From Chloroflexaceae bacterium (GTDB lineage: Bacteria > Chloroflexota > Chloroflexia > Chloroflexales > Chloroflexaceae), in assembly GCA_012032475.1 (NCBI GenBank), contig JAAUSY010000003.1:1-64000 (forward strand): a stretch of DNA of 64,000 nt. Direction: 5' to 3'. This document shows positions 1 to 64,000 of the stretch, piece after piece. A program made the translations under genes and the position numbers. Each line of letters begins with the position of its first letter. Within the stretch, counting starts at the first letter, position 1. A model generated the notes under the pieces. It saw only the letters and a list, made by a program, of their open reading frames with translations, was not told the DNA's origin and searched no databases.

Positions 1-217
1 CCGGGGCGACGGACCGGGTCGGGTCGCCCTCCTGGTAATAGAGCAGCAGATTGCCCGACACATAGACGTCCGGTTGGTTGCGAAAGAAGTATTCCAGCGC
101 CTGGATGACCGCGAACATCTCGTCGCGATGCACATCGGTTTCGGCCATGGGCTTGCCATCACTCTCCGGGTATTCGACCTCCTGGACCAGCGGTCGGAGC
201 GCCAGCGACGATTTCAT
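1..217 (-). CDS. Uma2 family (DUF820) nuclease-like protein, partial
   Basis: This is the N-terminal 72 residues of a Uma2-type protein whose remainder lies beyond the left window edge. Seen: an ATG at 217 with an AGGTGG ribosome site, beginning MKSSLALRPLV. Bases 1-226 match 726-951 with a single mismatch (position 126), so it is a tandem copy of the next gene. Its start lies 9 bases after that gene's stop, and its ribosome site overlaps the stop, so the two copies are probably translated from one mRNA. Uma2 proteins belong to the PD-(D/E)xK nuclease-like fold; their role is mostly uncharacterised and is not shown here. Confidence 0.8.
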   Translation of the reverse strand, partial: MKSSLALRPLVQEVEYPESDGKPMAETDVHRDEMFAVIQALEYFFRNQPDVYVSGNLLLYYQEGDPTRSVAP

Positions 218-225
218 ACACCACC

Positions 226-942
226 TCACAAGATATCCGGATCAATCCCCAACTCGCGCAGCCGCGCCGCCAGTTTCTCGGCCCGCTGCTCAGATTGATG
301 CAACTGCTGCTCGGCAGCGTGGCGGGCTGCGGCTTCGGCGCGGTGCGCGTCGGCCTCCTCGTCCGGGCGGAGCAGCGGCGCCCCACTGGCGAGGTCCACC
401 AACCGCAACCGCTGGCCCGCTACCAGCACCCGCATCCCCAGTTCCTGGCTCACCAGCGACCCATCACGGGCCGCGTGCATCCGCCCATATCGTCCCCGCA
501 CCAGGCGGAACCCCTGGAGCTGGGGCGACAGGTATTCCCCCAGCGGGTCGAAGAGCAGGTATTCCCGCACCCCCATCAGGCGATACCGGCGGTGGTTCGT
601 CACCAGGTCCTTGGCGCGGGTGGACTTCGAGGTCACCTCGATGATGACGTTGGGGGGGCGACCCTCCACCCACAGGCGGTAGATGCGCCGTTTGTGCTTG
701 GGGATGCCCTTCACCACCAGCACATCCGGGGCGACGGACCGGGTCGGGTCGCCCTCCTGGTAATAGAGCAGCAGATTGCCCGACACATAGACGTCCGGTT
801 GGTTGCGAAAGAAGTATTCCAGCGCCTGGATGACCGCGAACATCTCGTCGCGGTGCACATCGGTTTCGGCCATGGGCTTGCCATCACTCTCCGGGTATTC
901 GACCTCCTGGACCAGCGGTCGGAGCGCCAGCGACGATTTCAT
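226..942 (-). CDS. Uma2 family (DUF820) restriction-endonuclease-like protein
   Basis: A 238-residue Uma2 protein. Seen: the family acidic signature SVAPDVLVV (about residue 75) and the NVIIEVTSKST block (about residue 100) that supplies the E..K part of the PD-(D/E)xK-like site. A charged, coiled-coil C-terminus (about residues 185-230, rich in E, A, R and Q) follows, which is common in these proteins. The start is ATG 942 with AGGTGG upstream; an earlier in-frame start at 975 has no ribosome site. A near-identical copy follows downstream (1-217). Uma2 genes are typically expanded in Chloroflexota and cyanobacteria. A nuclease function is suggested by the fold, not demonstrated. Confidence 0.85.
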   Translation of the reverse strand: MKSSLALRPLVQEVEYPESDGKPMAETDVHRDEMFAVIQALEYFFRNQPDVYVSGNLLLYYQEGDPTRSVAPDVLVVKGIPKHKRRIYRLWVEGRPPNVIIEVTSKSTRAKDLVTNHRRYRLMGVREYLLFDPLGEYLSPQLQGFRLVRGRYGRMHAARDGSLVSQELGMRVLVAGQRLRLVDLASGAPLLRPDEEADAHRAEAAARHAAEQQLHQSEQRAEKLAARLRELGIDPDIL

Positions 943-1114
943 ACACCACCTTGCCTTTCTGATGATGTCCAGCATGTATCTTCCATCGCTCTCTCTTCAT
1001 GGTACACCGATTCGCTCATCTTCGCTCATCTGGAATCGTAGCATGTCATCCCAGTGACGAGTGTCGCGGATTGCTCTTTGCTTTTGCGCAAGCAAGCAGG
1101 TGGCGCAGGTTCGG

Positions 1115-2071
1115 CTACAGTTCTCCCCGCCGCCGCAACTCTTCCCGAAACCAGGGAATCGTCCGTTCCAACCCTTCTTCAAGCGAGACAGCCGGTTCCC
1201 AGTTTAATATCCGCCGCGCTTTGGTAATATCCGGCTGCCGCACCTGGGGGTCATCCCGCGTGCGCAAATCCTTGCAAATCATCCCCGCACTATTCCCCGT
1301 CAGACGATTGACCACCTCGGCAAATTCCCGGATGGTGAACTCGCCGGGATTGCCAATGTTGACTGGCTCCACCTCGTCGGAGAACAGCAGACGATAGATA
1401 CCCTCCACCAGGTCGCTCACGTACTGGAACGAACGGGTCTGCAAACCATCGCCATAGAGCGTCAGCGGTTCCCCCTTGAGCGCCTGGATGATGAAGTTCG
1501 GCACCACGCGACCGTCGCGGAGCCGCATGCGGGGGCCATACGTATTGAAAATGCGCACAATCCGCGTCTGGACCCCGTGGCAGTTGTGGTAGGCCATCGT
1601 CAGCGCCTCCGCAAACCGTTTGGCCTCGTCATAGACCCCCCGCGGCCCGATGGGGTTGACATGTCCGTAGTAGGTTTCCGGTTGCGGGTGTATCTGGGGG
1701 TCTCCATATACCTCCGAGGTTGAGGCCAGGAGAAACCGCGCTTGCTTGTGCTTGGCAAGCCCCAGCACCTTGTGGGTACCGAGAGCGCCCACCTTGAGCG
1801 TCTGGATAGGCAGTTCGAGGTAGTCAATGGGCGACGCAGGCGAGGCAAAGTGCAGCACTGCGTCGAGGGGACCCTCGACAAACATGTAGTTCGTGACGTC
1901 GTACTTGATAAACGTAAACCGTTCGTGGCCGGCCAGGTGGGCAATGTTGTCGGTGTTGCCGGTGATCAGGTTGTCCATCGCAATAACCCTGTGACCTTCC
2001 GACAAAAACCGGTCACAAAGATGGGAGCCAAGGAAACCGGCTCCTCCCGTAATCAGAATAGCTAGTGGCAT
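1115..2071 (-). CDS. NAD-dependent epimerase/dehydratase, UDP-glucuronate decarboxylase (UDP-xylose synthase) type
   Basis: A 318-residue extended short-chain dehydrogenase. Seen: the N-terminal NAD-binding motif [15 protein letters not shown], a conserved acidic residue after beta-2 (AMDNLITG), STSEVYGDP carrying the catalytic Ser/Thr, and the YDEAKR active site (YxxxK). [18 protein letters not shown] is typical of the UXS subgroup, which converts UDP-glucuronate to UDP-xylose in the cytosol for polysaccharide synthesis. ATG 2071 has GAGGGA seven bases upstream; an alternative ATG at 2092 adds seven residues. The next gene upstream (2208-3743) is a polysaccharide-initiating sugar transferase, which supports an exopolysaccharide or cell-surface glycan role. 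The exact substrate is inferred from motifs. Confidence 0.88.
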
Positions 2072-2120
2072 GGAACGTCCCTCGATCCTCATCTCTCCAG
2101 GTCCATCGTGACCTATTCAG

Positions 2121-2170
2121 TCAGGCAATCAGGCAATCAGGTAATCAGGCAATCAGGCAATCAGGCAATC
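2121..2170. repeat. 8 bp tandem repeat between two polysaccharide genes
   Basis: Six tandem copies of the octamer TCAGGCAA (one copy has TCAGGTAA) plus two bases fill the gap between the sugar transferase stop and the SDR gene start. The unit is not a multiple of three and lies outside the coding sequence. It sits in the leader of the SDR gene, so copy number could alter spacing or expression, but this is inference. Confidence 0.85.
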
Positions 2171-2207
2171 GCGGCAGCCGTCTGGTGGTCGGGTCGTCCC
2201 CTTCCCC

Positions 2208-3743
2208 TTAGTAGGCCCCCCGGCCCATCACGACCGTCGGGATGGTGCGCAGCAGAATGTGAATATCCATCCAGACCGACCAGTTCTCAGCATAGTAGAT
2301 ATCCAGGCGCACCATCTCCTCGAACGAAGTGTCACTGCGCCCGAGCACCTGCCACAACCCGGTCAGGCCAGGGGTGACCTCCAGGCGGCGGCAGTGCCAG
2401 GGTTGATACTGCTCGACCTCGGTGGGGATGGCCGGGCGCGGCCCCACCAGGCTCATGTCACCCCGCAGCACATTCCAGAGTTGCGGCAACTCATCAAGGC
2501 TGCTGCGGCGTAAGAAACGCCCGACCCGTGTGACCCGCGGGTCGCAGCGCATCTTGAACAACGGCCCATCCGCCTCATTGAGCGCCTCCAACTCGGCCTT
2601 GCGCTTTTCGGCATCGTGAACCATAGTGCGAAACTTGTAGCAGGTGAAGAGTCGCCCATGTTTGCCCACGCGGGTCTGGCAGAAGAGCGCCCCGCCCGGC
2701 GAATCCAGGCGGATCGCCAGTGCAATGAGCAGCGATAGCAGCAGCGTGAGTGGAGCCGAGAGCACGGTCAATCCGATATCCAACCCCCGCTTGACCGCCA
2801 GGTTCCACCCCTTGATGGAAAGCTCCTTCAGGCCGATGAGCGGAACCCCACTGATATGCTGCACGTCCACGCGGTCAAAGCTAATCTCATAGAAGTCGGG
2901 AACGATGCGAAACTCGACCCCCAACTCCCGGCACAGGTTAATCAATTGCGGCAGATAGTGGTGTTCCCAGAAGGGGAGGGCAAGAATGACCTGGTGGATA
3001 CTGCGGGACTCAACTGTGGAACGCAGGTGGTGAATGGTTCCCAGGTGGGGAAATGACGCGTGGTCGGGCGGAATTTGGGGTGCGTGGTGCAGGTATCCCA
3101 CCAGGTGGTAGCCCATCTCTGGCCGGGACATAATCCCTTCCATCACCTGGCGGCTCAACCCGTTGCCTCCCACCACGAGCACCCGCTCGCACCCGATTCC
3201 GTTCCGCCACCCCCATTGCCGGACCCTGAGCAGCAGCACGCGCCAGAGCAGCAGCAGCACCACAATGGCCCCCCCGGCAAAGGCAAAGATCAGGCGGGAA
3301 TAGTAGTAGGGGCGATAGAGGAATACAAATACCATAATGATGGCAATGCCGATGATGGTGCTGCTAAAAATAGCATCGGCGTACATCAGCAACCCCGATC
3401 CCCGTGGCAGACGGTATAGCCCCCTGGTTTCGAACAGGATGGTCAGGATGATGATAAGCAGGATCATGACGGGCAGAAAGGCGTGGAAGGGGGCGAGGCT
3501 TTGAGACGGAACCTCGGCGACAATCGAGCGCAGCGACGGGGGCCAGGTTGCGTGGTACCGCAGCCAGTAGGCAACCGCAAAACCAAGCACGACCAGGATC
3601 TGGTCACTGATGAGCAGCGCGAGATGCGCAACCCACTTCCATGGCCGATAGTGTTGATGGACGTGGTCTGACGTGAACGTCATCGGTGATGGTCCGACCA
3701 CCGGGTTCAGGCTCTTGTCCATATCCATAATAATAATGCTCAT
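2208..3743 (-). CDS. Polyprenyl-phosphate sugar-1-phosphate transferase (exopolysaccharide initiation)
   Basis: A 511-residue membrane enzyme of the WcaJ/undecaprenyl-phosphate glucose phosphotransferase type, which loads the first sugar phosphate onto the lipid carrier. Seen: four to five hydrophobic segments in the first 170 residues, a central nucleotide-fold-like region (about 180-300), a further membrane helix ([20 protein letters not shown]) and the C-terminal bacterial sugar transferase domain. That domain has the hallmarks [39 protein letters not shown] and GLTGLWQV. The length is normal for the family. The UDP-sugar SDR gene downstream suggests one surface-polysaccharide unit. The first sugar cannot be read from the sequence. 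Confidence 0.93.
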
Positions 3744-3856
3744 TCAGCAGGTGCGGCGGGAACCACTGGCTTCAGAGAGGGGCGAAAGGCCGCACGGTTC
3801 CCCCCTTCTGTTTCTATCGCCATCGTTCTGGCGGTGGATTCAATTCTACCATGCTT

Positions 3857-5002
3857 TCATGCTTTGACCATGCGCTGCACCTGCTGCCGCACCACCCGAC
3901 CCACTCCCTGCCCGACGAACCAGAGGGGCGATGTTCCGCTGAATGCTCCTGCAATGGCATAGAGCATGCGCCAGGAGACCCGCGGCCCCCGCATCACGGC
4001 ATAGACTGGCTCCCAGGTTTCTGGCAGAAACTTGGCCTTGAACGCGTCCAATCCGTCGAAGTTGTAGAACTGCTGCCCATAGGCTCGTATCCAGTGGAGC
4101 ACCAGGCGGAGCCAGGCCGGGTGCTCCACCGGCGGAAGGTCCGCTCGGCGCGACAGGGGGGAGAGGCCGAGCGTGACATAGTCCGCGCCGGATGCAGCCA
4201 TATCGCGTATCGCCGTGTCGAGCAGAAGCTCCGTGGTGCCATTGGGCGCAGAGGTTCCCCGGATGATTTGCTCCACGAACCAGCCATTGCGAACTGGCAC
4301 TGGCGAGGCCACCAGAAACCCGACCACCGTTCCTTCCGTTCTTTCCGTTCCTTCGCAACGGGCAACGTAGACTCGCCGACCTTCGAGATACGCCAGCGTC
4401 TCTGGCTCGACCAGAAAGTGCATCGGGGGCAGGGGCCGGGTCTGGAGCCATTCGCGCAGACACTGCGACAGACCGGCCAGGTCCGGGTCCGGGTGATGGC
4501 TGGACGCCAGTTCGGTGGTCCAGCGCGTCACCACCACCTGCTTGTTGCGGGCCCGTGCAAGCTGCGCCCGCAGAGAAGGTTTTCGGGAGACCATCGCCGG
4601 CCAGCGCTGTGGCGACCAGACCGGTTGCGCGCCGAGCCGCAGGCAGGCCAGTGGCCCCTGTATCGCCAGCACCCGTGTTAGCCGCTCCTGCACGCCGAAG
4701 TAGCACACCCGCTGCCGGCTGCGGTGCGCGTCGTCCTCGAACCAGGCCACCACCGAAGCCAGGTGTTCCGGGGCGCAGATGGGAGACCCGGCCACCACCC
4801 GAAACCCCCCGCTGAGCACATAGCCCACGACCGCGTGTCCCTCCGGAGGAAACCAGAACATCATCCCCGGATTCAAAATCTGGTAGGCAGTGGCATTGCA
4901 CCCATAGCGCAGCACCAGGTTTTGCGCGTCGTGCCACTGCGCAGACCATGGGCACTGGATGTCTGTCTCTGTCATAGGAATCGGAGTGGAAGATTGAGCC
5001 AA
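3857..5002 (-). CDS. DUF2156 protein, phosphatidylglycerol lysyltransferase C-terminal-like
   Basis: A 381-residue soluble protein resembling the C-terminal GNAT-like synthase domain of MprF/aminoacyl-phosphatidylglycerol synthases (DUF2156). Seen: an N-terminal half with GYVLSGGFRVVAGSPICAP, typical of the first GNAT lobe, and a second lobe with VVGFLVASPVP and ADYVTLGLSPL, followed by the family-like FYNFDGLDAFKAKFLPETWEPVYAV. It lacks the many transmembrane helices of full MprF, so it corresponds to the stand-alone domain. It may transfer an amino-acyl group to a lipid or other acceptor, but the substrate is unknown. A second start, ATG 4975 (MTETDIQ), is possible. Confidence 0.8.
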   Translation of the reverse strand: MAQSSTPIPMTETDIQCPWSAQWHDAQNLVLRYGCNATAYQILNPGMMFWFPPEGHAVVGYVLSGGFRVVAGSPICAPEHLASVVAWFEDDAHRSRQRVCYFGVQERLTRVLAIQGPLACLRLGAQPVWSPQRWPAMVSRKPSLRAQLARARNKQVVVTRWTTELASSHHPDPDLAGLSQCLREWLQTRPLPPMHFLVEPETLAYLEGRRVYVARCEGTERTEGTVVGFLVASPVPVRNGWFVEQIIRGTSAPNGTTELLLDTAIRDMAASGADYVTLGLSPLSRRADLPPVEHPAWLRLVLHWIRAYGQQFYNFDGLDAFKAKFLPETWEPVYAVMRGPRVSWRMLYAIAGAFSGTSPLWFVGQGVGRVVRQQVQRMVKA

Positions 5003-5038
5003 CGGTGTTCTTGCTCCCTCATCTCTGCGGCAGCTATG

Positions 5039-6985
5039 CTATGGTTGCCAGTCGGGGTAGGCATCGTTCCGGACGTGGTTGCTGACGCGGGTCTGCCCCG
5101 ATCCATTGACATTCATCACATACACCTCGATATTGCCATCCCGGTCGGTATCAAACGCAATCTGCGTCCCGTCGGACGACCAGGCCGGGTGGTCGTCACG
5201 GGCCGGATTCCTGGTCAGGTTCACCGGGGCGGCACCACTGGTGTCCGTCAGGTAAATTTCGTGATTCCCGTCGCGGTTCGAACGAAAGAGCAACTGCCTG
5301 CCATCGGGCGACCAGGCCGGGAATGCGTCAACCCCCTCATGCGCCGTCAGACGAACCGGCTCGCTAGAACCATCAAGCTCGACTATGTACACCTCGAAAT
5401 TCCCATCTCGGTCGGAGACAAACGCGATACGCTCGCCGTCCGGTGCCCAGGCCACGTTGCCATCATTGGACGGGTGGTTGGTGAGGTTGATGAGATCTGA
5501 CCCGTCGGTGTTGACGACATAAATTTCCCAGTTGCCATCGCGACTTGTCTCAAAGGCAATCCGCCGACCGTCGGGCGACCAGTCCGGGTGCATGTCCGGG
5601 GCCGGGTGGGTCGTCAGCCGGGTCAGCCCCGACCCATCAGTTCGCTTTACGTAAACATCATCGTTGCCGGCGCGGTCGGAGGTAAACGCAACCCACAAAC
5701 CGTCGGGCGACCAGTCGGGGTGGGTGTCGGACGCGATATTGCTGGTGAGCCGGGCGAGGCTGGAGCCGCCCACATCTACGGCGTAGATTGAAGGAAACTG
5801 ACCATCTCGGTTGGAGGCAAAGGCAATCCGCTTCCGGCGGGGCCGGGTGGGTATCCAGCGCGGGTTGGCATCGTTGGCCGTGTGGTTGGTCAGGTTGGTC
5901 AACTGCGACCCACCAGGATTGATGCGATAGATGTCGAAGTTTCCGTCGCGGTTCGAGACAAACACCACCTGCGTTCCATCGGCCGACCAGGAAGGCTGAA
6001 TATCCGTCGCCGGGTGGTTGGTCACCGCGGTCTGCGGAGCACCGTTGTCTGGCATGACGTACACCTCGTCGTTCCCCTCGCGGTCCGAGACAAACGCAAT
6101 CCGGGTGCCATCGGGCGACCAGGATGGGTAGCGGTCGTTGCCCGGATGGTTGGAAAGATTGACCAGCCCGGACCCGTCAAGGCTCATGGTGTAAATCTCA
6201 TCGTTTCCATCGGTTCTGGCGACCAGTGCGAGACGAGAACCCTCCGGTGACCAGGCCGGTTCCCGGAGGTTCTCCAGGGGTCGTTCAGGCACAATCCTTC
6301 GCACGTTGGAGCCATCCGCCTGCATCACGTACAGCCCCGGCTGCCCCTCGTCGTTCTGGTTCTCGTTCTCAGCCGCGCCCCCGGCCGCGCCCCCGGCCGG
6401 TCCCTCGGAAACGAAGACGATCTGGGAGCCATCCGGCGACCAGGCCGGCGAGGTGTCACGGTTCGGGCTGCTCGTCAGGTTGGTCACCTGGGAGCCATCC
6501 GCGTTCATGATATAAATATCATCGTTGCGGTCGCGCAGGGACACGAAGGCAATCTTTGACCCATCCGGCGACCAGGCCGGTTGGGTATCGGCGGCGGGGT
6601 TGTTGCTCAGGTTGACCATGTCTGAGCCGTCAGGGTTCATAAGATAGATCTCGTCGTTGCCGTCGCGGTCAGATACCAGCACGATCTTCTCGGTGGTCTG
6701 GCTTTCGACCGTCGGCGCAATCCCCCCTGCGACCTGGTCGGACATGGGTGGGGGGGCAGTTCCTGGGGTTCCGACGGTCCCCCCGTTGATTGTGGTCTCC
6801 CTCGTCTCTGCTCCATCTGGCGGGGCTGCAACTGGCTCGGTGAGCGAATCCCCGCAGGCCGCGACGACAGGCACCCACAGCATCAGCAGCATCAGCAGCA
6901 GGGTTCTGGGGTAGTCGCCAGAGCGAGAGGAGATGAACGGATCTTTTCCTGACGGGGATGGGCCGGTATGGGATTGGTCTGGCAC
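5039..6985 (-). CDS. PD40/TolB-like beta-propeller lipoprotein
   Basis: A 648-residue exported protein. Seen: a hydrophobic segment (about 28-42) ending in VVAAC, a lipobox that predicts lipidation at Cys 43 or 44, then a Ser/Pro/Gly-rich linker. About twelve 43-residue repeats follow with the pattern DGNDEIYLMNPDGS...PAWSPDG. Repeat six (RWIPTRPRRKRIAF) is degenerate. Twelve repeats would suit two six-bladed propellers. The second repeat carries a Gly/Ala/Asn insertion (PAGGAAGGAAENENQND). The GTG start is chosen because AAGGAG lies six bases upstream. The gene starts ten bases after the MscS gene stop and is probably co-transcribed with it. Binding partners are unknown. Confidence 0.9.
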   Translation of the reverse strand: MPDQSHTGPSPSGKDPFISSRSGDYPRTLLLMLLMLWVPVVAACGDSLTEPVAAPPDGAETRETTINGGTVGTPGTAPPPMSDQVAGGIAPTVESQTTEKIVLVSDRDGNDEIYLMNPDGSDMVNLSNNPAADTQPAWSPDGSKIAFVSLRDRNDDIYIMNADGSQVTNLTSSPNRDTSPAWSPDGSQIVFVSEGPAGGAAGGAAENENQNDEGQPGLYVMQADGSNVRRIVPERPLENLREPAWSPEGSRLALVARTDGNDEIYTMSLDGSGLVNLSNHPGNDRYPSWSPDGTRIAFVSDREGNDEVYVMPDNGAPQTAVTNHPATDIQPSWSADGTQVVFVSNRDGNFDIYRINPGGSQLTNLTNHTANDANPRWIPTRPRRKRIAFASNRDGQFPSIYAVDVGGSSLARLTSNIASDTHPDWSPDGLWVAFTSDRAGNDDVYVKRTDGSGLTRLTTHPAPDMHPDWSPDGRRIAFETSRDGNWEIYVVNTDGSDLINLTNHPSNDGNVAWAPDGERIAFVSDRDGNFEVYIVELDGSSEPVRLTAHEGVDAFPAWSPDGRQLLFRSNRDGNHEIYLTDTSGAAPVNLTRNPARDDHPAWSSDGTQIAFDTDRDGNIEVYVMNVNGSGQTRVSNHVRNDAYPDWQP

Positions 6986-6994
6986 AATTGCTCC

Positions 6995-8227
6995 TTAACT
7001 TTGAGGTTCCTTCGGCTCCACCTGCGCTGGTTCGGCGCTGGTATGGGAGGTCTCAAGCGGTCGTTTCTGGTTCGGGCAGTCCGACGCCACCTGGTATTCC
7101 AACTGGTGGTTGGTCGGGCCAGCCGAACTGGCGGCGTGAGCCGTGTGGATGGTTCGGATGGGGAAGGGAATGACGATGCCCTCTTGCTGGTAGCGACGGT
7201 GCAGCCGCTTCACAAATTCGTGTTTGAGCAGGAATTGGCTGACAAACTCTTTGCCGCGCAGGATGGTCGCAAAGTTGATGCTGTATTCCCCGAAAGTGTG
7301 GTAGCGGATGAACGGCTCGATTTCTGGGACGCCCCCCTCGACTTCTTGCAGCACTTCTCTGGCGACCTCGACCGTGACCCGTTCGACGTGTTCCAGGTCG
7401 CTTTCGTAGCCAACGCCGATTTGCACCAGGATGCCCATTTCCTTCTGTGGCTCGTTGTAGTTCGTGACAATGGCCGTGGTCAGCATCGAGTTGGGCACGA
7501 TGACCATGTTGTTGGCGAGCTGTTGTATCGTGGTGGTCCGCCAGTTGATGTCTATGACAAAGCCTTCTTCCCCCGAACCAAGTCTTACATAATCTCCGGG
7601 CTTGATGTTTCGGGACAGGATGATCTGGATGCCCGAAAAGAGGTTGGAAAGCGTTTCCTGGAGCGCCAGCGAGACGGCCAGGCTGCTCACCCCCACTGCC
7701 GCCAGGAATGGTGTAATCTCGATATTGAATAACCCAAGGATGATGAGAAACCCGATCAGGTAGGTGACGATTCTAATGATATTATGGAAGATAGAGAGAG
7801 CCGCATGCTCGGAAGCATCTCTGGCGAAGGCAACCCCCACCACGAAGCGGGAGGCCGCAATGGTGAGCGAGATGACCAGGATGGTCAGGAGAACCTTGAA
7901 GAGGTAGTCCGCGTGCCTGGAACTCAGGACGATGCCCTGAAATGTCCAGGTTGTATTCAGGTAGGGGATAGGCAGTTCGATGCCCCGGACGGCCAGGTAG
8001 ACCCCAAGGAGTCCAAACCAGAGCGTTGTGACACCGCCTTGCAGAACCTGGAGCAGGCGGTCGTCGCCGCCCCAGGAGGTGCGCCGGGTCAGCCGGTTTA
8101 GCCAGCGGAGCACGATACGCTCGACCAGCACCCCGACCAGTAGGGCAGTGATGAGGATGGCAGCGGTCGTCAGCAGTCGTTGGACCAACAACTGGAAGGG
8201 GTGGGTGGCTTCAAACGCTTCAATCAT
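6995..8227 (-). CDS. MscS-family small-conductance mechanosensitive channel
   Basis: A 410-residue inner-membrane channel. Seen: hydrophobic segments at about 15-40, 80-105, 110-140 and 145-170. The pore-lining helix and beta domain follow: ITPFLAAVGVSSLAVSLALQETLSNLFSG, with the small-residue packing of TM3, then GDYVRLGSGEEGFVIDINWRTTTI, the typical MscS beta domain, and VPNSMLTTAIVTNY. The C-terminal extension after about residue 365 is polar and unrelated to the core. MscS channels open on membrane tension to release solutes during hypo-osmotic shock. The lipoprotein gene directly downstream shares its transcription unit, so the two may act together at the envelope (inference). Confidence 0.92.
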   Translation of the reverse strand: MIEAFEATHPFQLLVQRLLTTAAILITALLVGVLVERIVLRWLNRLTRRTSWGGDDRLLQVLQGGVTTLWFGLLGVYLAVRGIELPIPYLNTTWTFQGIVLSSRHADYLFKVLLTILVISLTIAASRFVVGVAFARDASEHAALSIFHNIIRIVTYLIGFLIILGLFNIEITPFLAAVGVSSLAVSLALQETLSNLFSGIQIILSRNIKPGDYVRLGSGEEGFVIDINWRTTTIQQLANNMVIVPNSMLTTAIVTNYNEPQKEMGILVQIGVGYESDLEHVERVTVEVAREVLQEVEGGVPEIEPFIRYHTFGEYSINFATILRGKEFVSQFLLKHEFVKRLHRRYQQEGIVIPFPIRTIHTAHAASSAGPTNHQLEYQVASDCPNQKRPLETSHTSAEPAQVEPKEPQS

Positions 8228-8268
8228 GGTTTTCTTCCAGGTTTCTCAGAGATGAACCGATTTCTCAC

Positions 8269-8287
8269 GCATGACCGGCGGTCATGC
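8269..8287. promoter_or_regulatory. 19 bp palindrome, possible operator
   Basis: Two perfect 9 bp arms (GCATGACCG and CGGTCATGC) flank a single central G. The site lies in the 250 bp divergent gap between the MscS and diguanylate cyclase genes. The core GACCGnCGGTC recurs at 13754-13764 and, as GACCCGCGGTC, at 41773-41783, always between genes. That pattern suggests a binding site for a dimeric regulator. The regulator is unknown. The rest of this gap is AT-rich near 8360-8400 and holds a weak TACAAT-type -10 candidate at 8391. Confidence 0.5.
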
Positions 8288-8479
8288 ATAGATAGAATGA
8301 ATGATAGATCATCGGGCCGGGCAGGTCAAATATCAGTGGCTCTTCCCTAGGGTTGAGACATATATTCTATTCGGAAATATTTTTTCGTGATACAATCAGA
8401 GATCACGGTCCGTAACTTACCTTTCAGGGGGATGTAACATGCGGGTGACGAGGAATGAAGCGAGAAAGTGAGGGTTCTC

Positions 8480-11400
8480 ATGTCTCCAGGGTCTCCAGGG
8501 TCTCCAGGGTCTCCAATGCCTGATGCAGCAGGTTCCTTTGCCTATCATCTCGATGAACGGGTCCAGCGGCTTCAGGAGCGCATGGAGGGGTTGCTCCAGC
8601 AGAGCAGCGAGGTTTTCCCCATGCTGGCGGCAGAGCACCGCACCGAACTGGTGTGTCATCTGGTTGGTGTTGTCCACGAGTCGGCGGTTCGGCAAGATGT
8701 GGGTTCCCTGCTTGAATCCGTCCGAGCGCTGGAAACCAGGGCCCGGTCCGGGTGGCACAAGCCAGAACCGGAAAGCGCGCCTCCGGGACCATCCCCCGGA
8801 GCTGACGGAGTGATGAACCTGTATCGCCTGATCATCCAGAGCACGGCAACGGCGCTTCGCGCTGGCGATTCGCCCCTTCCGGCTGGCGAAGGTGAACTGG
8901 ATCTGCTGGAGCGTATTCTGGCGGTGGTGACTCAGGCCATGGTCATTGAGGTGCGTCGGCTCCAGGAGGCGTCGGTGGGGGTCTCGCAGCGGGCCGAGAC
9001 CCTGATGGAGCAGCACCACGAGATGGAACGCCGCCTGACCGCGCAGGTGGGCGAGGGGGAGCCGCCGCGCTACCCGCACGAGGAGGAGGGGTTGCGCACC
9101 CGGCGGGAGCGGTATGAGCGAGCTGTTCGGGCGGCGAACGTTGGGTTGTGGGATTGGAACCTTGAGACGAACGAAATCTACCTGGCACCGGAGTTGAAAG
9201 CCTTGATAGGGTACCAGGAGGACGAGGAGCTGAGGCCTATCCACCATTGGAGTCAGTGCGTTCATCCTGACGACCGTGAGAAGGTCCGGGCGGCAACGCA
9301 GGCGCACCTGCGCGGAGATTCGCCGGTCTATGAGATGGAGCACCGTATCGTTCACCGGAGTGGGGATATCCGCTGGATTGCGTCGCGTGGGATGGTGATA
9401 CGCGATGGGCCGCAGCAGGGCGGGTGGATGTCGGGGACGAGCACCGATATCACCGAGCGCAAGCAGGTTGAGCATGCGTTGCGCGAAAGCGAGGCGCGCT
9501 ACCGGGCCGTGGTCGAAGACCAGACCGACTTGATTTGCCGGTTTCGGCCCGATGGGACGCTGACCTTTGTGAATGATGCCTATTGCCGCTACTTCGGCAA
9601 GCAGCGCGAAGATTTGCTCAGCCCTGGTTCTCCTTCCATTATTCCGGCCACTGACCAGACGAAAGCCCGGAAGTACCTTGCCTGGTTTCATCCGGCCAAT
9701 GCGGTGGCAACCACGGAGCACCGGGTGATAACCCCGGAGGGTGAGGTGCGTTGGCAGCAATGGACGGACCGGGCGATTTTTGACGGGCAGGGAAACCTGG
9801 TCGAGTTCCAGTCGGTCGGTCGGGATATCACCGACCGGGTGCGGGCCGAGCAGTCGCTCAAAGTCCAGCGCGACCTTGCCATTGCCCTGAGTTCGGCCAG
9901 CGGCCTGACCGGCGTGTTGCACCAGGTGCTCCATACGATCCTTCAGCTTGAGGGGATTGACAGTGGGGGTATCTACCTGGTGGACTGGCGCTCTGGCAAC
10001 CTGGACCTGGTGTTTCACCAGGGGTTTTCGCGCTCGTTTGTCCGCTGCATCGAGTGTTACCCGGCGCATTCTTTTCAGTGGCAGCGGATTATGGAGGGGG
10101 AGCCGCGGTATGGGTTATTTGCCAATCTGGTGCCCCCTAGAGACCCATCGTGCTTTGCTGAGGGGGTGTGCGGGGTGGCGATTATTCCGGTGCTGAATGA
10201 GGGGAAAGTTGTGGCGTCGCTGAATCTGGCGTCGCATGTGCATGAGCATATCCCGGTGAGCACCTGCCGTCTCCTGGAGATTATCGCCACCCAGATTGGC
10301 GGAGCGATTGCCAGGGTGAAGGCCGAAACCGCGCTGCAAGAGAGCCGGAACAACTTCCAGACCCTCTTCGACACGATGGATGATTTTCTCTTTATCTTCG
10401 ATGCGAGCGGGCGGATTATCCAGGTCAACCCGGTGGTGGAACAACGCCTGGGGTATTCCGCCGAGGAGCTTGCTTCGATGCACCTGGCGGATGTTCATCT
10501 GGCTGAGCAGCGGGGGGAGGTCGTCGCCTTCATTGCGGCGATGGTGAATGGGACGGCGATGGTCTCGACCGTCCCGCTGATGGCTCAGGACGGGACGACC
10601 ATTCCGGTGGAGACGCGGGTGACGCGGGGAACCTGGGGCAACCAGAGCGTGCTGTTTGGGATTTCGCGGGATATTACCGAACTCAAGCAGGCTGAGGATT
10701 CGTTGCTTGAGGCGAATGAGCAACTGCATCTGCGGGTACGCGAGTTGCAGCGGCGCAACCACGATATTATCTTGCTCAACCGGATGGGCGAGTTTCTTCA
10801 GAGTTGCCTGAACACGAGTGATGTGTTTACCACCGTTGAGCAGTTTGCCGGGCAGCTCTTTGCGCACCAGGGCGGGGCCCTCTACATTATGCATGAAGCG
10901 AACCATATGGTCGAGGCGGTGTCGCGGTGGGGAACGCCTCCGTATGCTGAACTGATGTTTGCCACGGAGGAGTGCTGGGCGCTCCGGCGGGGACGTTCCC
11001 ATATTGTCGGGCGGTTGCTGGCGGGGCCGCGGTGCCAGCATATCCGAACCCATGGGCACCCTTTTGCGCTCTGTATGCCGCTGATTGCCCAGAGTAAGAT
11101 TCTGGGGGTGCTCCATCTGCGGAGCGACCTGGCCGATTCTGATGAGGCGGAGGACCGTTGGATTCAACTGGCGACGATGATGGCAGAGCAGGTTGCGATG
11201 GCGCTGGCAAATTTGCGCCTGCGCGAGCAACTTCAGGACCAGGCCATCCGCGATGCGCTCACGGGTCTCTACAATCGGCGCTACCTGGATGATACGCTGG
11301 TGCGCGAATTGCACCGCGCCGCCCGGCACCGCCATTCGGTCGGGGTGATTATGTTGGATATTGACCACTTCAAGCGGTTTAACGACCGGTATGGGCACGA

Positions 11401-11761
11401 CGCGGGTGACGCGATGCTCATGGCGGTGGGGGAGTTCTTGCAAACACATGTTCGCAGAGAGGATATTGCCTGTCGCTATGGGGGCGAAGAGTTTACCTTG
11501 ATTCTTCCCGATACCTCATTGCCGGACACGCTCAAACGGGCGGAAGAATTGCTGGCTGGGGCGAGGGAGTTGCAGATTCGGCACAAGGGGCGGTCGCCTG
11601 GGGCGATTACGCTTTCCTTCGGGGTGGCGTGCTGCCCCGAACATGGCCGGACGGCTGACGAGGTGATACGGGCGGCGGATACGGCCCTGCTGCGGGCCAA
11701 GGAAACAGGGCGCGACCGGGTGGTGGTGGCGCAAGGCGGCGAAGAGGGGTGGCAGGCGTGA
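8480..11761 (+). CDS. Diguanylate cyclase with PAS and GAF sensor domains
   Basis: A 1093-residue cytoplasmic signalling protein that should make cyclic di-GMP. Seen: an N-terminal helical region, then PAS domains at about 205-330 and 335-455 (the first ending GTSTDITERKQ), a GAF-like domain at about 460-620, another PAS at about 625-745 and a second GAF at about 760-905. The GGDEF domain comes last, with catalytic RYGGEEF and an upstream RRED inhibitory-site (RxxD) motif, so product inhibition is likely. No transmembrane segment is evident. ATG 8480 is chosen because GTGAGGG lies just upstream; GTG 8468 is an alternative. The first residues, SPGSPGSPGSP, are encoded by a 9 bp tandem repeat (8482-8515). 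Confidence 0.92.
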   Translation: MSPGSPGSPGSPMPDAAGSFAYHLDERVQRLQERMEGLLQQSSEVFPMLAAEHRTELVCHLVGVVHESAVRQDVGSLLESVRALETRARSGWHKPEPESAPPGPSPGADGVMNLYRLIIQSTATALRAGDSPLPAGEGELDLLERILAVVTQAMVIEVRRLQEASVGVSQRAETLMEQHHEMERRLTAQVGEGEPPRYPHEEEGLRTRRERYERAVRAANVGLWDWNLETNEIYLAPELKALIGYQEDEELRPIHHWSQCVHPDDREKVRAATQAHLRGDSPVYEMEHRIVHRSGDIRWIASRGMVIRDGPQQGGWMSGTSTDITERKQVEHALRESEARYRAVVEDQTDLICRFRPDGTLTFVNDAYCRYFGKQREDLLSPGSPSIIPATDQTKARKYLAWFHPANAVATTEHRVITPEGEVRWQQWTDRAIFDGQGNLVEFQSVGRDITDRVRAEQSLKVQRDLAIALSSASGLTGVLHQVLHTILQLEGIDSGGIYLVDWRSGNLDLVFHQGFSRSFVRCIECYPAHSFQWQRIMEGEPRYGLFANLVPPRDPSCFAEGVCGVAIIPVLNEGKVVASLNLASHVHEHIPVSTCRLLEIIATQIGGAIARVKAETALQESRNNFQTLFDTMDDFLFIFDASGRIIQVNPVVEQRLGYSAEELASMHLADVHLAEQRGEVVAFIAAMVNGTAMVSTVPLMAQDGTTIPVETRVTRGTWGNQSVLFGISRDITELKQAEDSLLEANEQLHLRVRELQRRNHDIILLNRMGEFLQSCLNTSDVFTTVEQFAGQLFAHQGGALYIMHEANHMVEAVSRWGTPPYAELMFATEECWALRRGRSHIVGRLLAGPRCQHIRTHGHPFALCMPLIAQSKILGVLHLRSDLADSDEAEDRWIQLATMMAEQVAMALANLRLREQLQDQAIRDALTGLYNRRYLDDTLVRELHRAARHRHSVGVIMLDIDHFKRFNDRYGHDAGDAMLMAVGEFLQTHVRREDIACRYGGEEFTLILPDTSLPDTLKRAEELLAGARELQIRHKGRSPGAITLSFGVACCPEHGRTADEVIRAADTALLRAKETGRDRVVVAQGGEEGWQA

Positions 11762-11806
11762 CACGTGATGCATGCAGGGACGTGGCCCATCACGCCCTAC
11801 CGGGTC

Positions 11807-13672
11807 TCACTCGTCGCTGCTCGTGATGGGAGCGACCACACGCACCATGGTGCCTTTGCCAATGACCGACCGCACGTCGGCGGAGCCGCCCGCTAGCCGC
11901 GCCCGTTCGCTAATGTTGAACAGGCCGAACGAGCCGCGGGAGCGGGCTTTCTCTTTGCCCTTTTCGACATCGAAGCCTTTGCCGTTGTCGGCAATGGTCA
12001 TCATCAGGCGGTCGCCATTGACCTTGCACTGCACCCAGATTTGCCGCGCCTCGGAATATTTGAGGGCGTTGTTGACCGATTCCTGGAGGATATTGTAGAG
12101 CATATTTTCGACCTTGTAGTTCAGCGATAGCCCCTTGATGCTCTCAGCATCCACGATAATCCGGGTGTCTTTGTCGTGGGTTCGCTTGCGCTCCAGGAAC
12201 TGGTTCAGGATGACGTATAGCCCCTGCCCCAGGGGCAGCGGACTGAGGGCGGTGAGCACTTCGCGGACTTCGAAGTGGTAGCGCCGGAACTGTTCGTGGA
12301 GCGTGTCCAGTTCTTTCTGGGCCCCCTGGGCGTCCTGGACGACCATGCGCTTGAGGAAGTCAACGTTCATCACAATCTGGGCCAGGGTTTGCGCCAGTCC
12401 GTCGTGTACGTGGCGGGTGAGTTCTTCGCGGGCCCTGGCCTCCGATTTCAGGAGCTTTTCGCGGTGTGGTCGTAGCTCGGCCAGGAGTTCGCCGTTGCGC
12501 AGGGCCACACTGCCTAGCTTTGCCAGCGCGTCGAGCCATTCCATCTGGCCGGGGTGGAAGGTCTGAGGCTGGTCGCTGGCGAGGATCATGGCTCCGTAGA
12601 CGAGCACTCCGTAGTGCAAGGGGGCGACCCACGCGGCTTTGCAGGGGTGCAGGGTGGCAATGGAAGACAGGTCGGCATCCTGGGCGAGGTCAGGTATCAG
12701 GACGGGCCGGGTTTCTGCGTGGAGGAGGGTTGCCAGTTTGCCTTCGTGGTGGATGGTGATGGTGCTGCCCAGGTCACGGGGGTTGAGCGACTGGCCGGCT
12801 TCGATGCGCAGGTCGTCGTGGTGGTCCACCGGATGTCCCGCTTCGTCGGGGTCGGTCGGTTTTCTCAGGATGATAGCGTGGGTGTAGGGGATGAGTTTCT
12901 GGCTTTCTTCCAGGAGGGCGTTGAGCACCTTTTTCTGCCCGGCGGTTGAGTCGGCCATGGTCGCCAGGCGCGTGGCAACGGTGTAGAGCAGCGATACCTG
13001 TTCCTGAGCGGTCTGCGCTGCCTGCCGGGCCTGGTTGCTCTGCTGCTGTGCTGCCTGTCGGGCTTCCTCGACCCGCTGCCGGTTCCAGTCGCTCCAGTGC
13101 TCGGCCAGGCTGCTGACGAACCAGGGGAGCAGCGCGAGCGCCAGGCTCATGGCTCCGAGTATGGGGCCGTCGGGAAGCGTGTCGCTCTTGTCAATGAAGC
13201 GGTGGCCGCCAGACACCGCCCCGGCAAAGAGGGCTGCCCCGACGATGCCGGCAAACAGGCTCCAGAGTGAGCGTTGGCGGACGGCCAGGTTCATGAGCGG
13301 CACGAGATAGGCGGGGAAAAAGATGAGACGGTGCGGCCCGCTCAGGAGGGTCAGCAGTCCCAGGAAGAGGAGGTCGAGTGCCGGGGCAATGGGGGTGATG
13401 CGGGCGGCTATGGGTGGGAGCACGAGCACGATGGTCATTGCCAGGGTAAAACCGGCGTAGACCAGGAGCACGAGCATGGTGGGAGTATCGAGCGGGATGG
13501 CCCAGGGCAGGGTTTCGTGGATGACTCCGAGCAGGGCCAACAGGAGCACCAGAAGCATCCATCGAGCCGTTGTGGAGAGTCGTTCGCCTGCTGACACTCG
13601 CTGGCGGAGGGGGGAGTTTGCGCGGGTGTCTTTTGCTGCTGGTGTGCTCACGGTTGCTGGTGTGTTCATCAT
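11807..13672 (-). CDS. Membrane sensor histidine kinase, NarL/DegS type, with GAF-like domain
   Basis: About 621 residues. Seen: a string of hydrophobic segments in the first 200 residues (six or so), a Gln/Ala-rich coiled coil (RQAAQQQSNQARQAAQTAQEQ), a GAF-like domain (about 230-395), and a HisKA_3 dimerisation helix with the phosphoacceptor His in EELTRHVHDGLAQTL. The HATPase_c domain has an N box (ILQESVNNALKYSEA) and G boxes (ADNGKGFDV, GSFGLFNISERA). It has no adjacent response regulator; the nearest NarL-type regulator lies at 16808-17425. The gene converges on the diguanylate cyclase, with stops 45 bases apart. The upstream in-frame TTG at 13681 is less likely than ATG 13672 or 13669. 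Confidence 0.9.
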   Translation of the reverse strand: MMNTPATVSTPAAKDTRANSPLRQRVSAGERLSTTARWMLLVLLLALLGVIHETLPWAIPLDTPTMLVLLVYAGFTLAMTIVLVLPPIAARITPIAPALDLLFLGLLTLLSGPHRLIFFPAYLVPLMNLAVRQRSLWSLFAGIVGAALFAGAVSGGHRFIDKSDTLPDGPILGAMSLALALLPWFVSSLAEHWSDWNRQRVEEARQAAQQQSNQARQAAQTAQEQVSLLYTVATRLATMADSTAGQKKVLNALLEESQKLIPYTHAIILRKPTDPDEAGHPVDHHDDLRIEAGQSLNPRDLGSTITIHHEGKLATLLHAETRPVLIPDLAQDADLSSIATLHPCKAAWVAPLHYGVLVYGAMILASDQPQTFHPGQMEWLDALAKLGSVALRNGELLAELRPHREKLLKSEARAREELTRHVHDGLAQTLAQIVMNVDFLKRMVVQDAQGAQKELDTLHEQFRRYHFEVREVLTALSPLPLGQGLYVILNQFLERKRTHDKDTRIIVDAESIKGLSLNYKVENMLYNILQESVNNALKYSEARQIWVQCKVNGDRLMMTIADNGKGFDVEKGKEKARSRGSFGLFNISERARLAGGSADVRSVIGKGTMVRVVAPITSSDE

Positions 13673-13751
13673 CAATGGCAAACGGCTCCATAGTATTCCG
13701 GCTTCTGCTGGATATCATACCAGAAGATGGCAAAATGGTGTGAAAGTTGTT

Positions 13752-13766
13752 ACGACCGTCGGTCGT
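13752..13766. promoter_or_regulatory. 15 bp palindrome with GACCGnCGGTC core
   Basis: The arms ACGACCG and CGGTCGT flank one T, upstream of the histidine kinase gene (start 13672). It is the second occurrence of the palindrome core seen at 8269-8287, placed where an operator for the kinase promoter could be. The assignment is by pattern only. Confidence 0.45.
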
Positions 13767-13780
13767 TGGGCGGTTCGGGC

Positions 13781-13892
13781 CAGGGCTACGTCAAAGTCCG
13801 GAGGCTGGACGAAACAAACCACTTAAATACCCCTTTGGAAGAGACTCAAAAGCCTAGAAATGCTGCCAAAGGGCGACTTTGACATAGCCCTG
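13781..13892. mobile_element. 112 bp inverted-repeat unit, MITE-like
   Basis: Two 18 bp inverted repeats matching at 17 of 18 positions (13781-13798, starting CAGGGCTACGTC, and 13875-13892, ending ATAGCCCTG) enclose 76 bp without a coding frame. This layout fits a small non-autonomous transposon remnant, and the ends recall some insertion-sequence termini. No clear target-site duplication is visible, so it could also be a structured RNA or a terminator-like hairpin. Confidence 0.45.
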
Positions 13893-13910
13893 GGTCGTGG
13901 CTCTGCCTAC

Positions 13911-13939
13911 TTGCATCCGGCATACTTTTCTGCTATGAT
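13911..13939 (+). promoter_or_regulatory. Sigma-70-type promoter of the tRNA-Leu/tRNA-Val unit
   Basis: A -35 box TTGCAT (13911-13916), a 17 bp spacer and a -10 box TATGAT (13934-13939) lie 32 bp before the tRNA-Leu gene, so transcription would start near 13946. Confidence 0.7.
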
Positions 13940-13970
13940 AGGGGCAGATGGAAAAAGAGGGAAGGAATGT

Positions 13971-14059
13971 GCCGAGATGGCGGAATTGGCAGACGCGCCA
14001 GGTTGAGGGCCTGGTGGGCAGCAATGCTCGTGTGGGTTCAAGTCCCACTCTCGGCACCA
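13971..14059 (+). tRNA. tRNA-Leu(GAG)
   Basis: A complete class II tRNA with acceptor stem GCCGAGA/TCTCGGC, anticodon stem CCAGG/CCTGG around loop TTGAGGG (anticodon GAG), a long variable arm and the T arm GTGGG-TTCAAGT-CCCAC. Discriminator A and an encoded CCA end the gene. It directly abuts tRNA-Val. Confidence 0.96.
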
Positions 14060-14135
14060 GGGCGATTAGCTCAGTTGGTAGAGCACCTCGTTTACACCGA
14101 GGGAGTCGGCGGTTCGAGTCCGTCATCGCCCACCA
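14060..14135 (+). tRNA. tRNA-Val(TAC)
   Basis: A complete tRNA with acceptor stem GGGCGAT/ATCGCCC, anticodon stem CCTCG/CGAGG around loop TTTACAC (anticodon TAC), T arm with TTCGAGT, and an encoded CCA. It starts on the base after tRNA-Leu, so both mature from one transcript. Confidence 0.96.
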
Positions 14136-14160
14136 GAACAAGAGATTTTTTGTATTCCGG

Positions 14161-14326
14161 GGCAGGGTTCGCTCCACATTGCGGGGCAGGGTTCGCTCCA
14201 CATCGCAGTTTTGCCGCATCTCAGTCAGGTTCGACCGGGTCGCAGCAGGGGTCTGTGGGGGGGACACATCACGGAAAGCACAGAAAGCAGAAGCACCAAT
14301 CGAGGGCAAGGTTCGCTCCACATTGC
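14161..14326. repeat. Three copies of a 22 bp repeat downstream of the tRNAs
   Basis: Near-identical copies start at 14161, 14185 and 14305. Each contains GGTTCGCTCCACAT; the second has CATCGC for CATTGC and the third GGCAAGG for GGCAGGG. The first two are spaced by 24 bp, the third by 120 bp. No protein-coding frame is convincing here, and the function is unknown. Confidence 0.8.
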
Positions 14327-14496
14327 AGCCAGCAGGCACCCTTGAAGATGCTATGTCTGCCGAGTCGTTGAGGTTTCTTGGAGGGCATAGTGGTGTGGTC
14401 AGGTGTTCCTGAGCCATAGCCTTTCTCTCCGCGTTTCCCGGTCCCATTTTTCCTGTCTGCATTATACCTGTATTCGTCCTCCCTTTGCAAGAAGCG

Positions 14497-14697
14497 CTAC
14501 CCAGACCCGGTTTCTCGCTTCACCCATGTCTGTTCAATGCACTCCAGCACTTTTCGGGTGAATTGCCGCGGCTCATCTCCCCGTTGTTTCCCAAGACATC
14601 TGTCCGCAACGTGGGCCAGGGTGCGAATCAGAAGCCACTCCTTGTCCGTCCATTCACTGAACCGAGCGGCAATCTCTTTGAAGCCGTTTATCAGCAA
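14497..14697 (-). CDS. Small hypothetical protein or gene remnant (66 residues)
   Basis: An open frame with plausible protein composition (FSEWTDKEWLLIRTLAHVAD followed by a basic C-terminus). It has no ATG or good ribosome site: the only start is TTG and an in-frame TAA lies just upstream, near 14725. It may be the C-terminal remnant of a lost gene. The rest of 14327-14796 shows no other recognisable gene. Confidence 0.25.
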   Translation of the reverse strand: MLINGFKEIAARFSEWTDKEWLLIRTLAHVADRCLGKQRGDEPRQFTRKVLECIEQTWVKRETGSG

Positions 14698-14796
14698 ATG
14701 AAAGCGCCGCCGCGCTCCTGGTTAGTTTGTCTGCACAACGCCCCGCCGGAACCGGTGGAACGTTGTGCAGACAGGCCATCCGACGAGGAAGGGAAC

Positions 14797-16554
14797 TTAC
14801 CGCTGTATCAGCGGAATGTAAATGAAGATGGGGGTAGAAACGACCGGGACCTCCTCTTGCATTTCCTCAATGCTCTGAACACCGGTCGAGTCTGTGGTAC
14901 GCAGACGGAAGGTATAGGTACCTTCGTTCAGTCCATCATAGGTAGCGCTGGTTTGTCCAGTCTCAGCTATCCGCCAATCTTCATCTACCCCAACAAGCAA
15001 ATACTCCATGGTTACCTGTTCACTCCCCTGAGTTTGAGCAGTCGCCGGAACTTCCGTGCCCACTTCTTGCTCCGCTATGCTGGTATCATGCGGCGACCAG
15101 GAAAACACGAGCTGCCCAGTGTTCTGGGACGCAAGGCTGGAGACCGATTGTCGCACCAGGCTACAACTTATCGTTCCTGGATTGTGGATGGTGCATTTGA
15201 CTTTTCGAGCACGCTGGAGAAAACTGTCTACTGGTAATGGACTCTTACTCGCGTAGGAATAGAGGTAGAAGCTCTCTCCCCGCACTGCATTCATCACAAG
15301 ACGCCAGCCAGAGGTTGTATTGGGAGAACAACCATTGACTCCACTTTTGTTCCATACCCCAAACACAGTTCCATCACTCACTCGTTGCGAACCAACCTGG
15401 TAAGATGGGCCGGACGCACAAACGCGGCTAAAGATACTCGTCTTGCCGTTTTCCAGGCCACTCCAGATAGACGTATTGAAAGGTTGTACCGTACTCGTGT
15501 TGCGGGGATAAATAAATGTCACGCTCTCATTGTTCGTCTGGACTCCTCTCTTGTTATAGGAGACGCCACGGTCTCCGACGTGACAACCACGCTTCCACCC
15601 CATGTCGCTATATCGGAACCTTCCTTGAGCTTCAACGGCAGTCACATACCCCACATGCCCCCCCCAAGAGGACGATCCCTGCACCCCTTTTTGAAACACG
15701 ACCACCGCACCTGCTCTCGCTGTGTAGCCAACCCCAAAATTCTCACGCCTGGCTCGGTCTCGCCACATCCAGGCATCTCCCCAGTAGTTACCAATATCAG
15801 GGCGCTTGTATTTCGCCCACCAGGTACAGTTACCACCATTGCAAGGGTACGTATTACTGTTGGCATCGTACCAACCACAACACGAGGATGCTTGAAGCAC
15901 TACCTGGTCCGATTCAAGAAATTGAAGCTCAGGTAATCTGGTATCGGCTGAACTATGGTCAGGGAATTGTACACTGCTGGCGATATCCAGAAAGGTTGGC
16001 AACTGCTGCCCATTGTCGTTCATATAGTAATCCAGTGCCACAATAGTGTCCTCATGGGCTACGAGTATGGTTGTTCGGGCATACCTCGCCTCTTCCTGAT
16101 TCATTGGGTCATGTATCCAGATTCCTGGGAGGCCTGCAATCCGAACATCGGACTCGTCATAAACGATTGCATCATCGGGGTGAAGCGGACGTTCATACGT
16201 TTGAAACCAATCTTCCAGTACCAGGTTGGGATGGTTCCGATATATATCCACCCGTATCTGTGATGATGTTTCGGCCCATGAGAGCGCAATCCGTTTAGTT
16301 ATAACTCCAGGGGCAGGCTTCTCCGACATACCTGGGTATGAAACTTCCAACTGCCACTGCTCAGGATAGCGAAAACTCAATCCATACTCGTCATCCGTGT
16401 AGATATCCTCCTCTTGAGTACCATTTGCCGAATCTTCCAACATCGCCAAGATCTCTGAACCATTTGAGAGGCTCAGACCAAAGAGAACAAGGACCAACCA
16501 GAAGAGAAGCCGGGTTTTGACTATATGAACCCCAATCCGTCCTGACTGCTTCAT
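14797..16554 (-). CDS. Exported CHAP-domain (NlpC/P60-like) protein
   Basis: A 585-residue secreted or membrane-tethered protein. Seen: an N-terminal hydrophobic segment (about 14-32), a domain with YGLSFRYPEQWQLEV typical of PsbP/DUF1795-like folds (about 55-200), then a CHAP domain with Cys 243 in GGNCTWWAKY and His 300 in SSWGGHVGYV, the expected catalytic pair of an amidase/peptidase acting on peptidoglycan. Near the C-terminus YTFRLRTTDSTGVQS resembles a fibronectin-like fold. Cysteines are frequent, which fits an extracellular protein. ATG 16554 has GGAAAGGAG upstream and is preferred over earlier in-frame codons. Codon and base use are less GC-rich than in the neighbours, hinting at transfer. 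Confidence 0.82.
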   Translation of the reverse strand: MKQSGRIGVHIVKTRLLFWLVLVLFGLSLSNGSEILAMLEDSANGTQEEDIYTDDEYGLSFRYPEQWQLEVSYPGMSEKPAPGVITKRIALSWAETSSQIRVDIYRNHPNLVLEDWFQTYERPLHPDDAIVYDESDVRIAGLPGIWIHDPMNQEEARYARTTILVAHEDTIVALDYYMNDNGQQLPTFLDIASSVQFPDHSSADTRLPELQFLESDQVVLQASSCCGWYDANSNTYPCNGGNCTWWAKYKRPDIGNYWGDAWMWRDRARRENFGVGYTARAGAVVVFQKGVQGSSSWGGHVGYVTAVEAQGRFRYSDMGWKRGCHVGDRGVSYNKRGVQTNNESVTFIYPRNTSTVQPFNTSIWSGLENGKTSIFSRVCASGPSYQVGSQRVSDGTVFGVWNKSGVNGCSPNTTSGWRLVMNAVRGESFYLYSYASKSPLPVDSFLQRARKVKCTIHNPGTISCSLVRQSVSSLASQNTGQLVFSWSPHDTSIAEQEVGTEVPATAQTQGSEQVTMEYLLVGVDEDWRIAETGQTSATYDGLNEGTYTFRLRTTDSTGVQSIEEMQEEVPVVSTPIFIYIPLIQR

Positions 16555-16807
16555 CGTAATACTCCTTTCCTGAACAATAATACTACGAACTACCCTAATC
16601 TCGACAACGTGTTGCCTGCACACCTGATTGATATATACCACGCTTACCCCCCCCCTGCCCACCCCCCGGATTCGGGGTATTTTGCCCCCAACTTCGGTGA
16701 TGGCATAGGCTGACGATTCGTGCTAGAATAGGCCGTAGTATTCTTTTCTCCAGGTGGGCAACAAGGGAACGGGCACGCCCACCCGAACCGTGAAGGAGCG
16801 CCGCATC

Positions 16808-17425
16808 GTGTACCCCCAATTGAAAGGGAAGCGCGTGTTACTTGCCGATGATGAGGAAGTGTGGCGAATTGGCTGCCGGGTCAAACTCGAAGAGGCGGGC
16901 ATGGTCGTCGAGACCTGCACGGACGGCATGGACTTGCAGCATATCCTTGCCGAACGCGCCGCAGACTTTGACGCGGCCATTGTAGACCTCAAGAACATGG
17001 GGACTGATCGAACCTTCGAAGACCGGCTCCCCAGGCTGAGTGCGGGTTTTCCCCACCTCCCCATCATCATCTGCTCCAACGACGATACAATGGCCGTGCA
17101 TTTTCTGAACGTGTCGCAGGGCAATATCAAAGGCTATGTCGTGAAGGTTGATGGAACTGATGAACTCTGCGCGATGCTGGACCGGGTGCTGCGGGGCAAG
17201 CCAGGCGGCTACAGCAAGGGGGTGCTGATGCGCAACCGCCTCACCCAGGCCCAACTTGAGGTGCTCAAACTCATCGCCCGTGAAGGATTGAAACGAAAAG
17301 AGGTGGCTGAACGCCAGGGTGTCGCCGGGGTGGACGATCACTGCAAGGAGATTCTCACCCGTCTCGGAGCCAGAACGATGCCCCATGCCGTCTACCTCGC
17401 CATGAGAGCCGGGATCATCCGGTGA
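16808..17425 (+). CDS. Response regulator, NarL/FixJ-like with LuxR-type HTH
   Basis: A 205-residue two-component regulator. Seen: a receiver domain beginning KGKRVLLADDEEVW (acidic pocket) with the phosphoacceptor Asp in FDAAIVDLKNM and the conserved Lys late in the domain (GYVVKVDG). The C-terminal helix-turn-helix contains LTQAQLEVLKLIAREGLKRKEVAERQGVA. GTG 16808 is chosen because AAGGAG lies nine bases upstream; in-frame GTG codons at 16754 and 16790 lack a ribosome site. The stop overlaps the next gene's start (GTGA), so regulator and kinase are translationally coupled. The HTH departs from the classical LuxR motif in its second half (VDDHCKEILTRLGA). Confidence 0.85.
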   Translation: MYPQLKGKRVLLADDEEVWRIGCRVKLEEAGMVVETCTDGMDLQHILAERAADFDAAIVDLKNMGTDRTFEDRLPRLSAGFPHLPIIICSNDDTMAVHFLNVSQGNIKGYVVKVDGTDELCAMLDRVLRGKPGGYSKGVLMRNRLTQAQLEVLKLIAREGLKRKEVAERQGVAGVDDHCKEILTRLGARTMPHAVYLAMRAGIIR

Positions 17426-19914
17426 AGCAGCCTCTTCGCTTCTACGGATTATGGGCCGTCTGCGGGGCCAGCCTGATAATGATCGTTGCCAGTGCGATCC
17501 ACGCCTGGAAGCGCCCGGTCACGGCCCTTTCGAGCATCGCTCCCTATTCCGATACGGTAGACGTTCTGAGCGGGCAGGTGCTCCATGCGCCCGGCGGTGC
17601 CCATCGCACGGTTGATCTGCGTCCGGGCGACCGCATGGTCCGCTACGACGGACGCACGTGGCAGGAGGCGCAGCGGTTGAACTGGCACGAACTCTCGGAA
17701 CGCCGCCCTGGCGAGATGATCGAACTGCTGGTGCAGCGTGGCCCGTCGCTGCATCCCGTCTCGATGCCGGTCACCTCCCCCAACTGGTGGGAGCAACTGG
17801 TCTTGTGGCGCTATCCCATTGGTGCGGGGGTCTGCTGGTTGCCCGCCTCCCTGATCCTGTTGACCATGACCCTGGATGCACGGCGGCAATCACCGCACCG
17901 GCATAACCTCACCGTCGAGCACAGCAGTATCCCGCTCTGGTTTCTGAGTTGGCAGGCCATGAGTATTGCCCAGAGCATGGGCAGCCTCAAATATCCCATT
18001 GCCGTGATGTGGACTGAGGCACTGGTGCCCATTATCGCGCTCCTGATGGCCGCGGTCTCGCTGCCCCATCCCCTGGCCCCGCGTACTCGCCGTTCCTATC
18101 GGGTTGAGCTTGCGCTGGCGGCGGTGGCGACGGCGACCGCAACCGCGACCATCGTGCAGGCGTTCCAGTCGCCATTTCTGTCGGCAGACTGGCGGCGCAT
18201 GGTCCAACTGCTTCGCCCGAATGATCTCGTCTGGTGGTGGAGCTACAGCGTGGCTGTGCTGGGTGCGGCGGCGGCGCTGCTTGGCATTATCGCCACAGCA
18301 AGCTCGGAATGGCTCACGAAAAAACTGCGCTGGCTCAGCCAGCACACCCCCGCTCCCGCTGCCACCTGGATACAGGAAGTGGCAGATTGGGTCGAGCGGC
18401 TCTACCAGCAGTGCCCAACCAGTATCAACGTGATTGCCCAGTTCCAGGCCATCATCCTGGTCTTCTATCTAGTGTTCGATCTGCTGCCGCGCATCCAGGG
18501 TGGGGTAGGTGGGGGCTACAGTTCTCTGTTTCCCATCATTCCGCTGAGCTATCTGCTGCTCTATGGTGATACCCAGGCGCAGGAGCAGGGGCGAATAGGG
18601 ATATGGGGCATAGCAACCGGCGTGGTGCTCATGCACCTGCTCAACGGTATTCTGTGCCTGCTCAATGGGCCTCCTGGGACTGGAGCAACGGGCGCAACCT
18701 GGGCCGATATTGGGAGTCTCCTGCTGGTCGCTCTGGGGACGGTAGGAGGAGGGATGGGTATTGCCATGCATCAGTTTTTGCGGGGGCGGGAATCGTCGCT
18801 CACCGTTGCCATTGATGGCCTCTTTCATCGAACCGACCAGAAGGATTTCTGGCACCATCTCACCCAGGTGGTCGGGGGATGGGTGGGGGTTTCTACCTGG
18901 TTGTGGGTGAGGCGAGAGGATAATGGCGACTGGCAGCTTGTTGAGCAGGCCGGTCAGGTACGACCGGAGTGGTTGGCGGCTCCCGGCGTGCAGGATGGGT
19001 TGGGCAAACTGGCAACCTTGAAGCCAGTGGATGTTATTGTTGACACCCTGGAACTCCCAACGACCCTGATCCTGCTGCCGATTGCCCGTCATGAGCGGGT
19101 ATACGAAGTGCTGATTGCTGCCAACCCACAAAAAGCCAGGGCCAGGCGCTTGCGGGAGCCGAACGTGGCCGGACGCCTGCGCGAAGCGGTCAACTTGCTG
19201 CGCGTGCGGGAGCAGGAACAGGAGCGTGCTGAGGAGCAAGCACGTTATGCCGAGGCGATGCGGCGGCTTCAGGAATGGGAAAAGCGCGGCACCCAGACCG
19301 ACTATATGCATGCGTTTGCGCTGCTGCACGATGGGCCGCTTCACCAGATGGCTGCCCTTGCCGAGACCATGCGTAAGCTGGAGAAGCAGATGGGAGCGCC
19401 ACATGGTCACGCGGTCAGCGAATTTGTGGGGGAACTGGAAATCATCAGTCATGCCACCCGACACATCTTTCAAAACCTGGGAGCTGCCATCGTGGTAGAA
19501 CGACTGGTGGAGACGGTTCGGGAACGCATCAACGAATGGGAAGAACAGTTCCCGGAGATAACCTTTCGCTACGAGGTCACTGAGGAACCGTCCCTGAGCC
19601 AGGGTCAGCGAGAGCGTATCTACCTGGTGGTCAAGCAGGCGGTTGAGAATGCCATCAGCCATGCCCGTCCCCAAACCATTCGGGTGACGATGCGGCAGGA
19701 TGCGGACGGGCTGAAGGTGGAGATAGGCGACGATGGGTGCGGTTTTGACTATGATGCCGTTCGGGTCCAACGACGTGATGACGGGGGCCAGTCCCAGACG
19801 GGCCATCTATCGAGTGGGTTGCTCATTATGAAAAAGCTGGTGGAGGAGATGGGAGGCACGTTCGCGGTTGAAACCCATCCAGGCCAGGGGTGTCGTGTTC
19901 AGGTTCATCTTTGA
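17422..19914 (+). CDS. Membrane sensor histidine kinase with N-terminal PDZ-like region
   Basis: An 830-residue kinase coupled to the preceding regulator by a 4 bp overlap. Seen: a first membrane helix (about 8-25), then a probably extracytoplasmic PDZ-like segment (VDLRPGDRMVRYDGRTW, about 45-105), multiple membrane helices (about 115-450), a GAF-like region and a coiled coil. The phosphoacceptor region is MHAFALLHDGPLHQMAAL (H-box of the HisKA_3 class). The ATPase domain has KQAVENAISHARP and GDDGCGFDYD. The PDZ fold before the membrane bundle suggests sensing of a peptide or protein C-terminus outside the membrane, which is inference. The kinase probably phosphorylates the coupled regulator. 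Confidence 0.87.
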   Translation: MKQPLRFYGLWAVCGASLIMIVASAIHAWKRPVTALSSIAPYSDTVDVLSGQVLHAPGGAHRTVDLRPGDRMVRYDGRTWQEAQRLNWHELSERRPGEMIELLVQRGPSLHPVSMPVTSPNWWEQLVLWRYPIGAGVCWLPASLILLTMTLDARRQSPHRHNLTVEHSSIPLWFLSWQAMSIAQSMGSLKYPIAVMWTEALVPIIALLMAAVSLPHPLAPRTRRSYRVELALAAVATATATATIVQAFQSPFLSADWRRMVQLLRPNDLVWWWSYSVAVLGAAAALLGIIATASSEWLTKKLRWLSQHTPAPAATWIQEVADWVERLYQQCPTSINVIAQFQAIILVFYLVFDLLPRIQGGVGGGYSSLFPIIPLSYLLLYGDTQAQEQGRIGIWGIATGVVLMHLLNGILCLLNGPPGTGATGATWADIGSLLLVALGTVGGGMGIAMHQFLRGRESSLTVAIDGLFHRTDQKDFWHHLTQVVGGWVGVSTWLWVRREDNGDWQLVEQAGQVRPEWLAAPGVQDGLGKLATLKPVDVIVDTLELPTTLILLPIARHERVYEVLIAANPQKARARRLREPNVAGRLREAVNLLRVREQEQERAEEQARYAEAMRRLQEWEKRGTQTDYMHAFALLHDGPLHQMAALAETMRKLEKQMGAPHGHAVSEFVGELEIISHATRHIFQNLGAAIVVERLVETVRERINEWEEQFPEITFRYEVTEEPSLSQGQRERIYLVVKQAVENAISHARPQTIRVTMRQDADGLKVEIGDDGCGFDYDAVRVQRRDDGGQSQTGHLSSGLLIMKKLVEEMGGTFAVETHPGQGCRVQVHL

Positions 19915-20190
19915 AAACGGGTGGTACCATTCCATGTTATCAGCGGTATCGGCCATCTGCCCGGCCTGGAAGCGGGACCAGAACTCATCCGAGGTCAGGT
20001 GATATTGCTGCTCAAACGCTTGCAGCACCCTGGTGATGGGTGAGAGGTTCGCCTCGTCCTGGGCTATCTGCGGTTGGACAATCTTGTGCAAGGCCCGGTC
20101 GAGAAAATCGTCGTGAAACCCATCAAGATACCGTCGTCGTAACCGTTCAATATGGTGCTGCGGTGCGACTGGTTGGTCCGTGGTGGGCAT
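19807..20190 (-). CDS. Conserved small protein of unknown function
   Basis: A 127-residue acidic/basic soluble protein; the segment EFWSRFQAGQMADTADNMEWYHPF recalls small proteins often found beside toxin genes, but no family is certain. ATG 20190 has AAGGAGG nine bases upstream, which gives confidence in translation. Its last 108 bases overlap, on the opposite strand, the end of the histidine kinase gene, so its C-terminus may have been replaced when the two genes became adjacent. No partner toxin gene lies next to it. Confidence 0.55.
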   Translation of the reverse strand: MPTTDQPVAPQHHIERLRRRYLDGFHDDFLDRALHKIVQPQIAQDEANLSPITRVLQAFEQQYHLTSDEFWSRFQAGQMADTADNMEWYHPFSKMNLNTTPLAWMGFNRERASHLLHQLFHNEQPTR

Positions 20191-20255
20191 TGGCTCAATC
20201 CTCCTTCCGTTCAATCGGGACGCTTTTAGTATAGCACAGCGTGACAGCAAGGGTG

Positions 20256-20421
20256 CTATTCCACTGCTCCCCACACCCGCACTATGCCGTCAACTGCCCC
20301 CATCACGATGCGCGACCCGTCTGAACTGAATACAATGCTATAGGTAGTCCTGCATATGGATGGTGATACTGGCCCGGCTCTAGCTGGAATGGCGAACTCT
20401 ACGGGTTTCGCCTGGTTCTGG
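20256..20421 (-). pseudogene. C-terminal fragment of a WD40-repeat protein
   Basis: The minus strand reads VFSSDGSRIVMGAVDGIVRV followed by WG, a good WD40 repeat, then a TAG stop at 20256. Upstream the frame stays open without a start codon or ribosome site, and it has no room for further repeats before the Crp/Fnr gene. It is best seen as the tail of a decayed WD40 gene. Confidence 0.45.
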
Positions 20422-20470
20422 GCGCGGTGCCCGCTGCCCGATGAGGCGCGGCGGCGCGAGTTTCCCCCCT

Positions 20471-21181
20471 TTATTCCCCATTGATGAGTTGCTGGAGCTT
20501 TTCCTGGTTGATCAGGGAGATCCCGTCGTCCTCAATCCGAATCATGCCATCTTCGCGGAATTCCCCAATGGTTCTGGTTACCGTTTCGCGGTAGGAGCCA
20601 ATCATTTCCGCAAGCTGCTGGTGGGTTGCGTGGACCACGGCGGGTGGGGGAGGGAGCTGGTCGGGATGAGGTGGGGTTCTTGCCAGCGCCAGGAGGGTTG
20701 TTGCCAGGCGCTGGGGCACGCTCTTGAAGGCGATGTCTCCCAACCTGGTTTCCATCTCACCAATGCGCTGCCCCATCACCTCGAGCAGGCGACGGGTGAC
20801 CTGGGGGTACGATTGCAGAATGGTTTGCAGGAGGGCGGCATTGAGGTACCCGACCGTGCAGGGGGTGATGGCTTCGGCGGCGTTCGTGTGGGTCTTCTGG
20901 GGGTTCAGGGGTATTTCTCCAAAGACGGTCACGGCTTCCACGGTGCCCAGGCGGAGCATACGCCCTTCGCTCGAAAGTTTGTAGATTTGCACCCGCCCTT
21001 GTTTCAGGAGGAAGAGGTGTTCGCATGGTTCGCCGGGTGCGTAGAAGTGGTGGCCCGACGGACAGGTGGCGAGGGGGATGGCGGCTTCGATGAGGGAGCA
21101 CTGCTCCTGAGACAGATCGCGGAAGATGTCTCCCACGGCCTGGGAGGGGGGGCTAGCTGATTCGTGTGCCACCGTCTTCAA
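20471..21181 (-). CDS. Crp/Fnr-family transcription regulator
   Basis: About 236 residues. Seen: an N-terminal cyclic-nucleotide-binding-like beta barrel (GHHFYAPGEPCEHLFLLKQGRVQIY; FGEIPL) without the Cys cluster of an FNR iron-sulfur sensor, a long dimerisation helix, and a C-terminal winged HTH with THQQLAEMIGSYRETVTRTIGEF. The barrel lacks a clear cAMP phosphate-binding Arg signature, so the ligand is unknown. The start is uncertain: TTG 21181 or GTG 21172. The reading frame overlaps the end of argB by 29 bases, so it lies in the same minus-strand unit. Confidence 0.9.
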   Translation of the reverse strand: MKTVAHESASPPSQAVGDIFRDLSQEQCSLIEAAIPLATCPSGHHFYAPGEPCEHLFLLKQGRVQIYKLSSEGRMLRLGTVEAVTVFGEIPLNPQKTHTNAAEAITPCTVGYLNAALLQTILQSYPQVTRRLLEVMGQRIGEMETRLGDIAFKSVPQRLATTLLALARTPPHPDQLPPPPAVVHATHQQLAEMIGSYRETVTRTIGEFREDGMIRIEDDGISLINQEKLQQLINGE

Positions 21182-21935
21182 GCCCTTCCAGGTTCGTAAT
21201 ACGAACGGTGGCGACTCCCGCGGCTCGTGCGGCCAGGGCCGACCGAACTTTGGGGATCATTCCCTCCGTAATGATCCCTGCCTGAATGTGGGATTCTATC
21301 TCCGCGGCGGCGAGGTGTGGAATGACCTGCCCCGCGCTGAGCACGCCCGGTACGTTGCTCACGAAGACCAATTCGGTTCTGGAGGTTCGGGTTCCGAGCT
21401 TGCCGTCGTCGTTGCGGGAGAGGCTTTCCGCAATGGCGAGCGCGACATGGTCGGCGTTGACGTTGTAGGATAGGCCGTCTTCTTGCCCCAGGGCAACGGG
21501 GGCCAGCACCGGTAGCCAGCCCAGGCGGAGCAGGGTGTGAAGCGTCTCATGGTCAACGGCGGTGATAGTTCCGACCCGCCCCAGGTCGGTTCCGCCCGGA
21601 CGGTGGGGAACACAGCGGAGCAATCCCAGGTCAACCCCGCTCAGCCCGATGGCCCGCCGGCCTGCCATGGTCAGTGCGGCGACCAGGCGCTTGTTGATGC
21701 TCCCGCACACGACCATTTCCATCACGGCCATACTCTCCGGGGGGGTGACCCGCAACCCTTCGATGAAGTGGACGGTCTGTCCAAACCGATCCATGGCGGC
21801 GCTAATCTCTTTGCCGCCGCCGTGAACGAGCACGACCGGACGGTCAAGGGCCGCCAGGGCCGGGCAGAGCTTCCCCAGAAAGGTGGGGGTATCCAGTTCT
21901 TTGCCCCCGATTTTGATAATAGTTATGGTTTCCAC
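21153..21935 (-). CDS. argB: Acetylglutamate kinase (or related LysZ-type amino-acid kinase)
   Basis: A 260-residue amino-acid kinase. Seen: the N-terminal IIKIGGKEL phosphate loop, LVHGGGKEIS, a glycine-rich middle region, NVNADHVALAIAESL, and the C-terminal ITEGMIPKVRSA signature of ArgB. The enzyme phosphorylates N-acetylglutamate in arginine synthesis; the LysW-dependent LysZ branch cannot be excluded by sequence alone. The start is GTG 21935 with AAGGTGAGG just upstream. No other arginine genes are in the window. The Crp/Fnr gene overlaps its end. Confidence 0.87.
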   Translation of the reverse strand: METITIIKIGGKELDTPTFLGKLCPALAALDRPVVLVHGGGKEISAAMDRFGQTVHFIEGLRVTPPESMAVMEMVVCGSINKRLVAALTMAGRRAIGLSGVDLGLLRCVPHRPGGTDLGRVGTITAVDHETLHTLLRLGWLPVLAPVALGQEDGLSYNVNADHVALAIAESLSRNDDGKLGTRTSRTELVFVSNVPGVLSAGQVIPHLAAAEIESHIQAGIITEGMIPKVRSALAARAAGVATVRITNLEGLEDGGTRIS

Positions 21936-21990
21936 GCCTCACCTTGCCTCTTGAACCAGTTCTCTGGGTATTCTACTCAATCTTTTCAAG

Positions 21991-22019
21991 TTGCACAAGC
22001 GGCGGGATTCTGGTACAAT
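21991..22019 (+). promoter_or_regulatory. Sigma-70-type promoter of tRNA-Ser
   Basis: TTGCAC (21991-21996), a 17 bp spacer and TACAAT (22014-22019) point towards tRNA-Ser, giving a start near 22026. It lies in the divergent gap with argB. Confidence 0.75.
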
Positions 22020-22083
22020 CCATGCGACGATTTTATCACGATTGTCTTGATTGATGGTCGTCGGTCAGGTTCGTGGTGTTCGT

Positions 22084-22174
22084 GGGCGGGTCGCATAGTT
22101 GGTCTAGTGCGCGGCATTGGAAATGCCGTAGGGTGTCACAGCCCTCGTGGGTTCGAATCCCACCCCGCCCGCCA
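22084..22174 (+). tRNA. tRNA-Ser(GGA)
   Basis: A class II tRNA with acceptor stem GGGCGGG/CCCGCCC, anticodon stem CGGCA/TGCCG around loop TTGGAAA (anticodon GGA), a long variable arm, T arm GTGGG-TTCGAAT-CCCAC, discriminator G and an encoded CCA. Confidence 0.95.
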
Positions 22175-22197
22175 GGGATGGGCCGGTTTCGGCTCTG

Positions 22198-22800
22198 ATG
22201 GCTTCGGTCTGTTCTCCGTTTGTTCAGGTGCAAGTGCCATTCGGGCGGCATAAACCAGGGAAGCTACGCAGCTTTGAGGATGGCGAGGTGCGTTTCGAGC
22301 CGATGGGCGACCAGGGGTACGCCTGCGACGTGGGACTGCTTACCGTGCCGATGACCGCCCGCTTCCTCATCAACGATGGGCAGCATCGTCGGGCAGCAAT
22401 AGAGGAGGCCCTGCGGGAAAACCCCGACCTGGGCGATGAAACCATCTCGGTCGTGTTCTTCATTGACGCTGGCCTCGAACGCAGCCAGCAAATCTTTGCC
22501 GACCTGAACAAGCACGCCGTGCGCCCGACCCGCTCTATCGGTATCCTCTACGACCACCGCGACCCCTTTGCCCGCCTTGCGCTCAACCTGGTGGAAGTAG
22601 TCCCGATTTTCCGCGACTTCACTGATTGGAACTATACGCAAGGCCACTGGGACAACACAACGCTGTTCGCAACGTATCTTGATGATACGTTAGGCGAGAA
22701 GCATACCAATCGAACCTACCGGGTGATTACCCCGGAGATAGTTGAACGGGTGTTTGAGCGACTGGAGGGCATCAAGTACGTGCCAGGAGTATGGTCGTGA
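22198..22800 (+). pseudogene. Truncated DndB-like (DGQHR) protein
   Basis: About 200 residues. The block FLINDGQHRRAAIEEALREN, followed by VVFFIDAGLERSQQIFADLNKHAVRPTR, is the hallmark of DndB, the regulator of DNA phosphorothioate modification. The usual 70 or so N-terminal residues are missing and the C-terminal third does not match what I know of DndB. The frame begins inside tRNA-Ser and no ribosome site is seen, so this is probably a remnant. No dndCDE genes lie in the window. It sits between tRNA-Ser and the left edge of the integrated element, suggesting relics of an older island at tRNA-Ser. Confidence 0.6.
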
Positions 22801-22901
22801 GGCGAGGTATTGACAGCGTGAGGAGCGCCTGGTACCATGGAGGTATGACGAACTTCTTTCCAGGTGCATACGCCCCATTCCTCTTTCTGGTGCGCTTGCG
22901 C

Positions 22902-22973
22902 GAGTTGTCCAATAATTCTACCCCTGAGTTGTCCAACAATTCTTTCCCACTTGTCCAATAATTAGTTAGGCGA
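22902..22973. repeat. Three-copy 24 bp tandem repeat beside attL
   Basis: The motif TTGTCCAAYAATTMT occurs at about 22904, 22928 and 22952, each 24 bp apart, with the first two copies also sharing GAG in front. It ends 12 bp before the attL repeat, just outside the element boundary. It may reflect protein-binding sites at the integration locus or a chance microsatellite. Confidence 0.75.
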
Positions 22974-22984
22974 GGAGAGGAAAG

Positions 22985-23031
22985 TGGTGGAACGGAGGGG
23001 ACTTGAACCCCTGACCCCCTGCGTGCAAAGC
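22985..23031. other. attL: 3' fragment of tRNA-Ala
   Basis: Forty-seven bases are identical to 39789-39835 and correspond to the 3' part of tRNA-Ala, from the encoded CCA to the anticodon loop. The identity ends abruptly on both sides (next bases TGATA on the left, AGGTG on the right). Confidence 0.95.
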
Positions 23032-23133
23032 TGATACCATTCATTCTCCTACCCCCTCTATACCTGTCATACCCCTTTATAGCGCTTTGTGTTTCTATGG
23101 CACATATCTCAACCTCTCAGGATTTCTCACCCT

Positions 23134-23158
23134 GTTGTTGTCAGCGTTGTTGTCAAAA
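23134..23158. repeat. Left arm-type repeat, possible integrase binding site
   Basis: This 25 bp stretch contains two GTTGTTGTC units and matches 39674-39698 at 24 of 25 positions. It lies 103 bp inside attL; its partner lies 91 bp inside attR. Matched repeats at the two ends suit arm-site binding by the tyrosine integrase. Confidence 0.65.
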
Positions 23159-23167
23159 TTCTCCGCG

Positions 23168-23437
23168 CTACAACCCTTCATAGTCGATCTGCTCCTTGCG
23201 GCGAACCCGAATGATACGCACGGTCCGGGTGTCATCGTCCACGGTGTAGACAATGCGCCAACGCCCTGCTAGCCAGAGACGATAGAAACCTGGTTTGCCT
23301 CGAAGTTCCTTTGAAGCAGGAGGACGAGGGTCTTTTGCCAGACTGCGGAACTGCTGCCGGGCTTGTGCGCGAATATGTCCTGGTAGTGCCTTCACCTCTG
23401 CATACAGTTCAGGGGCAAACTCAACGTGGTAGCTCAC
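23168..23437 (-). CDS. RelE/ParE-type toxin
   Basis: An 89-residue protein with the RelE-superfamily pattern: VEFAPELYAEVKALP, then ELRGKPGFYRLWLAGRWRIVY with YTVDDDTRTVRIIRV and a C-terminal YEGL. Family members are ribosome-dependent RNases (RelE) or gyrase inhibitors (ParE); which one applies is not decided here. It starts inside the end of the antitoxin gene (17 bp overlap), so the two are translationally coupled. It is the leftmost gene of the element. Confidence 0.85.
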   Translation of the reverse strand: MSYHVEFAPELYAEVKALPGHIRAQARQQFRSLAKDPRPPASKELRGKPGFYRLWLAGRWRIVYTVDDDTRTVRIIRVRRKEQIDYEGL

Positions 23438-23711
23438 CGGCAGCCTCCGCTCGATCTAGTTCGGCTTCAAACTCGTCTAGAGGTATCCAGGCGTCATCTG
23501 GAGTGTTCTCAAGTACCTTCATCGCGTCTGCAATCAGTTCCTCATCATCCTCGTCATCCTCCATCGGTTCGACAACAAACGGTTGGACCATCTTCACGAT
23601 GTAAGCTATCAATTGCAACCGCTCCGCTGGCGAAAGTTCGTCTACCAGGCGCAAAACGTGCTGGTAGCGGTCGGGGGTGGTTGTCGGGGTCGGTGCAGTC
23701 ATCGTGGTCAT
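23421..23711 (-). CDS. Antitoxin partner of the RelE/ParE toxin
   Basis: A 96-residue acidic protein (DDEDDEELIADAMKVLENTP). The first part (YQHVLRLVDELSPAERLQLIAY) resembles small helical antitoxin-like proteins that precede RelE genes. ATG 23711 follows AAAGGAGG. The long upstream extension in the same frame lacks a ribosome site. The order antitoxin then toxin with overlap supports a toxin-antitoxin role. The upstream gap to 24131 holds the hairpin at 23952-23980 and no other gene. Confidence 0.7.
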   Translation of the reverse strand: MTTMTAPTPTTTPDRYQHVLRLVDELSPAERLQLIAYIVKMVQPFVVEPMEDDEDDEELIADAMKVLENTPDDAWIPLDEFEAELDRAEAAGELPR

Positions 23712-23951
23712 TGCTGGCCTCCTTTCAATTCGCTTGCCCTCCATTCGTTTGCCCTCCATTGTACCACCTGTGACGGCAAACAGGTGTACCCCTCTGCGTT
23801 GCCCCACGAGGCCGAAACATGTAGCCGTAGGTCATGCAGGTTTCAACCCAGAGGCACCATGCAGACCGTCCTGCGAAGCCTGAGAGGCCATCTGCGCCCC
23901 GTCCCACAACATCCACCACAGCGTGAAAGCAAATTTGTTCTCAATGGAACG

Positions 23952-23980
23952 GATGCCGTTCTCGTTATCAGAACGGCATC
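23952..23980. terminator. Perfect 11 bp hairpin after a minus-strand operon
   Basis: GATGCCGTTCT and its exact complement flank a 7-base loop (CGTTATC). It lies about 150 bases after the stop of the HTH protein gene at 24132 on the minus strand. No run of U follows on either strand, so it may be a weak or factor-assisted terminator or an RNA element. Confidence 0.45.
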
Positions 23981-24131
23981 GTTGCTAGCCCCACTAACAT
24001 CGCCTACCATTTGTACAAGTAGTGACATTCAGGGTTTTGCGCTATCGCCGTCTCCAGGTTGCCATACTCCTGCACAACCAGATCACGAAGACGACGCAGG
24101 CCATCGCGCCGTCTTTGAAGTAGTGGTGTCA

Positions 24132-24650
24132 TCATGTGCATTCCTCCAGCATCCCCAAATAAGCGTCAAGTTCTGCGTCCGTCATCCTCGACAGAGGCTT
24201 CGGAGGTGCTATGGCTTTGACATTCTCAGTGGCCTCGTTTAGTTCGAGTCTCTCCAACTTGACCCCAGTCTCCAGCAAACGAACGGCAGTAGGAAGGTGC
24301 CGCCGGGCTTCCTCTGGACTCATTGCCGAAATCTGCGCGAGGGATAAGATGGCGATGCCAGATAACTGCATCTCGTCAGCTTTGCGCAAGCGTTCCCTCG
24401 ACCGTCTGGAAGCCTCTTTCTTCGCTGCCTCGCGCTGCGCTGCAATAATCTCCTGATCGTAAACAGCAGCACGTTCGACCCATCCATAACGATCCGACCA
24501 TTTGGCGATGGTGCCGAAGGGAATGCCGGTCTCCTCTGCCAGCCGCCGCAAACTTCGTTCACCGCCCCCCTGATCACAGTAGGCCGTGAACGCATCACGG
24601 GCACGAGGAGACTCGCGCTCCTTGTTACCACGACGTGTTGTTGTTGTCAT
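24132..24650 (-). CDS. HTH protein resembling terminase small subunits
   Basis: A 172-residue protein. The N-terminus has a homeodomain-like HTH, LRRLAEETGIPFGTIAKWSDRYGW, followed by a basic coiled coil (AAKKEASRRSRERLRKADEM) and a helical C-terminus. This layout resembles phage terminase small subunits or related HTH adaptors, but no large terminase is present, so packaging is not established. ATG 24650 is preferred; the preceding gene's stop lies two bases before it, so translation is coupled. It closes a run of four genes (25758 to 24132) on the minus strand. Confidence 0.55.
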   Translation of the reverse strand: MTTTTRRGNKERESPRARDAFTAYCDQGGGERSLRRLAEETGIPFGTIAKWSDRYGWVERAAVYDQEIIAAQREAAKKEASRRSRERLRKADEMQLSGIAILSLAQISAMSPEEARRHLPTAVRLLETGVKLERLELNEATENVKAIAPPKPLSRMTDAELDAYLGMLEECT

Positions 24651-24652
24651 AA

Positions 24653-25015
24653 TCAAAAATCCCCGTCCACTTCGTCCACTACCACACCCGCCTGCTTTGC
24701 CCAGGCCGTAAGACGTTTGCCCGCCAGCTTCTCTGCTGGAGTTTGTGATAGATGGCGATGGCCTGGGCGTCTCTCCCTGATAGCCGAGGCTGCGTGGTCA
24801 CGAACACCGATGGTCGGGGAGACCCGCGCTGCCTCCGGGTTGTGCCAGCCTTCTTCCAGCATCTCCAGCGCCGTGAAGTGCGCCAGGAGACCTGCACCCT
24901 GTCTCGCAGCTTCCTGGGCCGCAGCGAGATAAGCGCAATCACGGTCGTTATGGGCTTGCTGAGCGATAGCGCACAGCAGACGAGTGCAGGTCTCCTCGTT
25001 CAGGTAGGGCAGCAT
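24653..25015 (-). CDS. Hypothetical protein
   Basis: A 120-residue protein, helical and Ala-rich in its first half (ETCTRLLCAIAQQAHNDRD), with a basic middle (RERRPGHRHLSQTPAEK) and an acidic end (VVVDEVDGDF). No family is recognised. ATG 25015 has GGAGG seven bases upstream, inside the end of the preceding (frameshifted) gene, so it is translationally coupled. Its stop sits directly before the HTH protein gene. Confidence 0.6.
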   Translation of the reverse strand: MLPYLNEETCTRLLCAIAQQAHNDRDCAYLAAAQEAARQGAGLLAHFTALEMLEEGWHNPEAARVSPTIGVRDHAASAIRERRPGHRHLSQTPAEKLAGKRLTAWAKQAGVVVDEVDGDF

Positions 25016-25017
25016 TA

Positions 25018-25525
25018 TCAAGCCTCCAGTACACCGATCTCGACAAAGCCATTGAAGAGGCTTTGTAGCGCACCCTGTTCCGCCTGTGTTGCATCAAAAA
25101 AAAGCCTGTGCCGACGCTACCTTTCGCTGGATGCTGTTTAGCTCATCTTCCCGTGCAGACAAGGCGACCGCTGCCTGGATATGCTTCTTCTTCGCCGTCT
25201 CCAGATACCCTGGTAGCGCCTTGACCTCCCTCTCGGCTTCCTGGAGCGCCTGCTGTGCCGTCCGATGGGCTTGCCTCAACTCCTCGTGCCGACGCTGCAC
25301 ACCACGATGGGCAAAACGGGACCGTTCCGCAGTCTCTCGTGCAACGAGAAGCGCTGCGTAGTCCCCTTCTCCTTCCCCGTGTTCCTCAAGCTGCTTCACT
25401 CGTTCCTGGGCCAATCTCAATGCTTCAGAACTCTCCTTGAACGTCGGTGAGTAGTTGCGTGAAGCGCTGGCAGCAGCAGCTTCTTCGGCCACAAGGGACT
25501 GGTATTGTTCTACGGTGATTTCCAT
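25018..25525 (-). CDS. Coiled-coil protein, frame interrupted at an eight-base homopolymer
   Basis: The frame from ATG 25525 gives 143 residues of charged coiled coil (LRLAQERVKQLEEHGE; LQEAEREVKAL) and meets TGA at 25094, straight after eight T's (A's at 25096-25103 on the plus strand). One T fewer would open 25 more codons (from DATQAEQGALQ to FVEIGVLEA), stopping at 25018, two bases before the next gene's ATG and with that gene's GGAGG inside. This strongly suggests the longer product is real: either a sequencing or genuine indel, or transcriptional slippage in the run. The function is unknown; coiled coils of this type suit a structural or scaffold role. Confidence 0.6.
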
Positions 25526-25758
25526 TATTGTCTCTTCCCTTCAAGGGCTTCCTTGTACGATACAATTTGCGAGTTCGCTATCTCTTCGTCAGTCATTCCC
25601 GAAAAACGCTTCAGAAGTTGTATGTTCCGGGCCTGCTGAGCACGGAGCATATCTACTCCTGTCAGGCCACTTGCACGATCCAGCGAATAGGTTGTCACTT
25701 CAAAACCATTCCCACCAGGCGCGAACCTTATTCTGGTTCTTTTCTGTGTATTTTGCAT
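25525..25758 (-). CDS. Small hypothetical protein
   Basis: A 77-residue basic protein. The C-terminal half (MLRAQQARNIQLLKRFSGMTDEEIAN) is helical. No family is recognised. ATG 25758 follows AAAGGTGG. Its TAA shares an A with the next gene's ATG, so the pair is translationally coupled. It is the first gene of a four-gene minus-strand unit; the AT-rich gap 25759-25941 upstream probably holds its promoter, although no clean -35/-10 pair stands out. Confidence 0.55.
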   Translation of the reverse strand: MQNTQKRTRIRFAPGGNGFEVTTYSLDRASGLTGVDMLRAQQARNIQLLKRFSGMTDEEIANSQIVSYKEALEGKRQ

Positions 25759-25941
25759 CAATAATCACCACCTTTCTGTCTTAATTATATCATATATAGC
25801 TATCTTTTGCTTCTTGTGGGTGCTTTCTTCGGGATAGTAGATTGTACTCGGTGCTAAGCTGAGTTTCCTCTGTTGTTGCTGTCTTATTCTTTGTGACCAT
25901 TATATGCCCTCCTCGCTATCATGATATGCCTCTGTGTCGGA

Positions 25942-26400
25942 TTATATCGTACAGGGTGTGGTGTTGTGTGATGTGTCCTCCTCCAGCGACCCGCAGGCAT
26001 CTTTGATGACTTTGCCATATCGCACCTGCCAGGACTGTTCACAGACAGGCACCAGCACCCATCCTCCGTCCTGGCTGTAGATAGCCTCTCTCGGCGCTGG
26101 CGCTGGCGCTGCTGGCCTCGCTAGTTCCGGTTGCGCCCAGACCTGCGCAGCCCATTCATCCTCGAATGGGCCGGCGAGGGCTTTCTCGTTCTCTTCACAC
26201 CACCAGAACCGTCCGTCGTCGTCCTCGCCACCCCGCAGTTCACCCGTAGCGGCGAGGAGATGGACACGCAACCTCTTACCGTAGTCAATGAGATCTTCCT
26301 GCGTGAGTGTCTCCAATGGCGCGTGTGCAGGGATGGGCCGTCCTGCACGCTTCAGTTTGACAATAAGTTCGTTGATGCGACCAAGCAATTTTTGCCTCAT
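25942..26400 (-). CDS. Hypothetical protein downstream of primase
   Basis: A 152-residue protein. It starts with a helical region (INELIVKLKRAGRPIPAHAP), has a Trp-rich acidic middle (GRFWWCEENEKALAGPFEDEWAAQVW), a Pro/Ala linker and a C-terminal beta-rich part (WVLVPVCEQSWQVRYG). No family is recognised. ATG 26400 overlaps the primase stop (ATGA), with AAGGAG directly upstream, so it is coupled to primase and probably belongs to the replication module. Confidence 0.55.
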   Translation of the reverse strand: MRQKLLGRINELIVKLKRAGRPIPAHAPLETLTQEDLIDYGKRLRVHLLAATGELRGGEDDDGRFWWCEENEKALAGPFEDEWAAQVWAQPELARPAAPAPAPREAIYSQDGGWVLVPVCEQSWQVRYGKVIKDACGSLEEDTSHNTTPCTI

Positions 26401-29400
26401 CTCCTTCTCCTTCTCCTTCTATGGTCAGAACGAAACCTCAACCTCGTATTCCTCGACTGCCTGATCAAAAGGAATGCCATAGCGTTCACAGAACACTTGT
26501 ATGGCCTCCTCTCGCGTCGTTTCCAGTCCAGACAATCCTCGAACTCAATCTGACAGGCGAACATACCCCCTCGTGTTTCTATATGGAAGAACAAGCTATC
26601 GTAATCGTCGTCGCCTGTCCCTATTGTCCCTTTTTCGTTTTTCGGGGTTCCAGAAATAGGGACAACACATTCACCATTGGAGTGGGGTAAAACGCCACTT
26701 GCCCCTGTTGTCCCTAAAGTCCCTGCGTTTTTTTGACACACATTCATATTCCCATTTACCCCTCTATGCGGAGAGGGATTTTCGGGGCCTATATAATGTA
26801 TATTTTTTGTAGGGACAATAGGGACAGTAGGTACAGGCATCTGTTTTTCCTCATCAGGATGGGTTCCGTTCTTGTCCCTATTTCTCTCTTGCTTCGATTC
26901 CGGATAGAGACAATAGGGACAATCGCCTGTCTCCTTGATACCGAAAATGTCACCATCGAAAATGTCACCAGGAAGGAGTAACACACGAACTTTCTCTCCT
27001 GTTAACGGATTACGCACCTGGTACGTGCGTTGCCGCTTGTCTTGTGCCAGCAATAACTTGTCCCTCTCTAGACCTGTATTGACCACCTGCTTATTCAAGG
27101 GTTGCACACCCTGCGATCTGCGCCATTCATTCACAAGTTTTAGCGCAGCGTCGGGATAGAGGGCAATGGCATCAACCTCGTTGTGTTTGCAGCGAAAACC
27201 GATAGGCGTTCCCCGTTGCCAGAGGACACGTTTCCCCTGCGCCTCGTCCGCATCGTTCAGTAGTTCTTCAGCTTCATCTTGCAAACGGGCCATCTCTGTT
27301 GCCAGCGCATCACTCAGGATGTTCAAGAAAATACGGTGTTGCTTTGCCTCCTGCTGTTGCTGCTGTTGTTCGCCGGCTGCGGTAATCCTTGCCTCGATAT
27401 GCGCCGCGTTCAAGGCGTCGTGCTCGCCCTGGTCAATGTAGCCAGCGCGGTGCAGCCAGGTTGTCAGCAGCAGGAATGCGACGCGATTTTGCCTCAACGC
27501 GCCTGCCGTGCGCCTGTGTCCAGGCAGATCGGCGTCGTCCTGGGCGATACGATCTCGGATCGCCTGACGCAGGCGCTCCTCGCCGACATCAAGAGTCCTC
27601 GCTATCTGCTGCACAAATCCTCGCCAGAAAGCGGCCAGGTGCCCATCCGAACCAGCCTGCTGCAAATCAGCCAGCGCATCGGCATCTACGCTGGTCTGGG
27701 GCAACTCGATTGTGATAAGCCTTGCCATAGCCCCGCTGTCATCGAATTCGGGGAGGGTCTCGGCCGTCGCGACGGCGATGGATCGAGATGTCCGAACCCG
27801 ATCAATCCCCAGTCCCTTTCGGCTGCGGGTTCGCCCCGTGCTTTCGCCGTGGCTATGGAGGAATCTGGAAATCTGATCCTGGCGCATCATCCCAGGCTTG
27901 TAGTCGTCCAGGAGGACGAGGCTATCTCGAAAGGTATGAACAACCTCCTGGAGACCGACGCTGGTCGCGTCCCATTTCGTGACTGGCGCGCCATCGCCTC
28001 GAACTGCGGTGAACGATGGGCCATATAGCGCCATCACAACGCGAACCAGTGCCGACTTGAGGCTACCTGTCGGTGCGTACAACCAGATTGTTGTTCGCCC
28101 TGCGTCTCCATACCAGCGGTGTAGCAGTGGTAGCGCCGCCTGGCCTGCCAGCAGCATGGCAATGTGCTGCTGGCACACCTCGCCTCGGAGGAACCGTAGG
28201 AACGCCTCGGCACCTGCCTGGGTGTCCCCAGCGCCGCACATTTGATAGTGGTTGCCCTGGGTTTCCGCGCCGATCTCACACCGAACCGACAGATCTACGC
28301 CTCGGCTTGTGACACTCCCATCGTTTGCCAGGTAGTGCCAGCGATTGTTTATCCGCTGCCAGCCAGTCGCCGTGTACCTCTCCAGCTTGATCGGGTCGTC
28401 CCCGTGCCTAGAGAGCACCTTGAACGCTCTGAACGCTGTGCCGCCAGCGTCGTCAGCAGTCCCGTCGCCTGCGGCAGCACGAATCGCCTGCATCGCCTTG
28501 CGATTGTCACTCCAGTCGCTTCCGGGAACATTGCCGTGTCGGATAGTGCCCGACGGGGAAAGCACGGCGATATCGTGACTGAACGTCTCGTTATCGCCGT
28601 CCGTCTCGTGGACGTCGGCAACGATTCTCACCTGGTAGTTCGCAAGCTGCACCGGTCGGCCTTTCTCGTCGTGCCCGTAGGTACTACCATCGCTAATCCA
28701 GTAGCTGCGCGGCTTGTGCCTCTCCAGCCAGTTCCAGGCGTCCTGGGACTTCTCAACGACTGCCCTGAACGCCTCAACGCCGTGTGCGAGAATGTAACTG
28801 TCTATATCTACCTTCGGTTCATCAGCACGTCGGGGAAGACGTGCAACACGGCACTTGATGTTCATCGCTTTGAAACGCTGGATCTCTTCCTGGATTGCAT
28901 GAAGCTGGCCTGTGAGGTCGGATGTATCGTCATCTGCCTTCGCGTCCGCCAGCTTCTTTTCAAGCCTCGATTGCTGGCTAACAAGATCCTTGCCGACCAG
29001 CTTTTCGGCATTCTGGATAGAAAACCGTTCGCCAGGCGAGAGTACAAACGGATGGTTGCGGGCCTCGCTGTCGTAGCAGATCGTGACCGACTTGCCAGCC
29101 AGGGGGCGCAGCGCCTCGTACGGCAGATAACCTATGCCAGGCTGCGCGACACACGGTACGCCGCTCTGGTGGGCCAGCATCGCTTTCAATTCGCCCTCGG
29201 CCAGCACGACGCTGCTGGCGTCTTTCGCCAGGTGCAGGCCGAAGAGGACTGGTTCGCCTCCAGCGAACAGGCCTACGCCAGCAGGAGAAAGATATTTCGG
29301 GCCGGTGCCAGCGTTCAGCTTGCGGCCTCGTAGCATCCGACAATTGCCGTCGGGGTCGTAGTAGGGGAGGGTGATACACCCTCGCAGCAGGTTTTTCGGT

Positions 29401-29822
29401 TTCCCCTGTGGACCCAGAACACCCCCATCCATCGCGCCTATATAGGCGTCGTGATCGTTCCTGAACAAGAAATCTCCGACGCCCCCTCGCCAGACATCAG
29501 GATGAAAACCGACATCGAACGCCTGGAGGGTCTCATCGGCAAAGCCTCGACGGTGCAGGTAGTCGAGTGCCTGTCGCGCATCGGCGCTGCCCCCGAACAG
29601 GTACGACGCACACCATTCGGCAACAGCCTTATAGCCGCGCCAGGCCAGCGCCGTCTGTTCTGGCGTCAGGCTTTTTTGTACTGGTGCGCTGTCCGTCGCG
29701 TCTGACGCCTCGCTATCTCGCTCGATGTGCCCACACTGGTTGCATATCCAGATTTGCTTACGGCTGGCGTAGTAAAATCGGTCTTCCCCTCCACAAACAG
29801 GGCACGGTTTACTCTTCTTCAT
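26397..29822 (-). CDS. Large DNA primase-helicase of the element
   Basis: About 1141 residues. Seen: a CHC2-like zinc finger near the N-terminus (CPVCGGEDRFYY and CNQCGH), a DnaG-like segment (QALDYLHRRGFADETLQAFDVGF), a TOPRIM-like region (SVVLAEGELKAMLAH and SVTICYDSEA, about 200-250) and a C-terminal ATPase domain with a Walker A-like loop (YAPTGSLKSALV, about 583-591) and Walker B (DSLVLLDDYKP, about 635). The layout is that of phage and plasmid primase-helicases that start replication. After about residue 940 the sequence is low-complexity; its C-terminus ends in a poly-Arg tail encoded by a CTCCTT-type repeat. ATG 29822 is preferred (GGAGGGGAG just upstream). Confidence 0.85.
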   Translation of the reverse strand: MKKSKPCPVCGGEDRFYYASRKQIWICNQCGHIERDSEASDATDSAPVQKSLTPEQTALAWRGYKAVAEWCASYLFGGSADARQALDYLHRRGFADETLQAFDVGFHPDVWRGGVGDFLFRNDHDAYIGAMDGGVLGPQGKPKNLLRGCITLPYYDPDGNCRMLRGRKLNAGTGPKYLSPAGVGLFAGGEPVLFGLHLAKDASSVVLAEGELKAMLAHQSGVPCVAQPGIGYLPYEALRPLAGKSVTICYDSEARNHPFVLSPGERFSIQNAEKLVGKDLVSQQSRLEKKLADAKADDDTSDLTGQLHAIQEEIQRFKAMNIKCRVARLPRRADEPKVDIDSYILAHGVEAFRAVVEKSQDAWNWLERHKPRSYWISDGSTYGHDEKGRPVQLANYQVRIVADVHETDGDNETFSHDIAVLSPSGTIRHGNVPGSDWSDNRKAMQAIRAAAGDGTADDAGGTAFRAFKVLSRHGDDPIKLERYTATGWQRINNRWHYLANDGSVTSRGVDLSVRCEIGAETQGNHYQMCGAGDTQAGAEAFLRFLRGEVCQQHIAMLLAGQAALPLLHRWYGDAGRTTIWLYAPTGSLKSALVRVVMALYGPSFTAVRGDGAPVTKWDATSVGLQEVVHTFRDSLVLLDDYKPGMMRQDQISRFLHSHGESTGRTRSRKGLGIDRVRTSRSIAVATAETLPEFDDSGAMARLITIELPQTSVDADALADLQQAGSDGHLAAFWRGFVQQIARTLDVGEERLRQAIRDRIAQDDADLPGHRRTAGALRQNRVAFLLLTTWLHRAGYIDQGEHDALNAAHIEARITAAGEQQQQQQEAKQHRIFLNILSDALATEMARLQDEAEELLNDADEAQGKRVLWQRGTPIGFRCKHNEVDAIALYPDAALKLVNEWRRSQGVQPLNKQVVNTGLERDKLLLAQDKRQRTYQVRNPLTGEKVRVLLLPGDIFDGDIFGIKETGDCPYCLYPESKQERNRDKNGTHPDEEKQMPVPTVPIVPTKNIHYIGPENPSPHRGVNGNMNVCQKNAGTLGTTGASGVLPHSNGECVVPISGTPKNEKGTIGTGDDDYDSLFFHIETRGGMFACQIEFEDCLDWKRRERRPYKCSVNAMAFLLIRQSRNTRLRFRSDHRRRRRRR
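26617..26920. repeat. Cluster of nine GTCCCT-type repeats (iteron-like) in the primase gene
   Basis: GTCCCT or its complement occurs at 26617, 26626, 26658, 26710, 26719, 26811, 26820, 26874 and 26915. Five copies keep the nine-base form TTGTCCCTA exactly, in both orientations. They fall in all frames of the poorly conserved C-terminal part of the primase gene, which argues against a protein-level cause. Clustered direct and inverted sites inside a replication gene suit an initiator-binding origin. No origin function has been shown. Confidence 0.55.
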
Positions 29823-30040
29823 CACTCCCCTCCATTCAGATCTTGCAGCATCCACTTCGTCTCGTCTCTGTCCCGTCCTTGTGCCATCACTCGATACCGC
29901 TCACCGTCCTTAACCACCACCACGATCTGCCTAAACTCGTTCTGAAACCGGGCGTGTTCATACCTGGTGTGATCCACCTGGTAGAACCCCTGATCACGAA
30001 GACCCCTCGTCAGTTCCTCGATAGGTATGTGTAGTCTCAT
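29822..30040 (-). CDS. Small hypothetical protein upstream of primase
   Basis: A 72-residue basic protein (HIPIEELTRGLRDQGFYQVDH, then a VVVVKDGERYRVMAQG hairpin-like stretch), with no recognised family. ATG 30040 has only a weak ribosome site (AAAGG). Its TGA shares a base with the primase ATG (TGATG), so it leads the replication operon. An in-frame upstream extension to 30211 lacks a ribosome site and crosses the predicted small RNA. Confidence 0.55.
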   Translation of the reverse strand: MRLHIPIEELTRGLRDQGFYQVDHTRYEHARFQNEFRQIVVVVKDGERYRVMAQGRDRDETKWMLQDLNGGE

Positions 30041-30088
30041 ATACTGTGCCTTTCTGTCGCTGTATTGCGCTTTCTGGTGCCCGTATTC

Positions 30089-30117
30089 TTGCCCGATCTC
30101 TCCCCTCGTGGTAAAAT
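30089..30117 (+). promoter_or_regulatory. Promoter of a predicted small RNA, with operator-like inverted repeat
   Basis: TTGCCC (30089-30094), a 17 bp spacer and TAAAAT (30112-30117) form a promoter-like pair on the plus strand. Inverted repeats CTCCCCT (30100-30106) and AGGGGAG (30120-30126) straddle the -10 box, suggesting an operator. Confidence 0.5.
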
Positions 30118-30123
30118 ATAGGG

Positions 30124-30197
30124 GAGTATTGAATCGGCTTATGCACCGTTTGTTATCATGTCCTGTCCGTGCTGCTCCAGCGGCGCGGCCTTTTTTT
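30124..30197 (+). ncRNA. Predicted small RNA divergent from the replication operon
   Basis: The predicted transcript begins about seven bases after the TAAAAT box and ends at a strong intrinsic terminator, giving about 75 nt. No start codon with ribosome site lies in it. It runs opposite to the replication genes and starts just upstream of them, so it could control primase-operon expression or copy number, like antisense RNAs in plasmids. This is inferred from signals only. Confidence 0.4.
30167..30197 (+). terminator. Intrinsic terminator
   Basis: A 9 bp stem (30167-30175 and 30180-30188, with two G-T pairs) around loop TCCA is followed by CC and seven T's. It ends plus-strand transcripts. 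Confidence 0.75.
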
Positions 30198-30560
30198 ATG
30201 CCTTTTCGCATGGTCCTTTCCCTTTCAACTTGTCTTAACCTTTGTGCTAAACAAAAGAGGCAGATCCTGATACCCCGATTTTGAACGAGATACCTGAATC
30301 TGCCTCAGCGTCTTTCAGCTCGGACAGCCGTCTCATTCGATTTCTTGCATTGTACCTTAATTTTGCCGTCTTACAGACTGTCAAAAAGCCTCGTCCCATC
30401 GCAAAAAGAGTTTTGTTACTTACAAAACGCAACAAAGAGATGGCGACGCAAAGCCTTTTTTCGCGCAGCCCCCTCGTTCTACTATCAGCCTGTCTTATAG
30501 TTGTCATCAGATGTTGTTATAGTTGTCCAGGTTATAGGGCCTGCTGATGGGGTTCTCGAC

Positions 30561-30590
30561 AGCGTTTTCTTTTGTACCGAAGAAAATGCT
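30561..30590. repeat. Inverted repeat containing a 16 bp element-wide motif
   Basis: Arms AGCGTTTTCTT and AAGAAAATGCT (10 of 11 complementary) enclose TTGTACCG. Bases 30574-30589 are the exact complement of GCATTTTCTTCGGTAC, which recurs at 37952-37967 and with two changes at 37501-37516. The gap 30198-30846 shows no convincing gene; besides this motif it holds the terminator at 30758. Confidence 0.6.
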
Positions 30591-30757
30591 GTGCCCTCTC
30601 TAGCCGCAATGAAGATGTAGGATAATCACGCATTGTCCCACCATGTGGGCGTGAGTTTCATTTTGTCCTCGTTCTGTGTGCCATTTTGCCCGTCTCGTTG
30701 CTTTGTAGGTACAGACAAAGGTTCTTCTGTTCATAAGCCTTTCTAAGATGTCCCTGG

Positions 30758-30797
30758 GGCGGCCAGCGTGGTGTCATCGCTGGGCCGCCTTGTTTTT
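30758..30797 (+). terminator. Strong plus-strand intrinsic terminator without an assigned gene
   Basis: Stem GGCGGCC-AGCG / CGCT-G-GGCCGCC (one bulged G, 30758-30789) is followed by TTGTTTTTTT. On the minus strand no T-run follows, so it terminates plus-strand RNA. No plus-strand gene is evident upstream, so it may end a second small RNA or block transcription into the sigma-like operon. Confidence 0.7.
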
Positions 30798-30846
30798 TTC
30801 CCTTGCCCCTGTAAAGCAACGAGAGTGCAAAAATGGTACAGGAATT

Positions 30847-31380
30847 TCACGCCGATGCCAGAACTGCTTCCTGGGCTTTCAAAAGCCTTTTCGTGACAAC
30901 ACGCCGATGCACGCCAACCTTCCTGGCCGTCTCCGTGATGTTGTAGCCGGCAGCCCGGCACAGAACAATATCTTGTGTGTCTTCTGGCAGAGACGCGAGG
31001 AGTTCCTGTGCCTCTGCTAGTTCAAAGCCAGCCTCGTCCTTTCCGTAAGCATCAACAAAGTCCTCCACAAGCAACTCATCCTCCTCCTCCGTCGAAACCA
31101 CCATTCCGATGGTTTGGGTGCTGTGCTTATGGATATGGTCTCGGACATAGGTGCGTGCGTAGAATACGCTCCTCTGGACATACCAGGCGGGGGTGTTCCC
31201 TGGACGTGTCTCAAGCGCCTGGACAACTTCCAGTAGGCCAGTGTGAAAGGCATCTTCAAGGTCTTGTGGATTTAGTCCCAGGCCCCCTAACTTGTAGTAG
31301 ACGGCTGCTTTGCAGCGATAGTACAGGGCATCGAAATCAACTTCCTGAGTGGCCTTCAGGTGGGTTTTGGTGGTTGTCAC
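30847..31380 (-). CDS. Sigma-70-like factor of the element
   Basis: A 177-residue protein. Seen: a region-2-like helix set (DALYYRCKAAVYYKLGGLG, then QDLEDAFHTGLLEVVQALE), a linker with STQTIGMVVST, and a C-terminal HTH resembling region 4 (LPEDTQDIVLCRAAGYNITETARKVGVHRRVVTKRL). It could direct RNA polymerase to element promoters. The start is GTG 31380, overlapping the stop of the preceding gene (GTGA). It is third in an operon with the two genes upstream, driven by the promoter near 32215. Weak conservation of the promoter-melting part leaves room for a plain regulator. Confidence 0.65.
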   Translation of the reverse strand: MTTTKTHLKATQEVDFDALYYRCKAAVYYKLGGLGLNPQDLEDAFHTGLLEVVQALETRPGNTPAWYVQRSVFYARTYVRDHIHKHSTQTIGMVVSTEEEDELLVEDFVDAYGKDEAGFELAEAQELLASLPEDTQDIVLCRAAGYNITETARKVGVHRRVVTKRLLKAQEAVLASA

Positions 31381-31679
31381 GCGGCCACCTCTCTTTCGTC
31401 CTCGATGGCGTTGGTGAGGTCGGCCAGGAATGACTCGCGCTGCGCTTTGGTGGCTGTTAGCTCGATGTGCTGACGAACACTTGGCATCGCCAGGAACGCC
31501 ACCAAATGTTCCATCGTCTCGATGTCCAGGTAGTACTGGCCGATAGAGATCGAACCGTCGGGGTAGATAGCGAAGTCTGCGACCTGTGTGTTCATCTCGA
31601 CCAGGGGGAACGGGTCCTCCCCTTGGTCGCCCACCAGCGCGATGTCCTTGTGAGTGGAGGTGAGGTACTTGGACTGCAT
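31377..31679 (-). CDS. Hypothetical protein
   Basis: A 100-residue acidic protein (QVADFAIYPDGSISIGQYYLD; the C-terminus AIEDEREVAA is acidic). No family is recognised. It is flanked by overlaps on both sides: TAATG with the SWIM protein gene and GTGA with the sigma-like gene. All three genes should therefore be made together from the repressed promoter at 32210-32238. Confidence 0.55.
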   Translation of the reverse strand: MQSKYLTSTHKDIALVGDQGEDPFPLVEMNTQVADFAIYPDGSISIGQYYLDIETMEHLVAFLAMPSVRQHIELTATKAQRESFLADLTNAIEDEREVAA

Positions 31680-32131
31680 TACGCCACCTCCATTTCCATC
31701 AAAAGCGCCTCAACCTTCGCCCATCGCTCGGAGAGTTTGTCGTAGGTCTTCCAGTCACCTCGGTTCTCTGCGGCCTCGACCTGGTGCATTAAACTATCGG
31801 CCTCTGCCTCCAGCGCCTCGTGATAGCGGTAAAGGATGCGTGCAGCAGCACGATGCCAGCAGGGGAGGTGGTGGGCGAACGCCTGGCACTGGCAGACGCC
31901 GTTGGCAGCGTAGGTGGTGTCGCTGGTGTAGCTCGGAATGAGGGCGGTGCCGTCCTTTGCAATCTGGATGGTATCTACAGGAGGGTTCAAGAAGAAGTCG
32001 TAGGCTGTATTGATGGCCGTCAGCCATTTGGGGTGATTTGCAGCTTTTTGCTGCGCGTCTTCGACAACCTGCACCAAAGTGTCCAGGTCCATGCTTTGTA
32101 GTGACAGGGTGTGATATGATGGTGTTGCCAT
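31679..32131 (-). CDS. SWIM-type zinc-finger protein
   Basis: A 150-residue protein. Its middle reads NGVCQCQAFAHHLPCWHRAAARIL, fitting the SWIM pattern C-x-C...C-x-H that binds zinc and is found in DNA-related proteins. The N-terminus is helical and the C-terminus is a charged coiled coil (ADSLMHQVEAAENRGDWKTY). ATG 32131 follows AAAGG. It is the first gene of an operon whose promoter carries an operator probably read by the adjacent XRE protein. A nucleic-acid-related role is likely but not defined. Confidence 0.72.
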   Translation of the reverse strand: MATPSYHTLSLQSMDLDTLVQVVEDAQQKAANHPKWLTAINTAYDFFLNPPVDTIQIAKDGTALIPSYTSDTTYAANGVCQCQAFAHHLPCWHRAAARILYRYHEALEAEADSLMHQVEAAENRGDWKTYDKLSERWAKVEALLMEMEVA

Positions 32132-32160
32132 TACGGGATACCTTTCTGTTTGGCGTTGGC

Positions 32161-32187
32161 CCTGGGGGTGCCGATAACACCCCCAGG
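32161..32187. promoter_or_regulatory. Hairpin in the 5' leader of the SWIM operon
   Basis: A perfect 10 bp stem, CCTGGGGGTG / CACCCCCAGG, with a 7-base loop lies in the transcribed leader between the promoter and the SWIM gene start. It may stabilise the mRNA or act as a binding site. No riboswitch class is recognised. Confidence 0.55.
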
Positions 32188-32208
32188 GTTGCTTTATTGT
32201 TATGAGTG

Positions 32209-32281
32209 TAGTATATCACACTATTTATGGTTTGTCAATAGGGAAATATACTTGATTATTTATATCTAGTGCGATATAATC
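32209..32281. promoter_or_regulatory. Divergent promoters with paired XRE operators
   Basis: Minus strand: TTGACA (32238-32233), 17 bp, TATACT (32215-32210). Plus strand: TTGATT (32252-32257), 17 bp, TATAAT (32275-32280). Over each -10 box lies one copy of a shared site, TAGTGTGATATACTA (32223-32209) and TAGTGCGATATAATC (32267-32281). Placement predicts one repressor controlling both directions, most simply the XRE protein encoded next door. Confidence 0.75.
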
Positions 32282-32314
32282 TGAGTTAGATATTCTATGT
32301 ATTAGGAGTGAATT

Positions 32315-32557
32315 ATGACCTACTTGCGAATACAAGAACTGGCTGAGAAGGAAGGGCTAAACATAACAACTCTTTCAAGAAGAGCTAAGGTGTCATATCC
32401 AGCCATGCATAAAATTTGGCATGGAGACGTGAAGCAACTCAACATTCAAACACTGGACAAGATTGCGTGGGCTTTGGGTGTTAAAGTTAGTGATTTGTTT
32501 GGAGGTGAACCAGAAGAACCATCGGGGAACGACGTGCCTCTGCGCCTGGCCGCCTGA
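32315..32557 (+). CDS. XRE/Cro-type repressor
   Basis: An 80-residue DNA-binding protein. The HTH domain (ELAEKEGLNITTLSRRAKVS...WALGVKVSDLFGGEPEE) spans residues 5-65. ATG 32315 follows TTAGGAGTGAAT, a good ribosome site. It faces the SWIM/sigma operon across a promoter region with matching operators over both -10 boxes, so it probably represses itself and that operon, in the manner of a phage-type switch. No ligand domain is present. Confidence 0.85.
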   Translation: MTYLRIQELAEKEGLNITTLSRRAKVSYPAMHKIWHGDVKQLNIQTLDKIAWALGVKVSDLFGGEPEEPSGNDVPLRLAA

Positions 32558-32704
32558 AGCATCAGACGCAGAGGCGTTGTCGTTGACGCGTTGCGCTGCA
32601 AACCCTGGCAAGGCCAGCGCACCGCGAGGGGTATTGTAGCAGAGATGTGTCTGTTCCCTGCTTATGCTACAATCTCATGAGAGTTCAATCGAAAGGAACA
32701 CCGT

Positions 32705-32929
32705 ATGGATATTGAACAAGCGGTTGTTGAACGACTCCGCACCCTGCCGACGGAAGAACAGCGTGAAGTGCTCGATTTCGCGGACTTCTTGCACCAGCGC
32801 CGTCGCAAGCACCCCTATCGCGGGGTGAAGGGACTGTGGAACGATCTGGATATCCAGGTCAGTGCCGACGAGATTGACGAAGCGCGGCGTGAGATGTGGA
32901 GTACGTTTCCGCGAGAGGACATCATATGA
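32705..32929 (+). CDS. VapB-like antitoxin
   Basis: A 74-residue protein. Its start (MDIEQAVVERLRTLPTEEQREVLDFADFL) is typical of DUF2281-type antitoxins; an acidic C-terminus (DEIDEARREMWSTFPRED) would bind the toxin. AAAGGA precedes ATG 32705. Its stop overlaps the toxin start (ATGA), so both are translationally coupled. Confidence 0.82.
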   Translation: MDIEQAVVERLRTLPTEEQREVLDFADFLHQRRRKHPYRGVKGLWNDLDIQVSADEIDEARREMWSTFPREDII

Positions 32930-33330
32930 GTGCAGTTCTCGCTGACACACACGCGGTTGTCTGGTATCTTGGCACCCCTGGCAAACTAACCGCAGCGGCA
33001 ACAGCGGCGCTGGATGGCGCAACACAGGCAGGTGCGCCGATCTATGTTGCCTCTATCTCCGTGATCGAAGTCCTCTATCTCGTAGAAAAAGGGCGACTCC
33101 TGCCACTCGCACTGGCGCGGCTGCTGAATGCGCTAGATGACCCGCACAGCGGCCTGGTACCCGTAACGCTTGACCTGGCAATTGTGCAGGCGATGCCGCG
33201 TATTGCCTATACCGCGGTACCCGAAATGCCCGACCGCATTATCGCAGCCACCGCGTTGTATCTGGGTGTGCCGCTCGTCACCCGTGATCTGCGTATTCGG
33301 GCATCTGGCATAACAACGATCTGGTCATAA
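32926..33330 (+). CDS. VapC-type PIN-domain toxin
   Basis: A 134-residue PIN-domain nuclease. Seen: an N-terminal Asp in VLADTHAVVWYL, the second acidic position near ASISVIEVLYLVEKG and the third in PEMPDRIIAATALYLGVPLVTRD. VapC proteins cut RNA (tRNA or rRNA) when released from VapB. ATG 32926 overlaps the antitoxin stop, which is why the longer frame from 32896 is rejected. It is one of three such pairs in the element. Confidence 0.87.
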   Translation: MSAVLADTHAVVWYLGTPGKLTAAATAALDGATQAGAPIYVASISVIEVLYLVEKGRLLPLALARLLNALDDPHSGLVPVTLDLAIVQAMPRIAYTAVPEMPDRIIAATALYLGVPLVTRDLRIRASGITTIWS

Positions 33331-33428
33331 ACCGCACTGATTCCAGACGGTGCAACCGATACGCGATCACCTTCTGGGTTTCCCGTCGTTCGGCTACGTC
33401 GAGGAGGGGGATACCTTGATCGAGGAGA

Positions 33429-33470
33429 TTTTTTGCTGAATTTTCCAGGTCTGGAAATTCCAGCAAAAAA
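33429..33470. repeat. 42 bp near-perfect palindrome
   Basis: Twenty-base arms (33429-33448 and 33451-33470) match at 18 positions around a central GT. The arms begin with TTTTTTGCTG and end with CAGCAAAAAA, so it reads almost the same on both strands and is not a normal terminator. Confidence 0.8.
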
Positions 33471-33550
33471 CCAGTCGAAAATGTGGCTCTTGTCGTGCCT
33501 GTCACCTCAGCAATCTCCTGCTGTGTCCAGCCCAGACGGTGCAACCGAAA

Positions 33551-33570
33551 GGTATAAATCAATTTATACC
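33551..33570. repeat. 20 bp perfect palindrome with TAAAT-CA-ATTTA core
   Basis: Two 9 bp arms (GGTATAAAT and ATTTATACC) flank CA. The core is the complement of that at 33734-33753, while the outer four bases differ there but still pair. Confidence 0.85.
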
Positions 33571-33733
33571 TTTTACCCTCTCATAAACTTCTGCTTGCAC
33601 TGAGAAATCGTCAATACGTATTAACAATTTGTCGTAGACTTCAGCAGCCTGGACAAGTGTGGGCCAGGTTTCTTCAGGGGCTTTGTGAATAGCAATGAGG
33701 TGTGTGGTGCGCTCGGTGAGCTGCACAGGTGGG

Positions 33734-33753
33734 GTGTTAAATTGATTTAACAC
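33734..33753. repeat. 20 bp perfect palindrome with TAAAT-TG-ATTTA core
   Basis: Arms GTGTTAAAT and ATTTAACAC flank TG. It has the same length and core as 33551-33570 with compensating changes in the outer arm, so the symmetry itself appears conserved. Confidence 0.85.
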
Positions 33754-34050
33754 CCCCTCATACACTTCAGCAGCCTGCATAAGTTGTGTAATAGATGCTG
33801 GTGTTCTGTTTACATTCTTTGCATATTCTCGGTATCCTCCCCCACTATTCCCTCTTCCTGCTGTGTCCAGCCCAGACGGTGCAACCGATACGCGATCACC
33901 TTGCCCACCACCTGTGCAATCTGCACATCGCACACACAACCAGCACTGAAGCAACGCGCTGTACTACCCCACAAGGCACGAAAGACACTGCACCTGTGCC
34001 CTGGGTATGGAAACAAGCCCATCGCCTCTTAAAACGGCGCACAGCGCGTC

Positions 34051-34497
34051 TCAAGGCATAACCATTATGATCACGGCAATCGTCTCACCATTGCCAGCCC
34101 GTTCGATGGCCTCCGTTCGCGCCTCTTCGGGCGTGGATGGCAACCACTCTGGAAGTTCAATCCATTCCAGTTCGGCCAGGAAGTTGAAGGGAGGGGGAGG
34201 GGTGTCAACTGTAACCGCACCGTCATCGCCGTTTTTTTCCTCTCCAATGCGATAATCTGTACCACCTGTAACCGTTGTAACCGTTGTAACTGCGTTTTTA
34301 GTAAAATCCCCATGAGAAATCAATTTCTCAAATTTTTGCTTTTTTGTGGTTACATCGGTTACATCGGTTACACCACCAGGCGTTTGTGGCTTTCTGGTGC
34401 CAGAAACAAGCTCTTGTGGTGCGGTTACACCTGCGGTTACATCTTCGCCCCTCCCTGGTTTGGTGGAGATGGTGCGGCGAGAAGGTAGAGGGGCGTT
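34051..34497 (-). pseudogene. C-terminal remnant of a replication-type protein (putative)
   Basis: The minus-strand frame is open from a TAA at about 34500 to the stop at 34051 but has no ATG. It reads VTDVTDVTTKKQKFEKLISH and later FNFLAELEWIELPEWLPSTP, a style seen at the low-complexity ends of plasmid and phage primases. Hexamers GTAACC recur through it. A related frame continues beyond the stop up to about 34728. It is probably a truncated gene; the gap to 34776 has nothing else. Confidence 0.35.
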
Positions 34498-34776
34498 TTA
34501 AGGGACTTCGGCAGCAAAGCCATAGTATGTATGGCCTCTCTCGCTTTCGTTCGTTCCTGGCCGTCCTGTGAGGTCTTCTCTGCTGGTAGGTGTGTACAAT
34601 GTGCAGGTTGTACGGACAGGCGAACAAAAACGGGTGCCGTCTCCGACACCGTTTGTAGTCCTTGTAAAAACTGCCCTTCTCGTGACTGGCGAGATAGCTT
34701 TGATATCTCGGTTCCGCGTTTCCCCCAAAGGCTGGCTTTTTACTCTGCCTCGTCCTCTGCCTTTGTATGAGACACA

Positions 34777-35133
34777 TCAGGTGATCGGTAGGTACACCAT
34801 CATATCCTGATATTCATCCTCGGAAGAAGCCCCGGCAATCAACGCCAGTTCAGCTATCATTGCCCCGATGCCGATGTCCAGGTCAATCACCAGAATGCCA
34901 GGGACATGGCGTCCCCGAACCAGGTGATCGGCCAGATGGTTCGGCATGGATTTGCGATTATTCGTAACCAGAACAAAGCCATGTACTTCACACCATTCGA
35001 GAATCTCCGGGTCGGGAGTGCCAAGCGGAGGCGCACCAGGAGACCCGATGGTCCAGACGGTCAATCCTGGTTCCGTTCGGAGTAGTTGCGTGCGATAGAC
35101 CGGGGGAATATGTTCATCCAGCAGGTAGCGCAT
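34777..35133 (-). CDS. DUF5615-type PIN-like toxin
   Basis: A 118-residue protein with MRYLLDEHIPP (metal-binding Asp), TPDPEILEWCEVHGFVLVTNNRKSMPNH and VPGILVIDLDIGIGAMIAEL, the DUF5615 pattern related to PIN nucleases. It starts inside the end of the DUF433 gene (20 bp overlap). The DUF433/DUF5615 pair is a known toxin-antitoxin arrangement; activity here is inferred. Confidence 0.82.
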   Translation of the reverse strand: MRYLLDEHIPPVYRTQLLRTEPGLTVWTIGSPGAPPLGTPDPEILEWCEVHGFVLVTNNRKSMPNHLADHLVRGRHVPGILVIDLDIGIGAMIAELALIAGASSEDEYQDMMVYLPIT

Positions 35134-35473
35134 CAGGGAGTGCCTCGCTTGCAGAGGATTGCTGCGCTGCCTTCAACTGGCGCAGTCGTTGCACCACCGG
35201 CGGAGGGTTCTGTCTCTGGGCTTCACGGGACTGACGCGCAAACTCCAGCCAGTCTGCCAGATAATCGTCTACCTGCTGGCGATTGCGGAAGTAGTAGAGA
35301 ATGGTGGCATAGACCTGCTCCAGACTGACGGTGTGGAACCGCGTGGCAATCTCCTCTGGTGACTCACCGCGGTGAATGTAGTGGTACAAAATGCTCTCAA
35401 TGCCTATCCGCGTTCCTTTGATACGGATGTCATCGGGAGCCAGGAAATCAAAATAGTCCTGGAGGAAAGACAT
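35114..35473 (-). CDS. DUF433-type antitoxin
   Basis: A 119-residue protein with the DUF433 core DDIRIKGTRIGIESILYHYI and RGESPEEIATRFHTVSLEQVYATILYYFRN, an HTH-like fold. A Gln-rich helical tail (REAQRQNPPPVVQRLRQLKAAQ) may bind the toxin. ATG 35473 follows GAGGTGAACCG. It is translated first and overlaps the toxin gene, as expected for an antitoxin. Confidence 0.82.
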   Translation of the reverse strand: MSFLQDYFDFLAPDDIRIKGTRIGIESILYHYIHRGESPEEIATRFHTVSLEQVYATILYYFRNRQQVDDYLADWLEFARQSREAQRQNPPPVVQRLRQLKAAQQSSASEALPDALPAG

Positions 35474-35598
35474 CGGTTCACCTCTTCCTTACTCAACCCT
35501 TGCCCATAGCCTTATTGTATCATGCTGGATCTGCGCTGCTTCGTGCAGCGTCCTTCTTTGCACGTAACACAAGACACAACACGAACATCCTCACCATT

Positions 35599-35627
35599 GA
35601 CGAATGTGTAGCAAGATGCTACAATTT
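35599..35627 (+). promoter_or_regulatory. Promoter and operator of the right-hand XRE gene
   Basis: TTGACG (35599-35604), 17 bp and TACAAT (35622-35627) form a strong promoter 33 bp before the gene at 35661. A perfect palindrome, TGTAGCA-AGA-TGCTACA (35609-35625), covers the -10 box, so the encoded regulator probably represses its own unit. Confidence 0.75.
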
Positions 35628-35660
35628 GCGTAATACAGAACACAACGTACAATGTGAGGT

Positions 35661-35888
35661 ATGAAATTGAGAACGAACCTGCAAATTCTCCTGGCCCAGA
35701 AAGGCCAGCGAGAGAAACGGCGCATCACACTGCGCCAGGCGGCAAAGGAGACGGGGATAAGCTATCGTACAGTGCTGCTGGCGTCGAGAGACGAGTTACG
35801 AGAGATACCCGTCGAAGTGATTGAGAAACTCTGTGGGTACTTCGGGTGCGAACCAGGAGATTTGTTCTATCTTGACCGAAGTGAGTGA
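35661..35888 (+). CDS. XRE-type HTH regulator
   Basis: A 75-residue protein. The HTH (ITLRQAAKETGISYRTVLLASRDELREIP...KLCGYFGCEPGDLFYL) spans residues 22-70, of the Cro/C1 HTH_26 type. ATG 35661 follows GTGAGGT. Its promoter carries a palindrome over the -10 box. It heads a plus-strand run of membrane, ATPase and small genes ending with the integrase, so it may control the mobility module. Confidence 0.83.
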   Translation: MKLRTNLQILLAQKGQREKRRITLRQAAKETGISYRTVLLASRDELREIPVEVIEKLCGYFGCEPGDLFYLDRSE

Positions 35889-35897
35889 GGTGCAACC

Positions 35898-36347
35898 ATG
35901 ATCGGTGCTGTACGAAAAAAACAGCAGCAGCCAGCCGCGCCGTCGGTGTCTGCGCCGCGGTCGCTGCCACGCAAGCTCATCGCCGTCGTCCTCTGGGGCT
36001 TCGCAACCTACACGACGGGGGTGATGCTGCACGAGGCTGGCCTGCATGACTTATACTATCTGGTGCCTGCTGCTATTATTCTCCAGGGGGCCTTCAGTGC
36101 GATGGAACACGATGTCTGGCGAGGCCGACTGCACCTGCTCGGCCTGCTGGCGTTCCTCCTGGACGTGCTGAGTAACGCGGCTGGTGTCTGGTTCCTCGTC
36201 GTGAACATCGAACAGACGAGTATCTACCAGATGTTGCAGCAGGTGTTCAGCGAGGTGCCTGCCGAAGTCCCGACAGTCAGCAAGTTCGGCTTTGCTGTTG
36301 TGGTTGGGACAATGCTGGCGTTCAGTCCAGAGAGCGTGTGGAAGTGA
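35898..36347 (+). CDS. Multi-pass membrane protein, unknown
   Basis: A 149-residue protein. After a basic, Gln/Pro/Ser-rich N-terminus, hydrophobic segments lie at about 25-45, 52-67, 78-102 and 130-145. No family is recognised. ATG 35898 follows AGTGAGGTGCAACC. It precedes a membrane-anchored ATPase by 12 bases and likely forms part of the same membrane complex. Confidence 0.65.
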   Translation: MIGAVRKKQQQPAAPSVSAPRSLPRKLIAVVLWGFATYTTGVMLHEAGLHDLYYLVPAAIILQGAFSAMEHDVWRGRLHLLGLLAFLLDVLSNAAGVWFLVVNIEQTSIYQMLQQVFSEVPAEVPTVSKFGFAVVVGTMLAFSPESVWK

Positions 36348-36359
36348 AGTGAGGTGAGT

Positions 36360-37445
36360 ATGACGGGCGAGGAGATTTTTAACCTGATTGGTGTCGGCCT
36401 GGGAGTGGTGGTGTTCTCCTGGTTCGGCCTGATCTACCCGATCATCCAGTGGATACGACGACGGCGGGGGGAACTGGAAGAGGCCAGCGCCTCGCCAGCA
36501 CCGCAGCGGCCTCCAGAACCACGGCAAATCGTTCTGACGCAGAAAGAGTGGCTGAAGATTATCAACGACTTGCCGAACCTCTATCCCGTGCTGTTCCTGC
36601 ACGGTTCGCAAGGCACGGGCAAGACAACCATCCTCCGGGCCATCCTCGCGACGCGCAAAGGGGGCATTGTGCTCTTCGCCGTCAAGCCAGATGACGCCTG
36701 GGAGTTCGACCACTTCACCATTGACGACGACGGCAGCTTCACGACGATAGAGGTAGCGCTGGTTGCGACCCTCCAGCACGTCAAGCAGCGCATAGCCGAC
36801 TACAAGGCAGGCATCAGGCACGAACCTATCACCATCGTGGTTGACGATGCCCTGGTCGTTCGGGATATGTGCCAGGATGCCTATGATGCCCTGGTGCAGT
36901 ACGTAGCAACCGTCGGGCGTTCCTACGGGGTTCGGCTTATCCTCTGCCTGCACAGCAAGAATGGAGTGGTGGCCGGGTTCAAGGGCAAAACTGACATGCT
37001 GACGGGATTCCTGAAACTCATCCTCTCGCGCAACCACCAGGCCATCCTGCGAGACGAGAGTGAGAATGAAGAGGCTTCGATAAACACCAGGGGGGTCCGG
37101 AAGCTGGCGAGGCGAACGCTGGCTGGTCGGGCGTTCGTTATCCCCGTCGAACGTTCGGAAAATGATGAACTCCTGAACGTCGCGTTCGGGCTTTCTCAAG
37201 CCATCGAACCAGATACCGAACGTTCAGGTTCGGGTTCGTTCGGCAGCGAAAATGGCGATGTCCCGGCGGCGAACGGAAACCTGTCTATGACTCCCAATGA
37301 ACTGTCCAGGCTCACACGGGCCATCCAGATGCACGCTGCGGGGGCCACGAAGGAAACGGCAATCTGCACAGCTTTTGAATGCCGGAAGGGAAGCAGCAAA
37401 ACGTACCGCCGGGCCGTTGAACTGTTCGGCGCGGCCGTGGAGTAA
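36360..37445 (+). CDS. Membrane-anchored P-loop ATPase (FtsK/HerA or coupling-protein-like)
   Basis: A 361-residue protein. Seen: an N-terminal helix (IGVGLGVVVFSWFGLIYPII), a basic stop (RRRRGELEE), a Pro-rich linker, a Walker A motif HGSQGTGKTT (about 87-95) and Walker B ITIVVDDALV (about 160). The C-terminal region has an HTH-like end (ATKETAICTAFECRKGSSKTY). Such ATPases pump DNA or assemble virions (FtsK/HerA, T4 coupling proteins, inovirus pI/Zot). Its small size and single N-terminal helix fit none of these exactly. ATG 36360 is preferred (GAGGTGAGT). It sits with three small membrane or soluble genes. Confidence 0.7.
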   Translation: MTGEEIFNLIGVGLGVVVFSWFGLIYPIIQWIRRRRGELEEASASPAPQRPPEPRQIVLTQKEWLKIINDLPNLYPVLFLHGSQGTGKTTILRAILATRKGGIVLFAVKPDDAWEFDHFTIDDDGSFTTIEVALVATLQHVKQRIADYKAGIRHEPITIVVDDALVVRDMCQDAYDALVQYVATVGRSYGVRLILCLHSKNGVVAGFKGKTDMLTGFLKLILSRNHQAILRDESENEEASINTRGVRKLARRTLAGRAFVIPVERSENDELLNVAFGLSQAIEPDTERSGSGSFGSENGDVPAANGNLSMTPNELSRLTRAIQMHAAGATKETAICTAFECRKGSSKTYRRAVELFGAAVE

Positions 37446-37548
37446 GTTCGCACGCCTGTCTGGTCGTCAAGGACAATCGAGGATAATCTACGGTCATCCA
37501 GTATTTTCTTCGGTATATAAGCCAACAGCGGCAGCAAAGGATGGTACC

Positions 37549-37761
37549 ATGAAGGACACCCGGCACCTGGCCGAACTACTCAGCGACTACAACGCCACCA
37601 TCGGGATGATGCAAACGTCTGGATTGCCCATTGAGGAGATACAAGCCCTGGAGAGTGAACGCATGGTGCTTCACAACATGATCATCGAGGAAGTGAAGAG
37701 GCTTGGCTATACCGTTAGATCACGAGAGGAGGCAATATGGATAGCACAACAAATCGTCTGA
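37549..37761 (+). CDS. Small helical protein
   Basis: A 70-residue protein (HLAELLSDYNATIGMMQTSG; ESERMVLHNMIIEEVKRLGY), helical throughout, with no recognised family. ATG 37549 follows AAAGGATGG. A copy of the 16 bp motif (two changes) ends 32 bases before the start. It overlaps the next gene by 25 bases. Confidence 0.6.
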   Translation: MKDTRHLAELLSDYNATIGMMQTSGLPIEEIQALESERMVLHNMIIEEVKRLGYTVRSREEAIWIAQQIV

Positions 37762-37952
37762 CAGGGCACGAGATAGCACAGCTTATCGCTGAGGGGAGGA
37801 TCTGCCCCTTCCCCCGTCCGTCCTACCAGCCACACGACTACAACGCAGTGGCAGTGCAAGAGGTGATGGCGTTGTCGCCTGAACAGCGCCAGGCGTGGCT
37901 TGCTGAGAAACGCAAGAAACGTGCGGCACTCCAGACGGCAATGGCTGAATAG
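37737..37952 (+). CDS. Small hypothetical protein
   Basis: A 71-residue protein with a basic C-terminal helix (SPEQRQAWLAEKRKKRAALQ). ATG 37737 follows GAGGAGG. No family is recognised. It starts inside the preceding gene and its stop touches the exact copy of the 16 bp motif. Confidence 0.6.
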   Translation: MDSTTNRLTGHEIAQLIAEGRICPFPRPSYQPHDYNAVAVQEVMALSPEQRQAWLAEKRKKRAALQTAMAE

Positions 37953-37967
37953 CATTTTCTTCGGTAC
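37952..37967 (+). promoter_or_regulatory. Element-wide 16 bp motif
   Basis: GCATTTTCTTCGGTAC lies 21 bases before the small membrane gene at 37989 and is the exact complement of 30574-30589; 37501-37516 matches 14 of 16. Two of the three copies lie a short way upstream of small genes, consistent with a promoter or regulator site used by the element. Confidence 0.45.
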
Positions 37968-37988
37968 CTAACAAACAGGAGGGTCTCT

Positions 37989-38189
37989 ATGGATTTGCTT
38001 GTCCAGTTTCTCGTACTCGTCGTCTGCTGGTCGGGGGGCTTTGCACCCGTCCTGCTCATTGTGAAGTTCAACAGTGTCGCCGATCACAATTCTGAAGGTA
38101 TCAACGTTGCGGCGCTTGGCTACCTCTTCCTGGCGGTGTTCGTTCTCAGCCTGTGCCCGGATGTCTACACCTTCATCCACTTCACCTGA
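37989..38189 (+). CDS. Small membrane protein
   Basis: A 66-residue protein with two hydrophobic helices (LLVQFLVLVVCWSGGFAPVL and the region GYLFLAVFVLSL) and a short polar loop. ATG 37989 follows AGGAGGGTCTCT. No family is recognised. It may belong to the membrane complex of the nearby ATPase. Confidence 0.6.
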   Translation: MDLLVQFLVLVVCWSGGFAPVLLIVKFNSVADHNSEGINVAALGYLFLAVFVLSLCPDVYTFIHFT

Positions 38190-38207
38190 CTGCGCCTACT
38201 GTGCCCA

Positions 38208-38246
38208 CGCCTGGTAAGCCTGATGTGCCTACCAGGCGCTTTGTTT
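38208..38246 (+). terminator. Intrinsic terminator after the membrane module
   Basis: A 9 bp stem, CGCCTGGTA / TACCAGGCG (38208-38216 and 38230-38238), with a 13-base loop is followed by CTTTGTTTT. Confidence 0.7.
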
Positions 38247-38352
38247 TGTGACAAAAAATCACCCGCTTTTCCCGGAAAATCCTCCACCATTCGGGACTGT
38301 TCGTTGCTTTCTCTGTGCAGGCGTGATAGATTATGAGAAAACGAGAGACACT

Positions 38353-38562
38353 ATGAACAAAACAATTGACTCATTGCCTGAGACGGACAAGCTGCTGTAC
38401 CGTGTGGAGGATGCAGCGCGACTCCTGGACATATCGGTGCCGACGCTCTACCGTCTGATGGCGGCTGGCGAGTTGCCCTACACCAAGCTGAACCGTCGTA
38501 TCCGTCGCATACGGTACCAGGATTTGATTGCCTTCGTGAATCGCAACACGTATGGAGCATAG
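38353..38562 (+). CDS. Excisionase-like MerR/helix-turn-helix protein
   Basis: A 69-residue protein. It reads LYRVEDAARLLDISVPTLYRLMAAGELPY with KLNRRIRRIRYQDLIAFV, the winged HTH of excisionases and MerR-like DNA-binding domains (DUF/HTH_17). ATG 38353 is the first good start. It lies two bases before the integrase gene, as excisionases often do, and probably directs excision. Confidence 0.8.
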   Translation: MNKTIDSLPETDKLLYRVEDAARLLDISVPTLYRLMAAGELPYTKLNRRIRRIRYQDLIAFVNRNTYGA

Positions 38563-38564
38563 AC

Positions 38565-39653
38565 ATGGCAAAGAAACGGCAGGATGGCGAGGGGAACATC
38601 ATTAAACGCAGTGACGGACGCTGGCAGGGATCGCTGACTGCGCATAGTCCTGATGGCAGGTCGAAGCGGGTCTATGTCTACGGCAAGACCGCCAGCGAGG
38701 TGCGTGAGAAACTGGGGGCCTTACGCAAAGAGCAGGAGCGTGGGGTTAACCTACTCTCCGACAACCCCACCGTGCAGCAGTACCTTGCGAACTGGCTGGA
38801 GTACACCGTCAAACCAGAGGCCGCGCCAAAGACCTATGAAAGCTACGAGGAGACGTGCCGGAACCGCATCACCTCCTACGTTGGTTCGGTGAAGCTGAAG
38901 AACCTCAAACCCGAACATATCCAGCGTATGGTGGTGCAATTGCAGGAAAGAGAACTATCGCAACGTAGCATACAATATGCGGTCGGGGTACTGTCCAGAG
39001 CACTCAACAAGGCCGTGCTGCACGGACACATCGCCAGAAACCCGGCCCAGCACATCAAGCCACGCTGCGACCGTCGCCAGATCGAACCGCTTACCCAAGA
39101 ACAGGCCAGAGTGTTCCTGGACGCGGTTGCTGGACATCGCCTGGAACCGCTCTATCGCATTGCCCTGGGTCTGGGGATGAGGCGCGGGGAAATCCTGGCG
39201 CTGCGCTGGAGTGACGTAGACCTTACCGCTGGCAAGCTCGTTATCCGCAAAGCAAAAACAAAGGCAGGGGAACGAACACTCCTCTTGCCTGACAAACTGG
39301 TCAAGGTGCTACAAGCACACTGGGCGTTTCAGCAGCAGGAAAGACGCCTGCTCGACACGGAATGGAGAGAACACGGCCTGGTCTTTCCGAGCGAGGTGGG
39401 GACTCCGCTGTTGCCACACAATCTCTTGAGACACTTCAAAGCAGCGTTAAAAAGAGCAGGTTTGCCGAAACATATCAGGTTCCACGACTTACGACACAGT
39501 TGTGCCACCTTCCTGGTGGCTCAGGGAGTGCATCCGCGGGTGGTCATGGAATTGCTTGGGCATTCAAGGTTCAGTCTGACAATGGAACTGTACAGTCACG
39601 TGGCACCAGAGACCCAACGGGAGGCCCTCAACGGTATAGCGGATATGTTCTGA
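38565..39653 (+). CDS. Tyrosine recombinase (integrase) of the element
   Basis: A 362-residue phage-type integrase. Seen: an N-terminal arm-binding-like region (RQDGEGNIIKRSDGRWQGSL), a SAM-like core-binding domain (about 60-150), and the catalytic domain with R in GLGMRRGEILALRW, HxxR in HDLRHSCATF and the H and Tyr in LLGHSRFSLTMELYSHVAP. It ends 136 bp from attR. The target is the 3' end of tRNA-Ala, as the attL/attR repeat shows. ATG 38565 is directly after the excisionase stop. Confidence 0.95.
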   Translation: MAKKRQDGEGNIIKRSDGRWQGSLTAHSPDGRSKRVYVYGKTASEVREKLGALRKEQERGVNLLSDNPTVQQYLANWLEYTVKPEAAPKTYESYEETCRNRITSYVGSVKLKNLKPEHIQRMVVQLQERELSQRSIQYAVGVLSRALNKAVLHGHIARNPAQHIKPRCDRRQIEPLTQEQARVFLDAVAGHRLEPLYRIALGLGMRRGEILALRWSDVDLTAGKLVIRKAKTKAGERTLLLPDKLVKVLQAHWAFQQQERRLLDTEWREHGLVFPSEVGTPLLPHNLLRHFKAALKRAGLPKHIRFHDLRHSCATFLVAQGVHPRVVMELLGHSRFSLTMELYSHVAPETQREALNGIADMF

Positions 39654-39673
39654 AATCACCGTGTTTGAGTCTG

Positions 39674-39698
39674 GTTGTTGTCAGTGTTGTTGTCAAAA
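39674..39698. repeat. Right arm-type repeat
   Basis: Matches 23134-23158 at 24 of 25 positions; 91 bp inside attR. It contains two tandem GTTGTTGTC units. Confidence 0.65.
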
Positions 39699-39735
39699 CA
39701 AAGCAAACCTGATAGTTCTGCACAGTGAAACCCAA

Positions 39736-39773
39736 AAAGCCTGATAGGTCAAAGGCGACCATCAGGCTTTCTT
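39736..39773. terminator. Bidirectional terminator between integrase and tRNA-Ala
   Basis: The stem AAAGCCTGAT-A-GGTC / GACC-ATCAGGCTTT (one bulged A, 39736-39770) ends in TTTCTT on the plus strand and TTTTT on the minus strand, so it can stop both the integrase mRNA and the tRNA transcript. Confidence 0.75.
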
Positions 39774-39788
39774 ATCGGATATGTTAGC

Positions 39789-39864
39789 TGGTGGAACGGA
39801 GGGGACTTGAACCCCTGACCCCCTGCGTGCAAAGCAGGTGCTCTCCCAACTGAGCTACCGTCCC
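39789..39864 (-). tRNA. tRNA-Ala(TGC), holding attR
   Basis: A complete tRNA with acceptor stem GGGACGG/CCGTTCC (one G-T pair), anticodon stem CCTGC/GCAGG around TTTGCAC (anticodon TGC), T arm with TTCAAGT and an encoded CCA. Its 3' 47 bases form attR and are repeated at attL. Confidence 0.96.
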
Positions 39865-39938
39865 ATGAAACCAGAAATGCACAAATCACCTGTCATCAAC
39901 CGCTTTGACCAATGACAGATGACCTTTGATTATTGAAA

Positions 39939-40015
39939 TGGTGGGCGCACCTGGACTCGAACCAGGGACCTCAATCTTATCAGGATTGCGCTCTAACCAA
40001 CTGAGCTATGCGCCC
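39939..40015 (-). tRNA. tRNA-Ile(GAT)
   Basis: A complete tRNA with acceptor stem GGGCGCA/TGCGCCC, anticodon stem CAATC/GATTG around CTGATAA (anticodon GAT), T arm with TTCGAGT and an encoded CCA. It precedes tRNA-Ala in the same unit. Confidence 0.96.
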
Positions 40016-40026
40016 TACAAGGTAGA

Positions 40027-40055
40027 ATTATATCATGTTCGTCGGGCACTGTCAA
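40027..40055 (-). promoter_or_regulatory. Perfect consensus promoter of the tRNA-Ile/tRNA-Ala unit
   Basis: On the minus strand TTGACA (40055-40050), 17 bp and TATAAT (40032-40027) match the sigma-70 consensus exactly, starting transcription just before tRNA-Ile. Confidence 0.9.
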
Positions 40056-40158
40056 TGGCCCTGCATCGCATTGGTAGCGTCTTATGGTAAACCTGGTCGC
40101 AGCTCCTCAATTGCCCCGGCATCCCGACCCAACCGGCCTTACTCTGGTTCCATACCAC

Positions 40159-40842
40159 CTACTGAGCCAACCGATACCCTACCCCCCACTCCGTCAGGAG
40201 AAGCTGCGGGTTCTGGGGGTCTTGCTCAATCTTGCGCCGCAAGTGCCAGATATACACCTTGAGGTGTTCATTATCCTTGCTCATATCCTGCCCCCACACC
40301 GCCCGTCGCAACCGCTCATGCTCCACAACCTTCCCGGCATGCTCAACGAGCACCAGCAACAACTGATACTCCGTCGGAGTAAGGTCAATCACCTTATCGT
40401 AGACCACCACCTCGCGTTTTTGCTGGTCTATGCGGAGTGACCCACCCCCGGCGACCAGCGGACGCTGGGCCGCCGGGAAGCGCCGCAGCAGCGCCCGAAT
40501 ACGCGCCAGCAATTCATCCATATTGAATGGCTTGACCAGATAATCATCCGCGCCTTTATCGAGGCCGGTGATCACATCGTTGCGCTGTGTTTTGGCCGTG
40601 AGCATCAGAACGGGCACCTGTGAGAAGTCACGAATGCGGCGGCACGCCTCCAACCCATCCATGTTCGGCATGATAACATCCAGGATAACCAGGTCTGGGC
40701 GCTGCTTTCGGACCAATTCCACGCACTCAGAACCATCGGATGCCTGGATCACGTTGTAGCCCTCGTGCTCGAGCGAAACGCGAACCAACTCACGCAAACT
40801 CTGGTCATCATCAGTGATTATGATGGTACGCTGCTGATTCAT
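40159..40842 (-). CDS. OmpR-type response regulator
   Basis: A 227-residue regulator. Seen: a receiver with IIITDDDQS, phosphoacceptor Asp in PDLVILDVIMPNMDG and Lys in DDYLVKPF, then a winged HTH with LTPTEYQLLLVLVEHAG and HLRRKIEQDP...GVGYRLAQ. It has no adjacent kinase. It overlaps the end of the TlpA-like gene by 32 bases, so the three genes 41718 to 40159 form one unit. Confidence 0.93.
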   Translation of the reverse strand: MNQQRTIIITDDDQSLRELVRVSLEHEGYNVIQASDGSECVELVRKQRPDLVILDVIMPNMDGLEACRRIRDFSQVPVLMLTAKTQRNDVITGLDKGADDYLVKPFNMDELLARIRALLRRFPAAQRPLVAGGGSLRIDQQKREVVVYDKVIDLTPTEYQLLLVLVEHAGKVVEHERLRRAVWGQDMSKDNEHLKVYIWHLRRKIEQDPQNPQLLLTEWGVGYRLAQ

Positions 40843-41509
40843 GAATTCCTCGACTTATCTCTCTTCGACCTTCGACAAGGACCGCCGCTTCCTGATTCAG
40901 CCGGACAAACCACGCGGCGATCTCCTCCGCCGTAATCTCACGGGGGAGCACGTAGCGAATGGTTCCCTGGCGATCAATGAAAAAGCTCGTTGGAATGGGA
41001 TAGACCCGGTATTCTCTGGTGACTTCTCCCCGGATATCCAGCGCGATGGGGTAGGTAACCCCAAGCTGTTCAACCACCTCGCGAATATCCTCGTGCGTGC
41101 GTTTTTGCCCCTGCTCATCCACCTCGCTGTCGAACAGGTTGATACCAATCACCACCAATCCCTGCTCGCGCAGTTGCTCATAGGCAGCCTGCAATTCGGG
41201 CATTTCGTGGACACACGGGCCACACCAACTTCCCCAGAAGTTGACCAGGATAATCTTGCCCTGGTAGTCAGCAAGGCGCACTTCTCCCCCATCCGTCGTG
41301 GGCAGGGTAAAATCGGGGGCCGGGCGACGGGACTCCGGTGCGGCGGGCATGGCGGCTCCCTGCCCCCCCACGACCAACCAGATAGCGACCACCAGCACCA
41401 GCGACAGCCCTATTCCGCCCAGAGCATACCAGTATTCTCTGGCAACGGGAAACCGGGATGGTCGGGTAGTCGCCGGGGGCGGGTCCGGAAGACTCCCTCC
41501 GATGCTCAC
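40811..41509 (-). CDS. TlpA/ResA-like membrane thioredoxin
   Basis: A 232-residue protein. Seen: one N-terminal membrane helix (YALGGIGLSLVLVVAIWLVV), an exported linker, and a thioredoxin fold with the active site FWGSWCGPCVHEMPEL and cis-Pro in YPIPTSFFIDRQG. Such proteins reduce disulfides outside the membrane, often during cytochrome c maturation. The C-terminus (after about 205) is a charged extension. It is coupled to the J-like gene upstream (ATGA). Confidence 0.92.
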   Translation of the reverse strand: MSIGGSLPDPPPATTRPSRFPVAREYWYALGGIGLSLVLVVAIWLVVGGQGAAMPAAPESRRPAPDFTLPTTDGGEVRLADYQGKIILVNFWGSWCGPCVHEMPELQAAYEQLREQGLVVIGINLFDSEVDEQGQKRTHEDIREVVEQLGVTYPIALDIRGEVTREYRVYPIPTSFFIDRQGTIRYVLPREITAEEIAAWFVRLNQEAAVLVEGRREISRGIHESAAYHHNH

Positions 41510-41718
41510 ATCATACGACCGGCGCAGCGCCGGTCCGACAGCACCCGGTAGGCCTGCTCCAGTTCTTCCGTGCGCTGTGCGGCCATTTGCCGCACCTCTT
41601 CGTCCAGGCCAGCGACCCGTCCCGGGCGATAACGCTCGCGCTGACGAGCATAAGCCTGCTCAATCTCTTCCTGGGTTGCTCCAGGGACAACATCCAGAAT
41701 GGCATAATACGTATTCAT
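41506..41718 (-). CDS. DnaJ-like small protein lacking the HPD motif
   Basis: A 70-residue protein that follows the J-domain pattern YYAILDVVPGATQEEIEQAYARQ and ELEQAYRVLSD, but the loop that should hold HPD reads RYRPGR. Without HPD it cannot stimulate DnaK in the usual way; a binding-only role is possible. ATG 41718 starts the three-gene unit. Confidence 0.65.
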   Translation of the reverse strand: MNTYYAILDVVPGATQEEIEQAYARQRERYRPGRVAGLDEEVRQMAAQRTEELEQAYRVLSDRRCAGRMM

Positions 41719-41772
41719 AGCGTAGGCTTATTTTAACATAGTTTTGGCATTCGGGTTACGACCGTCGGCCTT

Positions 41773-41783
41773 GACCCGCGGTC
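41773..41783. promoter_or_regulatory. GACCCGCGGTC palindrome between operons
   Basis: An 11 bp palindrome variant of the core seen at 8269-8287 and 13752-13766 (arms GACC and GGTC), in the gap between kdpE and the J-like gene. The preceding GTTACGACCGTCGG is also shared with 13750. Confidence 0.35.
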
Positions 41784-41831
41784 ACGCCCAGAACCCCCCC
41801 AGAAACAGAAGGAGACGTTCGGTGGCCGGAA

Positions 41832-42551
41832 TCACTCACTTGCCAGACGGTAGCCCACCCCCGGCTCCGTGAGCAGGTAGCGCGGGCGGGCCGGGTTCGC
41901 CTCCAGCTTGCGGCGCAGGTGCCCCATATAGACCCGCAAATAGTGGCTTTCCTGGGCATAGCCCGGCCCCCACGCCTCCTGGAGCAACTGCCGATGGGTG
42001 ACCACTCGCCCGGCAAAGCGCACCAGCACCACCAGCAAACCATACTCTCGTGGCGTGAGATGCACCTCCGTACCCTCCACAAACACCCGCCGCTGGGACA
42101 GGTCTACCCGCAGCCCACCCACCCCAAACACCGGCTCCTCCGTGCCGCTTGCCGCCCGCGCCGCCTGCCGCAGCGCCACCCGCATACGAGCCATAAGTTC
42201 GCCCACCCCGAACGGCTTCGTGAGATAATCATCCGCACCCGCATCGAGCGCATCTATCTTGTCCTGCTCCTGCCCACGCGCCGAAAGCACAATCATCGGG
42301 GTAGTGCTCCATTCGCGCAGCCGGCGGGTCACCTCCAACCCATCCATATCGGGCAACCCCAGGTCAAGAATAATCAGGTCTGGCTGGCGCACAGCGGCCA
42401 GCGTCAACCCCTCTTGCCCGGTCATCGCCTCCAGCAGATGATAGCCATTGCTCGTGAGGGACGCTCGGAGGAACCGGTGGATTTGCGGCTCATCCTCAAT
42501 GACCAGAACCGTCACCGCCCTGCGGCCCGACCCCTGACCAACCATCATCAC
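41832..42551 (-). CDS. kdpE: KdpE response regulator
   Basis: A 239-residue OmpR-family regulator. Seen: a receiver (VLVIEDEPQIHRF; phosphoacceptor Asp in PDLIILDLGLPDMDG; Lys in DDYLTKPFG) and a winged HTH ending HLRRKLEANPARPRYLLTEP with GVGYRL. It lies 13 bases after kdpD with AAGGGG before ATG 42551. Its probable targets are the 11 bp periodic repeats at 50195-50247 upstream of kdpF. It should switch on kdp under low K+. Confidence 0.93.
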   Translation of the reverse strand: MMMVGQGSGRRAVTVLVIEDEPQIHRFLRASLTSNGYHLLEAMTGQEGLTLAAVRQPDLIILDLGLPDMDGLEVTRRLREWSTTPMIVLSARGQEQDKIDALDAGADDYLTKPFGVGELMARMRVALRQAARAASGTEEPVFGVGGLRVDLSQRRVFVEGTEVHLTPREYGLLVVLVRFAGRVVTHRQLLQEAWGPGYAQESHYLRVYMGHLRRKLEANPARPRYLLTEPGVGYRLASE

Positions 42552-42564
42552 GACCCCTTCTGGC

Positions 42565-45276
42565 TCATTCCATTATCCCGACCTCCGGTGGTTCGCCCTC
42601 TATCGGCAGACTGAAGGAGAACACCGCACCCCCGCCGGGGCGATTCACCGCCCAGATTCGCCCGCCGTGGGCCGCTATCATCCCACGGCAAATCGCCAAC
42701 CCCAACCCGACGCCACGCCGTGCTCCCGCCGGCTGGGCCTGGGCAAACTTCTCAAAAATACGCTCCTCATCACCCGGTGGCACCCCCGGCCCATCATCGG
42801 CGATAGCAACCACCACGCTGGCAGGGATGGATACCGCACCGGAATCAGCCGGTATGGCGTGGGACGAAAGCGCTATCGGACTGCCAGGCGGAGTATACTT
42901 CAACGCATTGTCCAGCAGGTTGATGAGCACCTGCTCAATCAGCACGCTGTCGAGCGGCACCAGCGGCAGGTCGGGCGGCAGGTCAAGGTGCAATTGGCGA
43001 CCATGCAACCGGGCATCCAGCCGGTGCAGCGCCGCGCCCACCACCTCCTCAAGAGGCTGCCACTCCTTGCGCACCTGAATGGTACCTGTTTCGATGCGCG
43101 TCATATCCAGCACCCCATTAACCAGCCGCCCCAACCGCTCCGCCTCCTCATAGATAGCCAGCAGCAAATCGTGGCGGTCGGACGGCCCCAGGGCCCCGCC
43201 GTGTTCCAGCAAACTGCTGGCCGCACCGATGATGCCGGCCAGCGGCGTGCGCACATCGTGCGAAACGGAACTGAGCAGCGAACTGCGCAGCCGCTCCGTT
43301 TTGACCCGCACCTGGGCCTGCTGGGCTTCCGCAGCCAGCGCCACCCGCTCCAATGCCAGCGCCGTCTGGCTCGCAAAGGCTTCCAGCAAGTGCCGCTGTT
43401 CGGGCGTGGCACTCGTGGCAGGCTGCGATAGGCGCACACCGAGCACCCCCACGGTCTGTTGCCCGGCCAGCAATGGCACATAGAGCAACTCCGCGCCCGG
43501 CAGCGTATCGGTCGTGCGTCCGGCCAGGTGCCCGTGGTCAAAGACCCACTGGGCCACCCCGCATTCGGCACGACTCAGCGTCTCGGCAGGAACCTGCCCG
43601 GCCCGCACGGTCACGTGCCCCTGGTCGTCTGGCAGCAGGATCACCGCCTCGCTGGCAAACACCTCGCCGACATGGTGGACCGCGTGGTCCAGGATGGTCT
43701 GACAATCGTTAGCCGCGGCAAAAGCCCGGCTGATAGCATACAACGCAGCCGTGCGGCGTTCGCGCCAACGCGCCACCTCGGCCTGCTCGCGGATGCGCAC
43801 CGTGAGGGTGCTGATGACCAGCGCAACGGTGAGCATCACCGGGAAGGTGACGAGGTACTGGGAATCATCCACTTCGAGTGTGTAATAGGGCATGGTAAAG
43901 AAGAAATTGAAGGCGACCACGCTCGCCACCGAAGCCACCACCGCCGCACTACGGCGCACGCGAGTTGCCAGCATCGTGATACCAAGCAGATAGACGAGGA
44001 TGACGTTATTCTGGCCGATAGATGGAAAAAGCACCACCCCGCTCATGGTGCAAACCACCAGCATCACCCCGACCCACCCATAGTCCGACCAGCGCAACGT
44101 AGGGTGCAGGATGGGAGAAGGCACCACCGGTGCAGAAACGTCGTCGCTCCCACTGACGAAGGTCACATCTATCTCGTCGCTCTGGCGCACCAGCGTGTCG
44201 GCAAACGAACCCACCAGCAATTCGCGCCAGCGAGGATGAGACGGCTTCCCCGCCATGATGCGCGAGACATTGCGCGTGCGGGCATAGGCAATAATCTCGT
44301 CAGCCGCACGGTGCCCCTCCAGGGTCACGACCTCCGCGCCCAGTTGCTCGGCCAGCCGCAGCGTCTGGGACACGCGCATACGGTCCAGGTCGGGCAAACG
44401 CCGGGTGTGCGGGGTCTCCACATAGACCGCCAGCCACGGAGCCTGCATGCGCTGCGCCATCCGGCAGGCCGCCCGTACGACCCGCGCCGAGGATGGGCTG
44501 GGGCTGACGCACACCAGCAACCGTTCGGTGGTCGGCCAAGTCTGGGCAATCGCATGATCGCGCTTGTAGTGCTGCATCTGCGCGTCTACGCGGTCGGCAG
44601 CGCAGCGCAGGGCCAGTTCCCGCAGGGCCATCAGGTTGCCCTTCCGGAAGAAATGCCGGGCGGCAACCTGGGCCTGCTGCGGCACATAGACTTTGCCTTC
44701 TGCAAGCCGCTGGAGCAGGTCGTCGGGGGACAGGTCAACCACTTCGATCTCGTCGGCGTGATTGATAATAGCGTCGGGCACCGTCTCACGAATGACGACG
44801 CCGGTAATCTGCGCGACCACATCTCCCAGGCTCTCGATGTGCTGCACATTGACGGTCGTATACACCTCTATCCCCGCTTGCAGCAGTTCTTCCGCATCCT
44901 GCCAGCGCTTGTGGTGGCGCGAACCAGGCACATTCGTGTGCGCCAGTTCATCCAGCAGCAGCAGCGCTGGCCGCCGCTCCAGGGCCGCATCCAGGTCGAA
45001 CTCGGGCAGAATGGCGGTGCGATAGCATAGCCTGGTGGGGGGCAACCGCTCCAGGCCATCCAGCAGGGCTTCGGTTTCGGGCCGCCCATGCGTTTCCACC
45101 CAACCCACCACCACGTCCACCCCTTCGGCGCAGCGCTGGTGGGCCGCTTCAAGCATGGCGTAGGTCTTGCCCACCCCTGCTGCCGCGCCAAAGAAAACCT
45201 TGAGTTTGCCGCGGGTCTGCTGTTGCTCGGCTTGTTGCACGCGGGCAAGAAGCTCCTCCGGGTCCGGTCGTTTCAT
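42565..45276 (-). CDS. kdpD: KdpD sensor histidine kinase
   Basis: About 903 residues. Seen: the N-terminal KdpD/USP domain (GKLKVFFGAAAGVGKTYAML; VYTTVNVQHIESLGDVV), a universal-stress segment, four membrane helices of the DUF4118 type (about 420-510), a GAF domain, HisKA with SSVSHDVRTPLAGIIG and HATPase_c with VLINLLDNALKYTPP and ADDGPGVPPGDEERIFEKF. The start ATG 45276 overlaps the kdpC stop (ATGA). The longer frame from 45369 lies in kdpC and is rejected. It senses K+ limitation and osmotic change. Confidence 0.95.
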   Translation of the reverse strand: MKRPDPEELLARVQQAEQQQTRGKLKVFFGAAAGVGKTYAMLEAAHQRCAEGVDVVVGWVETHGRPETEALLDGLERLPPTRLCYRTAILPEFDLDAALERRPALLLLDELAHTNVPGSRHHKRWQDAEELLQAGIEVYTTVNVQHIESLGDVVAQITGVVIRETVPDAIINHADEIEVVDLSPDDLLQRLAEGKVYVPQQAQVAARHFFRKGNLMALRELALRCAADRVDAQMQHYKRDHAIAQTWPTTERLLVCVSPSPSSARVVRAACRMAQRMQAPWLAVYVETPHTRRLPDLDRMRVSQTLRLAEQLGAEVVTLEGHRAADEIIAYARTRNVSRIMAGKPSHPRWRELLVGSFADTLVRQSDEIDVTFVSGSDDVSAPVVPSPILHPTLRWSDYGWVGVMLVVCTMSGVVLFPSIGQNNVILVYLLGITMLATRVRRSAAVVASVASVVAFNFFFTMPYYTLEVDDSQYLVTFPVMLTVALVISTLTVRIREQAEVARWRERRTAALYAISRAFAAANDCQTILDHAVHHVGEVFASEAVILLPDDQGHVTVRAGQVPAETLSRAECGVAQWVFDHGHLAGRTTDTLPGAELLYVPLLAGQQTVGVLGVRLSQPATSATPEQRHLLEAFASQTALALERVALAAEAQQAQVRVKTERLRSSLLSSVSHDVRTPLAGIIGAASSLLEHGGALGPSDRHDLLLAIYEEAERLGRLVNGVLDMTRIETGTIQVRKEWQPLEEVVGAALHRLDARLHGRQLHLDLPPDLPLVPLDSVLIEQVLINLLDNALKYTPPGSPIALSSHAIPADSGAVSIPASVVVAIADDGPGVPPGDEERIFEKFAQAQPAGARRGVGLGLAICRGMIAAHGGRIWAVNRPGGGAVFSFSLPIEGEPPEVGIME

Positions 45277-45881
45277 GGAGCCAGGGACGTTTCCTCCTCT
45301 CCGGCCAGATTTTCCAGGGCGATATTTAGTGCGAGCACGTTCACCACCGGCTCTCCTAGCAGACCGCACCCCCGCCCCTGGGTGTGCGTTGCCACCAGTT
45401 GTCGCACCACCGCTTCATCCAACCCCCGCGACCGGGCCACCCGGGCCACCTGATAGGCGGCGGCGGCAGGGCTGATGTGCGGGTCTAACCCGCTTCCGGA
45501 AGCCGTCACCAGGTCAATGGGAATGGGCGCGGTATTGGTCGGGTCTGCTCCCCGCAGGGCCTCCACCCGCGCCCGTGCGGCTGCCAGCAGATTCGGGTTC
45601 AGCGGGCCATAGTTCGAGCCGGATGAAGCGGCGGCCTGGTAGGGAAAGGGCGCGGTGGCCGAGAGCCGCCCCCAGAAAGCACCAGGGTCGCGGAATGCTT
45701 GCCCGATGAGCCTGGACCCTACCACCTGCCCACGGTGCTCAATCAGGCTTCCGCCGGCCTGATACGGGAAGAGCACCTGGGCAAAGCCCGTCACCGTCAG
45801 TGGATAGATCCCCCCGGTGATGAGAGTCATCATCAGCACCAGCATCAGGGTCGGTCGTATCTGTTGGCGTATCATCCCCAT
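45273..45881 (-). CDS. kdpC: KdpC subunit of the K+-transporting ATPase
   Basis: A 202-residue protein with one N-terminal membrane helix (TLMLVLMMTLITGGIYPLTV) and the KdpC pattern LIGQAFRDPGAFWGRLSAT, then SSGSNYGPLNP and LGEPVVNVLALNIALE. KdpC stabilises the KdpA-KdpB complex. ATG 45881 has GGGGGG upstream; its stop overlaps kdpD. It follows the 43-residue gene below. Confidence 0.95.
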   Translation of the reverse strand: MGMIRQQIRPTLMLVLMMTLITGGIYPLTVTGFAQVLFPYQAGGSLIEHRGQVVGSRLIGQAFRDPGAFWGRLSATAPFPYQAAASSGSNYGPLNPNLLAAARARVEALRGADPTNTAPIPIDLVTASGSGLDPHISPAAAAYQVARVARSRGLDEAVVRQLVATHTQGRGCGLLGEPVVNVLALNIALENLAGEEETSLAP

Positions 45882-45909
45882 GGTTACCCCCCGTTGTCTC
45901 CTGGTCTGT

Positions 45910-46041
45910 CTATACGCCCATCGCCTGGGCCAATCCGATCAGAAACGCCAGCGCAAACACCATCACGACCAGACTACCGAGGCAATAGCGCATCGTCATG
46001 AGCAGCATATCACATATCAGCCGTTCTTCGTACGAGAACAT
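45910..46041 (-). CDS. 43-residue membrane protein in the kdp operon
   Basis: This short frame reads MFSYEERLICDMLLMTMRYC then a hydrophobic helix (LGSLVVMVFALAFLIGLAQA). AAAGGAGG lies seven bases before ATG 46041, an excellent ribosome site. It fills the gap between kdpB (stop 46086) and kdpC (start 45881). It is not KdpF, which is present upstream of kdpA. It may be a small accessory subunit of the Kdp pump. The Tyr/Glu/Arg-rich N-terminus faces the cytoplasm if the positive-inside rule applies. Confidence 0.65.
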   Translation of the reverse strand: MFSYEERLICDMLLMTMRYCLGSLVVMVFALAFLIGLAQAMGV

Positions 46042-46085
46042 GGGAGCGCCTCCTTTCACATTGCCTCACACCGCCTCACACCGCC

Positions 46086-48205
46086 TCAAAAGACCAGGTT
46101 CAGGGCCACATCTATCACTTTGATACCAACAAAGGGCGCAACCAACCCACCCAACCCGTACCCCAGCAGGTTGTCACGCAGGAGTGCTGCTGCCCCCACC
46201 GCACGGTAGCGCACACCGCGGAGCGCCAGCGGGATGAGCGCAATGATGACGAGGGCATTGAAGATGACCGCCGAGAGAACGGCGCTCTGTGGGGTTGCCA
46301 GCCGCATGATGTTGAGCGCGTCCAGCGCCGGGTAGGTGGTGGCGAATGCCGCCGGGATGATAGCAAAGTACTTTGCCACATCGTTGGCAAGGCTGAAGGT
46401 CGTGAGCACCCCGCGTGTCATCAGGAGTTGCTTGCCCACAGCAACTACTTCAATCAACTTGGTCGGACTGGAGTCGAGATCGATCAAGTTGGCCGCCTCC
46501 TTCGCCGCCTGGGTGCCAGTGTTCATCGCCACAGCTACATCTGCCTGGGCCAGCGCCGGCGCGTCGTTGGTACCGTCGCCGGTCATCGCCACCAACCGCC
46601 CGCCCGCCTGATAATCGCGGATCAACTTCAGCTTGGTTTCGGGGGTCGCCTCCGCCAGAAAATCATCTACGCCTGCCTCTGCCGCAATCGCCGCCGCCGT
46701 GAGCGGGTTGTCGCCGGTAATCATCACCGTCTTGATGCCCATGCGTCGCAGTTCGGCAAAGCGCTCGGTGATGCCGCCCTTCACGATGTCTTTGAGTTGC
46801 ACCACGCCAAGCACCTCCGCCCCATCCGCCACCACCAGCGGGGTAGCCCCCTGCCGCGCCACCTTCTCCACCGTGGCCTGCACATCGGGCGGCAGGCGGC
46901 TGCCTCGCCGCCGGATATGCTCCGCTATGGCATCGGCTGCGCCTTTGCGTATCTGGCGACCATCGGGTAGGTCAACCCCGCTCATGCGCGTATGGGCGCT
47001 GAAGGGCACAAACACGGCCCCCAGGGCTTGCATATCGCGCCCGCGCAAGCCGAATTGTTCCTTTGCCAGCACCACGATGCTGCGCCCTTCGGGGGTTTCG
47101 TCGGGCAGCGAGGCCAGTTGGGCCGCATCCGCCAGGGACGCCGCGCTGGTCCCCGCTGCCGGCAGAAACGCGGTCGCCTGCCGGTTGCCCAGCGTAATCG
47201 TGCCGGTCTTATCGAGCAGCAGCACGTCTACATCACCCGCCGATTCGACGGCCCGTCCCGACATCGCAATGACGTTCGCCCGGATCATCCGGTCCATCCC
47301 CGCAATGCCGATGGCCGGGAGCAACCCCCCGATGGTCGTCGGGATGAGGCACACCAGCAGCGCCAGCAGCACCGTGATGGTCACGGGTTGGCCCTGCCCG
47401 GCCTGCGCCACGCAGTAGAGCGAGAAGGGCAGCAGCGTGACGGTCACCAGCAGAAAGATGATCGTGAGCGCGGCAAGCAGGATGTGCAGTGCGATTTCGT
47501 TCGGGGTCTTTTGCCGCTTCGCGCCCTCAATCAGGTCAATCATCCGGTCGAGAAACGCCTCGCCCGGATTGGTCGTGATGCGGACCAGCAGCCAGTCAGA
47601 GAGCAGGCGCGTGCCCCCCGTGACGGCGCTATGGTCGCCGCCGCTCTCGCGGATGACCGGCGCGCTCTCGCCGGTGATGGCGCTCTCGTCTACCGAAGCC
47701 ACCCCGGCCATGACCTCGCCGTCACCAGGGATGCTATCACCCGCCTCGACCAGGACCACATCGCCCTTTCTCAGCGTGCTGGCTGGCACGTTCGTGTAGC
47801 TGCCGGGTGGGGGGGCTGAACCTGGCGTGGTGGGCAGGTGGCCGGGCAGTTTCTTTGCCTGCCCGTCCTGACGGGCGCGGCGCAGACTGTCGGCCTGCGC
47901 TCTGCCGCGTCCTCGGCCATCGCCTCGGCAAAATTGGCAAACAGCAGCGTCCCCCAGAGCCAGCCGGTGATGGCAAAGATAAAACTGACGGGCGCTTCCC
48001 CCGGCCCTGCGAGTGCCTGCCCCAGCAACAGCGTTGCCAGCATGCTGCCCACCCACACCACAAACATCACTGGATTGCGGATCTGGTGGCGCGGGTTGAG
48101 CTTGCCCAGCGCGGCATACATGGCCGACCATACCAGGGTGGGTTCCCACAGCGGGCGGGACCGGGTGCGGGTGGGGGTTACCTGAATTTCCGATGGGGAA
48201 GTCAT
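46086..48205 (-). CDS. kdpB: KdpB catalytic subunit, one-base frameshift
   Basis: About 706 residues when read across a frameshift. Seen: the membrane start ([20 protein letters not shown]), TGES loop [13 protein letters not shown], phosphorylation motif [14 protein letters not shown], nucleotide domain, and [20 protein letters not shown] with [20 protein letters not shown]. The two frames join at about 47910-47912: [11 protein letters not shown] in one frame should continue as [14 protein letters not shown] in the other, needing one extra G. It is either a sequencing or assembly error or a real inactivating deletion. The enzyme hydrolyses ATP to drive K+ import through KdpA. Confidence 0.88.
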
Positions 48206-48223
48206 AGGTTCTCCTCTTCGGTT

Positions 48224-49965
48224 CTACTGATACCACATCAGATGTTCTGCGATGGGACCAAGCGCCAGCACCGGAAAGAAGGTGAGCGCCCCGACGATGA
48301 GCACCACCCCCACCAGCAGCGCCACAAAAAGCGGCGTGTGGGTGGGTAGCGTGCCCGGCCCGGCAGGCACCGTCTTTTGGCGGCCAGCGAACCAGCGATA
48401 GCCAGCACCGGCAAAGCGACCCCGAAACGCCCCGCCACCATCGCCACGCCCCCCACGAGGTTGTAGAAGAGGGAATCGCTGCTGAGGCCAGCAAAGGCGC
48501 TGCCGTTGTTGTTGGCACAGGACGCAAAGGCATACAGAACTTCGCTCAGGCCGTGCGCCCCCGGGTCCTGCAATCCGTCCAGACCCACGGGCGTGATGAT
48601 CGCGGCGGCGGTGCCGATGAGCACGAACGCCGGGGGTATCAGGATGGCAATGGAGGCCATTTTCATCTCAAAGGCCTCCACCTTCTTGCCCAGGTATTCA
48701 GGCGTGCGCCCGACCATCAGGCCGGCAACGAATACCGCAACGATAGCAAAGATGAGCAGGCCATACAGCCCGGAACCAACCCCGCCAAAGATGACTTCGC
48801 CCAGCAGCATCAGGAACAGGGGCACCAACCCGCCCAGGGGGGTAAACGAATCGTGCATCGCGTTGACCGAGCCGTTGGATGCCGCGGTTGTTACGGTGGC
48901 CCACAGCGCCGAGTCGGTGATGCCGAAGCGGGTTTCTTTGCCTTCCATATTGCCACCGGGCTGCCCCTCGCTGGCCGCGATGTCGGCCCCCAGGGCCGCG
49001 AGGTGCGGGTTGCCCTGCTGTTCGGCCACCACGGCGGCCAGCAGCAGCGGCCCGAATACCAATAGCATCGCGGCCAGCAGCGCCCACCCCTGACGCGGAT
49101 CGCCCACCAGGATACCAAAGGTGATGCACAGCGCGGCAGGGATGAGCAGGATTGCCAACCCCTCCAGGAAGTTCGAGAACGCGGTCGGGTTTTCCAGCGG
49201 GTGGGCCGAATTGGTGTTGAAGAAGCCCCCACCGTTGGTGCCCAGTTGCTTGATGGCAATCTGGGATGCGGCCGGCCCCAGGGCTATCACCTGCTCCGTC
49301 ACCAGGTGACCATCGGCATCGGTGGTCGTTTCCAGCAAACGCGCCGTTGGGTAGGGGGCGAAGGTCTGCACCACGCCCTCGGAGATGAGCGCCAGCGCCA
49401 GCACAAACGCGAGCGGCAGCAGGATGTAGAGCACGCCACGGGTCAGGTCGGCCCAGGCGTTGCCAATGGTGGACGCCGATCTGCGGGCAATGCCGCGAGT
49501 GAGCGCCACCAGCACGGCCATCCCCGTTGCCGCCGAAAGGAAGTTCTGCACCGTCAGTCCGGCCATCTGCGAGAAGTAGCTCATCGTCACTTCGCCGCTA
49601 TAGTTCTGCCAGTTGGTGTTGGTGACAAAGCTCGTCGCCACATTGAAGGCCGTGTCGGGGCGCAACCCGGCCAGGTGCTGCGGGTTGAGCGGCAGCACCC
49701 CTTGCAGCAGCAACAACAGCAAGAGCACCAACCCACCCACCGCGTTGACCAGCAGGATGACCAGGGCATACGTCGTCCAATGCATCTCCTCGTCGGCCCG
49801 AACCCCGCACCCGCGGTAGATGAGCCACTCGGCAGGTGCGAACAGACGGTTCAAGCCGGCGGGTTCGTCCTGGTAGATTTTTGCCATATACCAACCGACA
49901 GGCCTGACCAGCAGCAGCAGCGCGGCGAGGAAGACGCCAATACGGAGATAGGTCATCGTCGTCAT
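48224..49965 (-). CDS. kdpA: KdpA channel subunit, one-base frameshift near the C-terminus
   Basis: About 580 residues when corrected. Seen: filter-like loops [49 protein letters not shown] and [15 protein letters not shown], plus about ten membrane helices. Around 48375-48378 (TTTT on the plus strand) a single base is missing: the as-read frame gives AAKRRCLPG and stops at 48238, whereas adding one A restores [20 protein letters not shown] and a normal KdpA end at TAG 48224. ATG 49965 overlaps the kdpF stop (TGATG). The kdpB ribosome site follows. Confidence 0.9.
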
Positions 49966-50054
49966 CAGAACACCTCCGGCTTCAGCAGGGCCACCACCAG
50001 ATAGACGAGCAGGAAAACGGCTACGACGCCACCAACGATAGGTATGAGGGTCAC
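49965..50054 (-). CDS. kdpF: KdpF small subunit
   Basis: A 29-residue membrane peptide reading VTLIPIVGGVVAVFLLVYLV (GTG start read as Met) then VALLKPEVF, the KdpF pattern of one helix ending YLVxALLKPExF. GAGGAG lies just before the GTG at 50054. Its TGA overlaps the kdpA ATG. KdpF is thought to stabilise the complex. Confidence 0.9.
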   Translation of the reverse strand: MTLIPIVGGVVAVFLLVYLVVALLKPEVF

Positions 50055-50194
50055 AGGTTTCTCCTCGTTATGATGCCCTGAATACCAGCAGGGCGCTCTG
50101 AGGATATTACACCAGAAACGGCATCAAAAGGGGATCAAGAAGTGGGTAGAGCGCGTAAACATCCGATCAAAATCGAAACGGCCTCCCCTCACAC

Positions 50195-50247
50195 CATCCT
50201 TATGGCATCCTTATGGGCAGGCCAGCATCCCAAACGCTTCCCAAACG
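50195..50247. promoter_or_regulatory. Two pairs of 11 bp periodic direct repeats, possible KdpE boxes
   Basis: CATCCTTATGG repeats at 50195 and 50206; TCCCAAACG repeats at 50228 and 50239. Both pairs have an 11 bp period, as OmpR-family regulators (such as KdpE) bind tandem half-sites one turn apart. They lie in the divergent gap between kdpF and the decarboxylase genes, so either side could be controlled. A GGAAGAA-type microrepeat follows at about 50280-50310. Confidence 0.5.
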
Positions 50248-50354
50248 TCCGGAGCAACCGAAGGGTGCTACACTGGGGCGGAAGGAAGAAGGAAGAAGGA
50301 AGAAGAAAGAAAAGATGCTCAAAGCAATCTGCCATGCACGAGAGGCTTTTTTCT

Positions 50355-51572
50355 ATGGTTGATACCCTGTTGCAACTTTTTCAGGGCATTGCCACCCTGG
50401 TCGCGTCCGAACCAGCCATCATCGCGGCCCGCATTGGTCTGATGCTGCTGGGGATACTGCTGGTCTATCTCGGACAACGAGGCATTCTGGAGCCGCTCCT
50501 GATGATTCCGATGGGGATGGGGATGTCAGCCATCAATGCCGCGGTGTTGCTGCTCCCCGATGGGCAGCACGGGACGCTCTTTCTCGACCCTATCGTGAGC
50601 GACGGGTCGCCGCTGCTCACCACGCTCCAGGTGGATTTCCTTCAGCCCATCTATACCTTCACCTTCAGCAATGGCCTGATAGCCTGCCTGGTGTTTCTGG
50701 GCATCGGTGTGCTGCTGGATGTCGGCTACGTGCTGGCCCGTCCCTTCGAGAGCATGTTTCTGGCGCTGTGCGCCGAGCTTGGCACGGTGGCGACGTTCCC
50801 CATTGCGGTTGCAATGGGGTTGACCCCCAATGACGCCGCCTCGATTGCGATGGTGGGTGGCGCAGACGGCCCGATGGTACTCTATACCTCGCTGATGCTC
50901 TCGAAAGACCTCTTCGTGCCCATTACGGTGGTGGCCTATCTCTACCTGGGGCTGACCTACGGCGGCTATCCCTATCTCATCAAGCTGCTTGTCCCCAGGC
51001 ACCTCCGCGCCATCGCGCCCCCCATGCGCCCTGCGGGAGCCGCCGTCTCATCCGGGCAGAAGATGGCCTTTGCGGTGGTTGCCTGCACGCTGCTCTGCTT
51101 GCTCTTCCCGGTCGCCGCACCGCTGTTCGTATCGCTCTTTCTGGGGGTGGCAATCCGCGAGTCAGGACTGACCCACTTCGTCAAACTGCTGAGCGAAACC
51201 CTGCTCTATGGGGCAACGTTCTTTCTTGGCCTGCTGCTTGGGGTGCTGTGCAGCGCCACCACCATGCTCGACCCGGTCATCTTCAAACTCCTGGTACTGG
51301 GCATGCTGGCGTTGCTCATCTCTGGCATTGGCGGCATCGCCGGGGGCTATATCCTGTACGTGCTGCGCGGTGGCAAGTACAACCCCACCATTGGCATCGC
51401 CGGGGTTAGCTGTGTGCCCACCACCGCAAAGGTGGCGCAGCAAGCCGTGAGCGAGGTTGCCCCGCACGCCCTGATTTTGCCAGAGGCCCTGGGGGCCAAT
51501 ATCAGCGGAGTCATCACCACCGCAACCCTGGCGGGGGTCTATGTGGTGCTGCTGCCGTTGTTGAACCATTGA
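50355..51572 (+). CDS. oadB: Na+-pumping decarboxylase beta subunit (OadB/MmdB/GcdB type)
   Basis: A 405-residue membrane protein. Seen: about ten helices and the family motifs ASIAMVGGADGPMVLYTS (Asp in the Na+ path) and GIAGVSCVPTTAKVAQQ, then NISGVITTATLAGVYVVLL. The beta subunit couples decarboxylation of a biotin-bound carboxyl group to Na+ export. The alpha subunit with its carboxyltransferase is not in the window. ATG 50355 (LLQLFQGI...) fits the family start; ATG 50334 and a much longer frame are less likely. The true substrate (oxaloacetate, methylmalonyl-CoA or glutaconyl-CoA) cannot be told. Confidence 0.9.
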   Translation: MVDTLLQLFQGIATLVASEPAIIAARIGLMLLGILLVYLGQRGILEPLLMIPMGMGMSAINAAVLLLPDGQHGTLFLDPIVSDGSPLLTTLQVDFLQPIYTFTFSNGLIACLVFLGIGVLLDVGYVLARPFESMFLALCAELGTVATFPIAVAMGLTPNDAASIAMVGGADGPMVLYTSLMLSKDLFVPITVVAYLYLGLTYGGYPYLIKLLVPRHLRAIAPPMRPAGAAVSSGQKMAFAVVACTLLCLLFPVAAPLFVSLFLGVAIRESGLTHFVKLLSETLLYGATFFLGLLLGVLCSATTMLDPVIFKLLVLGMLALLISGIGGIAGGYILYVLRGGKYNPTIGIAGVSCVPTTAKVAQQAVSEVAPHALILPEALGANISGVITTATLAGVYVVLLPLLNH

Positions 51573-51601
51573 GTCTATGTTCAAGCAAGAAGGAGGGGAC
51601 C

Positions 51602-51799
51602 ATGACATTCGGCACTTCAGTCATCTTTGCGCTGCTGGCCTATGCCCTGGCAGCCGTGATTTCCCTGGGGGTGGCGCTCATCATCAAAGGACTGGGTATG
51701 GTCATCCGCTTTCAGCGTCCCCCGGCCGCGGCAGTGGTGCCACGGCCACGCCCACCAGCGGCCGTCCCCCACGCTGAGTCCGCCGTGGCGGAATCGTAG
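51602..51799 (+). CDS. OadG-like small membrane subunit
   Basis: A 65-residue protein with one helix (SVIFALLAYALAAVISLGVALI) and a Pro/Ala-rich soluble tail. AAGGAGGGG precedes ATG 51602. Its position after the beta subunit and its layout fit a gamma subunit of the decarboxylase, though sequence similarity is weak. Confidence 0.6.
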   Translation: MTFGTSVIFALLAYALAAVISLGVALIIKGLGMVIRFQRPPAAAVVPRPRPPAAVPHAESAVAES

Positions 51800-51841
51800 G
51801 AGAGTCAGGGAAAGCCGACGGGAAGGAGCAGGGAAAGTACG

Positions 51842-52516
51842 ATGCGCTCTGATTTGATTGAGGCAATACTTCACCTGGATGAGCACCTGCGGGTGTTCGT
51901 CCAGAACTATGGTCTATGGACGTACGGACTTCTTTTTCTGATTGTCTTCTGTGAAACGGGAGTTGTAGTCACCCCCTTCCTGCCGGGGGATTCGCTGCTG
52001 TTCGCGGCGGGAACACTGGCGGCCCTCCCAGACGGATTGCACGTGGTCTGGCTGTGCCTGCTGCTCCTGGTGGCAGCCGTTGCGGGGGACACCGTCAACT
52101 ACTGGGTGGGGGCCATCGTTGGTCCGCGTGTGTTCAACGAACGCATCCCCTTCCTGAAGCGGGAATACCTCGAACGCACCCATGCCTTCTACGAGCGACA
52201 CGGGGGGAAGACCGTTATCCTGGCCCGTTTCATCCCGATCATCCGCACCTTCGCGCCCTTCGTGGCCGGAGTGGGCCGTATGACCTACGGTCGCTTTCTC
52301 ATCTACAACGTGGTGGGCGGAGCCACGTGGGTCTTGCTGTTCGTGCTGGCAGGCTATTTCTTTGGCACCATCCCTGTGGTGCAGCGAAACTTCGAGCTGG
52401 TGATGGTCGCCATCATTGCCATCTCGCTGTTGCCGGGGGTCTTCGCCTACGCGCATCACCGCCTTGCAGCCTGGGGCGAGCGTCTGGGAGGCCAACCAAC
52501 CAGGAGTGTGGAATAG
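51842..52516 (+). CDS. DedA-family (SNARE-associated/VTT) membrane protein
   Basis: A 224-residue protein. Seen: ETGVVVTPFLPGDSLLFAAG, the DedA hallmark, then VNYWVGAIVGPRVF, FYERHGGKTVILARFIPIIRT (with the conserved Arg) and FLIYNVVGGATWVLLFVLAG. DedA proteins move or flip lipids such as undecaprenyl phosphate or phosphatidylethanolamine. GGAAGGAG precedes ATG 51842. The next gene, hppA, follows closely. Confidence 0.93.
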   Translation: MRSDLIEAILHLDEHLRVFVQNYGLWTYGLLFLIVFCETGVVVTPFLPGDSLLFAAGTLAALPDGLHVVWLCLLLLVAAVAGDTVNYWVGAIVGPRVFNERIPFLKREYLERTHAFYERHGGKTVILARFIPIIRTFAPFVAGVGRMTYGRFLIYNVVGGATWVLLFVLAGYFFGTIPVVQRNFELVMVAIIAISLLPGVFAYAHHRLAAWGERLGGQPTRSVE

Positions 52517-52547
52517 GTTCTTCAGTTGGAGGAAAGTTACGGAGGCT

Positions 52548-54890
52548 ATGGAAGGATTGACATCTTTTGAGACGGCCGCAGTCTGGGGCGTGCTGGTCAT
52601 TTCGCTCATTGGTATCGGCTATGCGTTCTGGCTCCGGAGCCAGATACTGGCTCAGAAAAAAGGCACGGAAGAGATGCGGCGGGTCTGGGGGTTTATCAAG
52701 GCTGGCGCGAATGCCTACTTGAGCCGCCAGTTCCGCACCATCATGATTCTCATTGTGGTGCTGACTTTTGTGCTGGCCGCCAGTGTCATCATTATCCCCC
52801 CCACCCACGAGGCCACCCAGCGCTTTGGCGATGCTGCCACGGTGTGGGTCGCAGTCGGGCGGGCGGTCGCGTTCCTGATGGGTTCGCTCTTCTCGTATGC
52901 GGTGGGCTTTGTCGGGATGAACGTGGCCGTTGAAGGCAACGTGCGCGTGGCCGAAGCGGCCCGCAAAGGGTATAACCGGGCGATGCAAACCGCCTATCGC
53001 TCCGGGACGGTGACCGGTATGCTGACGGTCGGATTGGGGTTACTTGGGGGCACGCTCATCTTCATGGTGTTCGGGTTGGCCGCGCCCGATGCGTTGCTTG
53101 GGTTTGGCTTTGGCGGCTCACTCATCGCGCTCTTCATGCGCGTGGGCGGCGGTATCTATACCAAGGCTGCCGATGTGGGCGCCGACCTGGTGGGCAAGGT
53201 TGAGGCCGGTATCCCCGAAGACGACCCGCGCAACGCGGCGGTGATTGCCGACCTGGTGGGCGACAACGTGGGCGACTGCGCCGGGATGGCCGCCGATGTC
53301 TTCGAGAGCTTCGAGGTCACCATTGTCTCGGCGCTGATTCTGGGGCTGATGCTCGGTGACGCAGCGGCAGGCAAGCTCTTCGATGGAGCCTATGACCTGC
53401 GCTTCGTCATCTTCCCGCTCATCCTCCGCGGCATCGGGGTCATTGCCTCGGTGATTGGCAATACCGTGGTGAAAACCGATGAGAAACGACGGAACGCCAT
53501 GGCCGCGATGAATCGTGGGTTCTACCTGGCTGCCGCCATCTGCGTGGCAGGGTTTGCCGTAGTGACCCAGTTCTATATGATTGATCCGTCCACTGGCGCG
53601 GTAGACTGGCGTCCTTTCCTGGCAACGCTGGCCGGGATTGTGCTGGCGGTGGTGCTCGACAAAGTCACGGAATATTTCACCTCGACCCACTTCAACCCCG
53701 TGCAAGAGGTGAGCCGATCATCGCTCACTGGCTCGGCCACGAACATTCTCTCTGGCCTGGCCCTGGGCATGGAATCAAGCGTGTGGGCCATTGTCGTCAT
53801 CGGTGGCTCCATTCTTGCGTCCGTGCTCATCTATGGCGGCGAGCCTGAAACAACCCGCTTCACGGCCATTCTCTACGGCGTATCGCTCACCGGCATCGGG
53901 ATGCTCACACTCACCGGCAACACCATCTCGATGGACAGCTTCGGCCCCATCTCCGACAACGCCAACGGCATTGGCGAGATGGCCGGGCTGGAAAAGGAGG
54001 CCCGCCGGGTGATGGACGACCTGGACGCCGTGGGTAACACGACCAAAGCTGTGACCAAGGGCATTGCCATCGGTTCGGCGGTCATCGCGGCGGTGGCCCT
54101 GTTCGGCTCGTTCCTCACCGATGTAGGCAAGGTGCAACAGCAGTTGGGTCTGCCACCGCTCACCGGTATCAACGTGGCAGCGCCGATGGTATTCATCGGG
54201 TTGCTGATTGGCGGGGCCGTGCCGATGCTCTTCTCATCGCTCACCATTCGCGCCGTGTCGCGGGCCGCCGCGCAGATTGTCAACGAGGTGCGGCGGCAGT
54301 TCCGCATCCCCGGTGTGATGGAAGGCACGACCACGCCTGACTATGCACGGGCCGTCAGCATTTCGACCACCGCAGCGCAGAAAGAACTGGTGAGCCTGGG
54401 ACTGATTGCCGTGCTGGTGCCGGTGCTGGTCGGGTTCCTGCTGGGAGTGGAGGCGTTGGGCGGCTTCCTGGCGGGTATCATCCTGTCCGGCCAGTTGATG
54501 GCGGTGTTTCAGTCCAATGCCGGTGGCGCGTGGGACAATGCCAAGAAGTATATCGAAGAGGGCAACCACGGCGGCAAACACTCCGACCCCCACAAGGCAG
54601 CGGTGGTGGGCGACACCGTGGGCGACCCGCTGAAGGACACGGCCGGGCCGGCCCTCAACCCGATGATCAAGGTCATCAACCTGGTATCGCTCATCATTGC
54701 GCCGATTATCGTGACGGTGCGCCTGCCCGACCAACCGGTCGGGGCCGGGGTGCTCGTGGCAATGGTAGTCTGCCTGGCCGCCCTCGTCTGGGCTATCTGG
54801 CAGAGCAAGCGCGAAGGTGAGCAGATGGCCGGGGAGGTCATTGAGGCCGGGGAGGTCATCGAGGCCGTGGTGGCCCCTGGTCAGTCGTAA
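52548..54890 (+). CDS. hppA: Membrane-bound H+-pumping pyrophosphatase, K+-independent type
   Basis: A 780-residue pump with about 16 helices. Seen: DVGADLVGKVEAGIPEDDPRNA and VIADLVGDNVGDCAGMAADVFE (Mg-PPi and Asp cluster), GPISDNANGIGEMAG and GGAWDNAKKYIEEGNHGG with DTVGDPLKDTAGP. The diagnostic site reads GNTTKAVTKG: Lys rather than Ala marks the K+-independent class. It turns pyrophosphate into a proton gradient. ATG 52548 (MEGLTSF) with GGAGG is preferred; the longer frame overlaps the DedA gene. The C-terminus carries a duplicated EVIEAGEVIEAV from a repeat. Confidence 0.95.
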   Translation: MEGLTSFETAAVWGVLVISLIGIGYAFWLRSQILAQKKGTEEMRRVWGFIKAGANAYLSRQFRTIMILIVVLTFVLAASVIIIPPTHEATQRFGDAATVWVAVGRAVAFLMGSLFSYAVGFVGMNVAVEGNVRVAEAARKGYNRAMQTAYRSGTVTGMLTVGLGLLGGTLIFMVFGLAAPDALLGFGFGGSLIALFMRVGGGIYTKAADVGADLVGKVEAGIPEDDPRNAAVIADLVGDNVGDCAGMAADVFESFEVTIVSALILGLMLGDAAAGKLFDGAYDLRFVIFPLILRGIGVIASVIGNTVVKTDEKRRNAMAAMNRGFYLAAAICVAGFAVVTQFYMIDPSTGAVDWRPFLATLAGIVLAVVLDKVTEYFTSTHFNPVQEVSRSSLTGSATNILSGLALGMESSVWAIVVIGGSILASVLIYGGEPETTRFTAILYGVSLTGIGMLTLTGNTISMDSFGPISDNANGIGEMAGLEKEARRVMDDLDAVGNTTKAVTKGIAIGSAVIAAVALFGSFLTDVGKVQQQLGLPPLTGINVAAPMVFIGLLIGGAVPMLFSSLTIRAVSRAAAQIVNEVRRQFRIPGVMEGTTTPDYARAVSISTTAAQKELVSLGLIAVLVPVLVGFLLGVEALGGFLAGIILSGQLMAVFQSNAGGAWDNAKKYIEEGNHGGKHSDPHKAAVVGDTVGDPLKDTAGPALNPMIKVINLVSLIIAPIIVTVRLPDQPVGAGVLVAMVVCLAALVWAIWQSKREGEQMAGEVIEAGEVIEAVVAPGQS

Positions 54891-54902
54891 TCGCCCGCAG
54901 GA

Positions 54903-54937
54903 GGTCCGGCAGCTTCGGCCATAGGGGCTGCCGGACC
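54903..54937. terminator. Perfect 11 bp hairpin after hppA
   Basis: GGTCCGGCAGC (54903-54913) pairs fully with GCTGCCGGACC (54927-54937) around a 13-base loop. No T-run follows, so termination is uncertain, but its place just after hppA fits. Confidence 0.5.
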
Positions 54938-54959
54938 AGAGACATTCCCGGAGGCTCGA

Positions 54960-54989
54960 TTGCCGCTATCCACCGCACCACGGTATAAT
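54960..54989 (+). promoter_or_regulatory. Promoter of a leaderless kinase mRNA
   Basis: TTGCCG (54960-54965), 18 bp and a perfect TATAAT (54984-54989). Transcription starting about seven bases downstream would begin at the ATG itself (54996). No ribosome site precedes that ATG. Confidence 0.7.
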
Positions 54990-54995
54990 AGAGTT

Positions 54996-56549
54996 ATGCA
55001 CACGAACACCGCCAGACCCAACCCCTCGGCCCTCCCGCTCCCCGTCTCTGAGCGGGGGTTGCCGAGCTTTCCCGCTGCACTACCCGCTTCGATGCGAGGA
55101 GGACTCTGGGTTGGCAGTATGGCGCTGGTCACGTTGCTCCTGCTGCTGCTGCGCCCCTACATCCAGCACTCCACCGCGGCACTGCTCTACCTTCCCGTCA
55201 TCCTGGTCAACGCGGTGGTGTCGGGGCTGTGGGTGGGCATCGGGGCCTCGCTTCTGGCCTTTGCGGCGCTCAACTACTTCTTCATGCCACCCTACCATGC
55301 CATCGGCATCACCTCGGCTGAGGATGCCGTACGCCTGAGCACCTTCCTCTGCGTCGCCGTGGTCGTGAGCGGGTTGGCCGGGCGGTCCCGCGACCACGCG
55401 TCCCGCGCCATGCGCCACGCGGCTCACCTCGATGCCCTCTACCGCCTCAGCCAGGCCATCAGTGCCGAAGTAGAACTGGAGCGCACCCTACCGATCATCA
55501 CCGACACCACCGTACGATTGCTCCACGTGCAGGCATGCCAGATTGCGCTGCGAGACGAAACAGGTGCGGTGGTTGCGCAAGCATGCAGCGGCACGTTGCC
55601 CACTGAGGATACGCAAGATACGCAAGGATGGCTCATCGAGTTGCCCATCCAGTCCGCCGGGCACCCTATCGGTACGCTGCGGGTGGGACACCGCGAAAGC
55701 GCTCAACCGCTCACCCCCTCGGAACGTGACCTGCTCCAGATGATTGCCACACAGGTGGCACTGGTACTCGAACGCGCCAGGTTGGTGGAAGCAGCCCGCC
55801 ACGCCAGTGCCCTCGCAGAGGCCAACCACCTCAAATCGGCGCTGCTCTCGTCGGTCTCGCACGACCTGCGGACACCACTGGCCGTGATGAAAGGGGCCGT
55901 CTCGAACCTGCTTGATGAGACGGTTCCATGGGAGCCGGGCATGCAGCGTGAGCTACTCACTTCGATTGACGAGGAGATTACCCACCTCAATCGGCTCGTG
56001 GGCGATTTGCTGGTGATGTCGCGCATCGAAGCCGGCGCGCTGGAGCAGTCCCGCAGTTGGCACGACCTGCCCGACCTGGCAGAACAGGTGCTCGCACGGC
56101 TGGCGTCGCAGCTAGCGCACCACCGCGTCACACTTGATGTACCGCCCGACCTGCCACCGGTGCGCATCACCTACACCCACATTGACGGTGTGCTCGCCAA
56201 CCTGCTGGAAAACGCGGCCCACTACACCCCGCCGGGCACGGCCATCACCCTCCGCGCCCACGAATGTGGCAACACCCTCCTGGTGGAGGTGCTGGACGAG
56301 GGGCCGGGCTTCCCCGATGTGGTGCTGCCACGTGTCTTCGAGAAGTTCGTGCGCGGGAGCGGCAGTGAACGCCACACCGATGGCAGCGGGTTGGGGTTGG
56401 CAATCTGCAAGGGGTTGGTCGAGGCGCACGGGGGTACTATCTCGGCCGAAAACCGCGTCGGGGGTGGCGTGCGCATCGCCTTCACGCTGCCATGCGAAGG
56501 CCCCACCGAAATGCCCACGGCGGGGCCGGGGACAGAGGGGGCCCGATGA
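54996..56549 (+). CDS. KdpD-like sensor histidine kinase (DUF4118, GAF, HisKA)
   Basis: A 517-residue kinase without the N-terminal KdpD/USP domains. Seen: four helices of the DUF4118 type (GSMALVTLLLLLLRPYIQHS ... NYFFMPPYHAIGI), a GAF domain (about 165-285), HisKA with SSVSHDLRTPLAVMKG and HATPase_c with VLANLLENAAHYTPPG and DEGPGFPDVVLPRVFEKF. It is translated with the following regulator (ATGA overlap). It may be a second, kdp-independent copy with a different signal. The ATG lies within seven bases of the TATAAT box, so its mRNA is probably leaderless. Confidence 0.93.
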   Translation: MHTNTARPNPSALPLPVSERGLPSFPAALPASMRGGLWVGSMALVTLLLLLLRPYIQHSTAALLYLPVILVNAVVSGLWVGIGASLLAFAALNYFFMPPYHAIGITSAEDAVRLSTFLCVAVVVSGLAGRSRDHASRAMRHAAHLDALYRLSQAISAEVELERTLPIITDTTVRLLHVQACQIALRDETGAVVAQACSGTLPTEDTQDTQGWLIELPIQSAGHPIGTLRVGHRESAQPLTPSERDLLQMIATQVALVLERARLVEAARHASALAEANHLKSALLSSVSHDLRTPLAVMKGAVSNLLDETVPWEPGMQRELLTSIDEEITHLNRLVGDLLVMSRIEAGALEQSRSWHDLPDLAEQVLARLASQLAHHRVTLDVPPDLPPVRITYTHIDGVLANLLENAAHYTPPGTAITLRAHECGNTLLVEVLDEGPGFPDVVLPRVFEKFVRGSGSERHTDGSGLGLAICKGLVEAHGGTISAENRVGGGVRIAFTLPCEGPTEMPTAGPGTEGAR

Positions 56550-57235
56550 ACATGCGCATTCTGGTCGTGGATGATGAGCCGCAGATGCGGCGTATGCTCA
56601 AGACCGGGCTGAGCGTGCGCGGCTATGAGGTGATGGGAGCGGATGATGGTCTGGCGGCCCTGGACGCCATCGTCAGCTGGCGACCCGACGTGGTGGTGCT
56701 CGACCTGGGGCTGCCGGTGCTGGATGGGTTGGAGGTGTGTCGTCGGGTGCGGGGGTGGTCGCAAGTTCCCATCATCGTGCTGAGCGTGCGCGACCAGGAA
56801 CAGGACAAGGTGACCGCGCTTGACCTGGGAGCCGACGACTACCTCACCAAGCCGTTCGGGATGGACGAGTTGCTGGCGCGCATTCGGGTGGCACTGCGGC
56901 ACGCGGCTCGCCTGAATGCCACGGAGGAGCCGGTGTGTACCTTTGGTGATCTTCAGATTGACCGCGCCCATCGGCGCGTGACGGTGCGGGGGCAGGAAAT
57001 TCATCTCACCCCGACGGAGTATGAATTGCTGCACACCCTCACGGCGCACGCCGGCAAGGTGCTGACCCATCGCTGGTTGCTGCGGACGGTGTGGGGGCCG
57101 GCCTATGAGCAGGATACGCCCACGCTGCGGGTCTTTATGACGCAGTTGCGCCACAAGATTGAGTCGGTCCCCGCGAAGCCCTGCTACATCCTGACTGAGC
57201 CAGGTATTGGCTACCGCTTCAACTTGCAAGGATAA
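56546..57235 (+). CDS. OmpR-type (KdpE-like) response regulator
   Basis: A 229-residue regulator. Seen: a receiver (ILVVDDEPQMRRM; PDVVVLDLGLPVLDG; DDYLTKPFG) and winged HTH (LTPTEYELLHTLTAHAG ... QLRHKIESVPAKPCYILTEP). It is close in style to KdpE at 41832-42551 but distinct. ATG 56546 overlaps the kinase stop. The upstream frame from 56492 lies within the kinase. Confidence 0.93.
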   Translation: MNMRILVVDDEPQMRRMLKTGLSVRGYEVMGADDGLAALDAIVSWRPDVVVLDLGLPVLDGLEVCRRVRGWSQVPIIVLSVRDQEQDKVTALDLGADDYLTKPFGMDELLARIRVALRHAARLNATEEPVCTFGDLQIDRAHRRVTVRGQEIHLTPTEYELLHTLTAHAGKVLTHRWLLRTVWGPAYEQDTPTLRVFMTQLRHKIESVPAKPCYILTEPGIGYRFNLQG

Positions 57236-57463
57236 AGCCCGGTGCCCATAAACCTCTAGACCCGACAACCGCCATAGGCGGCAATGGAGGTGACCAACGT
57301 GGTATAATAGCGGGAACATAGCCCTGAATTCCATCGCCTGTGGACAGCAACTCAGACCGCCTCCTGTGGCAGTGCTGGATGAAGCAGGAATGACCAACGT
57401 GTGCCCATGGCGTCCCACCGGGACCAGGCCGTTGGAGCCACGTAGAAAGTCGCAGCAGCAAGG

Positions 57464-58831
57464 GTGTCTGCTCCAGCACATATTCTGGTTGACCAGCTCG
57501 TAGACCGTTTGCGCCTGCTTTGCGCTTCCCCTTCAACCAGCGGGCAGATGCATCAGCTTCAGACCACCGCACGGGTCGTGGCAAATCTGATGCATCGGGT
57601 GGGGCTGGATGTCAAGATGGAGCGGACGAGCGGCGCGCCGGTGATACTGGGGTGGCGCATGGGACGCCATCCCTTTACCCTGCTGCTCTACCATCACTAC
57701 GACGTTGCCCCCCCAGGCCCCTGGCGCGACTGGCAGCACGAGCCGTTTCAGCTTGCCGAGCGCGAGGGCAAAATCTACGGTCGGGGGGTGGCGCATGGCA
57801 AGGGACCGCTCATGGCGCACCTCCAGGCCATCCAGGCCTTGCTGAAGGCAGAAGGAACCCTTCCCCACGGGGTCATCGTGGTCGTTGAGGGCGAACACCT
57901 GCTTGGTAGCCCCCATCTGGAGGCGGTGATTCGCCGCTACGCCAGCACGGGCGAGGTGCATGCCTGCCTGGGGAGTGGGGGCGAACGCGATAGCACCGGG
58001 CGACCTTTTTGCTACCATGGCAGCAAAGGGTTGCTTCAAGTGCGCCTCACGGCGAAGGGAGCGGCGGTTCCGCTGCCTTCTGGCCTGTCGGCCAGCGTGA
58101 CCAACCCCCTCTGGCGGTTGGTCTGGGCGCTGTCGGAAGTGAAGGGAGCCGATGAAGATATCCGTATCAGTGGGTTCTATGACCGGGTGGAGGGGCCGGG
58201 CCGCAACGAGCGTTCGCTCCTGCGCCAGGTGCGCTTCAACGAAGCCGAACGGCTCGCTGCCTGGGGTATCCCCGGTTTTCTCTTCGACATGAGTGGGGCC
58301 GCGCTCGTCCGCACCGAAGTGACCCTGCCAACCTGCAACCTGTCTTCCCTGCACGTTGAACCAGTGCATACGACCGCGGGTATCCCCACCACCGCCTCGG
58401 CCCAACTCGATTTTCACCTGGTTCCGAAGCAGGAGCCGGAAGAAGTATTTGACCTGCTTCGCAAGCACCTGGAGGCGCGTCTTTTCAGTGATATCGTGGT
58501 CGAGAAACTCCCAGGAAGCTACGCCCCGGTCCAGAGCCGGGGCGATGAGCCGTTTATTCAGCACCTTGCGGCAGCAGGAACACCGGTCTATGGGGGACCC
58601 CTGCCGGTGCTGCCGTTGGGTACCTTCTCGCAACCCCTGAGCCTCCTGTCGCGCTACCTGAATGCGCCGGTGGCGAGCCTTGCCGTGGCCCGCCACGATA
58701 GCCAGGAGCACGGCCCCAACGAACACCTCTCCCCCGAAGACCTGGTGAACCACGGGCAACTCTTGCTCGAATTGATGACCACCACCAGCACCTCGGTGCA
58801 AGAAGTGGTCATGCAAGAAGAGCATGCGTGA
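57464..58831 (+). CDS. M20-family metallopeptidase-like protein with altered metal ligands
   Basis: A 455-residue protein. It follows the M20/CPG2 layout: LLLYHHYDVAPPG (His and Asp present), then GRGVAHGKG, where the bridging Asp is His, VVVEGEHLLGSPHLE, where the Glu-Glu pair is Glu-His, and a C-terminal HDSQEHGPNEHLSP with the expected His. The third ligand region reads ACLGSGGERD. Two or more metal-site residues differ from the family, so it may be inactive, bind a different metal or act on another substrate. The GTG start has only weak AAGG upstream. No partner gene is clear. Confidence 0.8.
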   Translation: MSAPAHILVDQLVDRLRLLCASPSTSGQMHQLQTTARVVANLMHRVGLDVKMERTSGAPVILGWRMGRHPFTLLLYHHYDVAPPGPWRDWQHEPFQLAEREGKIYGRGVAHGKGPLMAHLQAIQALLKAEGTLPHGVIVVVEGEHLLGSPHLEAVIRRYASTGEVHACLGSGGERDSTGRPFCYHGSKGLLQVRLTAKGAAVPLPSGLSASVTNPLWRLVWALSEVKGADEDIRISGFYDRVEGPGRNERSLLRQVRFNEAERLAAWGIPGFLFDMSGAALVRTEVTLPTCNLSSLHVEPVHTTAGIPTTASAQLDFHLVPKQEPEEVFDLLRKHLEARLFSDIVVEKLPGSYAPVQSRGDEPFIQHLAAAGTPVYGGPLPVLPLGTFSQPLSLLSRYLNAPVASLAVARHDSQEHGPNEHLSPEDLVNHGQLLLELMTTTSTSVQEVVMQEEHA

Positions 58832-58849
58832 GCTTTGCGCGTTTGCGGG

Positions 58850-60244
58850 TTATTGCCCGATCATCTTTTCTGGGCGGACGACCTCGTCAAACTGTTCCCC
58901 GCTCATCAAACCGAGCTTGACACAGGCCTCGCGGAGCGTGATGCGCTCGGCGTGGGCCGTCTTGGCAACCTTCGCGGCCTGGTCGTAGCCAATATGCGGG
59001 TTGAGCGCGGTCACCAGCATCAGCGAGTTGGTCAGGAAGTGAGCAATCTGTTCGCGGTTGGCCTCAATCCCTACTACGCAGAAATCAGTGAACGAACGAC
59101 AGCTATCGGCTAGCAGGCGAATGGAGTGCAGCACGTTGTGGATAATGACCGGCTTGAACACGTTGAGTTCGAAATGGCCCTGCGACCCGGCCACCGACAC
59201 CGCCATATCGTTGCCCATCACCTGCGCACACACCATCGTCATGGCCTCGCTCTGGGTCGGGTTCACCTTGCCGGGCATAATAGACGAACCCGGCTCGTTG
59301 GCTGGCAAGATAAGCTCGCCCAGGCCACAGCGCGGACCCGAACCAAGCCAGCGGATATCATTGGCAATCTTCATCAGCGAGCAGGCCAGCGTCTTCAACG
59401 CACCGCTTGCCATCACCGCCGGGTCGTTGCTGGCAAGGGCGGCGAACTTGTTGGGGGCAGAGACAAACGGCAGCCCGGTGAAGGCGGCAATCCTCTCTGC
59501 GGTCCGGGGGCCAAAGTCGGGGGGGGCGTTCAACCCGGTGCCAACGGCAGTGCCCCCCAGGGCGAGTTCCAGGAGGTGCGGCAGGGTCGCTTCCAACCGC
59601 TGCAAGTCCTGGTCAAGCTGCGTCACGTAGCCAGAAAATTCCTGCCCCAGGGTCAGCGGAACAGCGTCCATCAGGTGCGTGCGCCCGATTTTGACAATCT
59701 GGGCGAATTCCTGCGCCTTGGCGTGCAGCGCGTCGCGCAACCGCCGGACCTGCGGTATCAGCGTGTGGGTCATCTGCTCAACCGCAGCAATGTGCATCGC
59801 CGTGGGAAAGGTGTCATTCGAGGACTGCGACATATTGACGTGGTCGTTCGGGTGGATCGGGTCTTTGCTGCCCATCGTGCCGCCCGTCAGTTCAATGGCC
59901 CGGTTAGAAATCACCTCGTTCGTGTTCATGTTGGTCTGGGTGCCGCTGCCCGTCTGCCAGATACGCAGCGGAAAGTGGTCATCCAGTTTGCCGTCCACCA
60001 CTTCGCGGGCAGCGATGATGATCATATCGGCCTTTTCGACAGGCAGGCGGCCCAGGTCGCGGTTGACTTCAGCCGCCGCCAGTTTGAGGACACCCATGGC
60101 ACGGATGATTTCTCGCGGCATGGTGTCGTTCCCGATGGCAAAGTGGTGGAGTGAGCGTTGCGTCTGTGCCCCCCAGTAGCGGTTAGACGGAACCTCAATC
60201 GGGCCCATCGTGTCCGATTCGGTGCGATAACCTGTTTCTGCCAT
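58850..60244 (-). CDS. fumC: Class II fumarate hydratase
   Basis: A 464-residue enzyme of the fumarase/aspartase superfamily. Seen: [59 protein letters not shown] and [17 protein letters not shown], with the HIS-region [18 protein letters not shown] of fumarases. It interconverts fumarate and malate in the citric acid cycle. The stop lies 19 bases from the M20-like gene stop on the opposite strand. Confidence 0.94.
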
Positions 60245-60347
60245 ACTGTTCTCCTTTTAGTTCTCCTTCTGAATATCCGCCGTATCTCCTATCAAAGTCA
60301 CCACCCGAATCTGGTATCAGACGCGAGCGTTGCTCCGAGGCTCGGAC

Positions 60348-62897
60348 CTACTCCTCTTCCTCTTCCTCCTCTTCCCCTTCCAGCGGCGCGATAACCACGC
60401 TCAGCTCCTCGCCATTGACGCTCGTGCCCATACCGTTTTCGGACCGTTCGCTCCCGTCTATGACCTCTTCGTCCGGGGGTTCCTCAAACGAGAGGGCCGC
60501 GACGCGGTCGCCCTTGCTGAGGTTAATAATGGTCACCCCCTGGGTGGCGCGGCTAAGCCGCGAGATGCCTCCGGCCCGCTGGCGGTTGACAATACCGCTG
60601 GTGGTGATGATGGTGATCAGGGAGGTGTTCTTGATGACGTGTGCCGCGGCCACCTGGTCGTCCTGCCGCAGACGAACGGTAATAACCCCGCCGGTGGCGC
60701 GCCCCTTGATGGGATATTCGCTCACGGAGGTGCGCTTGCCAAAGCCTCTGGCGGTCATAATGAGCAGGTCAGCATCGTCGTGGGCCAGGCTCATCCCCAC
60801 CACACGGTCGCCTTCTTTGCTCAGGTTGATACCATTCACGCCAATGGCCGGGCGACCCACCGGGCGGACCTGGTCTTGCTTGAAGCGAATGGTCTGGCCG
60901 AACGCCGTGGTCAGCAAGATATCCTCATGTCCGTGGCTCATCACCACCCATCCCAGTTCGTCGCCCTCTTCCAACCCGATGGCAATGAGGCCGTTGGAAC
61001 GAACCTGGCTGTACTCTTTGAGCAGCGTGCGCTTGACCTTCCCGCGGACGGTCGCCATCACCAGGTATTCCCCGTCATCGAAGTCGGGCACATGCAGCAC
61101 CGATGTCACCTGTTCGCCCGGCTCCAGGGAGACTAGGTTGACCAGCGGAAGCCCTTTGGCCGTGCGGCTGGCATCGGGAATTTCGTGCGCCTTCAGGTGG
61201 TAGACCTTCCCCCGGTCGGTGAAGAAGAGCAGGCTGTCCATGGTGCTGCATACGACAATGTGCCGCACGATGTCCTGCTCGCGGGTTTGCATTCCGAGCA
61301 CTCCGCGCCCGCCGCGCCGCTGCGTGCGGTAGGTATCCACCGGCAGTCGCTTGATGTAGCCGCGGTTGGTCAGCGTGATGAGGACACGCACGTCGGGTAT
61401 CAGGTCTTCGTCGCTGACTTCACCATCCGCGTTGGGGATGATGCGGGTGCGGCGCTCGTCACCATATTGCTCCTTGAGCATGTGCAGGTCGGCTTTGATC
61501 AGGTCGAGAATTTTTTGCGGGTCGGCCAGGATGGCTTCGAGTTCGGCAATGAGTTGGATCACGGCCTGATATTCCTCTTCGATCTTCTGGCGCTCCAGAG
61601 CCGCCAGGCGACGAAGCTGCATATCAAGAATGGCCTGGGACTGGATTTCGGAAAGCTGGAACCGCTCCATCAGGTTGGTGCGGGCCACCTCCACCGTGCG
61701 CGACTCGCGGATGGTGCGAATGACTTCATCGAGGTTATCGAGGGCGATTTTCAGTCCTTCCAGGATGTGGGCGCGGGCGCGGGCTTTCTCAAGCTCAAAT
61801 TCGGTGCGGCGGCGGATGACTTCCTGGCGGTGCTCGATATAGGCCCGCAGGGTGCGCTTGAGGTTGAGCACCCGTGGCTGCGTTCCCTCGTCGGTGAGCG
61901 CCAGCATGTTGACCCCGAAGGTGGCTTGCATCTGGCTGTGCTTGTAGAGTGCGTTGAGCACCTTGCGGGGTTGGGCATCCTGCTTGAGCATGATGACCAG
62001 CCGCATACCGGTGCGGTCGGACTGGTCCTGGACATCGCGGATGCCCTCGATTTTGCGGTCCTTGACCATCTCGGCAATGCGCTCGTGCAGGCGGGCCTTG
62101 TTAACCTGGTAGGGGAGTTCGGTGACGACAATGTGGAAGGAACCCCGCGTCCCTTCCTCGATGTGGGCTTTGGCCCGCATGATGATGCGCCCCTTGCCGG
62201 TGGTGTAGGCATTGATGATTCCTTCGGTTCCGAGAATGGACGCACCGGTGGGGAAGTCGGGGCCGGGGAGGAGGTGGATCAGGTCGTCCACGGAGGTGTC
62301 GGGGTGGTCCACCAGGTGGATGATCGTGTCGCACAGTTCGTTCAGGTTGTGGGGAGGGATGTTGGTTGCCATCCCGACGGCGATGCCGGATGAGCCGTTG
62401 AGCAGCAGGTTGGGCAGCAGGGCCGGCAGCACTTTCGGCTCTTCGTGTTCGCCGTCGAAGTTGGGGCGAAAGTCCACGGTGTTTTTGTCTATGTCTACCA
62501 GGAGTTCTTCGGCAATCTGGGTGAGGCGGGCCTCAGTGTAGCGATAGGCGGCCGGGGGATCACCATCAATCGAACCAAAATTCCCCTGCCCGTCCACCAG
62601 CGGGTAGCGCATGTTCCAGGGCTGCGCCAGGCGCACCAGCGCGTCGTAGACGGCCATATCGCCGTGGGGGTGGTATTTTTTCAACACCTCGCCCACGATA
62701 CCGGCGCACTTGGAATAGCGCTGGTCGTGGCGCAACCCCTCGCGCAGCATGGCATAGAGAATGCGCCGCTGCACCGGCTTCAGACCGTCGCGCACGTCAG
62801 GGAGCGCCCGTGAGACAATCACGCTCATCGCATAGTCGAGATACGATGACCGCATCTCTGTGATGATATCGGCAGGTCGGACCGTTCCAATTTCCAT
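60348..62897 (-). CDS. gyrA: DNA gyrase subunit A
   Basis: An 849-residue enzyme. Seen: [51 protein letters not shown] with the catalytic Tyr, and the six-bladed C-terminal domain including the GyrA-box [11 protein letters not shown]. It ends in an unusually long run of Glu ([10 protein letters not shown]). It introduces negative supercoils with GyrB, which is not in the window. The ATG start at 62897 fits the family. Confidence 0.95.
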
Positions 62898-63165
62898 AGA
62901 AAACCTTCTTTATCCCTCCGGGTCTGGTCGTTCGTAGGACCGTTGCCGGGCATTCCCCGCATCTCGCCGGCTCAAAGCCAGAAGGCCAGGCCCCCGGAAC
63001 ATTGGAGCAATGAGAAGGGACCCACCGGGCACGAACGATGGTCAGGTAATGACGTCGTGCCCAATGAGTCCTTCGTGTCTTGATCCTTCACTTCATCGTT
63101 CATCGTTGACCGTTCAGGACAGAATACCCGATACTGCCCTGGGTGCATCTCCAATTTACAGCATA

Positions 63166-63924
63166 TTATACCCCTGGAACGGGTTTTTGTCCAGGAAAAG
63201 AAGAACCTTTGTTTGGTTCTCCCGGCATCCCGCGCACCGCCACCGGCCCGAACCCCAGGTAGTCGCACGCCGTAAGCTGGTAGAATACGCCGTCAATGGG
63301 TCCCTGCACGGCGCTGGCCCAGTCCTCTTCGCGGTGCAGGTGGCCGTAGATGCAGGCTGCCGCTCCTGCCGCAGCGATGCGGTGGGCAAACTCGGAAGGC
63401 TGACCACCGACAAACGGTGGGTAGTGAATCATCACGATAATCGGGCGATGTCCCTGGGCCAGGTGTTGCGCTGCGGCCAGTGCTCGTTCCAACCGCCCGA
63501 CTTCGCGGTTGTAGACCCGCATATCTTTCTCCGGGTCGAAGCCCATCGTTCCGGGGGTAATCCAGCCGCGGGTTCCGCACGCCACCGCCGCCCCCAGGTC
63601 AGTGGCGTCGCTTTCGAGCACGGTAATGCTGGGGGGCAGGTGCGGGCGCAAGGGACCGGCCCGGTGCCACCAGTAGTCGTGGTTGCCCTTGATCATCACC
63701 TTTCGCCCCGGCAGTGAGTCAATCCAGTACAGGTCGGGCAGAGCTTCTTCTATCTTCATAGCCCAGGAAATATCGCCGGCTATCAACACCCAGTCGTCGG
63801 GCCGAACCCGCGCCCGCCACGCCGTGGCGATGCGGTTGGCGTGGTCTTTCCAGTGCTGCCCGAAAATGTCCATGGGCTTGGGGTTGACGGAAGAGAGATG
63901 TAAGTCAGAAATCGCCCAGATCAT
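63166..63924 (-). CDS. Calcineurin-like metallophosphoesterase
   Basis: About 252 residues. Seen: the metal-site series IWAISDLHLSS, VLIAGDISWAM, MIKGNHDYWW, IIVMIHYPPF and CIYGHLHREED, complete for a two-metal phosphoesterase. The substrate is not evident. ATG 63924 shares a base with the stop of the preceding frame (TGATG), suggesting coupling; ATG 63927 is one codon earlier. Confidence 0.9.
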   Translation of the reverse strand: MIWAISDLHLSSVNPKPMDIFGQHWKDHANRIATAWRARVRPDDWVLIAGDISWAMKIEEALPDLYWIDSLPGRKVMIKGNHDYWWHRAGPLRPHLPPSITVLESDATDLGAAVACGTRGWITPGTMGFDPEKDMRVYNREVGRLERALAAAQHLAQGHRPIIVMIHYPPFVGGQPSEFAHRIAAAGAAACIYGHLHREEDWASAVQGPIDGVFYQLTACDYLGFGPVAVRGMPGEPNKGSSFPGQKPVPGV

Positions 63925-64000
63925 CATCGGTCAATATCGGTCCGTGTGGGGTGCTTCCAGGGCCGCCCCTTCAGGTCAATCGCTCGCATGTCGGGGGGCC
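63924..64000 (-). CDS. C-terminal end of a gene cut by the window edge
   Basis: The frame is open to the window edge and ends MRAIDLKGRPWKHPTRTDID then Arg and TGA, whose last base starts the metallophosphoesterase ATG. The overlap suggests a real, coupled upstream gene, but the visible part is too short to name. Confidence 0.35.
   Translation of the reverse strand, partial: PPDMRAIDLKGRPWKHPTRTDIDR

Follow-up and report, generated by a model that had tools for sequence, protein, structure and literature searches.

The integrated element and its primase-helicase gene

The window, i.e., the whole 64,000-nt stretch of Chloroflexota DNA analyzed here, contains an integrated element of 16.85 kb (22985-39835), which is bounded by a perfect 47-bp direct att repeat at tRNA-Ala. 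The features of the element are as follows.

22985-23031, no strand: left att copy, 47 bp identical to the tRNA-Ala 3′ end (repeat search)
24132-24656, minus strand: small terminase subunit homologue, terS (family match)
25942-26400, minus strand: overlapping downstream ORF of 152 aa, starting at the primase stop, no family
26397-29855, minus strand: primase-helicase ORF of 1152 aa with Zn ribbon, DnaG/Toprim-type primase, DUF927-type helicase, winged helix and iteron-coded linker
26615-26922, no strand: iteron cluster, word TTGTCCCTA (motif searches and codon shuffles)
26725-26809, no strand: AT-rich stretch separating the inner iteron sets, 61% AT (element 45%), putative melting region
26943-27344, minus strand: winged-helix region, which would read the iterons; its closest structural match is SaPIbov1 Rep residues 453-559
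32315-32557, plus strand: Cro/CI-type HTH regulator (repressor; family match)
34210-34441, no strand: second iteron-like cluster, TGTAACC in eight exact copies, which form two opposed sets around a 73% AT gap
38248-38562, plus strand: excisionase-like HTH protein (family match)
38565-39653, plus strand: tyrosine integrase (family match)
39789-39835, no strand: right att site at the 3′ end of tRNA-Ala (39789-39864, minus strand)

The integrase, excisionase-like and HTH regulator genes are encoded on the plus strand, and the primase-helicase and terS genes on the minus strand. This gene order is that of PICIs, and the element shares with them the size class (~15 kb), the att sites and the opposed modules. 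No capsid or tail structural families were detected among the element ORFs scanned, and many small ORFs belong to no family. The element is PICI-like, or phage-satellite-like. It also carries toxin-antitoxin-like genes (32705-35473; DUF2281/PIN and DUF433/DUF5615) and a ParE-like ORF (23168-23437), and a DndB-like ORF (22147-22800) lies just outside the left att copy, beside tRNA-Ser.

The primase-helicase matched DUF927 with an E-value of 0.0005 for the whole protein, just below the Pfam cut-off, and above the cut-off in a phylum-wide scan. The family profile matched the SaPIbov1 Rep sequence (8tch) with an E-value of 0.00099. An AlphaFold2 model of the winged-helix region (mean pLDDT 70) shows a winged-helix-like fold, for which a second-look alignment ranked SaPIbov1 Rep (8tch) best, with Z 9.3 over 99 residues, and gave Z 6.0 for SCCmec Cch. 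With a model of the helicase plus winged helix (pLDDT 64), SaPIbov1 Rep (8tch) and Cch (5dgk) took ranks 1-3 at a probability of 0.98-1.00 and an E-value of only ~0.04; the Foldseek E-values are weak (0.04 for the helicase model and 1.4 for the winged helix alone), and the models are moderately confident only. The sequence and fold matches, each weak and together concordant, suggest that the protein is an initiator related to SaPI Rep.

The linker peptides are of low complexity (VPTVPIVP/GTIGTG); VTVVTV-like repeated peptides occur in Bacteroidetes primases. At 26470-26530, the tail of the primase ORF seems to shift frame, and a protein-like segment, ETTREEAIQVFCERYGIPFDQAVEEYEVEVSF, lies in another frame. 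This seems to be either a natural break or an assembly error. We infer that the tail and the linker are translated, although translation of the tail is uncertain because the reading frame is seemingly broken near 26500.

The iteron cluster inside the coding sequence

An initial annotation of this DNA had reported nine GTCCCT-type sites in 304 bp of the gene, in both orientations and several frames, five of them exact 9-mers. A motif search of the window confirmed these counts: GTCCCT occurs nine times within 26617-26920 on both strands, and TTGTCCCTA occurs five times, at 26657, 26708, 26810, 26872 and 26914, the last copy ending at 26922. The cluster copies are located at 26615+, 26624+, 26657-, 26708+, 26717+ (GTCCCT only), 26810-, 26819-, 26828- (one mismatch), 26872+, 26905- (one mismatch) and 26914-. 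When one mismatch was allowed, there were 10 cluster copies and an isolated copy at 27058. As the sites occupy four of the six strand/frame combinations, the repeat is not a peptide repeat.

TTGTCCCTA is expected 0.30 times in the window, and five copies were reached in none of 100 dinucleotide shuffles. Genome-wide (4.6 Mb) it occurs 15 times, five of them in the cluster. GTCCCT occurs 34 times over the entire window versus 35 expected, and its excess is therefore purely local. The comparison with shuffled coding sequence that the annotation had called for gave the same picture. In 1000 synonymous-codon shuffles of the gene, GTCCCT reached at most five copies in the region versus the nine observed; with any word allowed, the top 6-mer count in 304 bp never exceeded seven (nine observed) and the top 7-mer count never exceeded six (eight observed), so that the observed counts were attained in 0/1000 shuffles. 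Nor is the motif equally common throughout the gene, which the annotation had counted against its proposal: nine of 11 copies fall within 9% of the gene. A scan for 7-mers with six or more copies within 350 bp, both orientations being represented, picked out only two regions of the 64-kb window, the GTCCCT cluster and 34210-34441, and 20 other contigs of the genome (279,618 bases) gave one match.

The layout of the cluster can be written in gene direction, with '+' for the word as it stands left of the core and with numbers for start-to-start distances. The window cluster then reads ++(9) 34 − 52 ++(9) [103] −−(9) 41 + 34 −−(9). Two opposed iteron sets thus flank an AT-rich region, as in PICI origins.

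Clusters at related primases and in viral contigs

Close relatives of the primase-helicase were found at four places in three of 150 genomes of the class (G117, G123 twice and G148), at 41-48% identity and in Chloroflexaceae, Oscillochloris and Chloroflexales. They match along much of the protein, and the similarity stops before the cluster, which bears out the earlier description of a poorly conserved C-terminal region. A single-protein search returned no relatives in the genome contigs or the viral contigs; a search with the five-member alignment returned five loci among the genome contigs and none in the viral contigs. Two of the five loci lack the C-terminal region (L063, at a contig end, and L065, where the frame ends); in L065, the relative at 3763-5149 is cut before this region and a transposase-like ORF follows it. 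The proteins of L054 and L051 had no matches in the viral contigs.

All three close relatives for which the C-terminal region was available carry a cluster in the same place, each of its own word: TGGATCA in L048 (12 copies), GTCGATC in L049 (eight copies) and TGTAACC in L050 (eight copies). The ORFs of L048 and L049 also pass through the cluster and end in a similar short segment, and the L050 stop codon falls inside the cluster. According to the initial annotation, a protein conserved among relatives that do not share the motif would contradict its proposal. This holds literally, as each close relative has another word, yet a cluster is present in the same place in 3/3 of them. Since iteron sequence can change with the initiator, conservation of the motif is the wrong test for iterons and a misleading one. 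The Prim-Pol relatives L051, L052 and L054, which are more distant, have their cluster at the end of the primase or beyond it.

In the phylum, a scan of 301 genomes detected DUF927 at 16 places in 10 of them. A both-orientation cluster of at least six copies lies near the 3′ end of 12/16 DUF927 primases, compared with 2/201 control ORF ends, and both positive controls are one and the same site. Among the 12 are the window's own primase and, in a single genome, three copies that are nearly identical; eight different words are used in all. One of the remaining primases has five copies only, and three (G205, G349 and G396) have no cluster. When 16 words were tabulated against 18 clusters, the words lay on the diagonal, each essentially restricted to the cluster it came from; the exceptions are TGTAACC, shared by the second window cluster, L050, L051 and L096, and TGTCCCT, of which L095 has six copies as well.

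The layout is often similar where the words differ. The layouts of L050, + 23 − 43 ++(9) [80] − 18 − 43 + 23 −−(10), and of the viral contig L119, + 20 −− 43 +++(9,9) [94] −−− 45 + 21 −−(10), are similar to that of the window, each with another word. The order of 10 signs is identical, copy by copy, between the window and L051, and L050, L054 and L119 show the window's order too once runs are collapsed. Isolated far copies (one each in five loci) were dropped and three clusterless loci excluded before mirror symmetry was compared with shuffled gaps and signs. As p<0.05 was obtained in 10/21 clusters, mirror symmetry is frequent but not universal. With the inner gap placed by hand, its AT content exceeded that of the flanks in 15 of 16 other loci; the same holds for both window clusters.

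We also searched 2.9 million viral contigs independently of genes, using only TGTCCCT or TGTAACC triples at 9-bp spacing. This reverse search yielded 29 TGTCCCT and 95 TGTAACC stretches; 109 loci were analyzed, with 15 of the 95 TGTAACC stretches outside the set. At least two opposite-orientation copies were present in 49/109 loci, and in 42 of these 49 an ORF scan, taking the longest ORF within 500 bp, returned an ORF. These 42 loci and 39 same-orientation-only loci were scanned for families, and 28 loci belong to neither set (no near ORF or a single opposite copy). The 42 ORFs comprise VapE-like (16), DUF5906 (17), DUF927 (5), Prim-Pol (7) and Cch HTH (4) proteins, the families overlapping. 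None of the primase families was found in the 39 same-orientation-only loci. Same-orientation triples were set aside, as they often lie in collagen-like phage genes (20/39).

By homology, the 42 ORFs form groups of 21, 5, 2 and 2 and twelve singletons. In each of the 28 ORFs that make up the groups of 21 and 5 and one pair (L201 and L216), the cluster follows the stop codon directly; in none does it lie mainly within the ORF. The TGTCCCT loci L136, L143, L152 and L159 have the window's core (105 versus 103) and one arm (51-52, then 24-34). As the reverse-search loci share the arrangement with the cluster after the stop codon, the arrangement in the window is ordinary and its in-frame position is not.

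Words and winged helices would be expected to vary together. Whether the C-terminal domain tracks the word was examined in 21 VapE-type proteins, with a null result (13/21 versus 11/21 nearest neighbors). In smaller sets, same-word pairs have nearly identical winged helices and different-word pairs do not, a pattern confounded by relatedness. No both-orientation cluster was found at the primase 3′ end in L123-L127, L130 and L131, which are Prim-Pol or Toprim-only relatives from actinobacterial phages and plasmids and one Salinibacter phage, or in L122, L128 and L129. Salinibacter pSR14 has nine copies directly after the primase stop, and in pSR11 the signal is limited to a weak '++ 100 −−'. 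As a terminase gene is present on both, they may not be plain plasmids.

Several repeats lie elsewhere. CGCGCCA clusters, mostly in one orientation, occur in L055, L057, L058 and L059 (~9000-11000 each), flanked by a different fused primase and, upstream, by a regulator-like gene; they may represent another origin class and, as they lie upstream of a different primase, were excluded from the counts. Both-orientation clusters away from the primase 3′ end were seen in L050 (721-890; GCAACCA, six copies) and L061 (7785-8114; GGGGCAC, seven copies). Separately, Rhodococcus linear-plasmid proteins annotated as 'telomere-binding protein' match a DUF927 primase-helicase along roughly three quarters of its length, and these matches sit near plasmid ends.

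A probable replication origin embedded in its initiator gene

We consider it highly likely that the cluster is the replication origin of the integrated PICI-like element, with the primase-helicase of the surrounding gene as its initiator. An origin hidden in coding DNA had been suggested by the initial annotation, and this suggestion gains support from the adjoining iteron-binding-type domain, from the opposed iteron sets round the AT-rich gap, from the recurrence of clusters at DUF927 primases compared with control ORF ends, and from SaPIbov1 Rep as the best structural match. The C-terminal winged-helix domain would bind the TTGTCCCTA words, and through the two opposed word sets a pair of hexameric helicases would be loaded face to face on either side of the AT-rich gap. 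The gap would then melt and the primase part would begin synthesis. In most relatives the origin would follow the initiator stop codon, whereas in the window's family the ORF would read through it, so that the origin would double as a poorly constrained protein linker. Iteron reading and head-to-head hexamers are proposed here by homology to SaPI Rep and Cch, and binding, melting and replication at this locus are inferred.

What is unusual is the ORF running through the origin; origins inside genes are already known elsewhere. The O protein of phage lambda is not known to be a primase-helicase. In N15 and PY54, the origin lies within the repA coding sequence. Classical iteron plasmid origins (RepA/RepE type) have an initiator of the Rep_3/RepA family without a helicase, whereas the initiator neighboring this cluster is a primase-helicase.

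As outlined in the respective papers, PICI origins lie directly 3′ of (pri-)rep and have an AT-rich region with an iteron set on either side (PMC6092414), the C-terminal domain of SaPI Rep reads iterons downstream of its own gene (PMC7581432), and the opposed repeats of SaPI origins recruit two head-to-head hexamers (PMC9894130). The present locus shares with these systems (SaPIbov1, EcCICFT073) the opposed short iterons, the AT-rich core and the (pri-)rep 3′ end (PMC6092414, PMC7581432, PMC9894130), as well as a DUF927-type helicase with a C-terminal DNA-binding domain and int, xis, repressor and terS in the element. Unlike in the SaPIs and PICIs described there, the ORF continues through the iterons, the host belongs to Chloroflexota, and primase and helicase are fused. 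Because the cluster lies inside the ORF and not, as in most relatives, immediately 3′ of the gene, the putative origin is a variant, not a member, of the SaPI/PICI type, embedded in its own initiator gene.

The DUF927 helicase fold is also that of SCCmec Cch, described as containing DUF927 and as related to SaPIbov1 Rep; Cch2 is self-loading and reads repeats downstream of its gene, but its origin, as presented there, has three 5-nt iterons outside coding DNA and the protein has no fused primase (PMC7581432). In the PLE of Vibrio cholerae, the satellite initiator and its iterons likewise change together between relatives, although the initiator is of the RepA_N type and the ~30-bp iterons are intergenic; the account of PLE holds that the initiator domain and the origin were exchanged and that Odn, a phage nuclease cutting the iterons, is the likely selective agent (PMC8263062). 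The pRN1 orf904 protein (Prim-Pol, helicase and winged helix) also has its origin just 3′ of the initiator gene and keeps structure where sequence is not kept, but this origin is one 100-nt stem-loop, which its authors describe as without iteron structure (PMC4234260). The lambda ori lies within the gene of its own initiator, O, as here, but is made of four 19-bp repeats in mid-gene (PMC3985674). In N15 and PY54, repA is reported to suffice for circular replication (PMC10612081). Among the titles and abstracts searched, in which subscription papers are thinly covered, none reports a DUF927 primase-helicase gene with an iteron origin inside it.

If the cluster is such an origin, a reading frame and an origin share ~300 bp while the words change freely, and relatives with similar spacing and other words offer a sharp test case for the co-evolution of initiator and site and for its causes, a phage nuclease that cuts iterons being a documented pressure on satellites (PMC8263062). 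The PICI replication plan would extend to Chloroflexota, and such clusters would provide an annotation-free way to find origins in phages, satellites and plasmids with such initiators.

Clustered short words in both orientations would also fit an operator, bound by a repressor or by the primase-helicase itself to regulate the replication genes instead of serving as an origin, and HTH regulators are present in the element. However, the cluster sits at the gene's 3′ end and not at a promoter, at other primases it comes after the stop codon, and paired sets round an AT-rich gap are the published pattern of PICI origins. We therefore regard an operator as very improbable. An origin and autoregulation by the initiator are compatible, and the cluster may act as a regulator site in such a second role.

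A role in packaging (as a pac site bound by the small terminase) or in partition (as a centromere bound by a Par protein) is, in our view, very improbable. Sites of both kinds may be iterated, terS is ~2 kb away, and a ParB-like gene adjoins the primase in the relative L048; nevertheless, the window ORFs scanned include no Par gene, and the recurrent neighbor is a primase-helicase, in DUF927, VapE and Prim-Pol types alike. That the cluster is a by-product of slippage or of a peptide repeat is scarcely credible: the linker is of low complexity and perfect 9-bp tandem duplications abound (19 in the window versus 1.15 expected; 77 of period 9 in 343,618 bases versus 13 of period 8 and eight of period 10), but slippage yields same-orientation copies in one frame, whereas these copies are inverted, spread over several frames and mirrored at a distance, and other words recur outside coding DNA beside homologous genes. 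This cause was dropped on the inverted copies and several frames. The excess of 9-bp tandem duplications was seen in the window and in 20 other contigs of the genome.

The second cluster, which in window direction reads + 57 ++(9) 72 −−−(9,9) 57 − 12 −, lacks a neighboring initiator gene, and a search of the genome, which is 92% complete, returned neither VapE nor DUF5906 proteins. Searches for its relatives by protein or DNA matched only the words themselves. It may be either a relic or an origin for the initiator of another element. We also consider, as a rather unlikely extension, that the element uses two dialects, its own TTGTCCCTA origin being joined by an initiator-less TGTAACC origin that is fired by the initiator of a helper or rival phage, or that acts as a decoy; origin layout would then be an inherited grammar in which all 8-18 words are exchanged in concert, even under coding constraint. 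Genome-wide, all three TGTAACC doublets at 9-bp spacing fall in the second cluster, and its layout resembles those of the VapE-type origins L172 and L206.

Follow-up and report, generated by a model that had tools for sequence, protein, structure and literature searches.

A 43-codon gene for a predicted single-span membrane protein lies between kdpB and kdpC in the kdp operon of a Chloroflexaceae bacterium. The protein is distinct from KdpF and has counterparts at the same place in two other genera. It probably serves the Kdp pump as an accessory subunit peculiar to this clade, in a role like that of KdpF. KdpFABC is a potassium pump whose structure is well studied. The gene is read here against the known subunits of this complex and against the small proteins that other bacteria encode at the same position.

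The 43-codon frame and its relatives

In the window, i.e. the whole stretch of 64,000 nucleotides that was analysed, the operon runs on the minus strand in the order kdpF-A-B-x-C-D-E, where x is the 43-codon frame (Table 1). The placement between kdpB and kdpC given by an earlier note on this DNA is correct: the frame starts 44 bp after the end of kdpB at 46086, and its stop codon is followed after 28 bp by the start of kdpC at 45881. Translation of positions 46041-45910 (minus strand) gives MFSYEERLICDMLLMTMRYCLGSLVVMVFALAFLIGLAQAMGV, followed by a stop. The same note had described a ribosome site, AAAGGAGG seven bases before the ATG, and a single helix, and both were recovered. The pattern AAAGGAGG-N7-ATG has one match in the 64 kb, at 46056-46039 (minus strand), with 0.03 matches expected by chance. 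AlphaFold2, run on the single sequence of the 43-aa protein, predicted one continuous helix spanning residues 4-40 with a mean pLDDT of 92.5. Charges are found at both ends of the protein and indicate no clear topology. Neither a promoter-like site on the coding strand nor a terminator-like site was found at the slot between kdpB and kdpC, and an RNA family search of the slot region yielded no match.

Relatives of the protein were sought by tblastn in 158 genomes of the class. Scored genome-wide, the search returned a match in G021 (genus g10; E 2.5e-4) and another, less strong, in G019 (genus g8; E 0.08), each of them exactly between kdpB and kdpC. The alignment of the three slot proteins covers 43 residues, has no internal gap and contains 12 invariant positions, including E5, R7, Y19, G22, LAFL, G36 and QA. 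Pairwise identities amount to 16, 14 and 22 of 43 residues, and none of these values was reached in 20,000 codon shuffles of any pair. That so short a frame, overlapped by open frames on the opposite strand, arose by chance is hardly credible in view of these syntenic homologues, the shuffling result and the ribosome site. Judged from the sequences, the frame is a gene and not a chance frame, because two other genera have homologues in this slot and the identities lie beyond the reach of the shuffles.

The gene evolves fast. The G021 and G019 slot proteins are 33-37% identical to the window protein, compared to 66-72% for KdpC. Per site, synonymous differences exceed nonsynonymous ones (pS 0.53-0.62, pN 0.33-0.43), a comparison based on three sequences that have diverged too far for selection to be estimated firmly; purifying selection is thus weakly measured, since only three fast-evolving sequences, all from one clade, are available.

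Table 1. Features of the kdp region in the window
Feature	Position	Strand	Evidence
kdpF, canonical, 29 aa	49965..50054	-	PF09604 and TIGR02115 above cut-off
kdpA, one frame break at ~48343-48379	48230..49965	-	tblastn with G021 KdpA
kdpB, one frame break at ~47807-47900	46086..48205	-	tblastn with G021 KdpB
10-bp direct repeat, 2.6 copies, between kdpB stop and ribosome site of the 43-aa gene	46063..46088	.	
Shine-Dalgarno AAAGGAGG, 7 nt 5' of the ATG of the 43-aa frame	46049..46056	-	pattern search
43-aa single-span membrane protein	45910..46041	-	translation; same-slot homologues in G021 and G019; predicted helix 4-40
kdpC, 202 aa	45273..45881	-	PF02669, E 2.4e-71
kdpD sensor kinase; listed frame begins 5' of the likely ATG	42565..45369	-	open frame; kdpD also 3' of kdpC in G021 and G034
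kdpE-type response regulator, 239 aa	41832..42551	-	receiver and winged-helix sequence directly 3' of kdpD; named by sequence and position

The distribution of the protein is narrow. In a tree of concatenated KdpA, KdpB and KdpC, the window genome, G021 and G019 form one group with 100% support, and the protein was found neither in the remaining 155 class genomes, those devoid of kdp included, nor in the phylum sample. The other readable kdp loci of the family (G034, G016, G031, G017 and G032) lack such a frame in their slots, which measure 28-98 bp; G020 and G029, whose contigs show no kdpB before kdpC, were left out of this comparison, as were G005 and G001 with kdp fragments only. A phylum-wide profile search gave no syntenic match outside the three-genus clade. 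Its match in G043 (E 4.8e-5) contains an internal stop, lies away from the kdp locus of that genome and was dismissed. No relative emerged from a profile search of genome contigs with the peptide alignment or from a tblastn search of plasmids, and Pfam, NCBIfam, PHROGs and PDB hold no family for the protein. A single gain in the clade followed by retention is the simplest history. The earlier note had made its reading depend on conservation in relatives; the frame survives this comparison, but its conservation is confined to a clade of three genera.

Relation to KdpF

All three genomes with a slot protein carry a canonical KdpF 5' of kdpA. In the window, KdpF scores 31.2 bits with PF09604 (cut-off 21.2) and 38 bits with TIGR02115 (cut-off 26.85), which bears out the earlier assignment of KdpF to 49965-50054. 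The slot proteins match neither model even at E 10, and against a local KdpF profile they reach 4.0-6.6 bits compared to 36-63 for true KdpFs. Their alignments lack the C-terminal YLxxAL...PExF pattern of KdpF, and the slot gene is not located directly 5' of kdpA, a place that kdpF itself occupies. Unlike the 29-aa KdpF, the slot proteins comprise 43-50 residues, possess an N-terminal extension and have no conserved PExF tail and no Pfam or NCBIfam match. Both proteins can be compared within G019, where KdpF reads YTIGGVLAILLLAYLL and the slot protein YTIGGFVAIAVLLAFLT. The identification of the 43-aa protein as KdpF was rejected on account of the failing curated models, the missing PExF tail and the separate canonical KdpF before kdpA, and the view that it is a conserved kdp-operon protein of its own is upheld.

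Some likeness is nevertheless present. Both KdpF and the slot protein are hydrophobic peptides with a single span and a gene in the kdp operon, and the two share a faint profile similarity. When the three slot proteins were scored jointly against the KdpF profile, 7 of 4,000 column shuffles reached their score (about 2 in 1000; post hoc), and a profile-profile comparison by hhalign returned a P value of 7.6e-4 but a probability of only 25%. The background comprised 372 ordinary membrane helices, taken from the window as well as from related loci, and 3 to 19 of them (1-5%) scored as well. The resemblance was seen first and tested afterwards. An origin from a duplicated KdpF is therefore possible but unproven and can serve as a lead only, given that 1-5% of ordinary helices score alike and that the test was post hoc. 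Duplication of the N-terminal helix of KdpC was also considered and discarded, as 516 of 4,000 column shuffles scored as well.

If a KdpF duplicate were the source, it might also be a decaying copy that no longer has a function. The weak resemblance to KdpF, the low identity among the slot proteins and the missing tail motif would fit such a relic, as would the broken frames of kdpA and kdpB in this draft genome. The frame itself is open, however, its start, its length and 12 of its residues have been kept in three genera, and a ribosome site as strong as the one seen in the window is atypical of a relic, so that decay appears quite improbable. The frame breaks may stem from either assembly error or real decay; kdpA and kdpB are both intact in G021, and kdpB is frame-broken in G019 too.

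The kdpB-kdpC slot in other lineages

Among 114 Chloroflexota kdp loci, most kdpB-kdpC slots are shorter than 60 bp, and a scan that yielded mostly other phyla (77 loci) found a membrane frame in only one slot. Where slots are filled, different lineages have different proteins. All six species of a genus that we infer to be Herpetosiphon-like (f2 genus g20; L004, L005, L007, L012, L017, L019) carry a two-helix slot protein of 87-88 aa; its frame extends across the start of kdpC, and it matches no known family. The two-helix slot proteins of other Chloroflexota, namely L175, L190 and L201, are 109-141 aa long (109-118 aa in f64, 141 aa in L201). They show a W-x(3)-N pattern behind their second helix and possibly form one family with those of the Herpetosiphon-like genus. 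These two-helix proteins share the slot with the window protein and differ from it in their two predicted helices and hydrophilic tails. Kinship was not supported, since the f2 and f64 proteins gave no match to the window-family profile. Membrane proteins of about 249 aa fill the slots of L099, L102, L106 and L177; the one that was scanned, from L099, contains DUF4118 and resembles a detached piece of KdpD. The L177 slot holds a further two-helix frame of 68 aa.

A cyanobacterial case is found on plasmid pAQ7 of Picosynechococcus (L120:986-2135), where the slot contains a response regulator, an 83-aa protein and a very basic 47-aa protein. The 83-aa protein ends in a KdpF domain (PF09604, 32.5 bits), and its gene is presumably the counterpart of Synechocystis KdpG. 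In Synechocystis, the gene order is kdpABGCD (PMC13099474). The cyanobacterial KdpG-type gene is like the window gene in coding for a small membrane protein with an N-terminal extension and in its position between kdpB and kdpC. Assignment of the 43-aa protein to the pAQ7 type was rejected because it is devoid of the C-terminal KdpF domain. The earlier statement that no such subunit is known in KdpFABC does not hold, as small kdpB-kdpC genes are on record (kdpABGCD, PMC13099474) and other lineages carry their own. Given the Synechocystis order, these other slot proteins and the absence of any library match, a small gene between kdpB and kdpC is of a known kind, and the 43-aa family appears to be new within the libraries searched.

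A putative accessory subunit of the Kdp pump

The slot gene co-occurs with kdp and lies close to kdpC, and these two facts, like the order of the genes, point to a part in the pump or in its assembly. The distance from the end of the frame to the kdpC start is 28 bp in the window, 1 bp in G021 and about 15 bp in G019, which suggests that the protein is translated together with KdpC. In each of the three genomes, the frame ends 1-28 nt before kdpC, and this could also mean that translation of the frame merely sets the level of KdpC while the peptide itself does little. It is the amino-acid sequence and not the spacing that is conserved, however, RNA structure at the kdpC start is not unusual (z -0.02, 0.09 and -0.71) and the frame is absent from nearby relatives, all of which makes a pure coupling frame improbable.

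As an accessory subunit, the slot protein would insert beside KdpC or KdpB during synthesis and pack on the complex via its conserved half, formed by Y19, G22 and A32-F-L-x-G36-x-x-Q39-A40. This half carries A32-x3-G36-x3-A40, and such small-xxx-small spacing is typical of packed helices. The invariant residues as a set show no significant clustering on one helix face (P 0.30). Once packed, the protein may stabilise the pump or tune it in a manner similar to that of KdpF. It might have arisen from a KdpF duplicate that was extended at its N-terminus and no longer has the PExF tail, a weakly supported origin. KdpF, itself a peptide with a single span, has a stabilising effect on the complex in vitro but is not essential for transport, and its role in the living cell has been described as elusive (PMC3618439); a structure with KdpF as a stabilising single-span subunit is available (PMC6255902).

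Instead of serving the pump, the protein might, as a membrane peptide, regulate the sensor kinase KdpD or another membrane protein. Small membrane peptides are regulators of sensor kinases, and a two-hybrid test showed binding of KdpD by the KdpF of mycobacteria (PMC3618439). In both the window and G021, kdpD follows shortly 3'. Against this, the slot gene sits among structural genes, and overexpression of KdpF in mycobacteria left kdp regulation unchanged (PMC3618439). A regulatory peptide is thus unlikely, and a role at the pump remains the preferred reading.

In one Chloroflexales clade, the protein could be a fifth structural Kdp subunit beside KdpF, which would suggest that the position between kdpB and kdpC repeatedly acquires small membrane subunits; this wider proposal is tentative, though far from remote. 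A second single-helix kdp protein, unrelated or only distantly related to KdpF, together with the slot genes of other lineages would provide a natural comparison set for the function of helper helices.
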